DNA of 36,092 nucleotides, taken from the IMG/VR virus record IMGVR_UViG_3300037585_000519, positions 1 to 36,092 of that record, one strand, 5' to 3'. Of this stretch, positions 1 through 36,092 are shown one piece after another. The notes below the pieces were generated by a model, which had not been told where the DNA came from, made no database searches, and saw only the letters and a list, made by a program, of their open reading frames with translations. Position numbers and translations under genes: made by a program. Origin of the DNA: a virus. Position 1 is the stretch's first letter, and each line of letters starts with the position of its first letter.

Positions 1-1
1 C

Positions 2-331
2 TTAATATATTTAGATTGCAAGGGGCGTTTTACAAGAAATGAATTTATTGACGGAACATATACCATGAGTTGGGATAAGAACCGTTGGGAGAAACTAAAG
101 AGGAATGGTTGGATAGAAACGTGGAGACACAGAAATAGAACAACCATCAAATACTCTGTATTCAAAACCTCTTTTAAATGTTCACACTTAATTAGTAGGA
201 TATACCGAATATTATTAGGAGAGGAGGATATACCTACTTCGGGAAAGAGTGTGTTTTTTAATAATCAATCGTACACCGATAAGGTCATGAATAAGTCTAT
301 CGATGATATGATAAAAGATAATGAAAGATGA
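2..331 (+). CDS. Unknown basic protein, 5' end outside window
   Basis: I do not recognise this protein with confidence. An ATG at 65 would give 88 residues, but the same frame stays open to the left edge with protein-like content (LDCKGRFTRNEFIDGTYTM), so the gene most likely begins upstream and the visible part is a C-terminal fragment. It is basic and rich in Trp, Lys and Arg, with alternating helical and short strand-like stretches (WDKNRWEKLKRNGWI, then RTTIKYSVFKT). That could suit a small nucleic-acid-binding fold such as a winged helix, but no diagnostic motif is present. Its stop overlaps the next start (ATGA at 328-331), so it is translationally coupled to the holin-like gene. Confidence 0.6.
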   Translation, partial: LIYLDCKGRFTRNEFIDGTYTMSWDKNRWEKLKRNGWIETWRHRNRTTIKYSVFKTSFKCSHLISRIYRILLGEEDIPTSGKSVFFNNQSYTDKVMNKSIDDMIKDNER

Positions 332-756
332 TAAAAAATTTAGTAGGTGGCTTATTCGGTAAAGTAGTAGAAAATGCAGAAGGAATACTTGATAAAGTTA
401 TTACAACAGACAAAGAGCGAGATGAAGCCAAACTTGCACTTAAAAGATTACTACTCGAAGCCGAAGCCGAAGCTTTTGCAAAAGAAGTCGAAGACAGAAA
501 GAGCGCTAGAGATTTGTATAAAGACGATGCACTTATTCAGAAAATACTTGCCACACTCTTCACGGTAGCATATTTCGCTTTAAGTTTTGTAATGTTTAGA
601 TTCTTCATGATGGGTGATATAGACCTAGGAGAATTTGAAATAAGCTTTATATCAACAATATTCGGTGCTATGAGTGCTAAGGTAAACACGGTGGTCGATT
701 TCTTTTTCGGCGGATCGTCTAAGAAAAATGAACAACAACAAATAAATAATAAATAA
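328..756 (+). CDS. Holin-like membrane protein
   Basis: Seen: 142 residues. An amphipathic N-terminus (residues 1-25) is followed by a charged Ala/Glu/Lys helix (28-60) containing DRKSAR at 56-61, a strong hydrophobic segment at about 73-95, a second at about 104-127, and a hydrophilic Gln/Asn/Lys tail. This order resembles the three-helix phage and gene-transfer-agent holin group (GTA_holin_3TM type), in which a DR-SAR-like motif precedes the membrane part. Inferred role: forming lesions in the inner membrane at lysis. The gene overlaps the upstream stop by 4 bases and lies 2 bases before the next ATG. No endolysin is visible nearby. An alternative is an unrelated small membrane protein. The family call is from pattern recognition only. 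Confidence 0.6.
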   Translation: MIKNLVGGLFGKVVENAEGILDKVITTDKERDEAKLALKRLLLEAEAEAFAKEVEDRKSARDLYKDDALIQKILATLFTVAYFALSFVMFRFFMMGDIDLGEFEISFISTIFGAMSAKVNTVVDFFFGGSSKKNEQQQINNK

Positions 757-758
757 TT

Positions 759-1139
759 ATGAATTCACAAAACGTAGCATATAACCAAGGCCAACTTGGT
801 AGTGTATATATATCTAGTCAAGACAAAAGATTTATACCACCAAGCGGAATGGTTATAACATCTATTACTTCTATTATTGGAACAACTCAGTTAGATGAAC
901 TAATTCCAGTTAATGACGCTAACGCTAAATTTATTGGAACAACTGTTGTGGCAAATGGAACTGGTGATGGCGGAACACTATACGATGCTGACGAAGCAAT
1001 AGGTGGGGACGCTACGGGAGCTTTAGATAATATAGGTAGTGTTGTTTTAGCAGCGGGAATAACTATATATGGTAGATGGTCTTCACTTAGAATAAAAGAT
1101 AGTGTTACTAGTGGTATAGTAGTTTACTTCGGATACTAA
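759..1139 (+). CDS. Small probable virion protein (126 aa)
   Basis: Unrecognised function. The sequence is mostly short hydrophobic strands separated by Gly, Asn, Asp and Thr turns (for example GTTVVANGTGDGGTLYDAD). It ends in a Trp-containing strand pattern, GRWSSLRIKD, and a final VVYFGY. There is no signal peptide and no membrane helix. A beta-sandwich decoration or cement protein, or a small tail component, would fit; this is inference from composition and location. It begins 2 bases after the holin-like gene stop, in the context TAATTATG, and its stop overlaps the next start (TAATG). Confidence 0.6.
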   Translation: MNSQNVAYNQGQLGSVYISSQDKRFIPPSGMVITSITSIIGTTQLDELIPVNDANAKFIGTTVVANGTGDGGTLYDADEAIGGDATGALDNIGSVVLAAGITIYGRWSSLRIKDSVTSGIVVYFGY

Positions 1140-1489
1140 TGGCCTTAGGTAATAATAATAGTATGGCCCAAATTAAGGGTAAAAATAAGGCCGTAATGGT
1201 AAAAAGAAAAAAAGAAGTTGATCTTGCAAAAGACTTTAGAGCTTTTCAAGGATCTGCCGTACAAGGTAGTGCTGCTTGCGGGGTTATGAACGGTGATGTT
1301 AATATTACCTACTACCATGGTGGAAATAGTGCTTTACCTTTAACTACAGGTGACCCTATTATTGTAAAGAAAAGAAAAGCTGACGAATTTAACGTGGCGA
1401 ATGGATATATCAAAGTAGGTCCTGATAGAGGTAGGTACTTTAGTGTACAAGTTGTAGACGGGAAAACTGCTGGATATACCTCGTGTTAA
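1139..1489 (+). CDS. Small protein of unknown function (116 aa)
   Basis: Unrecognised. The first 40 residues are very basic (KGKNKAVMVKRKKEVD). The remainder is Gly/Val/Asp-rich with likely beta strands (GDVNITYYHGG, DPIIVKKRKAD, YIKVGPDRGRYFSVQVVDG) and ends in Cys. The start is fixed by the one-base TAATG overlap with the preceding gene, which argues for coupled translation and possibly a shared role. Together with its neighbour it looks like part of a small structural or accessory pair. A basic N-terminus on a beta-rich body could contact DNA or the acidic capsid interior, but nothing in the sequence proves this. Confidence 0.55.
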   Translation: MALGNNNSMAQIKGKNKAVMVKRKKEVDLAKDFRAFQGSAVQGSAACGVMNGDVNITYYHGGNSALPLTTGDPIIVKKRKADEFNVANGYIKVGPDRGRYFSVQVVDGKTAGYTSC

Positions 1490-1518
1490 AAAAATTAAAT
1501 TAAATAAAATTAAATATA

Positions 1519-1791
1519 ATGGGAAATAAAGAAAAGTTGGTTGACTTAAAACCAAAAGCGGATAAAATATCTGACGAGCACTTAAAAGGAATGCAAGACG
1601 TGGTAAACGTCATAAATAGTTTACAATTCAATATTGGTAAACTCGAAGCACAGAAACATACATTGCTTCATGATTTAAGTATATCACAGAAGAAAATACT
1701 AGAAATGCAAGATGTATTTTCTAAAGAGTATGGTTCTTTTGATATAAACATAATGGATGGAACTATAAATTGGCCTAAAGATGAAAAATAA
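1519..1791 (+). CDS. Small coiled-coil protein (90 aa)
   Basis: Residues about 16-70 form a continuous amphipathic helix with heptad-like hydrophobics (LKGMQDVVNVINSLQF, then IGKLEAQKHTLLHDL). A short Asp/Trp-containing tail follows. The pattern suggests an oligomeric coiled coil. Similar short coiled-coil proteins are frequent beside phage structural genes, but I cannot assign a role. The upstream 29 bases (1490-1518) are an A/T-only run without a Shine-Dalgarno sequence. The 3' end overlaps the next gene by 11 bases. Confidence 0.6.
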   Translation: MGNKEKLVDLKPKADKISDEHLKGMQDVVNVINSLQFNIGKLEAQKHTLLHDLSISQKKILEMQDVFSKEYGSFDINIMDGTINWPKDEK

Positions 1792-2005
1792 TATCATCAG
1801 GAAAATCACTATAGGTAAAGATTATAAAAACGATTCTATGCACTACTCTGTAGGACAAGAGGTTTACGGTGGTCACAAGATTTGTGATATAATAGAAGAG
1901 GAAGATAAATATTGTATTTATATAAGAAAGGGAGATATAGTTATTCCATGGAAAGATTTTAATAAAAACATGGCTATATCTATTGAGTATAATTTAGAAT
2001 ATTAA
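1781..2005 (+). CDS. Unknown protein (74 aa)
   Basis: Unrecognised. A small acidic/basic alternating protein with several beta-like strands (RKITIGKDY, KICDIIEEED, YCIYIRKGDIVIPW), compatible with a small barrel such as an SH3-like or OB-like fold. It has two Cys residues not arranged as a metal site. It overlaps the previous gene by 11 bases and the next by one base (TAATG at 2003-2007), so it sits inside a coupled operon. The tight packing is the main evidence that it is real. Confidence 0.55.
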   Translation: MKNNIIRKITIGKDYKNDSMHYSVGQEVYGGHKICDIIEEEDKYCIYIRKGDIVIPWKDFNKNMAISIEYNLEY

Positions 2006-2583
2006 TGAGGGCTTATAAAGAGTTTGTAGTATCACCAATAGGTGAGAGATATAATAATTCTAAAAAAGTAGGTGATAAAGACTTAATACTTAACACAGAG
2101 ATGTTTAATCACCAATATGTTAATAGAAAAGCTAAAGTAATCAATACACCATTGTTGTTTGAGTCACCTATAAGTGAGAATGATGAAGTTATAATTCATC
2201 ATAATGTTTTTAGAAGATGGAACGATATTAAAGGTAAGGAAAGGAATAGTAGATCATACTGGAAAGATAATAAATATATAGTATCAAGTGATCAAATTTT
2301 TCTTTATAAGAAAGAAGATTGGAGAGCTATGCCAGGGTTTAGTTTTATAAAACCATTAAAATCTATTAACAATTTTAACATAAGTAACGAGATGCCATTA
2401 ATGGGTATAATTAAATACTCCGATGGTAAGTTTAATAAAGAAGAGTTAGTAGGGTTTAAACCTGGTAGTGAATTTGAGTTTGTTATAGACGAACAAAGAT
2501 TATATAGAGTTTTAAATAAATTTATTACAATTAAATATGAATATAAAGGAAACGAAAAAGAATATAATCCAAGCTGGGCATAA
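2005..2583 (+). CDS. GroES-like (co-chaperonin-type) protein, tentative
   Basis: 192 residues that appear to contain two consecutive small beta-barrel units. Unit one, roughly residues 5-108, opens with EFVVSPIGERYNN, has a barrel-like VINTPLL and NDEVIIHHNVFRRW section, and ends SSDQIFLYK. This echoes the GroES order of an N-terminal strand, a mobile loop, a GD-V-F stretch and a terminal acid-hydrophobic strand. Unit two, about 109-192, restarts with GFSFIKPL and ends with DEQRLYRVLNKFITIKYEY. Phages of several groups encode GroES-fold cofactors (T4 gp31 type) that help the host GroEL fold the capsid protein, so a location just before terminase and capsid genes would suit. Sequence identity is too weak to be sure; an unrelated structural protein is possible. 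It overlaps the terminase small-subunit candidate by 47 bases in another frame. Confidence 0.45.
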   Translation: MRAYKEFVVSPIGERYNNSKKVGDKDLILNTEMFNHQYVNRKAKVINTPLLFESPISENDEVIIHHNVFRRWNDIKGKERNSRSYWKDNKYIVSSDQIFLYKKEDWRAMPGFSFIKPLKSINNFNISNEMPLMGIIKYSDGKFNKEELVGFKPGSEFEFVIDEQRLYRVLNKFITIKYEYKGNEKEYNPSWA

Positions 2584-2812
2584 AGCGGTTGAAGAACTAA
2601 TTAAAGTTGCTAGAGAAGAAATAGTTGATTCAGATGAGGATATATCGGCGGATAGATTAAAGAATGCCGCAGCAACAAAGAAACTAGCTATATTTGATGC
2701 GTTTGAAATATTAAACAGAATCCATGAGGAAGAAAACATGTTAGAGGGTAAACCGATGGAAGAGGAAAAGAAAGTTACTTTCAAGGGATTCGCAGAAGGA
2801 AGATCTAAATAA
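2537..2812 (+). CDS. terS: Putative terminase small subunit
   Basis: 91 residues, almost entirely helical and highly charged: HKAVEELIKVAREEI, then SADRLKNAAATKKLAIFDAF, then EILNRIHEEENM. A basic, Phe/Gly-containing tail follows (KKVTFKGFAEGRSK). There is no readable helix-turn-helix signature. The call rests on size, all-helical nature and position directly before the large terminase, with a one-base TAATG overlap at 2810-2814. Terminase small subunits bind the packaging site and regulate the large-subunit ATPase. The start at 2537 lies 47 bases inside the upstream gene; no internal Met would give a sensible shorter protein. An alternative is a small accessory protein. Confidence 0.5.
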   Translation: MNIKETKKNIIQAGHKAVEELIKVAREEIVDSDEDISADRLKNAAATKKLAIFDAFEILNRIHEEENMLEGKPMEEEKKVTFKGFAEGRSK

Positions 2813-5046
2813 TGTATCAACAAACATTATATAAGGTTGTAGAGCCTATAAAAATAAATACCATTAAAAGGCTTAATAAGGCTAAAAAATGGAAATACGG
2901 TTATAATAAAGAAGCTGATATAGTTTCTATATCTAAAACAGGTCAAATAGGTGAAGTACTAGAAATACAAGGCTTTCAAATAGCCTTACCTAAACAACCA
3001 AAAGAAATATATTGTTGTAGTAAAACACAATCAAAGCAGAAATGGAAACGATTTCCATCTAACTCTGATTTCAAAAGAATTAAAACTGTATTTGATTGGC
3101 AGGATTATCCAGATGATTTTAAAGAAAAACATTACGGATATATAGATGAAGAGTTTAAGAGAAGAGACGAAGGGTTTTGGTTTATGAATAATGGTAAACC
3201 AACATATATAACAGGCACGCACTATATGTACTTACAATGGAGCAAGATTGATGTTGGAGCTCCAGATTATAGAGAGGCAAATAGATTATTCTTTATATTT
3301 TGGGAGGCTTGTAAGGCGGATAAAAGAAGTTACGGAATGTGTTATTTAAAAAATAGACGTTCTGGTTTTTCATTTATGAGTTCAGCTGAAACTGTTAATT
3401 TAGCTACATTAGCTAGTGATAGTAGATTTGGGATACTTTCTAAAACTGGTAGTGATGCAAAGAAAATGTTCACCGACAAAGTAGTACCAATTAGTTTAAA
3501 TTACCCATTCTTCTTCAAGCCAATACAGGACGGTATGGACCGGCCAAAGTCCGAACTCGCTTATAGAGTCCCCGCAAAGAAGTTTACTCGTAAGAAAATG
3601 AGGGAGCGAGAAGAGCAAGATGATATGGAAGGACTTGATACAACTATTGACTGGAAAAATACAGGTGATAATAGTTATGATGGTGAGAAACTTTCACTAT
3701 TAGTACATGATGAAAGTGGTAAATGGGAGAGACCTGATAATATAAAAAATAACTGGAGAGTTACAAAAACTTGTTTAAGACTAGGTAGTAGGGTAGTTGG
3801 AAAATGTATGATGGGATCTACTTCTAACGCATTAGATAAAGGTGGTGATAATTTTAAGAACTTATACAACAATTCAGATGTTACAAAGCGAAATAGAAAT
3901 GGACAGACTAAGTCAGGATTATATTCTTTGTTTATTCCTATGGAATGGAATTACGAGGGTTTCATCGACGAATACGGACAACCTGTATTTAACTCTCCTA
4001 GAGAACAATCATTTGATCCACACGGATTAGAGATAGATTACGGGGTAATAGATCATTGGGAAAACGAAGCTGATGGATTAAGGGATGATCAAGACGCTTT
4101 GAATGAATTCTACCGTCAGTTCCCGAGAACTGAAGAGCACGCTTTTAGAGATGAAACTGGTCATAGTTTGTTTAATCTTATAAAAATATATGAGCAAATA
4201 GATTATAACGAAGGAAATAGAAATTCATCTGTGTTAACACCTGGTAACTTTCAATGGGCTAATGGAGTTAAAGACACTAGAGTAACTTTTAATCCAGATC
4301 CTAAAGGGAGATTTAAAGTAAGTTGGGTACCAAATTTTAAATTACAAAATAATGTTATTTTAAAAAATGGCGCAAAATATCCAGGAAATGAGCATATGGG
4401 TTCTTTTGGTTGTGACTCGTACGATATATCAGGAACAGTGGATGGAGCAGGATCAAAAGGAGCTTTACATGGATTAACAAAATTCTCAATGGAAGATGCT
4501 CCAGCCAACACGTTCTTCTTAGAGTACATAGCAAGACCACAAACGGCTGAAATATTTTTTGAAGATGTTTTAATGTCTTTAGTATTTTATGGAATGCCAA
4601 TACTTGCAGAGAATAATAAACCGAGATTATTATACTATTTACGTAGAAGAGGTTACAGAGGATTTAGTATGAACAGGCCAGACAAGATTTGGAACAAATT
4701 ATCTGTAGCAGAGAAAGAAGTTGGTGGAATACCTAATTCTAGTGAAGATATAAAACAAGCTCATGCTGCTGCAATAGAAATGTATATAAACGATCACGTT
4801 GGATTATTAAAAGATGGTACTTATGGTACAATGTATTTCAACGAAACACTAAATGATTGGTCTAAATTTGATATAAACAAAAGGACTAAGCATGATGCTT
4901 CAATTAGCACTGGGTTAGCAATAATGGCTTGCAACAGACATTTGTATAGACCAAATCCAGATAAGAATAAAAAACCCGTATCAATAAATATATTGAAATA
5001 TAATAATAGAGGATTTCAATCGAAAATAATAAATAATAAAGTATGA
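2812..5046 (+). CDS. terL: Terminase large subunit (packaging ATPase and nuclease)
   Basis: 744 residues. The packaging motor threads genome DNA into the procapsid and cuts it. ATPase part: a deviant Walker A in KNRRSGFSF (R183-S-G-F-S187), a Walker B in LSLLVHDES with D300-E301, and a coupling-motif-like GSTSN at 335-339. Nuclease part, RNase H-like: D535 in FGCDSYD, E600 in ILAENNK and D695 in KHDASIS, in the order expected for the metal-binding acidic triad. The 744-aa length is longer than the usual 450-600; about 100 extra residues precede the ATPase. The start overlaps the small-subunit stop and the stop overlaps the portal start (ATGA at 5043-5046). Family identity is confident; exact residue roles are inferred from spacing. 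Confidence 0.9.
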   Translation: MYQQTLYKVVEPIKINTIKRLNKAKKWKYGYNKEADIVSISKTGQIGEVLEIQGFQIALPKQPKEIYCCSKTQSKQKWKRFPSNSDFKRIKTVFDWQDYPDDFKEKHYGYIDEEFKRRDEGFWFMNNGKPTYITGTHYMYLQWSKIDVGAPDYREANRLFFIFWEACKADKRSYGMCYLKNRRSGFSFMSSAETVNLATLASDSRFGILSKTGSDAKKMFTDKVVPISLNYPFFFKPIQDGMDRPKSELAYRVPAKKFTRKKMREREEQDDMEGLDTTIDWKNTGDNSYDGEKLSLLVHDESGKWERPDNIKNNWRVTKTCLRLGSRVVGKCMMGSTSNALDKGGDNFKNLYNNSDVTKRNRNGQTKSGLYSLFIPMEWNYEGFIDEYGQPVFNSPREQSFDPHGLEIDYGVIDHWENEADGLRDDQDALNEFYRQFPRTEEHAFRDETGHSLFNLIKIYEQIDYNEGNRNSSVLTPGNFQWANGVKDTRVTFNPDPKGRFKVSWVPNFKLQNNVILKNGAKYPGNEHMGSFGCDSYDISGTVDGAGSKGALHGLTKFSMEDAPANTFFLEYIARPQTAEIFFEDVLMSLVFYGMPILAENNKPRLLYYLRRRGYRGFSMNRPDKIWNKLSVAEKEVGGIPNSSEDIKQAHAAAIEMYINDHVGLLKDGTYGTMYFNETLNDWSKFDINKRTKHDASISTGLAIMACNRHLYRPNPDKNKKPVSINILKYNNRGFQSKIINNKV

Positions 5047-7451
5047 TATCAGACGCTCATATAAATTTTCCATCTCAAGCGGTTAGTGATTTAGAAAAAT
5101 TGTCCGAAGATTATGGACTTAAAGTAGCAAAAGCTATAAGACAGGAATGGTTCACTGGAGTTACTTCTAAATTTGACGGTAATATAAATAACTACCATCA
5201 ATTGAGATTGTACGCGAGAGGAGAGCAATCAGTTCAAAAATATAAAAATGAATTATCTATAAATGGTGATTTATCCTACCTTAACTTAGATTGGAAGCCT
5301 GTTCCAATTATTCCTAAATTCGTTGATATAGTCGTTAACGGAATGTCACAAAGAAATTACGAAATAAGCTGCTATGCACAAGACCAGTACGGTGTTAGTA
5401 AAAGAACTGAATACATGGAATCTCTATTAAGAGACATGAGAGCTAAAGATTTCAGTACTTTAGTACAAGAACAATTTGGTATAGATATATCTGAAAATAA
5501 CCCAGAAACTTTACCAGATAATGAAGAAGAGTTAGCTTTACATATGCAAATTGGGTATAAGCAAGCTATAGAAATAGCAGAAGAACAGGCTATAGATGTT
5601 TTAATGGAGAACAGTGATTATGATTTAGTTAGAAGAAGATGTCTTTATGATTTAGTTACATTAGGCATAGGTGCTACTAAAACTACTTTTGACTGGACAG
5701 AAGGTGCTAAAGCGAAATATGTTGATCCAGCTAATTTAGTTTATTCATATACCGAGTCGCCATATTTCGAGGATGTATATTATATTGGTGAAATAAAGGA
5801 AGTGCCAATAAACGAATTAGTAAAAGAATTTCCTGATTTAACGGAAGATGAAATAAAAGAAATAATAGATAACTCTGGTAGAACTGTATATAGTCAAAAT
5901 AATTATAGACTTAACGCGGATAAAAATAAAATTGAAGTGCTCTACTTTAATTACAAAACTCACATGAACGATGTTTATAAATTAAAGACTATGGGTAGTG
6001 GTGCTGAAAAGGTTATTCAAAAAGATGACACGTTTGATCCTCCTGTAGAAAGCATGGATGGAAATTTTCAGAAATTAGAAAGAGTTGTTGAGGTATTATA
6101 CGAGGGCGTGTATTTAATAGGTGCAGATAAATTACTAAAATGGAAAATGGCTGATAACATGATGAGGAGTGATTCTGATTTTGGTAGCGTTAAAATGAAT
6201 TACCAAATAGTAGCTCCTAGAATGTACAAAGGAAAGTTAGAATCTATAGTTAGTAGAATAACTGGTTTCGCAGATATGATACAACTTACTCATTTAAAGT
6301 TACAACAAGTAATGTCAAGAATGGTGCCAGATGGTGTATATCTTGACGTAGATGGTATAGCTGAGGTAGATCTTGGTAACGGAACAAATTATAATCCGCA
6401 AGAGGCTTTAAACATGTTCTTCCAAACTGGTTCTGTTATTGGTAGGAGCTTCACGGGAGACGGAGACGGTAATCCGGCTAAAGTGCCAATTCAACAAATA
6501 CAAAACGGTGGTGGTGGAAATAAAATCCAAAGTTTAATTACTACGTATAACTATTATCTACAAATGATAAGAGATACTACTGGGTTAAACGAAGCAAGAG
6601 ATGCCGCTACTCCAGATAAAAACGCGTTAGTTGGTGTTCAAAAACTAGCAGCTGCAAATTCAAACACCGCGACAAGACATATATTACAATCAATGTTATA
6701 CTTAACAGCGGAGGTGGCAGAGTGTATGTCACTAAGAATATCTGATATTATTGAGTACTCTCCAACTAAAGAAGCATTTATACAAGCTATTGGGGCGCAT
6801 AACGTTGCTACGTTAGAAGAATTAACAGAGTTACATCTTTATGATTTTGGTATATTTATAGAGCTGCTACCAGACGAAGAAGAGAAGGCTATGTTAGAAA
6901 ATAATATACAAGCAGCTATAGCACAACAGTCTATTGATTTAGATGATGCTATAGATTTGCGATCTATAAGAAACGTTAAATTAGCTAATCAACTACTAAA
7001 GGTAAAAAGAAAAGCTAAAATGTCTAAAGATCAAGCAATGCAGCAGCAAAATATCCAAGCACAAGCAGCGGCTAATGCACAACAACAACAAGCGGCGGCT
7101 CAAGCTGAAATGCAAAAAGCTCAAGCTAAAACACAGGCTGAGGCTCAGTTAGAACAAACTAAAAACCAATTGCAAACGCAATTTTTACAAGCTGAGGTTC
7201 AGGCTAAAAAAGAACTAATGCAATTTGAATTTGACTTAAACTCTCAATTAGAAGAATCTAAACAAGACACAGACAAAGAAAAAGAAAATAAAAGAGAAGA
7301 TAGGAAAGATGAAAGAGTTGATAGACAAGCTAATCATCAAATGAACATGATTGAGCAAAGAAAACAGGGTGATGCTGATAAACAATTTGAATCATCAGGT
7401 AATGATATACTTACAGGAGGAGCGGGGACAAATAAATTCTCGCCTTTCTAA
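5043..7451 (+). CDS. Portal protein
   Basis: 802 residues, matching the large portal class of podoviruses and crAss-like phages. The dodecameric portal forms the DNA channel at one capsid vertex and docks terminase and then the tail connectors. Features: a helical N-terminus, a central alpha/beta region, and a conserved-looking stem/crown stretch GLNEARD at 514-520 followed by ATPDKNALVGVQKLAAANS. From residue about 660 to the end there is a long Gln/Ala/Lys/Glu helix region that could form a C-terminal barrel inside the capsid, as in P22, ending in a Gly-rich, flexible tail. It lies between terminase and scaffold, which is the canonical place. I rely on position, size and pattern; no catalytic motif is expected. 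Confidence 0.85.
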   Translation: MISDAHINFPSQAVSDLEKLSEDYGLKVAKAIRQEWFTGVTSKFDGNINNYHQLRLYARGEQSVQKYKNELSINGDLSYLNLDWKPVPIIPKFVDIVVNGMSQRNYEISCYAQDQYGVSKRTEYMESLLRDMRAKDFSTLVQEQFGIDISENNPETLPDNEEELALHMQIGYKQAIEIAEEQAIDVLMENSDYDLVRRRCLYDLVTLGIGATKTTFDWTEGAKAKYVDPANLVYSYTESPYFEDVYYIGEIKEVPINELVKEFPDLTEDEIKEIIDNSGRTVYSQNNYRLNADKNKIEVLYFNYKTHMNDVYKLKTMGSGAEKVIQKDDTFDPPVESMDGNFQKLERVVEVLYEGVYLIGADKLLKWKMADNMMRSDSDFGSVKMNYQIVAPRMYKGKLESIVSRITGFADMIQLTHLKLQQVMSRMVPDGVYLDVDGIAEVDLGNGTNYNPQEALNMFFQTGSVIGRSFTGDGDGNPAKVPIQQIQNGGGGNKIQSLITTYNYYLQMIRDTTGLNEARDAATPDKNALVGVQKLAAANSNTATRHILQSMLYLTAEVAECMSLRISDIIEYSPTKEAFIQAIGAHNVATLEELTELHLYDFGIFIELLPDEEEKAMLENNIQAAIAQQSIDLDDAIDLRSIRNVKLANQLLKVKRKAKMSKDQAMQQQNIQAQAAANAQQQQAAAQAEMQKAQAKTQAEAQLEQTKNQLQTQFLQAEVQAKKELMQFEFDLNSQLEESKQDTDKEKENKREDRKDERVDRQANHQMNMIEQRKQGDADKQFESSGNDILTGGAGTNKFSPF

Positions 7452-7477
7452 TATTTAATATTTTATAAAATTTTATT

Positions 7478-8641
7478 ATGGAGAAAAACAAAGAAGCTGT
7501 CGAAAAGACAGTAGAACAACCTATAGAAAAGGTTGAAGAAGTAAAACAAGAACAACTAAGAGATAAAAAAGGTAGATTTACATCTACGGATGACGATAAT
7601 GTCATAAAGGTAGATTTAAGTAAACCACCTCCTGAAGTTGTTGAAGAAAAAGAAAACGTAGAAGAAGAACCAAAGGCTGTAGAAGAGGTAAAAGAAGATA
7701 TACCAATAATCGAAGAGGTTTCAGTAGAGGACCTCAAAGAACAAGGTGTTATAGAAAAAGAGTTAAAAGAAGCTGTTATAGAATCAGAGGTCACTGGGAA
7801 GCCATTACCTGAAAATGTTCAAAAACTCGTTGAGTTCATGAATGAAACAGGTGGAGATCTAAATGATTATGTAAGGTTAAATAGAGATACCTCTGAAATG
7901 GATAATGACGATGTGTTAAATGAGTATTATAAAAATACTAAGTCTCATTTAACGCCAGAGGAAAGAGCTTTTTTATTAGAAGATACTTTTGGTGTTGATG
8001 AGGAATTAGATGATGAGAAAACAATACGTAAAAAGAAAATAGCCCTTAAAGAGCAAGTTGCCGAGGCTAAAGCCTACTTAGACGGGCAAAAGTCTAAATA
8101 TTACGAGGAAATTAAAGCAGGAAGTAAACTTACTGGTGATCAACAGAAAGCTATTGACTTCTTTAATAGATACAATAAAGAATCTGAAGAGCAGAAGAAA
8201 TTATCTGAAGCAAGTAAAGAAACATTTTTAAAGAAAACTGATAACGTTTTTAACAATGAGTTCAAAGGTTTTGAATACAACGTTGGAGATAAGAATTACA
8301 GGTTTAATGTTAAAGATGTAGATAATGTAAAGACAACTCAAAGTGATATAAACAATTTTGTTAATAAGTTTACTAACGAAAAAAATGATACACTTGAGGA
8401 TGCTAAAGGTTATCATAAATCTTTATTTACAGCCATGAATGCTGATGCTATTGCGAAACATTTTTATGAGCAAGGTAAAGCAGACGCGGTTAAAAATCAA
8501 ATAGCTAAAGATAAAAATATTAATTTAGATCCTAGACAGACCCATGGTCAGTTTGAAGCTGGCGGTGTAAAAGTTAGGGTATTAGGTGAAACTTCTTCTG
8601 ATATGAAAAACAGATCTTTCAAAATTAAAAAGAAAAATTAA
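7478..8641 (+). CDS. Capsid scaffolding protein (probable)
   Basis: 387 residues, very hydrophilic. The first 90 are Glu/Val/Lys low complexity (repeats like VEEVKE), likely disordered. The middle (about 150-260) is strongly helical and coiled-coil-like. The extreme C-terminus is basic (KNRSFKIKKKN), as in scaffolds that bind the capsid protein through a C-terminal basic helix. It sits between portal and major capsid genes, the standard scaffold position. The scaffold directs procapsid assembly and then leaves or is degraded. No protease motif (Ser/His/Asp clusters) is evident, so a protease-scaffold fusion is not supported. It starts 26 bases after the portal stop in an A/T-only leader. Confidence 0.75.
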   Translation: MEKNKEAVEKTVEQPIEKVEEVKQEQLRDKKGRFTSTDDDNVIKVDLSKPPPEVVEEKENVEEEPKAVEEVKEDIPIIEEVSVEDLKEQGVIEKELKEAVIESEVTGKPLPENVQKLVEFMNETGGDLNDYVRLNRDTSEMDNDDVLNEYYKNTKSHLTPEERAFLLEDTFGVDEELDDEKTIRKKKIALKEQVAEAKAYLDGQKSKYYEEIKAGSKLTGDQQKAIDFFNRYNKESEEQKKLSEASKETFLKKTDNVFNNEFKGFEYNVGDKNYRFNVKDVDNVKTTQSDINNFVNKFTNEKNDTLEDAKGYHKSLFTAMNADAIAKHFYEQGKADAVKNQIAKDKNINLDPRQTHGQFEAGGVKVRVLGETSSDMKNRSFKIKKKN

Positions 8642-8660
8642 CTTAAAAAAATTATAAATT

Positions 8661-10139
8661 ATGGCAATTACAAGTCCTAGTCCTTATAATTCAAGAGCAG
8701 CTTCTGTACAAGCAACTACTTCTGATAATTATTTGGACATACAAACTAATGGGTGGGCACAGCAATACCTTCCTGACCTAATGGCCAAAGAAGCTGAGGT
8801 TTTCGGACAAAGAACAATCTCGGGTTTTCTTGCTCAAGTAGGTGCAGAAGAAGCTATGTCTGCAGACCAAGTTATTTGGTCAGAACAAGGTAGATTACAT
8901 CTATCTTACAAAGGTACTATCGGTACTGCTAATATTAGTACTATTCAAATTGATACTGATATTGATGGTAATGATGCTGGTACTACTCACGGTATTAGAG
9001 TTGGAGATACAGTTATAGTAGCTTCACCAACGTTAACTGCGAAATGTTATGTTTCTGTAGTTGATGCTGATGGCGCTTCTACAGCTACATCTTCTGGTGG
9101 TGCAACAGATTTTATTACTGTTCAACCTTACTCTCACGAGCATTTAAACGATGTTGGTTTCGGTGATTCAGACAATTTAACTATTATGGTTTATGGTTCT
9201 GAATACAAAAAAGGAACATCATTTAATACTATGACTAACAGAGATGGTTCTAACAAACCTTCTTTCACTACATTTACTAACAAACCAATTATCATGAAAG
9301 ATAAATTTGAAGTATCAGGATCTGATGCTGCTCAAATTGGTTGGGTTGAAGTATCTGGTGAAGACGGACAAAACGGTTATTACTGGTACTTAAAAGCTGA
9401 AGGAGACACTAGATCTCGTTTTAATGATTATTGTGAAATGTCATTAATAGAAGCTGAAAAAGCTGCAACAGCATCTTTATCTTTAGGTGGTGTAGTAGGT
9501 ACTGATGAAAGACAAGGTACTGAAGGTTTATTTTCTGCTATCGAGTCAAGAGGTCATCAATCATCTGGTGTTACTGGTGTTAACGCTGCTACTGATTTAG
9601 CTGAGTTTGACGCTATTTTAGCAGAGTTCGATAAGAATGGTGCTATTGAAGAAAACATGATGTTTGTTAATAGAGCAACAGCTCTTGCAATAGATGACAT
9701 GCTTGCTTCAATGAATTCTTACGGAGCTGGTGGTACTTCTTATGGAGTATTTGATAACGACGAAAATATGGCATTAAACTTAGGTTTCTCAGGATTTAGA
9801 AGAGGTTCTTATGACTTCTATAAATCTGACTGGAAATACTTAAATGACATGGCTACAAGAGGTGGTATCAACGATAGAAATACTGTTGGTGCTATACGTG
9901 GTGTTATGATTCCAGCTGGAACATCTACTGTTTACGATCAGCAATTAGGAAAGAACTTAAAAAGACCTTTCTTACACATGCGGTTCAGAGCTTCTAACAC
10001 AGAGAGCAGAAAAATGAAAACTTGGGTTACAGGTTCAGTTGGTGCTGTTTCATCTGATTTAGATGCTATGACTGTAAACTTCTTAACTGAAAGATGTTTA
10101 GTTGTACAAGGTGCTAATAACTTTATGTTATTGAACTAG
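8661..10139 (+). CDS. Major capsid protein
   Basis: 492 residues. The icosahedral shell protein, presumably HK97-fold. Evidence: location after portal and scaffold; even composition rich in Gly, Ala, Thr and Ser; an N-terminal arm followed by LPDLMAKEAEVFGQRTI, a long helix typical of Bacteroidota podovirus capsids; and a strong terminator immediately after the stop, as expected for a highly expressed gene. Codon use looks more uniform here (GGT, GCT, TCT) than in flanking genes, also consistent with high expression. Residues about 85-180 are beta-rich (DTDIDGNDAGTTHGIRVGDT, VVDADGAST) and may be an inserted domain on the shell surface. No N-terminal processing site is obvious. Confidence 0.85.
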   Translation: MAITSPSPYNSRAASVQATTSDNYLDIQTNGWAQQYLPDLMAKEAEVFGQRTISGFLAQVGAEEAMSADQVIWSEQGRLHLSYKGTIGTANISTIQIDTDIDGNDAGTTHGIRVGDTVIVASPTLTAKCYVSVVDADGASTATSSGGATDFITVQPYSHEHLNDVGFGDSDNLTIMVYGSEYKKGTSFNTMTNRDGSNKPSFTTFTNKPIIMKDKFEVSGSDAAQIGWVEVSGEDGQNGYYWYLKAEGDTRSRFNDYCEMSLIEAEKAATASLSLGGVVGTDERQGTEGLFSAIESRGHQSSGVTGVNAATDLAEFDAILAEFDKNGAIEENMMFVNRATALAIDDMLASMNSYGAGGTSYGVFDNDENMALNLGFSGFRRGSYDFYKSDWKYLNDMATRGGINDRNTVGAIRGVMIPAGTSTVYDQQLGKNLKRPFLHMRFRASNTESRKMKTWVTGSVGAVSSDLDAMTVNFLTERCLVVQGANNFMLLN

Positions 10140-10152
10140 TATTTATTTAAGA

Positions 10153-10190
10153 TAGGGGCAGCTAAAACGCTGCCTCTATTTTATTTTTAT
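10153..10190 (+). terminator. Intrinsic terminator after the capsid gene
   Basis: A ten-base-pair stem (TAGGGGCAGC with GCTGCCTCTA, one G-U pair) closes a six-base loop (TAAAAC) and is followed by a T-rich run (TTTTATTTTTATT). It begins 14 bases after the capsid stop codon. Its expected role is ending or attenuating the terminase-to-capsid transcript, and possibly stabilising the capsid mRNA 3' end. Confidence 0.85.
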
Positions 10191-10212
10191 TAATTATATT
10201 ATATATTATATT

Positions 10213-11040
10213 ATGACAAAGAAAAAAATGACTGAGGTTGAAGAACCTGTAGTTGAAGAAACAGTTGCTGTTAAAGAACAGCCTAAAGTTAAAACTCCTA
10301 AAATGGAGGTTAAGCCAAAAAATACTTGGGAAGTTAAAGATAGAGTTTATCATTTAAAAGGTAAAACACCTCTTTCAAAAACAATAAAATCAGCTAATAT
10401 ATATTGGTTTGATGAAGAGAAGGGTTACGAAAGAGAATTAAAATATTGCTCTAATCAAAGAACATGTTTTGTTGATGAAATGAAAGGCGATCAAAGATTG
10501 GAGCATATTATTTTTAGAAATGGTACGTTATCAGTACCACGAAATAAAGTAATACTACAAAAACTTCTTTCTTTATATCATCCAATGAGAAATATAATCT
10601 ATACAGAACATCAACCTATAAAAATAGCGGAAAACCAATTAGATTGGTTAGAGTTCGAAATTGAGGCGTTAAAGTTAGCTAAAGATATAGATATCGATTT
10701 AGCTGAAGCTATAATGAGAGTAGAGATTGGATCTGAAGTATCTAAGATGAGTTCTAAGGAACTTAAAAGAGATTTGTTACTATTTGCTAGAGGTAATCCA
10801 AAATTATTTATAGATCTAGTTACAGATGAAAATATACAACTTAGGAATTTTGGTATAAAATCTGTAGAATCAGGAATAATAAGATTATCAGGAGATCAAA
10901 GAACTTTTTATTGGTCATCTAATAATAAAAAATTATTAACTGTTCCTTTTGACGAGCATCCATATTCAGCGTTAGCTGCTTGGTTTAAAACTGATGAAGG
11001 TATGGAAATTTATTCTAATTTAGAAAAAAGAATGAAATAA
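10213..11040 (+). CDS. Head-associated protein of unknown function (275 aa)
   Basis: Unrecognised. The first 35 residues are a Lys/Glu/Val/Pro linker (VEEPVVEETVAVKEQPKVK). A compact alpha/beta part follows, with IYWFDEEKGYERELKYCSNQ at about 63-82, then RNGTLSVPRNKVILQKLLSLYHP, and a helical C-terminal half. The gene sits between capsid and connector genes and is bracketed by intrinsic terminators on both sides, so it is probably expressed by read-through or from its own promoter in the A/T-only leader at 10191-10212. Candidate roles are head completion, decoration or an internal head protein; nothing in the sequence discriminates. It has two Cys residues (in KYCSNQRTC) but no metal-site pattern. 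Confidence 0.65.
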   Translation: MTKKKMTEVEEPVVEETVAVKEQPKVKTPKMEVKPKNTWEVKDRVYHLKGKTPLSKTIKSANIYWFDEEKGYERELKYCSNQRTCFVDEMKGDQRLEHIIFRNGTLSVPRNKVILQKLLSLYHPMRNIIYTEHQPIKIAENQLDWLEFEIEALKLAKDIDIDLAEAIMRVEIGSEVSKMSSKELKRDLLLFARGNPKLFIDLVTDENIQLRNFGIKSVESGIIRLSGDQRTFYWSSNNKKLLTVPFDEHPYSALAAWFKTDEGMEIYSNLEKRMK

Positions 11041-11053
11041 AACTAAATCACTA

Positions 11054-11069
11054 GTTAATTCGAATTAAC
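11054..11069. repeat. 16-base perfect palindrome
   Basis: GTTAATTCGAATTAAC reads identically on both strands. It lies 14 bases after the stop of the 275-aa gene and 7 bases before the terminator stem. It could be a protein-binding dyad or an accessory hairpin. It carries a TTCGAA centre that is also a restriction-type palindrome, so chance in A/T-rich DNA is possible. Confidence 0.6.
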
Positions 11070-11075
11070 AAAACT

Positions 11076-11107
11076 ATAGCCACCTTAACGGGTGGCTATT
11101 TTTATTT
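11076..11107 (+). terminator. Intrinsic terminator before the tail genes
   Basis: A perfect nine-base-pair stem (ATAGCCACC with GGTGGCTAT) closes a six-base loop (TTAACG) and is followed by TTTTTATTT. It follows the 275-aa gene by 35 bases and precedes a putative promoter by 23 bases, so it separates the head unit from the connector/tail unit. Confidence 0.88.
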
Positions 11108-11130
11108 AAATACTAACCTTTCACTTTATT

Positions 11131-11152
11131 ATGTAACTATATAATAGTAAAA
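11131..11152 (+). promoter_or_regulatory. Putative promoter/regulatory element, copy 1
   Basis: A 22-base block (core TGTAACTATATAATAG) is repeated without mismatch at 21408-21429. It contains the dyad ACTAT-ATA-ATAGT and a TATAAT hexamer at 11140-11145. The block ends 9 bases before the ATG of the 249-aa connector gene and follows a terminator, which is where a new promoter would be expected. I find no good -35 hexamer or Bacteroidota -33 box, so a phage-specific recognition factor is possible. Confidence 0.5.
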
Positions 11153-11161
11153 TATAAACAA

Positions 11162-11911
11162 ATGGCAATAAGTGTAGATACAGTATATCAAAAGGTATTA
11201 GCTATGGCTAATAAAGAACAAAGGGGTTATGTAACGCCGCAAGAATTTAACTTGTTAGCGGATAAGGCTCAAAATGAAATTTATGAAAATTATTTTCATG
11301 GAGTAAAGATGTCTGAAGCAAAACCTAAAAGACTTGAAAATTACGCAGATGAGTTAGAGATGCTAGAAGAAAAACTCCATCCATTCCATTACGATACTAC
11401 TGCAAAGACCAATAATGGTACATTAACTCTACCGTCTACATATGGTATACAGAAACTTATTAGTATAACAAGGGGTAATGGTACTAGAGTTACTCAAATG
11501 AACAAAGATCAAATATCTTACACTGAGAATCACCCTTTAACAAAAGCTACACAAACAAGATCTGTATTTGTTAGAGAAGATGCGGGTACTGTTACTATAT
11601 ATCCTCCAGCTTCTTCTTCAACATATAATATCATTTACGGAACTAATTTACCTGGTTTAAATAATGACTATGAACAGTTTGAGGTTAGTTATTATAAGAC
11701 GCCTACAGCACCTAAATGGGGATATGTAGTTGTTAATGAAAAGGCTTTATATAATAGTAATACTAGTACTAATTTCGAGCTGCACATTTCTGAAGAAGAA
11801 AATTTAGTACTAAGAGTATTAATGTTAGCTGGATTAACAATAAAGCAACCAGATATAATACAAGCTGGGGGTCAGGGAGCGCAAATGATTAAACAAGAAC
11901 AAAATAGTTAA
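11162..11911 (+). CDS. Head-tail connector (adaptor/ring) protein
   Basis: 249 residues. The N-terminal helical part reads TVYQKVLAMANKEQRGYVTP and QEFNLLADKAQNEIYENYF. This pattern, as I recall it, recurs at the start of connector proteins of Bacteroidota podoviruses and resembles adaptor proteins such as T7 gp11 or P22 gp4. A beta-rich middle follows (GTLTLPSTYGIQKLISITRG, then VFVREDAGTVTIYPPAS). The final 40 residues are helical (NLVLRVLMLAGLTIKQP). Expected role: a dodecameric ring below the portal that joins it to the tail nozzle. It is the first gene after a terminator and the repeated promoter-like element. Function is inferred from position and pattern. Confidence 0.65.
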   Translation: MAISVDTVYQKVLAMANKEQRGYVTPQEFNLLADKAQNEIYENYFHGVKMSEAKPKRLENYADELEMLEEKLHPFHYDTTAKTNNGTLTLPSTYGIQKLISITRGNGTRVTQMNKDQISYTENHPLTKATQTRSVFVREDAGTVTIYPPASSSTYNIIYGTNLPGLNNDYEQFEVSYYKTPTAPKWGYVVVNEKALYNSNTSTNFELHISEEENLVLRVLMLAGLTIKQPDIIQAGGQGAQMIKQEQNS

Positions 11912-11913
11912 TT

Positions 11914-12813
11914 ATGGGATTATTAAACGGAACAACACAGGCTACTTATTATAATTCAAATAATTCTGGTAATTATGGTAACTATCAATTTATAAGTCTA
12001 GATCATATTATAAATGGTTTTATAGTATCGTATGTTGGTGAGGGAAAGATAATACCTAAAGTAAATAGAACCGACGTTCAGTTCCATGCCATGAGAGCTA
12101 TACAGGAACTCTCATATGATGTATTTAGATCTATCAAAGCTCATGAAATAGAGGTCCCAAATACACTCAAAATGATCTTACCTCAAGATTACGTTAACTA
12201 CGTTAAATTAGCAAGAGTTGACAGTAAAGGTATAGAGAGGGTTTTATATCCTACAGGGAAAACGTCTAATCCATTTGCTATAACACAAGACACTGATGGT
12301 GTATATCAATTTACTGATACTGATAGCGACGGTGTAGCCGATACTCTAACAGAGCAATCTACAGGAAGTGATACATGGGCCAAATTTAAAGATCAAGTGG
12401 ACACTGATGTTTATGCTGATGACACAACTGATATAGAAATAGATAACAGAGGTAGAAGATATGGATTAGATCCACAACATGCACAGTCTAATGGTACTTT
12501 TTATATAGACCATCTTAGAGGGTATATACACTTTGGCTCTAGTTTAGCTGGAGATACTGTCATATTAAAATATGTTAGTGATGGCTTAGGTACTGATGAT
12601 GAAATGGTAGTACATAAGTTTTGTGAAGAAGCTTGTTACAAATGGATAGCGCATGGTATACTATCTACAAAATCTAATATACCAGAATATTTAGTTGCAA
12701 GATTTAAAAAAGAAAGATTTGCTGAATCTAGAAAAGCAAAAATAAGATTATCAAATATTAAAATAGAAGAGTTTACTCAAGTATTAAAAGGAATGAGTAA
12801 GATAATAAAATAA
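11914..12813 (+). CDS. Second head-tail connector/ring protein
   Basis: 299 residues. Contains LPQDYVNYVKLARVD at 89-103, a stretch I associate with ring/connector proteins of crAss-like and related podoviruses, followed by GIERVLYPTG. Residues about 126-143 are Asp-rich, with DTDSDGVAD at 135-143 matching the DxDxDGxxD calcium-loop pattern of thrombospondin type-3 repeats. The C-terminus is helical and basic. It starts 2 bases after the preceding connector and is followed by the nozzle gene, so the three probably assemble in sequence beneath the portal. An alternative is a tail-tube-like protein. No membrane or signal segments. Confidence 0.65.
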   Translation: MGLLNGTTQATYYNSNNSGNYGNYQFISLDHIINGFIVSYVGEGKIIPKVNRTDVQFHAMRAIQELSYDVFRSIKAHEIEVPNTLKMILPQDYVNYVKLARVDSKGIERVLYPTGKTSNPFAITQDTDGVYQFTDTDSDGVADTLTEQSTGSDTWAKFKDQVDTDVYADDTTDIEIDNRGRRYGLDPQHAQSNGTFYIDHLRGYIHFGSSLAGDTVILKYVSDGLGTDDEMVVHKFCEEACYKWIAHGILSTKSNIPEYLVARFKKERFAESRKAKIRLSNIKIEEFTQVLKGMSKIIK

Positions 12814-12819
12814 TTCGAT

Positions 12820-15800
12820 ATGCCTGAAATTAAACATGTATTCCAATCCGGAAAAATGAACAAGGACATAGACGAAAGACTTGTTCAAAATGGTGAATAT
12901 AGGGATGCTTTAAATATACAAGTTAGAACAACGGACGCTAACTCCAGTGGGGTTGGTGACGCTGGCACTGCTCAAAATATAAAAGGTAATAAATTTATCG
13001 CAAGTGGTGTTACTTACACGAAGAGTTATAAAGATGATGATAACTCTGGTAGTAAAGATTACACTAGAATAATTGGAAGTGTCGCAGACGAGGCTAATGA
13101 TCGGGCTTTCTTTTTTGTCGCGGACCCACTACCATTTGACGGTATACATCATGGTGTTCCATATTCTGATATAGTAGCAGAAAGCCTTAATGATGATGGA
13201 TCAACTCGTCTTGGTTACTCGCTTAGACAATGGAAAGATAGTATATTTGAAATAAACTATAATCCGCCAGTGGGTAACACTCAAAATCACGATGCTATAT
13301 TTACAGATGTTTATATGATCACAGCTACTTACTCTGATATGGTAGGTCCTGAGAATACTAGTGATTCGACTGATTACGCTTACCTGACTGTGCGTAACCA
13401 ACTATATGGCGCTCGTAATATAAGAATAGGTATGTCACTCCACGCTTGGGATACTAATGGTAATCATTTATTATGGCATTCTAGAACGTTACCAGATGGA
13501 TCTGTAATTAAAGAGGAGGGGGTTAAAGTTATTAATATAGTAGAAGACCCAAATAATGCAACAAATAACTTAATAGTTTTAGCAGAAAAACAAACAGAGG
13601 ATTTAGAAGAAAAATGCGTTGCTATGAAGTTTTTTAGTGAAGAAAGAGTATTAGAGTTTGACTACTATAAGAGATCAGAAAATACTTTACAAAGAATTAA
13701 AAATACACTAACTGGTATTAATATTCTAGACGATATGTTATTTTGGACCGATGGCGTTCATGAACCAAAAAAAATTAATATTGAAAGATCTAGAGAAGGA
13801 ACTGTAAATGATACTATTCACACACAACTTTACGTAACACATCCTGTAACTGGAGACATTGTTATAGTAACAGACGATGATATAGAACCTAACTTATTAT
13901 CAGCTGATATTAAACAAGAAAATATTACGGTAATAAAACAAGCACCTACATCAGCGCCTAAATTAAAATTAGCAACTAGTGATAGAGCTAGTGACACTAC
14001 ATTCGAAATAGACCACAATTTTGTGAGTGATACTTTATTAGTGCCTACTGAAGGTTCTATAATAAATGATATAACATTTCCCTCTACTATAGACTGTAGA
14101 GTAGATGATGTATTTAAATTTACAGCTGACAACCTTTTTGCTAACGAACCTATGGTAGTAAGGGGTAAAGTTATTAGCGTTGAAGAATGGCCAGATGTAG
14201 TGATTAGACTATCATTTGTTAGTGATGATGTGGTAGAGATAAATCCTTTAGATTGGGAAGTTGAGTTAGAGCAAAGAAAACCTTTATTTGAAACTAAATT
14301 CGGGAGATTTGGTTATAGATATAAATATGATGATGGAGAATATTCTTCTTTCTCGCCTTGGTCTGAACTTGCTTTTTTACCTGGAGATTTTGAGTATACT
14401 CCTAGTAAAGGTTATAATAAAGCTATGACTAGTAATGTTAGAAGTCTAATAATAACTGATTTTGTACCTAATGATGTAAGTGGTATTATCAACGGTGGGG
14501 AAAATATAAATCCAATAGTATCTATAAAACCTAATGACATCAAAGAGATTGATATACTTTGGAAAACTACGGATAATCAAAACGTTTATGTAGTAAAATC
14601 CATAACTAGAGCAAAAGATATAGAATGGACAGCTGATGAAAACGGTTCTATGTCAGTAACCTCTGAAATGATACATAAAGTACTACCAGCGAATCAAACT
14701 CTTAGAGGTTGGGATAATGTACCTAGAAATGCAATAGCTCAAGAGATGACGGCTAATAGATTAATATATGGTAACTATATTCAAGGTTATGATATACTAA
14801 TACCATTTGGATTAAAGCAATCTATAAAATCTAATAACATACAATTTCCTAGTCCTAAAAAATCTATAAAATCAAGTAGAAATTATAAATTCGGCGCAGT
14901 ATTCGGAGATAAATATGGTAGAGAAACACCTGTTATAGCTAGTGGTTATAGAAACCCATTAGATGAATTTAGCGAAAACGAATTACAAGAAAATATAACT
15001 GGTGATTTAAATGTACCAAAAAATTTATCATCATCAAGTAATAAATTTCAATTAGAACAAAGTTGGAGTGGTAGTGAGCCACCAGATTGGATGAATTATA
15101 TAAAGTATTTTGTAAAAGAAACGTCTAATGAATATTACAATCTAATAATGGATAGATGGTACGATGCGGAGGACGGTAATGTTTGGGTAGCTTTTCCGTC
15201 TGTTGATAGAAATAAAATTAGTGAAGAAACATTTTTAATATTAAAAAATGGTCATGGTAATCAAAACCCTGTTACTGAGGAAGCTAGATATAAAGTTATA
15301 GCAATTGAAAATGAAGCCCCAGATTATATAAAGACTGTAAACAATGATTTTGATTTAATTAAAATATCTAGAGATAAAGTTTATAATGACTTAGTAGGTA
15401 ACATAAGTGATGCTATACCGGATCAATTAATTGCTAAAAAAACAATAAAATTAGAATCCGCAGAGTGGGATGAAACTGCCCCTGAAGTTAAAGATTTTAA
15501 AGGTATTGCTAAAGTTAGGATTGTAGGCACATATAATAGCGCTTCGGAAGGAGCTGTTAGTGAATATAGCCCTTGGAGAAATATAACAAAGATAATAAAT
15601 AAAGACGATGACAGGGGTGTGGTTCTTAGAGAGGCATTTGAAGAGGTTGATGTTAATATGTACCAAAAATTAATTTTAAAACTGTCAACTCCTTCAGAGC
15701 TAATAGACAACAAAGCTGATGCTGATGATACAGCGAGTATTCATTACATACAATACAGTTTAGAGTTTAGAGACGCTATTGTAGAAAACAAACCTCAATT

Positions 15801-18800
15801 TGATGGTAGATTTTTTGTTAAATTAGAAAAAGATTCAACATTAGAAACTTCAGTATTAGGCAGTCAAGTTAGTTACGAAGTAAAAAATACTTATAAAGTA
15901 GCTTATATAGCCGCAAGGCAAGTTAACCCTGCTGATAGTGATGAAGATGAAGTAGAGAGCGTGGGTACTTATTCTGGGGTTAATTGGAGCACGTACACAG
16001 ATGGTGGAGCGAATATATTTACTACAAATGAAATAGACACTATAGGTGGTACTGGAGACAATGATGTGTTAAATTACAATAGTCTTGATAATTTAACCGG
16101 TGATCTTCCAGCGGTTCCAAGTGCTGGTGTGACGGTAAATAGTATTAACGAAGACGCTAATGACACGCATTCTATTTACGGAGATGACAAAAATCAAGTA
16201 GTATCTTTATTTGGACCTGGTGATCATAGTTCAAATAACTTTCAAACACAGCAATTTTGGAATTGGTGGTGGGATCAAGGTAGTAACTTACTTGGTGAGG
16301 GTAATAACACAGCTAGAGATACAAATATATTTATAGATGAGGCACCAGCTTATAGCGGTTTTAGTTTGATTAAGGAAATAACGGGGCCAGATGATAATCA
16401 GTATAAAAGACAAGTACTACAAGCTTTGGGCTCAGGAGGACAACCTATTAGTCACCTTATAGATAATAATATATACGGACCTTATCCGGGAACAGGAAAT
16501 GGTGACAGTACTGAAGCTACGTATCCAAATCCAGCTTACAATCTTGAATGGAGTGAGAGTAGTGGTGAGAATCAAAACTGGTTACCATCAGGATTAAGTC
16601 AGGGTAAGGCTACAACAGATGGCCATTTAGGTCAGTTTACATTTTCCGTTATTAAAGATGATTGGGATAGTATTTCTACAGATTCTTTATTTAAATCAGA
16701 TATGACAACACCTGGTACGATATTTACATTTGCGAATGATCCTAACCCAGGAAATCGTTATAAAATAATAAATTACCAATTAACAACTAATTGGCTAGAT
16801 GGATTTGAAGATTTCGGTGAATTTTCAGGAATGAACCTAGATATAGAAAGTACGAACTTCTCTGCTACAGATGATCCCTTGAAAAAAAGATACTCAATAA
16901 TAACTAGATTTTGTAGATTAGATGATAATAATAACGAATTAATAAATGAAGGAATAGACACCACACAGTGGGACCCAAGAGGTGATGTTAGGCACGATGG
17001 TATAGGTAGTTTAGAAATACAAGTATTAGCACAAGTTGGTAATTTTGATTTATCAGATAAATCATTGGCTACTAATGCGGCTTGTTGGGAAACGGAACCG
17101 AAAGAAGATGTTGGTTTAGATATATATTACGAGGCGAGTGAAGGGATTCCTTTAAGACTAGATGATAAAAAAGACTTAACAATTTTTACAAAACCAGGTA
17201 AAAAATCAAATGCTAGTCATATTGAGATACATAGATCTTATAAAAAGATAGAATCATCTACTGTGCCTTTTTTAAATAGAATTATAGGTAATGATGGTGT
17301 TCACTTGCAATACCAACAATACGAATATATAGGTGGTGTATTAACACCTGGTTATAACGTAGATTTTAAAAGTGCTGCTATAGGAGACATGATTCATTTT
17401 ATTCATAGATCTAATCCTTATAGTAGTGGCGTGGTAGTTAAATCTAAAATAATAGATTTTTATGATACTCTAAGTTTACCTGGGAATACGGAGATACCTA
17501 TTCCATCACCAAGGGGTTCTTTTACCGCAACACCACAACCTGGTGTTCAAGATGGTTTTACGCAATTATATAATGCTCCAACAATTTTTGAAGGTGAAAG
17601 CTTGTTAGGTGCTCAAATACTTAGTCCTAATTTAGCTGGGGTTAGCATTGTTACTGATATTGGTAATGGTTATATTACGATAACTGGTAAATATGCTTTT
17701 CCTGAAGGCTTTAATCCACTAACTGAACCAACACCACCTGCTAATTTTGAGTTTTATATTAATAAAGGATGGTATAAAATAGATACGAATGTATGGAAAT
17801 ATCCTGTAGAATTAGGGTGGTTTAATTGCTACTCTTTTGGTAATGGTGTGGAATCTGATAGAATACAAGATGATTTCAATGCGCCGACTATTGACAACGG
17901 CGTAAAGGTGTCATCTACGTTTTTAAATTATGGAGAAGAGCATATAGGTAGTGGATTGATATATTCTGGATTATATAATTCCATGTCGAGTGTTAATGAC
18001 TTGAATGAGTTCAACATGGCAGAAAAAATAACAAAAAATCTAAATCCAATATATGGTTCGATACAGGCATTGAAAACTGCTGAAAGAAATTTAACTGTAC
18101 TCGCTGAAGATAAAATCATAAAAGTTTTAGCAAACAAAGATGCTATATATAACGCTGATGGTAATCCTCAATTAACAGCAACAAATAGAGTATTGGGAGA
18201 CGCAAATCCTTATTCAGGTGATTATGGTATATCTAAGAATCCAGAATCACTAGCATGGGATCAATATAGATTATATTTTACGGATAAACAAAGAGGAGCT
18301 GTATTAAGACTGTCCAACGATGGATTAACGCCTATATCAGAAATTGGTATGAGCGCATATTTTAGAGACCGTATGAAAAAAAGCGACTCTATGTTAGGTA
18401 CATTTGATACTATTAGTGGCGAGTATAATTTAACTCTTGATTCAGGTTGGCAATGGAATTCTACTATTGATCCACCAGTAACAATATCTTTTAACGAAAG
18501 ATCTAAAGGTTGGACTAGCTTTAAATCTTTTATACCTTCAACTGGTTTATCAGTTAATGGTAGATATCTAACAACTCCAGGTAGTGATGGTTATGATGGA
18601 ATGAAGTTAGCCCCATGGGAACATTATGATGATAATATTGAAAGAAATAATTTTTATAATACACAGTATGGATCTGAGATAGAAGTTGTATTTAATGATC
18701 AACCTAGTATTATTAAATCTTTTAAAACTATTAATTACGAAGGTACTCAATCTAAAGTAAATAAGTACACTGGTTCAACTGAGTCATATGGAGCAGATGC

Positions 18801-19122
18801 TAGTAATTTATCCGTTAGTGTTAACGACGGTGAATATTATAATTTAATAGATAAAAAAGGATGGTGGGTAGAATCATTTACAACAGACCTGCAAACGGGT
18901 ACAGTTCCTGAATTTATAAATAAAGAAAACAAATGGTTTAATAAAATAAATGGAAAAACAACCACGTTGGAAAACTTGGACACAAGCGAATTCTCCGTTC
19001 AAGGTTTAGGGTTTGCTGCTGTTGTGACCTCTACGCCTCCAGTAGAGGCTGATGTAGTAATAACTGATACATTTGATGGTTTAACGAGTACGTATGGTGA
19101 TGATGATTTGACTAATGATTAA
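12820..19122 (+). CDS. Giant tail nozzle (muzzle) protein
   Basis: 2100 residues. The N-terminus reads GKMNKDIDERLVQNGEYRDA at about 11-30, a signature I associate with the tail tubular/nozzle proteins of marine and Bacteroidota phages (functional equivalent of T7 gp12). The body is almost entirely beta, with many Asp, Asn, Gly and Thr turns. The C-terminal 400 residues include NPESLAWDQYRLYFTDKQRG and FNERSKGWTSFKSFI, typical of beta-propeller nozzle blades that read out a trajectory of repeated strands. Expected role: the DNA exit tube at the tail tip. T7 gp12 is about 800 residues, so over 1000 residues are extra, probably inserted beta domains around residues 1000-1600. No enzymatic motif is seen in it. 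Confidence 0.75.
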   Translation: MPEIKHVFQSGKMNKDIDERLVQNGEYRDALNIQVRTTDANSSGVGDAGTAQNIKGNKFIASGVTYTKSYKDDDNSGSKDYTRIIGSVADEANDRAFFFVADPLPFDGIHHGVPYSDIVAESLNDDGSTRLGYSLRQWKDSIFEINYNPPVGNTQNHDAIFTDVYMITATYSDMVGPENTSDSTDYAYLTVRNQLYGARNIRIGMSLHAWDTNGNHLLWHSRTLPDGSVIKEEGVKVINIVEDPNNATNNLIVLAEKQTEDLEEKCVAMKFFSEERVLEFDYYKRSENTLQRIKNTLTGINILDDMLFWTDGVHEPKKINIERSREGTVNDTIHTQLYVTHPVTGDIVIVTDDDIEPNLLSADIKQENITVIKQAPTSAPKLKLATSDRASDTTFEIDHNFVSDTLLVPTEGSIINDITFPSTIDCRVDDVFKFTADNLFANEPMVVRGKVISVEEWPDVVIRLSFVSDDVVEINPLDWEVELEQRKPLFETKFGRFGYRYKYDDGEYSSFSPWSELAFLPGDFEYTPSKGYNKAMTSNVRSLIITDFVPNDVSGIINGGENINPIVSIKPNDIKEIDILWKTTDNQNVYVVKSITRAKDIEWTADENGSMSVTSEMIHKVLPANQTLRGWDNVPRNAIAQEMTANRLIYGNYIQGYDILIPFGLKQSIKSNNIQFPSPKKSIKSSRNYKFGAVFGDKYGRETPVIASGYRNPLDEFSENELQENITGDLNVPKNLSSSSNKFQLEQSWSGSEPPDWMNYIKYFVKETSNEYYNLIMDRWYDAEDGNVWVAFPSVDRNKISEETFLILKNGHGNQNPVTEEARYKVIAIENEAPDYIKTVNNDFDLIKISRDKVYNDLVGNISDAIPDQLIAKKTIKLESAEWDETAPEVKDFKGIAKVRIVGTYNSASEGAVSEYSPWRNITKIINKDDDRGVVLREAFEEVDVNMYQKLILKLSTPSELIDNKADADDTASIHYIQYSLEFRDAIVENKPQFDGRFFVKLEKDSTLETSVLGSQVSYEVKNTYKVAYIAARQVNPADSDEDEVESVGTYSGVNWSTYTDGGANIFTTNEIDTIGGTGDNDVLNYNSLDNLTGDLPAVPSAGVTVNSINEDANDTHSIYGDDKNQVVSLFGPGDHSSNNFQTQQFWNWWWDQGSNLLGEGNNTARDTNIFIDEAPAYSGFSLIKEITGPDDNQYKRQVLQALGSGGQPISHLIDNNIYGPYPGTGNGDSTEATYPNPAYNLEWSESSGENQNWLPSGLSQGKATTDGHLGQFTFSVIKDDWDSISTDSLFKSDMTTPGTIFTFANDPNPGNRYKIINYQLTTNWLDGFEDFGEFSGMNLDIESTNFSATDDPLKKRYSIITRFCRLDDNNNELINEGIDTTQWDPRGDVRHDGIGSLEIQVLAQVGNFDLSDKSLATNAACWETEPKEDVGLDIYYEASEGIPLRLDDKKDLTIFTKPGKKSNASHIEIHRSYKKIESSTVPFLNRIIGNDGVHLQYQQYEYIGGVLTPGYNVDFKSAAIGDMIHFIHRSNPYSSGVVVKSKIIDFYDTLSLPGNTEIPIPSPRGSFTATPQPGVQDGFTQLYNAPTIFEGESLLGAQILSPNLAGVSIVTDIGNGYITITGKYAFPEGFNPLTEPTPPANFEFYINKGWYKIDTNVWKYPVELGWFNCYSFGNGVESDRIQDDFNAPTIDNGVKVSSTFLNYGEEHIGSGLIYSGLYNSMSSVNDLNEFNMAEKITKNLNPIYGSIQALKTAERNLTVLAEDKIIKVLANKDAIYNADGNPQLTATNRVLGDANPYSGDYGISKNPESLAWDQYRLYFTDKQRGAVLRLSNDGLTPISEIGMSAYFRDRMKKSDSMLGTFDTISGEYNLTLDSGWQWNSTIDPPVTISFNERSKGWTSFKSFIPSTGLSVNGRYLTTPGSDGYDGMKLAPWEHYDDNIERNNFYNTQYGSEIEVVFNDQPSIIKSFKTINYEGTQSKVNKYTGSTESYGADASNLSVSVNDGEYYNLIDKKGWWVESFTTDLQTGTVPEFINKENKWFNKINGKTTTLENLDTSEFSVQGLGFAAVVTSTPPVEADVVITDTFDGLTSTYGDDDLTND

Positions 19123-19132
19123 ATATTGATAA

Positions 19133-21004
19133 ATGGCAACAAATAAGTATACAGTACAAGGTAATAGCATTGATCCACTTGGTAGGCAAGTTTTTAGAGC
19201 TACAGAATTAGTTGGGGATTCTGTGTTTGATGGTAATATGATTTCTTCCGGTACACTAACAGTAGTACCTGATTCTGGGTATACAGTAACAGCATCAGAT
19301 TTTTCAATTAGTAATTACACTGCTTTAACTACACCTTTTTTAGATGATGGAACAGAGAGCCCTGATTATAGGTGGGTTGATAGTATAGTATTAACAGATA
19401 CTGGTATTGCGGGATCAGTTAATAATACTATTCTTGTTACTGTAAGTTTTGCGAGTGGAGGGCCTAGGGGACCACTAACTTTAGCGGGTAACTTTTCCGT
19501 TAAGTTAGATATTGATGGAAAAGTAAACATTGCTAATATTATAGACGATATTAGTTTTGACGAAACTATTGTGATAGAAAATGAGTTTGAAATAATAAAT
19601 CCTATAAATGAAGATGATAATATAGTACCAAATAATGGGGCTGATGTAACAATTACAGAGGTAACGGAATTTGTTTATTCTGAAGTTGTAGTTGATAATT
19701 TTACTGAGATAAATATAGTTGGTGAAGCAACGCCTGATAAACCTGTGGTAATTGGCCAAGTAAATGTGGAAGCTGGTCCTGATAAATTTTTCCCAGAAAC
19801 ACCTTTATTAGCACTCGCTGGTATGCCTAGTGGTATTCTCGCATTAAGATCCCCTGTAGTAACTAGAGATAGTAAAAATAGAGCTACAGCTTATAGTTTT
19901 AAACTAATTTATAAAAGCAAGGTATCAACTCAAAATTCTCCTGGCAAGGCTTATATAAGATATAAAACAGCAAAAATACCTACTGTTACAAAAGAGATAT
20001 CGAAAATTACATTTGGTAACGCTCAAGTGTCAAGTAAGGGTGATTCTAGAGATATAAAAATTTATGGTGATGCTGATGCTGAATTTGATTTAGTAATAAC
20101 TAAACGCTCTAATGGGTCTTCAATATTAAGTAAAGATATTGCTAAAAAAGATATACTAACTCCGGAGTATGGTAGTGTAAAAGCTTTAAGCAAGAAACTA
20201 GTACCAACAGGTAAAAGAAGGACTAAAACAGCATTTAGATTCTTGCAAGAGTTTCCAAAATATTCTGAGATAAGGGGTAGAATTGTACTCGCGATGCCAG
20301 GTAGTGGTGCATTAAGTGGCAACAAAGGGGTTTTTACTTCTGGTCGTATCGCGAATGTGGGTGATAGAATTACCCATGAAGATATACCTAGTAGTCCTGA
20401 GGTAACTGTGGTAGAAGTTAATCCAGATGGTGATAATGTTGATGAGTTATTATTGTCATCCTCAATATCACTAGATCACGGTAGCGTTGTTCTCCTTCGG
20501 GTTCGAGAATTTTACGATATAAATATTTATCCAAAGTCTGGGACAACATTAGGGCCTAATATTCCTATACAAAACCCTCGTTATACTATAGGGCAATATA
20601 ACTCTCCTACTTTGTGGATATTAACCAAAGAGACTGATGCTGATTACACTGGCCCAACAAATTTTTATAAATACAAAGGTATAATAAACGCTTACCCTAG
20701 TCAAGTTCCTAATGTTCCTTCGTTCTTTTCCATAAAATGGGAGATTCCTAGTCGCTCATCTGGGACCTTTGCTGCTGTAGGATCTACTGGTGGTCTACCA
20801 GTATTTTCTAGTACTGATGCTACTATTTCACATTTCTCTAACTCTGTGCCAGCAAATAACGGTGGCACACACGTTGAGATCTTTAATATAAAAGCAAGTG
20901 GGTTGGGTACTACTGCATACACAATAACTGCAGATGTACTTATTAAAAAATGGGGAGTGGGTGGAGTATATATGACTTTAGATTTAGATCAAATAATAAC
21001 ATAA
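19133..21004 (+). CDS. Tail-associated structural protein (623 aa)
   Basis: Not assigned to a family. The protein is beta-rich throughout. The N-terminus (YTVQGNSIDPLGRQVFRATE) is followed by Ig-like or jelly-roll-like stretches (SGTLTVVPDSGYTVTASDF). An acidic Ile/Asp/Glu segment runs at about 120-200 (IDDISFDETIVIENEFEI), and a more basic central part (KISKITFGNAQVSSKGDSRD) follows. The C-terminus is Gly/Ser/Thr-rich. There is no signal peptide. It begins 10 bases after the nozzle gene and precedes a small structural gene, so a tail appendage, spike base or nozzle-decorating protein is plausible. A receptor-binding role is possible but unsupported by any motif. Confidence 0.65.
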   Translation: MATNKYTVQGNSIDPLGRQVFRATELVGDSVFDGNMISSGTLTVVPDSGYTVTASDFSISNYTALTTPFLDDGTESPDYRWVDSIVLTDTGIAGSVNNTILVTVSFASGGPRGPLTLAGNFSVKLDIDGKVNIANIIDDISFDETIVIENEFEIINPINEDDNIVPNNGADVTITEVTEFVYSEVVVDNFTEINIVGEATPDKPVVIGQVNVEAGPDKFFPETPLLALAGMPSGILALRSPVVTRDSKNRATAYSFKLIYKSKVSTQNSPGKAYIRYKTAKIPTVTKEISKITFGNAQVSSKGDSRDIKIYGDADAEFDLVITKRSNGSSILSKDIAKKDILTPEYGSVKALSKKLVPTGKRRTKTAFRFLQEFPKYSEIRGRIVLAMPGSGALSGNKGVFTSGRIANVGDRITHEDIPSSPEVTVVEVNPDGDNVDELLLSSSISLDHGSVVLLRVREFYDINIYPKSGTTLGPNIPIQNPRYTIGQYNSPTLWILTKETDADYTGPTNFYKYKGIINAYPSQVPNVPSFFSIKWEIPSRSSGTFAAVGSTGGLPVFSSTDATISHFSNSVPANNGGTHVEIFNIKASGLGTTAYTITADVLIKKWGVGGVYMTLDLDQIIT

Positions 21005-21010
21005 TAAATT

Positions 21011-21397
21011 ATGATACCAATTACATTAACATTTGCAACAACCCAAGCACAAGCATCTATACAAGTAGGTGACACAGCTTACTATATTGATCCATCATCT
21101 AGTGGTGGGTTTCAAATAGGTGATAATTTTACTCAAGATAATATAATAACTATAGGTAAGGTAACCTCTGTTGATGGTGGATATTTATCTGATCAAGACT
21201 ACTTTAATATAACGTGCGACATGATTAACAATGCAACTCCACCTACTACATCTAGCTTTATATTATTTTCTAAAGATAATACTGTTAATTGCTCTTCTTT
21301 AGTGGGTTATTATGGTTCTGCTAAATTTAAAAATGATTCTACAGAAAAGGCTGAGATGTTTGCGACTAGTTGTGAGATCAACGAAAGTAGTAAATAA
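21011..21397 (+). CDS. Small structural protein (128 aa)
   Basis: Unrecognised function. Beta-rich: ITLTFATTQAQASIQVGDTA, then DNIITIGKVTSVDGG, then TSSFILFSKDNTVN, ending with a helix or strand pair YGSAKFKNDSTEKAEMFATS. It contains three Cys residues, not a clear metal site. The gene starts 6 bases after the 623-aa gene stop in the context AAATTATG, and no further gene follows before the second promoter-like element, so it closes the tail unit. A small tail or baseplate component is the most likely role by position. Confidence 0.55.
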   Translation: MIPITLTFATTQAQASIQVGDTAYYIDPSSSGGFQIGDNFTQDNIITIGKVTSVDGGYLSDQDYFNITCDMINNATPPTTSSFILFSKDNTVNCSSLVGYYGSAKFKNDSTEKAEMFATSCEINESSK

Positions 21398-21407
21398 CAA
21401 GCAAAAA

Positions 21408-21429
21408 ATGTAACTATATAATAGTAAAA
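21408..21429 (+). promoter_or_regulatory. Putative promoter/regulatory element, copy 2
   Basis: Identical over 22 bases to 11131-11152, including the dyad ACTAT-ATA-ATAGT (21413-21425) and TATAAT (21417-21422). It ends 7 bases before the ATG of the 305-aa gene. Two identical copies at equivalent positions, 10 kb apart and otherwise in unrelated flanks, argue for function. A start of transcription 6-9 bases past TATAAT would leave almost no leader. Confidence 0.5.
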
Positions 21430-21436
21430 ATAAGAT

Positions 21437-22354
21437 ATGGCAACAATTAAAAGACACGAAGATTCACCTTTTAAAATATGGATGCAGTTAGCTGGTGTAG
21501 CTGGCGCCGTGTTTAAGGGTATATCAGCTCATAAAACCGCTAAAAAAGCAGAAGGTTTAGAAGCTGACGCAAAGTTAGCAAGAGATACATTTAGAGAGGA
21601 TCTAGCAAATATGAATATGACTAATCCATTTGAAGGTATGCAAAACCAATTTGCTGGTATGGAAAATACTATGGAAGATTTAACTGTTAATCAGAAAGAA
21701 GCAGAATTTGCATCTCAACAATTTGCACAAAGTCAATCTAACATTATGTCTGGATTAAGAGGGGCAGCTGGTGGTAGTGGTATAGCGGCACTAGCGCAAC
21801 AACTAGCTCAACAAGGCCAAATAGCTGCACAGAAATCAGCGGCTGGTATTGGTCAACAAGAGGCAGGTAATCAAATGGCTATGGCTAAAGAAGCTAGTAG
21901 TATACAAACAAGAGAAAGACAAGGTGCCACGGATGTTGCTAGACAAATAGCTGCTGGCGAACAAACGGCGCAAATGCAGAATATGCAAAAAACAAAAGCT
22001 TTACTTCAAGATGCTTCTTCAGAATACCAGCACTATCAAAAACAAGCTGCTGAGGCAAATGCTATGAAAAATGAAGCTATTGGACAAGCTCTCCCACAGG
22101 CTATCCCATTGATACCTAAGATAGGGGAGGCCCTTGGTTTATCTGATAGAAGATTTAAAAAGAATATTAAATTAATAGGTAAATCTGCTAGTGGTCTAAA
22201 TATATATGCTTTTGAGTATATAAACGAACTATTAGGAAAAGGAATTTATCAAGGTGTCATGTCTGATGAGGTACCAGTTAACGCTGTTATAAATAATGGT
22301 GAGTATGATATAGTAGATTACTCTAAACTAGACGTAGAATTTAAACAAATATAA
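21437..22354 (+). CDS. Putative internal core/ejection protein with S74-like C-terminus
   Basis: 305 residues. Residues about 13-30 (MQLAGVAGAVFKGISAH) form a short hydrophobic helix. Residues 35-225 are one long Ala/Gln/Met/Glu-rich helical region (for example GLRGAAGGSGIAALAQQLAQ), the composition of T7 gp14-type core proteins that are ejected first and cross the outer membrane. From 235 to the end, SDRRFKKNIKLIGKSASGLN, YAFEYIN and YQGVMSDEVP resemble the intramolecular chaperone of phage tail spikes (Peptidase_S74 type), in shortened form. It is preceded by the second promoter-like element and begins the probable ejection operon. The S74-like match is by eye, and the ejection role is inferred from gene order. 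Confidence 0.6.
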   Translation: MATIKRHEDSPFKIWMQLAGVAGAVFKGISAHKTAKKAEGLEADAKLARDTFREDLANMNMTNPFEGMQNQFAGMENTMEDLTVNQKEAEFASQQFAQSQSNIMSGLRGAAGGSGIAALAQQLAQQGQIAAQKSAAGIGQQEAGNQMAMAKEASSIQTRERQGATDVARQIAAGEQTAQMQNMQKTKALLQDASSEYQHYQKQAAEANAMKNEAIGQALPQAIPLIPKIGEALGLSDRRFKKNIKLIGKSASGLNIYAFEYINELLGKGIYQGVMSDEVPVNAVINNGEYDIVDYSKLDVEFKQI

Positions 22355-22356
22355 TT

Positions 22357-23358
22357 ATGCCAGAAGAGTATATTCCACAAAGTCAACAACAAGTTGATCC
22401 TACACAAGCATATGGCGACCGAGGAGCACCTCAAGCAGTGCCAACTTCAAATGAAGATTTCTTTAGTTTAATGGATTCTAAGATAAATGAAGAGCCAGCT
22501 TTTCCAGAAGACCAAATGAGTGCATTACGTGAAAAGTTTGAAGGAATGAAAGCTGATTATGCTAATGGAGACAAAGAAGATCAAGCTATGCTAGAAGCAG
22601 ATGTCGTACAGACAGGTACTAGATTACAAACAGCTGAACAATTTAAAGTTAATCTAGCTAGCATGCTAAAAACTGGTTCAGGCATAGGACATAATCCTAC
22701 TGAAAAGTTAGCAGAATATACCGATGACATGACTAATATAGTTAATGGTAATAATGAGGTTACATACGATGGTAACGTTCCAGGATATGAACTACACGAT
22801 GGCTGGACCTCTATGGATGATATAGAGAAATTAGTAAAAAATAGATACGTTGATGAAGCATCAAAAAATATGTTCAAAATGATGGTTCAAGATCAGCAGA
22901 AGTTAGCCTCAACTATTCAAACTGGTGAGAACGCGGAATTTAACTTCCAAAAAGCGTATTCTGATGTGAAATCAAAAATAGTTGAAATGGGTGATATTAG
23001 ATCTTTGGCTACTGATAAAATATTTGGCAATAGAGTTTTTAAAGATGACTTATTATCTGCTATACAAAGTAATACATATAAAGATCTAGGATTTGATGAG
23101 GAGCAAATTAAACTAATGGATCCAACGCAAGAAGACGGTATAACCCCTGAAGACGCAACGAATATAGTATCCAATATATTAAAAGATGAAAATATATTAC
23201 AAGAGTATTTAGTTGATTATTATACCAAAGCTATGGAACAAAATTATTATGATAATCTAAACCAAGATGTTAGAAGAGAAATGCAGTGGAAAAACCAACA
23301 AACACCCCAATCTAAGCAGTCTGGAAGTATTATGATACCTCAGTCTACAAGATCTTAG
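22357..23358 (+). CDS. Putative internal virion protein (333 aa)
   Basis: Unrecognised. The N-terminus (residues 1-30) is a Gln/Pro-rich linker (YIPQSQQQVDPTQAYG). The body is helical and acidic with many Met and Asp residues (MSALREKFEGMKADYANG, then MFKMMVQDQQKLAST). The C-terminus returns to a Gln/Ser/Pro-rich, flexible tail. There is no membrane helix. It lies 2 bases after the gp14-like gene and 38 bases before the giant gene. In T7-like gene order this is the position of gp15, the middle ejection protein, so a core or ejection component is the best guess. The EDGITPEDATNIV stretch at about 255-267 resembles an acidic loop but not a full EF-hand. Confidence 0.55.
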   Translation: MPEEYIPQSQQQVDPTQAYGDRGAPQAVPTSNEDFFSLMDSKINEEPAFPEDQMSALREKFEGMKADYANGDKEDQAMLEADVVQTGTRLQTAEQFKVNLASMLKTGSGIGHNPTEKLAEYTDDMTNIVNGNNEVTYDGNVPGYELHDGWTSMDDIEKLVKNRYVDEASKNMFKMMVQDQQKLASTIQTGENAEFNFQKAYSDVKSKIVEMGDIRSLATDKIFGNRVFKDDLLSAIQSNTYKDLGFDEEQIKLMDPTQEDGITPEDATNIVSNILKDENILQEYLVDYYTKAMEQNYYDNLNQDVRREMQWKNQQTPQSKQSGSIMIPQSTRS

Positions 23359-23396
23359 TATTGTGAAAATTATAAACGGGTAACTAACGAAACAGT

Positions 23397-26300
23397 ATGG
23401 AAGAAAAAAAACTATATATACACAACGGTGTAGAGCACGAGATAACAGCTGAAGAAGAGGCGGATTGGCTATTAGAGCATGATGGTGCTACACTGAAAAA
23501 TGATACTAAAGAAATATCCGTTGAAAATACGTTAAATGAAACCGGTGAAGAAAATATAAACACTGATGTCGTTAAAGAAGAAGAAGAAGAAATTGAAGAA
23601 GATAAAAACGAAGAAATCGAAGACGGTACCCAAGAGATAAATCAATCTCAAGATAATCTTGATATCCAAGATGATCTAATTCAAAAAGAATTTACAGATA
23701 AAGAAATAATAGAACAAGACAAGCGTTCAAGAAGCGAAAGCTACACAGGTCCGTTAGCTCATGAAGTTATAGGTGGTGATCATAATACTTATTTAAATAG
23801 TAGGCCAGATATAATGTTACACGCGGGCAATGCTGATGATTGGTTTAAACACGCTATCGAAAATGGGCTACCGTTAGATGGTAAAGATGGACGTGCAGAC
23901 GAGTTTATATTAAACATGGTTTATAACAAAGGTTATGGTTTTAATCCAACCGACCCGCGTAATGCTGTTCAAAAAAATGTGGATCCTGATACCAACGAAA
24001 TACTATGGAGCGTAAAGATACCTAGTAATTCTAGAGAAACTACTAAAAAATTAATTGAAACCCATAAAAAAAATAAACTAGAAAATACAGATCTTCAAGA
24101 TAAGATTAAAGAACAAAGAGAGGAAAAAGAATGGGACAATATTAAAAAAAGTACAAAAGAAGCTGCAGATTGGAAAAGTAATTATTTTGAAGAAAAAATA
24201 CAATTAGAAAATACTTATGAGCCCATAAATATAAAAAGTAGTATAAAAGGAAATTTAGCAGAAACTGAATTTGGAAATGTTGATGAAATACTAACGTATG
24301 ATAACGCTAAGCAGTGGTTTGATAATAGGAGTTACTTTGTTGACGAATATTTTAAAGATCAAAAAGGTGCCGATATCGCTATGTTTAAAAGTAGGGAAGA
24401 TGGATCAAAAATTGCACTTTATAATGATGATGAATTTTATAACAGACAGGATGAGGTTAAAGAAAAAATTATGTCTGGTAAGTACGGATATAATCCGCAT
24501 GAAGATAGATTATATTTATTATCAGAAGATGATCAAGTCAGCGTTAGCAAGGAGGATAAACTATTAGGGTCTAAAGAATATGGTGAGTCTTTATCTTTGA
24601 GGCAGATGAACAATGACATGCTTAAGTCCAATCCTAATTACGAATCTTTTGTAGATAATCCGGGTTCAAGTCCTAGAATAGTAAGTCCTCAATTTTTTAC
24701 TTTATCTGAAACAGAGACTATAAAGAAGCTTCAACAACATTATTTTAAACATGGCTTTCAATTTCAGCAAGATAATTGGAAGGGTTCTGCGGTTAAAATT
24801 ATAAAACCCGGTGGTGATAAAGATGGAATTGAGGGGAGGGATTATATTGTAGTTCCAACTAATTACGCAAGTAAGACTAAATCTGGCGCTATAGAAAATG
24901 CTAATAAAGTTAATGATTGGATAGCAGAGCATGCTACATACGGCACCTCGGAATTAGATATTGTTCTAGAAAGGGTTAGGGAAGATATAGGCGCGGAAGT
25001 TGTGAACGGTAAAATTGAAATGGAGAGAGTGCATAACGCCGTTAACTATCTCGATGAATTAAAAGAAGCTTGGGGAATGTCTAGCAAAACAGACCATGAG
25101 GTATTAGATTTGTATGCTCAGATTAACGCTCAATATTTAGATGATAAAGGTACTTTTCACATCTTAGATGGTAAAATGTTAGGATGGAGAAACGGCTTGA
25201 TATACGACGAAATAGGTAGTAGCAAAGCTGCTGAACTTTGGAAATTACTTCCAGATGAATTCAAAACGGGAAGTAAATCCAAAATGACGCAGTATCGTAG
25301 GGAACTAGCTTTAGTAGTAGAGGGCCAAAACCAGTATATTGATCAGATAGTTCTAAGTGCATACATAAAACAACATCATAAGTATAAAGGTGACGAAGCC
25401 GCTTTCTATAAAGATCATGACACTGACACCGAGGATGGAAGAAAGGCTTTAAATAAAGCAATGGGGAGTTCTGACTTCAGATATCTTAAAAAGAGAATAC
25501 TCACTGATTCAAAAGGGGTGAGTAATCCAAAATTAGCACAAAAATATAGAGATATATTTAAACAAATAGATTTTGGTATAGCGGATAATTTTGGTAGACA
25601 ACTTGCTAATGAAACTCTTTATATTGAAGATTTCGAAGAAGAATTAAGAAGTGATATAATATTTCTTTCAGATAATTGGTGGAATAAAGCTGATATACAA
25701 AAAAAATTATTTAGTGAATCTAAAGTTGATTTAAAAGAAGTAAAGGAAGAAAACGCTAATCTTATAGTTGATATTAAAAATACTAGTGTAAAAATAGAAG
25801 ATACTATAAATGAATTAACGCCTATAATGACTTCTATTGATACTATTCAAAAAGATACAGAAAGATTTGCTATGATATCGGCTATAGCAAATGAATACGG
25901 GGCTACTAATATGAATAACTTAGCAACTAATGAGGCTGCTATGATGAGGATAGCTAATGTAGATCCTGAGTTTGCTAAGGAACTATTAACATATAATGTT
26001 AAATTAAATGAAATAATTGCTTTAGAAAAACTTTATAGGGATAAGAACACCGAAATTGAAGAGGGATCTTTAAATGAATCTGAGTTAATGTTGCTTTCTG
26101 ATGGTTTAAAACGAAATCATGAACCAGGTACTGTTTTTGTAAAAGGAGCTTGGAATAGTACTGTTGATGCCGTTCAAATGCTGACTTTAGATTTAGCAGA
26201 TTTATATTTAAATATAAGTTTAGATATAGCTGGTGGGAAAAATAATCTAAGAGGTAGAGATGATAAATTAATAAAAGCGTACATACAGGCGAGTGATTAC

Positions 26301-29300
26301 TTAGAACAAGAAAGTGCTAGATGGGACGAAAAGCAAGCTGATTACAGATCAACTTGGAGAAAAAGTAAAGATTTTAATAGTATATCTAGTTTAAGTGACG
26401 TAGGTGATTGGTTAACTCACTTTGCTGGTGAACAAGCTGCTAATACAGTTTTGGTGGTAGCAACAGGTGGTTACGCTCCGATTATTTTATCTACTCAATC
26501 TGGAACAGGTAAATGGAGAGAACTTACTACAGAGAGAAATTTATACTTTCAAACAGGTGGGGAGCAGGGTCAAGATCACGGTGGTTGGAGTATGTATGGT
26601 AACGTTGCTTTAACAGCATTAAGTGAATATGCTTTTGAAAAGTTTATTACTCTACCTATTGTTAATAACGCAAAAAAAGCTAGAAATTTAGGTAAGTTTG
26701 GATTTGATAATGGTTTAAAAACAAATATATTTGACACTAAAAGTATAGCCTTAAGCATGGGTATTTATACTGGTGATACATTCCTTGAGGGTCTTGGTGA
26801 AGGATTAACTCAATTCACTAGTAACTGGGCTGATATATATCTTAGTGGTATGAAAGATGTTCATATTTATGATGGCGTGGATGAGTCTTTTGCTAGCGGT
26901 ATAGTGATGACAAATGCTTATAAGTCTCCATCAATGGCGAACAAAATGATGAGTCCATTTAGAACTAAAGATTACAACCAGAAGGTGGGTGAAAATGAAA
27001 CTAAAATACTAAACCTAATTAATCAAGTTAAAAATAGGTTTGATGAAAATGGTTTCACATCAGCTAGCGCTAACACTACGACTACTTTTAAAAATGGAGA
27101 AGTAGTTAGCCAACCAATTAGTGAAACAAATGCTACTGACGCTCCCGCTTATGAAATAAATGGAAAAAGTGTTACTAAGGAAGAAATGGTAAAGTTTGTT
27201 TTAGACGGTGGACTTAAAGGAGAAGATGGAAGTTTTAGTGTAAGTAATGATATACAAGTTCAAGACTTGATAAATGCTGACCCTGATTCCAAAAAGCAAT
27301 TAGCTCAAATAATAGAGTTAACAGACAAAAATTATGAGTTATTACAGAATGAAATAAAAAGGATTGATGTTTTATCTAATGCCGAGAAAAAAGAATTAAT
27401 CACTTTAGATAAAGAAGATTTCTTGGCTAGAAAGATGGGTGACGATATAATGCTAAATGACAAATTAAGCGATAAGGAGAAAGAGCTTCAAATGGCTAAA
27501 ATTCAGGAAGAGGTTGATGCAAGGGCTGATCAAAGAGATGCGATATTAAATAAATATACTCAAGCAGATATAGATAAAAAACATCAAGAAATATTACAAA
27601 CCATGAACGAAACTTTGAAAGAAGCTGAGTTAATGGGGGCTCCAAAAGTTGTTATTAAAACTTTAAATCAAAAAGATTATGCGGAAGAAGTAAAAAAATA
27701 TAAAGAAAATAATGAAGGTTTAGATAGCAAGGAATTAGAAAACATTGCTTCTGAAAAAGAAGGTATTGTACAAGGATTAAATGAAATAATCAATGACAAG
27801 AATTCTACACCAGAAGAGATACAAGACGCTAGGGAAAAATTAAAAAATCCAGAGTCGGTTGTTAATATAGCTAGTAATATATTAAACAATAGCGATTATG
27901 GTGTTATGCAGCCTAAGTTTGATAAAGATGGTAATATATCTGACATGGCTATATTAATGAATAGAGACGCAGCTATTGAAGATGGAAGATTCAACGAATT
28001 AAGTCATGAGTTCGTACATGCTACTTTTGCGAATACTTTAAAATTTGATCCTAAGGCGAGGGAGGTTTTAGGTGATCAGCTACAAGAAATATTAACAGGT
28101 GATGATGTAGTTTTTTCGTCTAGAAGAAAAGCTAATGAATTTAATAAAAGGGTAAACTCATATGATCCTAATCTTAGAGGTGAAGAAGGTCTAGCAATAA
28201 TTTCTCAAATGATGATGGATGGGGATGTTAAATTTAAAACTAGTGCTTTACAAAAATCTAAAGATGTTTTTAGAAGATACTCTCAAGATTATCTTAACGC
28301 ACCTATAGCATTTAATAAAAGTAATGATATTAAAAACTTTTTAAAAGATTATCATTATTCTATAAAAAATAACAAACCAAGTAAAGCTATAGCTAAAATG
28401 TTGGCTAAAGGAGCTAATGGCAAAATGTTTAAAAATGCCAAAACTCCAGCCGATAGAAAAAACATGAGCATGTTCAGTGAGTCTTCTGCTGTGTGGATGA
28501 AAAATAACCCGAAGATAGTAAATAAATATGATCAGCACACTAGAAACGAAGATGGTTCTAAAAAATATAAAAACAAAAAAGAGTGGAAAGAAAAAGGTGA
28601 AGCTGATAATGTTGCTGTATGGCAATATATTATGGACTCTGGTAAAGGCTCTTTAGATAGTAGGATATTAGAAGAACAAGGTGGTTTTGATCCTAAAGGA
28701 TTACCTTTTGAAGTACAGCAAGATTATATGAGAAAAGTAAAAACCGAACTTCAAATGAGGTGGTTAAAAAACTTTGATCCTAAAGAAAATAATAGTGCAG
28801 CAGGTTATTTGTTTGGAAAAAATGGTATATTATACTGGGCAAAACAAACTGTTCAAAAAGATTATTTTGACAAAGAAGGTGGTACAGATAAACGTTCTTT
28901 AGATAGGCAAACATCTGATGGTCAAAGTTACGCTGATGTTATAGAAGCTGAAAAAGAATCTATATATGATGAGATAGATAATGCAGATTTATCTGTTACA
29001 GCTAAAAAGGCTAATAAAGATATGTTAGATGATCTTATAATGGTAATGGATCTATTTGGTTTACCTAATAAAGTTAAAAAAGCTGTTGAGAACAACGTGA
29101 AAGAAACATACATACCTTTAGATATTATAACTGATCCTAATGCTAAATTTAGTACCTACAAAAATATAAAAAAATTATTAGTAGAAAAAGAGTTTGACCC
29201 TAAAGTACTAAATCCAAAAACAGGTAAGCAAGCAAAATCCGAAAAAGCTGTTATTCCAACTGGGCCTTTATTTGAAACATTAAATGCTATATCTTCTGAT

Positions 29301-32300
29301 TTTGGAGTTGATCCACTTAGAATATTAGCTAATCAAAACTTAGATGATAATCAAAGAAAATTAGCGCAAGGATGGATATTTGATAAGGCCGTAAATGAAG
29401 ATGGTACACTTAATAATAACGTAATAAACGCTTTACCTGAAGGAGCTGATAGAAGTGGTAGAGCAACTGGCCTTTCTAAAAAACTACTTGAGGCATTTTA
29501 TATTAAAGGAGGTAGAGCTGAATTTGCTGGAGGAGCTACAGCATCTGGACTTGCTACACAAACAAAAAGAACTAATATAACTAAAGAAGAATTTTTAAAT
29601 ACGTTCGGGATAAATCCAGATGGTTCTTTACAACCTGGAACAGATGCTGATGGTGCCATTAATCAATATGTAGTACAAGTAGCCACGTTAGCCGCTATTC
29701 AAGAGGTAACAATGAATACTATAGAAAATGAATTAGCTCAAGCTAATATTATAGCTAGACTTAACGAGGGTAAAGGGGAGCAGGTATTTAGTAAAAGATT
29801 TGAACAGGTAGAAAACTTTATTCAAGATGATTTTCAAGGTGGTGAGTTTATAGGTAAAGATCACGTTTTAAAAATACATGGTTTACCTAAAACTTTTAAA
29901 ATAAAATCCAAAAAAGATATAAAAACGTATATTCATAATTTAAAAACCTCTGTACTACCATTATTACCAAAAGAGGCTTGGTTTGGACCTAGAGAAGGAA
30001 CCGCATTTACTAGTAATGCTAGGCATTATTTTGATTCTTCAAGTAATCCTTTGTGGCCAGTGTTAATGAAAGAAATACAAAAATTAAAAAACGATAAATC
30101 AATAAAATACGGAAAGCCTATACCTGGTGTAAAAGCAAGTGAAATATGGTCACTTAGAAATCAATTTAGTAGTTTGTTTAAAAACCCTGAAACATTAAGA
30201 AATAACAAGGAGAAAATAAAAAAGTTTAATAATAATGTAGGTGCTATACATAAAGCTCTTTGGGTGAGAATAAATGAAGCTATAAAAAAAGATAGAACTA
30301 TTGCTCCGCATATAGCACATTATTTAGGATTAGTTGCTAATGACACTAAGAACTGGCATAAACTAGGGGCGCAAGCCGTGGGGTTTTCTAAAAAAATAAC
30401 TGGAGCTAGATACGAATTAGAGCATGCAATGCCCGCTACTAGTGCTTATTTGTATTTATTAAATTCTTCTTTAGCTCCTGATATAGATTTTAATACTGCA
30501 TATGATTTAGTTATTGATAACTATAAGTTAATAGCGTTAGATAAAGCTATGGACACTAAGTTGAGAGATGCTAGAACTTTAAGTGGGTTTAGTTTACAAA
30601 GAAGAATGCCTGATAACTGGAGCGTTGTGGATGGAAAATTTTGGCAAAGGTATTTTAACAATATAGTAGAAGCTATAGACGGTGGAATAGATCCTAATTC
30701 TATAGAAATGCTTGATGGTAGAACTATGGCTGAAACGTTTAATATTAACGCTAGTGGTGATATAAGAATAGCTGAATCGTTTTCTAAAAGAAAAGCAAAA
30801 GAAACTATAAACGACGCTTTTAGTGCTAAGATAAGTAACGCTGTAAATAGTACAATAAAAGGAATGTCTACCTTTGATTTTGATGATACATTGGCTAGAA
30901 CTAAATCAGGTATTAGATATACTATACCAAATAATACTGGCAAACCAATGCCTGGAAAGAAAGTTATATTCTTAGCTGGTAGTGCTGGTAGTGGTAAATC
31001 AAACGTTGTAAAACAATTAGGTTTAGAAGCACAAGGATTTAAGATGGTTAATCAAGATATATCATTAGAATGGTTAGCTAAAAATAGTGGATTACCTACA
31101 GATATGAGAGATTTTACACCTGAGCAGGCTAGCAAGTGGGGAGAGTTACAATGGGAGGCTAGGGACATAGCACAGCGTAAAGCGACTAAATTTAAGGGTA
31201 GAGGTGACGGTGTTGTTGTAGATGGTACTGGGGCTAGTACTATATCAATGTCTACTCAAGTGCAAAAATATAAAGATGCTGGTTACGACGTTCAAATGTT
31301 ATTCGTAGAAAGCTCTTTAGAAACAGCATTAGAAAGAAATAAAGCTAGACAAGAAAGATCATTAAAAGATTTTATAGTTGAGCGTAATTGGAAAGCTGTT
31401 CAAAAAAATAAAAAAGCTTTTAAAGAAGAGTTTGGTAATAATTTTGCAGAAGTAAATACCAATAAATTAAAACAAGGAGATCCAATGCCTAAAACTCTTG
31501 TAAATAAAATAAATGATTTTACCACAGGTTATATTAAAGGTAGGTTAACAGCTGAAGAGTTTGCCAATAAAGGTGATAATTTATTACAGCAAGGTGCTGA
31601 ATTTGATTTTTCAGAATTTAATAAAGTTGTTGATGGAACACCAGGGCCGTTACTTCAAAAAGCTAGAAATAGAGCTGAAAAATATGGTACTAAAGATATG
31701 TTTGTTTTAACAGCTAGGCCACAAGCCTCTGCTTTTGCTATACAGCAATTCTTAAAAGGCCAAGGGTTAGATATACCAATAAAAAATATAACTGGTTTAG
31801 CTAATAGCACTGGTAACGCTAAAGCTCAATGGATGTTAGAAAAATTTGCAGAAGGATATAATGATATGTACTTTGTTGACGACGCTTTGCAAAATGTTAA
31901 AGCTGTTAAAAAAGTATTAGATCAATTAGACATCAAGTCTAACGTCGTCCAAGCATTTAGTAAAAGAATAAATGATTCTAACTTAGAATTTAATAAAATT
32001 ATCGAACGTAGAAAAGGAGTTAAGGCTGAAAAAGTTTTTTCTTCAGCTGAGGCAAGGAAAAGAGGGTCTCAACCTAATATTGCTAGATTTATAAAAAGTC
32101 TTTATATACCACCTTCTGCTGAGGACTTTAAAGGATTATTATATTATTTCTTAGGTAAAGGAAAACAAGGTGATGCTGATATGAGATTTTTTGCTGATAA
32201 CTTATTGACCCCTTTTGCTAAAGGAATTAAAGCTTGGAATTCTTATAAGCAAAACATGGTTAATGATTATAAGGCTTTAAAAAAAGAATTCCCTAAAGTT

Positions 32301-34283
32301 AAAAAGAATTTAAATAAAAAAATACCAGGAACAAGTTTTACAAATGACACAGCTGTGAGGGTTTACTTGTGGAGCAAAGCTGGTTTTGATATACCAGGTA
32401 TATCTAAATCTTTGCAACAAACCTTAGTTAATCACGTAAATAACAATTCAGATATAAAATCTTTTGCAGAGAGCTTATCTATTATAACTAAAAGAAAAGA
32501 TGGATATATTAAGCCTAATGAAAACTGGATGATGGAGGCTATACCATCAGATTTAAGAAATGTTGTAGATAAAATTGGTAGAAAAGAATTCTTAGAAGAA
32601 TGGATAGAAAATAAAAATATAATATTTTCTCCAGAAAACTTAAATAAAGTAGAAGCTTTATATGGTGGTAGATTTTTAGAGTCATTAGAAGACATATTAT
32701 ATCGTATGGAAAATGGTGGCAATAGATCACGAGGTAAGGACAGCGATGTTAATTGGTTTACTAATTGGATAAATGGTTCTGTTGGCGCTATTATGTTCTT
32801 TAATATGAGATCAGCTGTATTACAGACTATATCTACTGTTAACTTTATTAATTGGTCAGATAATAATATGTTTAAAGCATCCGCTGCTTTTGCTAATCAA
32901 CCTCAATTTTGGAAAGACTTTGTGAAACTGTTTAATTCTGATCAATTAAAACAAAGAAGAGGTGGATTACAAACGGATGTATCAGCATCAGAGTTAACTA
33001 AAACCTTTGCTGAAAAAGGATATAGTCCTCAGACTGTTATAAATCATTTACTTCAATTTGGTTTTAAACCCACACAACTTGCAGATAGTTTTGCTATTGC
33101 CTTTGGTGGAGCTACGTTTTATAGAAATAGATACAATAAGTATATAAAAGAAGGTATGTCTAAGTCCGCGGCTCAGGATCAAACAATGCTAGACTTTCAA
33201 GAGATAGCTGAGGAAACACAACAATCGTCAAGAGAAGATTTAATATCACAACAACAAGCAAGTGTATTAGGTAGAATAGTACTAGCTTTCCAAAACGTTA
33301 CAATGCAGTACGGTAGATTAACTAAAAAATCTTTGTCAGACTTAATTAACGGTAGGGGTGATTGGAAAACTAATGTATCTAAAATAGCTTACTATGGTAT
33401 GGTACAAAATATAGTTTTCTCAGCTTTACAAAATGCTTTAGCGTTTTTAATATGGGGCGATGAGGAAGATGAGTTGATAGAGGATAAAACAACTAGAACT
33501 TTAAATAGCACGTTAGATTCTTTCTTAAGAGGTACTGGTTTATATGGAGCGTTAGCATCAACTCTTAAGAACACAGTCGTGCAATGGGAAAACCAAAAAG
33601 ATAAAGAATGGGGTAAAGAACGAATAGAAAAAATAGCTCTTGAGGTTGTGAACCTTTCTCCACCTATTGGAAGTAAGGTTAGGAAAATAGTTAATGCTTA
33701 TTATGCAGATGCTTGGAACGAGGGGGTGTCAGAAGAATTAGGTTGGAGAATTGAAAATCCTAAATTAACTATGAGCGCAAATATCATAGAGGCTTTATTT
33801 AACGTCCCAATAGCTAGAATACAAAATAAAGCTAATAATTTAGAAGAAGCTATAACAGGTAACCATGAGACGTGGAAAAGAGTTTTATTAGCTCTTGGGT
33901 GGAGTAGATGGGATTTGGGTATTAAAGATGAAGAACTAGAAGAGGCTAAAGATGAAGCAAAAATAAAAAATCAAGAAAAGAAAAAAGAAGAGAAAAAAAT
34001 AGAAAAAGAAAAAGAAAAGGAAATTGAAGAAAAAGAAAAAGAAGAGAAAGGAATTAAAACTGTTCAATGCTCTGGCGTTGGATCTAGTGGTCAAAGATGT
34101 GGTAATACTACTGAGACAGCAGAAAAAACTTGGAAGTGTTATCATCATATGGATTTTGAAGATGGTATGGATAGAGATGGTGATGGAATCAAAGAATATA
34201 GATGTACGGCTATAAAAAGTAATGGTGATAGATGCAAGAACAAAACTGAGAATGAGAGCAAAAAATGTTATGCTCACCAATAA
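23397..34283 (+). CDS. Giant multidomain (polyvalent) virion/ejection protein
   Basis: 3628 residues, nearly a third of the window. In order: acidic low-complexity N-terminus (1-110); hydrophobic segment at about 1012-1033 and a FLEGLGEGLTQF motif at 1129-1140 in a membrane-prone region; HEFVH at 1537-1541 with E1596/E1597 downstream, a zincin metallopeptidase pattern; FDPKENN at 1793-1799 and SLDRQTSDG at 1834-1842, reminiscent of sigma-70 regions 2 and 3; HAD motif I DFDDT at 2494-2498; P-loop GSAGSGKS at 2528-2535 with D2554, VVVDGTG (D2609) and arginines 2647, 2651, 2654; HAD motif II T2772, Lys 2809, motif IV D2828-D2829; SVLGRIVLAFQN at 3289-3300, like PLxRFG/LPD38 tails; Lys/Glu stalk 3514-3555; and two Cys3His motifs (3558-3584, 3603-3627). 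By position it matches the T7 gp16 ejection protein. Domain calls are from motifs; the ejection role is inferred. Confidence 0.8.
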   Translation: MEEKKLYIHNGVEHEITAEEEADWLLEHDGATLKNDTKEISVENTLNETGEENINTDVVKEEEEEIEEDKNEEIEDGTQEINQSQDNLDIQDDLIQKEFTDKEIIEQDKRSRSESYTGPLAHEVIGGDHNTYLNSRPDIMLHAGNADDWFKHAIENGLPLDGKDGRADEFILNMVYNKGYGFNPTDPRNAVQKNVDPDTNEILWSVKIPSNSRETTKKLIETHKKNKLENTDLQDKIKEQREEKEWDNIKKSTKEAADWKSNYFEEKIQLENTYEPINIKSSIKGNLAETEFGNVDEILTYDNAKQWFDNRSYFVDEYFKDQKGADIAMFKSREDGSKIALYNDDEFYNRQDEVKEKIMSGKYGYNPHEDRLYLLSEDDQVSVSKEDKLLGSKEYGESLSLRQMNNDMLKSNPNYESFVDNPGSSPRIVSPQFFTLSETETIKKLQQHYFKHGFQFQQDNWKGSAVKIIKPGGDKDGIEGRDYIVVPTNYASKTKSGAIENANKVNDWIAEHATYGTSELDIVLERVREDIGAEVVNGKIEMERVHNAVNYLDELKEAWGMSSKTDHEVLDLYAQINAQYLDDKGTFHILDGKMLGWRNGLIYDEIGSSKAAELWKLLPDEFKTGSKSKMTQYRRELALVVEGQNQYIDQIVLSAYIKQHHKYKGDEAAFYKDHDTDTEDGRKALNKAMGSSDFRYLKKRILTDSKGVSNPKLAQKYRDIFKQIDFGIADNFGRQLANETLYIEDFEEELRSDIIFLSDNWWNKADIQKKLFSESKVDLKEVKEENANLIVDIKNTSVKIEDTINELTPIMTSIDTIQKDTERFAMISAIANEYGATNMNNLATNEAAMMRIANVDPEFAKELLTYNVKLNEIIALEKLYRDKNTEIEEGSLNESELMLLSDGLKRNHEPGTVFVKGAWNSTVDAVQMLTLDLADLYLNISLDIAGGKNNLRGRDDKLIKAYIQASDYLEQESARWDEKQADYRSTWRKSKDFNSISSLSDVGDWLTHFAGEQAANTVLVVATGGYAPIILSTQSGTGKWRELTTERNLYFQTGGEQGQDHGGWSMYGNVALTALSEYAFEKFITLPIVNNAKKARNLGKFGFDNGLKTNIFDTKSIALSMGIYTGDTFLEGLGEGLTQFTSNWADIYLSGMKDVHIYDGVDESFASGIVMTNAYKSPSMANKMMSPFRTKDYNQKVGENETKILNLINQVKNRFDENGFTSASANTTTTFKNGEVVSQPISETNATDAPAYEINGKSVTKEEMVKFVLDGGLKGEDGSFSVSNDIQVQDLINADPDSKKQLAQIIELTDKNYELLQNEIKRIDVLSNAEKKELITLDKEDFLARKMGDDIMLNDKLSDKEKELQMAKIQEEVDARADQRDAILNKYTQADIDKKHQEILQTMNETLKEAELMGAPKVVIKTLNQKDYAEEVKKYKENNEGLDSKELENIASEKEGIVQGLNEIINDKNSTPEEIQDAREKLKNPESVVNIASNILNNSDYGVMQPKFDKDGNISDMAILMNRDAAIEDGRFNELSHEFVHATFANTLKFDPKAREVLGDQLQEILTGDDVVFSSRRKANEFNKRVNSYDPNLRGEEGLAIISQMMMDGDVKFKTSALQKSKDVFRRYSQDYLNAPIAFNKSNDIKNFLKDYHYSIKNNKPSKAIAKMLAKGANGKMFKNAKTPADRKNMSMFSESSAVWMKNNPKIVNKYDQHTRNEDGSKKYKNKKEWKEKGEADNVAVWQYIMDSGKGSLDSRILEEQGGFDPKGLPFEVQQDYMRKVKTELQMRWLKNFDPKENNSAAGYLFGKNGILYWAKQTVQKDYFDKEGGTDKRSLDRQTSDGQSYADVIEAEKESIYDEIDNADLSVTAKKANKDMLDDLIMVMDLFGLPNKVKKAVENNVKETYIPLDIITDPNAKFSTYKNIKKLLVEKEFDPKVLNPKTGKQAKSEKAVIPTGPLFETLNAISSDFGVDPLRILANQNLDDNQRKLAQGWIFDKAVNEDGTLNNNVINALPEGADRSGRATGLSKKLLEAFYIKGGRAEFAGGATASGLATQTKRTNITKEEFLNTFGINPDGSLQPGTDADGAINQYVVQVATLAAIQEVTMNTIENELAQANIIARLNEGKGEQVFSKRFEQVENFIQDDFQGGEFIGKDHVLKIHGLPKTFKIKSKKDIKTYIHNLKTSVLPLLPKEAWFGPREGTAFTSNARHYFDSSSNPLWPVLMKEIQKLKNDKSIKYGKPIPGVKASEIWSLRNQFSSLFKNPETLRNNKEKIKKFNNNVGAIHKALWVRINEAIKKDRTIAPHIAHYLGLVANDTKNWHKLGAQAVGFSKKITGARYELEHAMPATSAYLYLLNSSLAPDIDFNTAYDLVIDNYKLIALDKAMDTKLRDARTLSGFSLQRRMPDNWSVVDGKFWQRYFNNIVEAIDGGIDPNSIEMLDGRTMAETFNINASGDIRIAESFSKRKAKETINDAFSAKISNAVNSTIKGMSTFDFDDTLARTKSGIRYTIPNNTGKPMPGKKVIFLAGSAGSGKSNVVKQLGLEAQGFKMVNQDISLEWLAKNSGLPTDMRDFTPEQASKWGELQWEARDIAQRKATKFKGRGDGVVVDGTGASTISMSTQVQKYKDAGYDVQMLFVESSLETALERNKARQERSLKDFIVERNWKAVQKNKKAFKEEFGNNFAEVNTNKLKQGDPMPKTLVNKINDFTTGYIKGRLTAEEFANKGDNLLQQGAEFDFSEFNKVVDGTPGPLLQKARNRAEKYGTKDMFVLTARPQASAFAIQQFLKGQGLDIPIKNITGLANSTGNAKAQWMLEKFAEGYNDMYFVDDALQNVKAVKKVLDQLDIKSNVVQAFSKRINDSNLEFNKIIERRKGVKAEKVFSSAEARKRGSQPNIARFIKSLYIPPSAEDFKGLLYYFLGKGKQGDADMRFFADNLLTPFAKGIKAWNSYKQNMVNDYKALKKEFPKVKKNLNKKIPGTSFTNDTAVRVYLWSKAGFDIPGISKSLQQTLVNHVNNNSDIKSFAESLSIITKRKDGYIKPNENWMMEAIPSDLRNVVDKIGRKEFLEEWIENKNIIFSPENLNKVEALYGGRFLESLEDILYRMENGGNRSRGKDSDVNWFTNWINGSVGAIMFFNMRSAVLQTISTVNFINWSDNNMFKASAAFANQPQFWKDFVKLFNSDQLKQRRGGLQTDVSASELTKTFAEKGYSPQTVINHLLQFGFKPTQLADSFAIAFGGATFYRNRYNKYIKEGMSKSAAQDQTMLDFQEIAEETQQSSREDLISQQQASVLGRIVLAFQNVTMQYGRLTKKSLSDLINGRGDWKTNVSKIAYYGMVQNIVFSALQNALAFLIWGDEEDELIEDKTTRTLNSTLDSFLRGTGLYGALASTLKNTVVQWENQKDKEWGKERIEKIALEVVNLSPPIGSKVRKIVNAYYADAWNEGVSEELGWRIENPKLTMSANIIEALFNVPIARIQNKANNLEEAITGNHETWKRVLLALGWSRWDLGIKDEELEEAKDEAKIKNQEKKKEEKKIEKEKEKEIEEKEKEEKGIKTVQCSGVGSSGQRCGNTTETAEKTWKCYHHMDFEDGMDRDGDGIKEYRCTAIKSNGDRCKNKTENESKKCYAHQ

Positions 34284-34285
34284 AC

Positions 34286-34306
34286 ATGTAATTATAATAA
34301 AGAAAC
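34286..34306 (+). promoter_or_regulatory. Weak, degenerate copy of the 22-base element
   Basis: ATGTAATTATAATAAAG resembles the repeated element ATGTAACTATATAATAG but lacks two bases and the full dyad. It lies 2 bases after the giant gene stop and 13 bases before the next ATG. It could be a third, weaker promoter for the small genes and tail fibre, or simply A/T-rich sequence. Confidence 0.2.
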
Positions 34307-34319
34307 AATAAATTAAAAT

Positions 34320-34505
34320 ATGGTAAATTGGATAAATTCTTGGAAATCAAGTAACAAAAAGAACAAAATAGATTTTACATTCAGATTTGGATGGTTAACA
34401 ATATGGGAGATAAAGTGGTGTGCTGCTTGTAAAAGTGATGATGTATGTTGTAAGAATAAATTTAGATTAATGCTATTAAACTTTGGATTTGAAATAGGAT
34501 TATAA
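34320..34505 (+). CDS. Small Cys-containing protein (61 aa)
   Basis: Unrecognised. Trp- and Phe-rich, with a basic start (WKSSNKKNKIDF), a hydrophobic FTFRFGWLTIWEIKW stretch, then CAAC (34-37) and CC (43-44), and a hydrophobic end (FRLMLLNFGFEIGL). The four Cys could bind a metal or form disulfides, though the spacing is not a classical zinc ribbon. It directly abuts the next small gene: TAA is followed at once by ATG. A/T-rich leader, no Shine-Dalgarno sequence. Confidence 0.55.
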   Translation: MVNWINSWKSSNKKNKIDFTFRFGWLTIWEIKWCAACKSDDVCCKNKFRLMLLNFGFEIGL

Positions 34506-34688
34506 ATGGGTCATGAGGTTTTTATTAGACATACTTATATTTATACATGTTCATCATGTAGAATGGAATGGAAGATAAATGAGGCCTCAAGAATAGAGAG
34601 ATTAAGTTGCCCACATTGTGGGAAAAACGATACCATACATTACGTTATGGTAGATCAAAGAAAAAAATACGAACGTAATTGGGAATAA
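34506..34688 (+). CDS. Small zinc-ribbon protein (60 aa)
   Basis: Two CxxC knuckles, C15-S-S-C18 and C35-P-H-C38, are separated by 16 residues, the usual pattern of a single zinc ribbon. The rest is short strands (HTYIYT, IHYVMVD) and a basic tail (QRKKYERNWE). Zinc ribbons of this size bind nucleic acid or partner proteins; the substrate cannot be read from the sequence. It abuts genes on both sides (TAAATG junctions), so it is part of the tail-fibre transcript. Why a zinc ribbon should sit between the ejection and fibre genes is unknown. Confidence 0.65.
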   Translation: MGHEVFIRHTYIYTCSSCRMEWKINEASRIERLSCPHCGKNDTIHYVMVDQRKKYERNWE

Positions 34689-36092
34689 ATGAAATGGATA
34701 GGTCAACACATATGGGATTATATATCTAGATTTCGTAATGATGTCTATCTAGAAGATGTAACTGAATCAGCTCAAGATCACGTTGTTGGAATTGATGCTA
34801 ATGGAAAGCTATATAAACAAGACGTATCTGTTGGTGATATAACAGGTGTTACAGCTGGAGATGCTTTAACTGGAGGAGGAGATACTGGAGCAATAACTAT
34901 AAACCACGAAGACACATCATCTCAAGCTAGCGTTGATAACTCTGGTAGGACGTATATACAAGATATAACATTAGATACATATGGTCACGTTACAGGTTTA
35001 ACATCGGCAACGGAAACCGTAACTGATACTAATACAACATATACAGCTGGAACTGGTCTTGATTTAGGTGGTACAGAGTTCACTGTAGACGTATCAGATT
35101 TTATGACAAACGGTGATAATAATAGAGTATTAACAGCTACCAGTGCTGATGCTATAAACGCCGAAGAAAACCTTACTTTCTCTGGTAGTGCTTTAGGGGT
35201 TACAGGTATTGTAAGCATAACTCCTGGCTCCACTTCTGGTAATTCAGCTTTAAGTATAGATAACGACGACGCAGATCAAATTGCTTTAAGTATTGATGCT
35301 GAAAATACTACAGTTGATATTATAAATGTTACTGGTAATGCGTTGTCAACTGGTAGTTTTATAGATTACACTGGTATACACACTGGGTCTAGTTTACATA
35401 ATTGTATTGATTTAAGTATTACAAATGCCGACACAACAAGTGGTTCATGTACTGTGTTATCTATTGACTACAATAAAACCGGTGCTCTTGGTGTTAGTCA
35501 AGCTAATAATTTTAAAGGGATATATATTGATTATGATGATAGCGCTACTAATAACGCAGCTGGTATACCTATAGCAACTGGTATAGATGTAGATTTAACT
35601 AATAGTAGTGATCAAGGATCTGTATTGCAAACCGGATTAGATATTTCACTTTCAGGCGGCGATCCTGGTCTCACGACAGGAATAGTAGTTCAAACTCCAA
35701 ATAGCTCTGTTGATTTTAAAATTAGATCAGGAGCTAGTTCTCTTGATATCTTTACGATAGATACCAAAGATGATGGAGAAACAACATTAACGACATTTGA
35801 AAGTGGTGGTGGTAGTACAGCACATATGAATCTTGTTGCTGATGGTGATATTGTATTAGATTCTGCTACTGGTGTTATTAAAACTGGTAGCACTACATTT
35901 GTAAATAATAGCGGTGTAATACAAGTAGCGGCACAAACAAATATAACGTCACTAGGAACTTTAACTGGACTAACAACAAGTGGTAATATAGAACTAGGCC
36001 ACGCTTCAGATACTACTTTAGCTAGATCTGCTGCTGGTATTGCAACTATAGAAGGTAATCAAATATTTACTACAAAAATACCAGCTTTAACA
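34689..36092 (+). CDS. Tail fibre protein, 3' end outside window
   Basis: 468 codons are visible, open to the right edge. The start is the ATG immediately after the zinc-ribbon stop (TAAATG). The N-terminus MKWIGQHIWDYISRFRNDV is an amphipathic helix probably used for attachment to the virion, and VYLEDV follows. The rest is Gly/Thr/Ser/Asp-rich repeats without long helices (for example ITGVTAGDALTGGGDTG, TYGHVTGLTSATETV, SIDNDDADQIALSIDAE), as in trimeric beta-helical fibres and adhesins. Position after the ejection proteins matches T7 gene 17. The receptor-binding tip, and any chaperone domain, would lie beyond the window. Confidence 0.8.
   Translation, partial: MKWIGQHIWDYISRFRNDVYLEDVTESAQDHVVGIDANGKLYKQDVSVGDITGVTAGDALTGGGDTGAITINHEDTSSQASVDNSGRTYIQDITLDTYGHVTGLTSATETVTDTNTTYTAGTGLDLGGTEFTVDVSDFMTNGDNNRVLTATSADAINAEENLTFSGSALGVTGIVSITPGSTSGNSALSIDNDDADQIALSIDAENTTVDIINVTGNALSTGSFIDYTGIHTGSSLHNCIDLSITNADTTSGSCTVLSIDYNKTGALGVSQANNFKGIYIDYDDSATNNAAGIPIATGIDVDLTNSSDQGSVLQTGLDISLSGGDPGLTTGIVVQTPNSSVDFKIRSGASSLDIFTIDTKDDGETTLTTFESGGGSTAHMNLVADGDIVLDSATGVIKTGSTTFVNNSGVIQVAAQTNITSLGTLTGLTTSGNIELGHASDTTLARSAAGIATIEGNQIFTTKIPALT

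Follow-up and report, generated by a model that had tools for sequence, protein, structure and literature searches.

The window analyzed here, the whole 36,092-nucleotide stretch of IMG/VR virus record IMGVR_UViG_3300037585_000519 (a 36-kb virus fragment with a GC content of about 33%), encodes a giant protein that is probably a polyvalent ejection (cargo) protein of a Bacteroidota podophage, for which we propose delivery, self-processing by a zincin domain and end healing by a HAD-kinase module. Polyvalent ejection proteins are an already known kind. The kinase domain nested in a HAD phosphatase domain, repeatedly gained or lost within a virion-type giant, is new; no description of it was found in the literature searched, which left most subscription journals outside its reach. 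A preliminary description made from the sequence alone had suggested a virion-borne polyvalent cargo with protease and end-processing activities, and this reading is on the whole well supported by the syntenic giants with MS/MS records, the shared core, the PolyVal-like C-terminus and the match to T4 polynucleotide kinase/phosphatase (PNKP).

Genome organization

Three proteins have matches among the PHROG head families: the terminase, the portal and the virion structural protein, the last being putatively the major capsid protein. The nearest named relatives of the head genes are found in MW202828 (51% for the portal), the Flavobacterium elemo phages (42%), Maribacter phage Panino and Cellulophaga phages of Pervagoviridae and Pachyviridae; the nearest kin of the window phage are all uncultured. 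One relative of the HAD domain comes from a Sphingobacteriales genome bin and another from a Maricaulis bin, and the host is probably a Bacteroidota bacterium. Directly before the terminase lies a co-chaperonin GroES-like gene (2005-2583; PHROG 13932, E 3e-14), which occupies the same place in cultured relatives.

The muzzle protein carries the crassvirus muzzle C-terminal domain and is related to its counterpart in the named relatives. It is followed by a 623-aa ORF (19133-21004), possibly encoding a host-recognition protein, for which Pfam, PHROGs and the block of the cultured relatives gave no significant match. Next comes a 128-aa ORF (21011-21397) whose resemblance to phi18:3 gp115 (E 3e-6) and to the muzzle-protein C-terminus of the relatives looks like a duplication of the muzzle-end domain. 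The 305-aa and 333-aa proteins come next, the latter with no detectable sequence match to phi40:1 gp100. The giant had been placed third in a block after the nozzle gene; it is the third of the 305-, 333- and 3628-aa trio but the fifth ORF after the muzzle gene. This gene order is that of phi38:1, phi40:1, phi18:3, elemoA and MW202828, where a giant follows the muzzle and small ejection-type genes, as in the window, and closes the structural block. As deposited, no gene of the block comes after the giant in phi38:1, phi40:1, phi18:3 and elemoA. In the window it is followed by a 468-aa ORF (34689-36092) without a family match that runs off the window end.

The reading frame of about 11 kb reported at the outset is confirmed as a single open frame from ATG to stop. 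With residues 2469-3301 as query, 299 related stretches were found in viral contigs, and the 80 retained are skewed toward the query's own domain make-up because two search peptides fall within the kinase. Homologues with both ends present, from dozens of viral contigs, are single proteins of about 2280-4130 aa, and the giant is therefore a genuine, conserved gene. An NCBIfam search gave no match, nor did PDB sequence searches with the C-terminal profile or the core as query. The features described below are collected in Table 1.

Table 1. Features of the structural gene block and of the giant protein in the window
Feature	Position	Strand	Basis
Terminase, portal (5043-7451), intervening ORF, virion structural protein/putative major capsid protein (8661-10139)	2812..10139	+	PHROG head families
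Muzzle (nozzle) protein, 2100 aa, with crAss_MUZ_C domain	12820..19122	+	domain match
305-aa protein, PHROG 4287 'DNA ejection protein'	21437..22354	+	PHROG match, profile
333-aa protein, position of phi40:1 gp100	22357..23358	+	gene position
Giant ORF, 3628 aa, probable polyvalent ejection/cargo protein	23397..34283	+	frame and homologues
Hypervariable N-terminal part, residues 1-959	23397..26273	+	relatives' alignment
Core common to MS/MS-detected virion giants, residues 960-1420	26274..27656	+	pairwise and profile matches
Gly-rich hydrophobic stretch inside core, residues 1014-1032	26436-26492	+	sequence
Zincin (HExxH + Glu) metallopeptidase-like domain, residues 1440-1700	27714..28496	+	conservation, predicted fold
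HEFVH, residues 1537-1541 (third ligand E1597 at 28185-28187)	28005..28019	+	motif, alignment
HAD phosphatase-like domain interrupted by kinase, residues 2485-2860	30849..31976	+	motifs, model
HAD motif I FDFDDT, residues 2493-2498	30873..30890	+	motif, alignment
Polynucleotide-kinase-type P-loop domain inside HAD, residues ~2517-2715 (borders approximate)	30945..31541	+	Pfam, PHROG, model
Kinase P-loop	30978-31001	+	motif
Kinase Asp2554	31056-31058	+	motif
HAD motif II TAR (T2772)	31710-31718	+	motif
HAD motif III K2809	31821-31823	+	motif
HAD motif IV DD, D2828/D2829	31878-31883	+	motif
Conserved all-helical (predicted) C-terminal part, residues 2860-3490	31974..33866	+	conservation, model
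Two Cys/His zinc-binding-like units, residues 3558-3628	34068..34280	+	motif

A core shared with virion proteins of cultured phages

The GenBank notes of phi40:1 gp101 and phi18:3 gp123, from which the MS/MS status of the Cellulophaga phage proteins was taken, read 'annotation based on experimental MS/MS proteomics analysis'. In pairwise comparisons, residues 975-1237 of the window giant matched gp101 of phi38:1 and phi40:1 (E 5e-6) and residues 984-1216 matched phi18:3 gp123 (E 7e-6). A profile of residues 960-1420, made solely from viral-contig relatives with phi40:1 and phi18:3 left out, found phi40:1 gp101 (8e-25), the elemoA giant (2.6e-22), phi18:3 gp123 (3e-19) and Panino (4e-11), the shuffled and reversed copies used as controls giving values no better than 0.6. 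The glycine-rich hydrophobic stretch within the core occurs as well in phi40:1 (370-391), elemoA (528-550) and Panino (148-174). The 305-aa neighbour of the giant matches by profile phi40:1 gp99 and phi18:3 gp120, both of them MS/MS virion proteins. Because the core profile finds giants recorded by MS/MS at the same gene position, the window giant is likely to be packaged in the virion.

The Cellulophaga giants recorded by MS/MS have no zincin, HAD or kinase domain, and their common part with the window giant is the core only. The protein might be mainly a structural ejection or channel protein similar to T7 gp16, with enzymes that are secondary or serve only in assembly, the zincin for example as a maturation protease. 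It agrees with this that the giants proven by MS/MS share the core and its hydrophobic segment and not the enzymes, those of phi38:1 and phi40:1 having neither HExxH, HAD nor P-loop kinase. Yet the enzyme active sites of the family are strictly conserved over deep divergence and must therefore be under selection, and we consider a mainly structural role improbable. Since a model of the core and zincin gave no significant match in a fold search of the PDB (best E 0.68), a channel or membrane function of the core is something that we infer. The top entry of that search, the cyanophage A4 pre-ejectosome, was too weak a match to be taken as a structural relative of the core.

The zincin domain

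At the composition of the protein, 0.04 HExxH motifs are expected by chance, and no relative whose sequence reaches across the region lacks the motif. An alignment of 67 sequences shows H1537, E1538, H1541 and E1597 without variation, and the predicted structure (mean pLDDT 74) contains a three-stranded sheet, the HExxH helix and a later Glu-bearing helix, without a significant match in the PDB. The same order of strands and helices is described by Iyer et al. 2017 (PMC5512222) for the peptidases of polyvalent proteins. The zincin motif noted earlier is thereby upheld, since its invariant residues go with a fitting predicted fold: judged from sequence and model, it is an intact gluzincin site of a putative metallopeptidase. 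The giant of elemoA has the same domain (E 6e-9), and that of MW202828 probably has it (E 6e-5).

A kinase domain nested in a HAD phosphatase domain

HAD motif I was found in 82 of 82 family sequences, and the T of motif II, the K of motif III and the DD of motif IV are invariant in 67. In one relative the Pfam family DUF2608, which we take to be a member of the HAD clan, scored above its cut-off. The kinase region (residues 2520-2685) matched AAA_33 (3e-11) and Zeta_toxin (2e-8) in Pfam and PHROG 505, polynucleotide kinase (1e-6). Its GxxGxGK P-loop, the NxD aspartate D2554 and R2647, R2651 and R2654 are largely conserved in the kinase-bearing members. The module thus has the parts of a PNKP: a P-loop kinase in which the Asp and the lid Arg are conserved, and a HAD phosphatase with motifs I to IV. 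The apparent absence of HAD motif I or of the P-loop in some relatives came from too strict a search pattern, both being present where expected.

Structure prediction, proposed in the preliminary description as a check on this region, came out in its favour. The best solved-structure match of the AlphaFold model of residues 2469-3490 (mean pLDDT 77) was T4 PNKP, with an alignment of 364 columns that exceeds the length of T4 PNKP itself, followed by Pnkp1 of the Pnkp1/Rnl/Hen1 complex and by the Cth PNK kinase (TM 0.74, rmsd 3.0); the global rmsd is poor (24 A) when HAD and kinase are aligned jointly to T4 PNKP. Taken alone, the kinase fold resembles zeta toxin and adenylate kinase too. The giant could be a virion-delivered effector with a zeta-toxin-like kinase directed at small molecules or peptidoglycan precursors and a HAD domain that is a nucleotidase, weakening the wall or changing host metabolism rather than mending the ends of nucleic acids. 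The Pfam Zeta_toxin match and the zeta toxins among the structure matches (3q8x, E 3e-4) speak for such an effector, as do the name of the nearest viral entry, UDP-N-acetylglucosamine kinase, and the report, in PMC5512222, of zeta-like kinases in polyvalent proteins as peptidoglycan effectors. Nevertheless, zeta toxin and the adenylate kinases rank below the PNK structures, polynucleotide kinases beating zeta in both E-value and TM-score among solved structures, the PHROG match is a polynucleotide kinase, and the pairing of a kinase with a HAD phosphatase is known from PNKP enzymes and not from zeta toxins. We therefore regard a zeta-like effector as unlikely and prefer a PNKP-like module.

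The HAD phosphatase and the P-loop kinase listed earlier are both present, but not as successive domains: the kinase lies within the HAD domain, and this nesting and its gain or loss between relatives had been overlooked. HAD motifs I and II are separated by 78-83 residues where the kinase is absent and by 278-286 where it is present, so that a cassette of about 200 residues occupies one fixed site inside the HAD domain. The stretch between motifs I and II is the place where HAD cap domains are inserted. A tree of the C-terminal part contains 37 members with the kinase and 44 without, and requires a minimum of six gains or losses; well-supported branches force every one of these six switches. 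In T4 PNKP and bacterial Pnkp the two domains stand one after another. Because the kinase of the window giant is inserted between motifs I and II, the module is described here as working like PNKP and is not filed as a classical PNKP.

About 31 viral contigs match across the entire kinase-containing stretch, and an unstudied viral database entry is 72% identical across a large part of the modelled region. Among the 50,697 phage records searched there were kinase-only or HAD-only relatives and no nested case. A polynucleotide kinase domain of this type also occurs in a 778-aa protein (L100, 2221-4557) of the Agrobacterium jumbo phage Atu_ph07; a fold and tblastn match, it was rejected as a nested case as no HAD motif was seen around the kinase. 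In the metagenomic phage LR756500 (462 kb), a HAD protein of 187 aa (L006, 5908-6471) stands alone; it resembles the HAD domain of the window and has no kinase.

The terminal regions and domains not found

Counted in blocks of 50 residues, the stretch 1-959 can be aligned in only 0-6 of 81 relatives, a number that reaches 12 by residue 1100, and residues ~300-950 have a weak match in the MW202828 giant (E 1e-6). A scan of 48 variable segments identified a GH108 muramidase in one relative (L075, a 3621-aa frame) and a PHROG endolysin match in one relative. The GH108 domain of L075 means that this ejection protein can also incorporate an enzyme that cuts the wall; the initial statement that there is no lytic transglycosylase holds for the window giant, which had no such Pfam match, but not as a rule against wall-cutting domains in the family. 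The variable N-terminus fits a polyvalent protein with exchanged N-terminal cargo, and the wall-cutting domains fit a need of some members to open peptidoglycan like that of T7 gp16.

Residues 2860-3490 are predicted to be all-helical and are conserved in nearly all relatives; their profile found no match among the cultured giants. The modelled region matched phage proteins annotated as LPD, ART-PolyVal, PolyVal or MuF (E 1e-6 to 1e-9). In Pfam, LPD14 was found below cut-off in three relatives, and no LPD domain was found in the window giant. The terminal zinc-type motifs pointed out before are real: the tail consists of two C..C..C..H units, present in 66 of 82 family members. The sigma-like stretch, by contrast, is to be dropped, as neither sigma region 2 nor region 4 was matched in Pfam even at E<=10.

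Could the giant instead be a virion RNA polymerase or transcription starter, like N4 gp50 or crassvirus gp47-50, that has diverged beyond recognition? Its genome position is similar to that of the DEV/N4 vRNAP, a 3398-aa giant ejection protein (PMC10925440), and N4 vRNAPs fused to zincins are mentioned in PMC5512222. However, no RNA polymerase or other polymerase family was matched in Pfam or PHROGs, no Rpb1-type domain was found in six relatives while 14 of 14 controls were positive, and the DFDD motif is part of the HAD fold in the model. We consider a polymerase highly improbable.

Comparison with known systems

Like the polyvalent phage proteins described by Iyer et al. 2017 (PMC5512222), the window giant is very large, carries unrelated enzyme domains on one chain (zincin, HAD and PNK-type kinase) with the zincin in a central place, and is encoded beside virion genes, the portal, muzzle and ejection genes lying upstream; its C-terminus structurally resembles PolyVal, LPD or MuF entries. 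It differs in its HAD domain: the words 'haloacid' and 'phosphatase' are absent from the main text of that paper, no HAD domain was found there, and among the zeta-like kinases described none was found nested in a phosphatase. With phi40:1 gp101, phi18:3 gp123 and the elemoA giant it shares the core and the place after the same ejection gene, and with elemoA also the zincin, which the two Cellulophaga giants do not have. All three, however, have neither HAD nor kinase, and their C-termini are not detectably related to that of the window giant.

T4 PseT and bacterial Pnkp, the best solved-structure matches, combine as the window giant does a kinase and a HAD phosphatase with conserved active-site motifs, but in the window the kinase sits between HAD motifs I and II and inside a virion-type giant. 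Compared by description, DEV gp71/N4 vRNAP and T7 gp14-15-16 likewise include a giant within an ejection trio, and extrusion of the ejection proteins has been proposed for DEV, T7 and P22 (PMC10925440); unlike them, the window giant has no detected polymerase or lytic transglycosylase. The cargo proteins gp45-gp50 of crAss001 (PMC10172136) likewise have their genes next to that of a muzzle protein ending in the crAss_MUZ_C domain, and they include large helical cargo stored in the capsid. The large cargo of crAss001 is, in contrast, an RNA polymerase, and no mention of a HAD-kinase was found in its description.

Proposed role of the HAD-kinase module

Several copies of the giant would be packed in the head, like crassvirus cargo, and would leave through the muzzle, either before the DNA or together with it, alongside the 305- and 333-aa ejection proteins. 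The hydrophobic core segment may then insert into the envelope, and the zincin may cut its own polypeptide, in the head or on arrival, and so free the domains. In the cytoplasm the HAD-kinase module would act as a polynucleotide kinase/3'-phosphatase that converts the 5'-OH and 3'-P ends made by nucleases on incoming DNA or cleaved tRNA into ligatable 5'-P/3'-OH ends, before phage gene expression; kinase-free members would retain the end-phosphatase step only. We put forward tentatively, with somewhat less than even confidence, that a virion-delivered nested PNKP fused to an ejection protein repairs nuclease-made ends of the incoming genome or of host tRNAs before expression, its kinase being a removable cassette at a fixed site.

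A ligase match of about 290 aa was found in 8 of 18 relative genomes, kinase-bearing and kinase-free alike. The two ligases checked (L171 and L173) are ATP-dependent DNA ligases, and the PF09414 'RNA ligase' matches were set aside, those checked being DNA ligases. No RtcB was found in the 18 relatives, and a search of the same genomes for Rnl1-type ligases was empty, as was its control. The presence of DNA ligase without RtcB makes end repair lean slightly to a DNA substrate, although a host RNA ligase could still serve RNA repair.

The action of polyvalent ejection proteins is predicted to fall in the first minutes of infection, before the phage has made any products from its own genes. Few of their activities are known, and end healing is a testable one. 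The family offers a natural comparison, the same site being found with and without the kinase, and its more distant relatives include culturable ones. As an enzyme architecture, a phosphatase with a kinase set inside it would be uncommon. A repair enzyme carried in the virion, if true, would let the phage counter host nucleases acting on DNA or tRNA before its genes are expressed.

Follow-up and report, generated by a model that had tools for sequence, protein, structure and literature searches.

Can a complete kinase sit inside a phosphatase domain, and what would such an enzyme do for a phage? The question arises from the virus record IMGVR_UViG_3300037585_000519, whose whole length of 36,092 bases is the window analyzed here. 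A preliminary description of this DNA had placed a whole P-loop kinase between motifs I and II of one HAD phosphatase, in contrast to T4 polynucleotide kinase-phosphatase (Pnkp), where the kinase is followed by the phosphatase. It had suggested either an end-healing 5′-kinase/3′-phosphatase or a zeta-toxin-like kinase that its own phosphatase keeps in check.

One HAD domain split by a P-loop kinase

Both enzymes are encoded in a single ORF, with the following layout (residue numbers are those of the ORF product):

23397..34283, + strand: giant ORF P0001, 3628 aa, carrying the kinase and the HAD domain
30861..30932, + strand: first part of the HAD domain, residues 2489-2512, with the motif I strand D2494-F-D-D-T2498 and the first strand of the flap hairpin
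30945..31526, + strand: inserted P-loop kinase, approximately residues 2517-2710, with the P-loop GSAGSGKS at 2528-2535, D2554, D2609 and the lid arginines R2647, R2651 and R2654
31530..31952, + strand: second part of the HAD domain, residues 2712-2852, with the second flap strand at 2712-2718, motif II T2772-A-R2774, K2809 and motif IV D2828-D2829

Every residue named in the preliminary description is in place in this frame, and HAD motifs I (DxDxT), II (T/S), III (Lys) and IV (DD) are all present and in order. The HAD residues D10, D12, T14, T288, R290, K325, D344 and D345 (numbered within the segment, where D10 is D2494) are the same in every one of the 68 aligned rows, which include relatives with the nested kinase and relatives that have the same HAD domain without it. 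The kinase residues K50, D70, D125, R163, R167 and R170 (K2534, D2554, D2609, R2647, R2651 and R2654) do not vary either: they are identical in all 41 rows of one nested set and in all 53 rows of the distinct nested set. Across 154 distinct HAD segments motif I reads DxDx followed by T or C and motif IV reads DD, in a set collected with a pattern that itself demanded Asp-x-Asp and the terminal Asp. Because the motifs are invariant in both kinds of relatives, and the same HAD occurs without an insert, motif I is part of the same domain as motifs II-IV, and the kinase interrupts this domain as an insertion of about 200 residues. The alignments and structure models together show one HAD domain split by a kinase, as had been proposed; the contrasting possibility, that the two HAD halves do not form one domain, fails on the existence of the uninterrupted relatives. 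A chance arrangement of short motifs is ruled out by the invariance and the empty-site relatives, and a frameshift or assembly artifact by the occurrence of the same nested frame in 55 distinct segments, including the window. At the sequence level, the catalytic residues of both domains are shown to be kept under purifying selection; in pairwise comparisons of the window with nine close relatives, dN/dS ranges from 0.06 to 0.13 in the kinase and from 0.09 to 0.15 in the HAD domain.

Structure models were built from alignments of 68 rows and 27 rows chosen among the loci found. For the window segment, AlphaFold2 predicts strands at segment residues 5-10, 21-27 and 228-234 (pLDDT 86.4, pTM 0.72) and places the kinase between the second and the third. 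In the model of the kinase-less relative L061 (pLDDT 75.8, pTM 0.66), strands 21-25 and 31-35 are joined by a short turn. The accessible text of PMC12632274 describes C0 and C1 caps as insertions between the two strands of the flap. As the modeled kinase is flanked by the two strands of the flap hairpin, its predicted insertion point at the tip of that hairpin is the C1-cap position. In this position the kinase and phosphatase active sites may make contact. HAD caps determine substrate choice, and the naturally occurring nested, tandem and empty-site versions make it possible to test directly how nesting affects the kinase and phosphatase. In the literature searched we found no description of a kinase-in-HAD arrangement, nor of a HAD cap that is itself an enzyme with a separate active site.

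Nested, tandem and kinase-less relatives

Relatives were pooled from four scans of viral contigs and one of genomes, each giving its best 80 matches; the first viral contig scan yielded the best 80 of 219 relatives. Among the matches listed there are 154 distinct HAD segments: 55 nested (window included), 96 uninterrupted without a detected kinase and 3 tandem, counts that describe these matches and are not population frequencies. Kinase absence was judged within limited flanks of each locus, so a distant kinase could escape. The 96 uninterrupted segments take in two stand-alone HADs of the jumbo-phage type (L005/L256 and L257/L258), and two loci (L090 and L184) were left outside all three classes. 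Four of the 80 loci of the first scan (L025, L035, L045 and L053) missed the strict motif pattern and were called nested by a looser one. The distance from DFDxT to TAR is bimodal, with 282-288 residues in nested and 82-85 in uninterrupted segments, and nothing in between.

In the tandem loci (L059, L060 and L073) an intact HAD domain is followed in the same ORF by a kinase that is 59-63% identical to the window kinase. Quick trees with SH-aLRT support only were calculated for both domains. The three tandem kinases form one starred branch within a starred group that holds 37 nested kinases, and the HADs of the same loci fall inside the kinase-less group (support 98, starred). Since the two trees disagree, the kinase domain appears, on sequence grounds, to have moved to a new place among related phages. 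That the two domains recur together in more than one order would argue for a shared pathway. Three changes are needed on the HAD tree, at least two of them forced by starred branches, with 43 of the 99 inner branches open. Rooting this tree on the stand-alone jumbo-phage HAD L005 failed; that branch has a length of 10, so kinase gain and loss are not separable there. Kinase-less L061, L062, L089 and L092 are placed near kinase-bearing rows, and L089 shares 69% identity over about 700 residues past the EGYN motif with nested L050 and L044. These placements and the L089 similarity hint at clean loss or replacement of the kinase.

Two weakly similar segments flank the tandem kinase (L059:8500-9200, L060:8500-9200 and L073:8550-8840), possibly a duplicated linker; their identity, 8-9 of about 25 residues, is too little to decide on a target-site duplication. 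Stand-alone relatives of the inserted kinase, labeled hypothetical, occur in the Methylophilales myophage Melnitz (L002:2947-3615) and in a Pelagibacter myophage (L004:2944-3612), and in Melnitz the gene lies a few genes past a baseplate wedge gene. Stand-alone HADs with motif I DLDDC or DVDDT in large uncultured phages (L005:2908-3468, L257 and L258) are distant relatives of the window HAD. The L061 HAD has no tblastn match in 50,697 phage records. A public viral entry labeled 'UDP-N-acetylglucosamine kinase' is 66% identical to it over 136 columns, so related sequences have already been deposited.

The giant protein and its genomic setting

The window holds the structural module of a phage, with terminase, portal and other virion proteins. 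The features outside the kinase-phosphatase segment are:

2812..5046, + strand: terminase large subunit
5043..7451, + strand: portal protein
21437..22354, + strand: gene resembling a phage DNA ejection protein family (phrog_4287, E 2e-10)
23397..30848, + strand: hypervariable N-terminal part of the giant protein, residues 1-2484, from tiling against relatives
28005..28019, + strand: HEFVH, residues 1537-1541, a candidate zincin-type metallopeptidase motif
31953..34280, + strand: constant C-terminal part of the giant protein, from tiling against relatives

The terminase shares 63% identity with that of MW202828, an uncultured Manatee Spring podovirus, and about 46% with those of elemo-group Flavobacterium phages; there are further matches to phages of Cellulophaga, Tenacibaculum and Maribacter. 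These Bacteroidota-type matches make a Bacteroidota host likely, as far as terminase similarity can tell.

We tiled the giant protein against 49 nested and 27 other giant ORFs, which represent 76 of the 80 loci of the first scan. Tiles starting at residues 2401-3401 match 45-49 of the 49 nested relatives (45-47 for tiles 2901-3401), compared to only 0-21 for tiles starting at 1-2301. The other relatives are matched by tiles 2701-3401 in 24-27 of 27 cases (24-26 for tiles 2901-3401) and by tiles 1-2301 in 0-5. Conservation of the HAD-kinase segment partly reflects the selection of relatives by that very segment, a bias from which the C-terminal 750 residues are free. The sequence comparisons thus show the same two domains, nested, in tandem or as HAD alone, heading the constant C-terminal part of a giant protein. 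A sharp border separates the variable N-terminal 2,480 residues from the conserved part that begins with the HAD domain (30849-34280). That the domain pair marks this border in a giant phage protein makes delivery by the phage at entry a testable question. The last tile matches 36 of the 49 nested and 7 of the 27 other relatives, and at the extreme C-terminus (34068-34280) lie two Cys-rich repeats that resemble each other, both ending in C-Y-x-H, which may form a metal-binding tail. The C-terminal part of the giant protein has no tblastn match in 50,697 phage records.

HExxH occurs in 72 of the 76 giant ORFs (mean 2.0 and maximum 7 after shuffling), in most of them about 1,000 residues ahead of the HAD domain. 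The giant protein has no Pfam peptidase match, the HExxH region included. The accessible text of PMC5512222 describes polyvalent proteins of phages and conjugative elements as encoded near virion genes and proposes their processing by metallopeptidases. The window protein is likewise very large and multidomain, is encoded beside the virion genes, and carries a candidate metallopeptidase motif; it differs in that neither a HAD phosphatase nor a kinase within a HAD is described in that text. From the gene context, including the ejection-protein-like gene that is the last but one upstream of the giant ORF, we infer a polyvalent protein that is packed into the virion and leaves it along with the DNA. 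The product of that upstream gene ends in SDRRFKKNIK...GLNIYAFEY, a C-terminus that may resemble an intramolecular chaperone. The giant protein of MW202828 shows no blastp match to that of the window at 1e-3. This 3,859-aa protein of the structural module (L170:142-11721) has two HExxH motifs and is labeled 'reticulocyte binding/rhoptry protein', probably a misannotation. A PADLOC search gave nothing beyond matches at E 0.0015-0.003.

Candidate functions of the kinase and phosphatase

Two Pfam families, PF13671 (AAA_33) and PF06414 (Zeta_toxin), match the kinase above their cut-offs, with AAA_33 scoring higher. Among solved structures (VIA), the kinase model is closest to the kinase of Clostridium thermocellum Pnkp (Z 17.6, rmsd 2.8, 167 residues aligned), followed by O-phosphoseryl-tRNA kinase (PSTK; Z 16.4) and zeta toxin (Z 14.5). 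T4 Pnkp gives Z 14.6 with both domains aligned (rmsd 21.5), and its kinase domain 1ly1 gives Z 14.5 (rmsd 2.4). Foldseek rows span both domains of T4 Pnkp and Pnkp1. Searching PDB sequences with the with-kinase profile gave a weak best match, shikimate kinase at E 0.019.

The HAD domain leans the same way. The kinase-less model matches HAD-fold proteins over residues 1-154 at a middling level (Z 7-9), with Pnkp1 residues 174-300 at Z 9.0, tied with the C-terminal domain of Nir2 (8.7) and a class C acid phosphatase (8.1). In Foldseek the HAD alone has no HAD match under E 1e-3, and FakB proteins rank first. Among 27 kinase-less HADs, 12 match the 'polynucleotide kinase' family phrog_415, the best at E 9e-5. 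In a library of viral models the HAD matches giant proteins of uncultured viruses and a Caudovirales protein of 283 aa. Weaker matches there are a polynucleotide kinase/phosphatase from a Hafnia phage (E 0.059) and a Swiss-army-knife HAD (E 0.42). The kinase-less profile finds mammalian PNKP at a non-significant E of 0.87-1, and its match to T4 Pnkp is negligible; ResA matches, ahead of PNKP in the PDB search (E 0.026), were taken as spurious. Structural comparison thus places the kinase nearest to polynucleotide kinase, while the match of the HAD to Pnkp1 is weak and tied with those to other proteins.

T4 Pnkp and the bacterial Pnkp1 of Capnocytophaga gingivalis are the obvious comparison. 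They too combine a P-loop kinase and a HAD phosphatase in one polypeptide, share the R-N-x-x-R lid and the DxDxT, S/T-x-R, Lys and DD motifs, and are among the best or near-best structural matches, but their kinase precedes the HAD domain instead of being nested between motifs I and II. D2554 aligns with the general-base Asp35 of T4 Pnkp and is present in 53 of 53 nested rows. In a gap-free extension of this alignment, the place of T4 Arg38 (T4 residues 35-38 are DDYR) is taken by Leu2557 in the window and by Leu in all 53 rows. In T4 Pnkp, Arg38 contacts the acceptor and is functionally important. Sequence similarity to T4 Pnkp is marginal, and the P-loop, which in the window fits GxxGxGK followed by Ser or Thr, reads GKG in 25 of the 53 nested relatives. 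On account of this Gly and the invariant Leu we do not claim membership in the PNKP family, and judge the protein to be a kinase-phosphatase of new arrangement made of domains already known. The order in mammalian PNKP is HAD and then kinase, the order also seen in the three tandem relatives; mammalian PNKP differs from the window protein in the absence of nesting and in length and context. According to the available part of PMC7824862, jumbo phages encode PNK-HAD and Swiss-army-knife HAD phosphatases that act in RNA repair, and one of these families is as a rule joined to a polynucleotide kinase. Those proteins have the kinase at the N-terminus or lack it, whereas here it is nested or C-terminal, in a giant protein of the structural module.

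End healing is the most likely single reading and a plausible leading one for the predicted enzyme. Three findings favor it: the top matches of the kinase are polynucleotide kinases, the HAD domain leans likewise, and an ATP-dependent DNA ligase (PF01068) is found in 11 of the 24 longer records of relatives. Judging from these records, which are possibly fragments, ligase presence does not follow the kinase (nested 8/14, tandem 0/2, HAD-only 3/8). RtcB was found in 0 of the 24, and the matches to the RNA-repair ligase candidate PF09414 (5/24 records) each lie at the place of a PF01068 match and were therefore read as the same DNA ligase. Pnkp1 acts in the repair of ribotoxin-cleaved RNA, as stated in the available text of PMC4411300. 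The end-healing proposal of the preliminary description is made plausible by the nearest structural neighbors of the kinase and by a weak PNKP-phosphatase likeness of the HAD, and is weakened by the residue at the Arg38 place and the P-loop Gly.

In an end-healing scheme, the giant protein would be carried in the virion and delivered with the DNA. Soon after entry the HAD domain would remove 3′-phosphates from broken nucleic-acid ends, the kinase would phosphorylate their 5′-OH groups, and a ligase would then seal the healed ends. As a cap over the phosphatase entrance, the kinase could gate it or share its substrate. The full statement, a phosphatase capped at the C1 site by a polynucleotide-kinase-like kinase in a virion-borne polyvalent protein and acting in end healing, is held tentatively, at a little short of an even chance. 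Its more ambitious version is doubtful: a movable, catalytic C1-cap kinase in an interlocked enzyme with two active sites, which related phages would have reshuffled into nested, tandem and kinase-less forms and which would travel in the virion and mend cut DNA or RNA ends at entry.

The similarity searches also bear on a different substrate. The pair could act on a small molecule or nucleotide, for example as a nucleoside or metabolite kinase with a 5′-nucleotidase-like HAD, and serve nucleotide metabolism or counter-signaling instead of polynucleotide ends. The kinase model matches adenylate and UMP/CMP kinases at Z 13-14.5, and the matches of the HAD model at Z 7.7-8.1 are class C acid phosphatases, Haemophilus influenzae e(P4) among them. 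Some viral HAD relatives with this fold are labeled with cytidyltransferase or deaminase domains, and the Leu in place of the PNK arginine suits such a role. Polynucleotide kinase nevertheless ranks first among solved structures, and no nucleotide-specific NCBIfam family scores above its curated cut-off. We regard this explanation as unlikely.

Zeta-toxin and AAA_33 kinases, including genes of Pelagibacter phage HTVC008M and Methylophilales phage Melnitz, have the same kinase fold. The phage genes are 35-38% identical in the kinase and differ in being single-domain ORFs of about 220 residues with no HAD motif I within the ORF. The known zeta toxin forms a two-gene unit with an epsilon-type antitoxin, unlike the window kinase inside one ORF. 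A zeta-like kinase of UDP-sugars or nucleotide sugars could attack cell-wall precursors at entry, with the HAD domain as brake or partner. This would agree with the PF06414 scores of 34.5 and 37.6 bits against a curated cut-off of 22.3, with the 'UDP-N-acetylglucosamine kinase' label of the public viral relative, and with the accessible text of PMC5512222, in which zeta-like kinases of polyvalent proteins act on peptidoglycan precursors. However, AAA_33 outscores Zeta_toxin, and zeta chains rank behind both polynucleotide kinase and PSTK (Z 14.5 versus 17.6 for polynucleotide kinase). As 96 of the 154 distinct segments among the matches listed keep the HAD without a detected kinase, the HAD domain is not there merely to restrain the kinase. 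The self-controlled zeta-toxin-like kinase first suggested is weakly supported, by its family likeness; we consider a cell-wall role quite improbable.

The P-loop Gly of 25 of the 53 relatives could also mean that the segment is degraded or structural, a scaffold in a virion protein with little or no enzyme activity, and its position, leading the constant part of a giant protein of virion type, would fit this. The four HAD motifs, the kinase Lys, both Asp and all three Arg are invariant, however, and a dN/dS of 0.06-0.15 also argues for function over scaffolding, so that this reading is improbable. Adenylate kinases also carry Gly at the P-loop Ser/Thr place. In the window (30978-31001) and its relatives, Ser/Thr or Gly at this place partly covaries with residue 2553, Gly occurring with Ser in 20 of 53 rows and Ser with Gln in 19 of 53.
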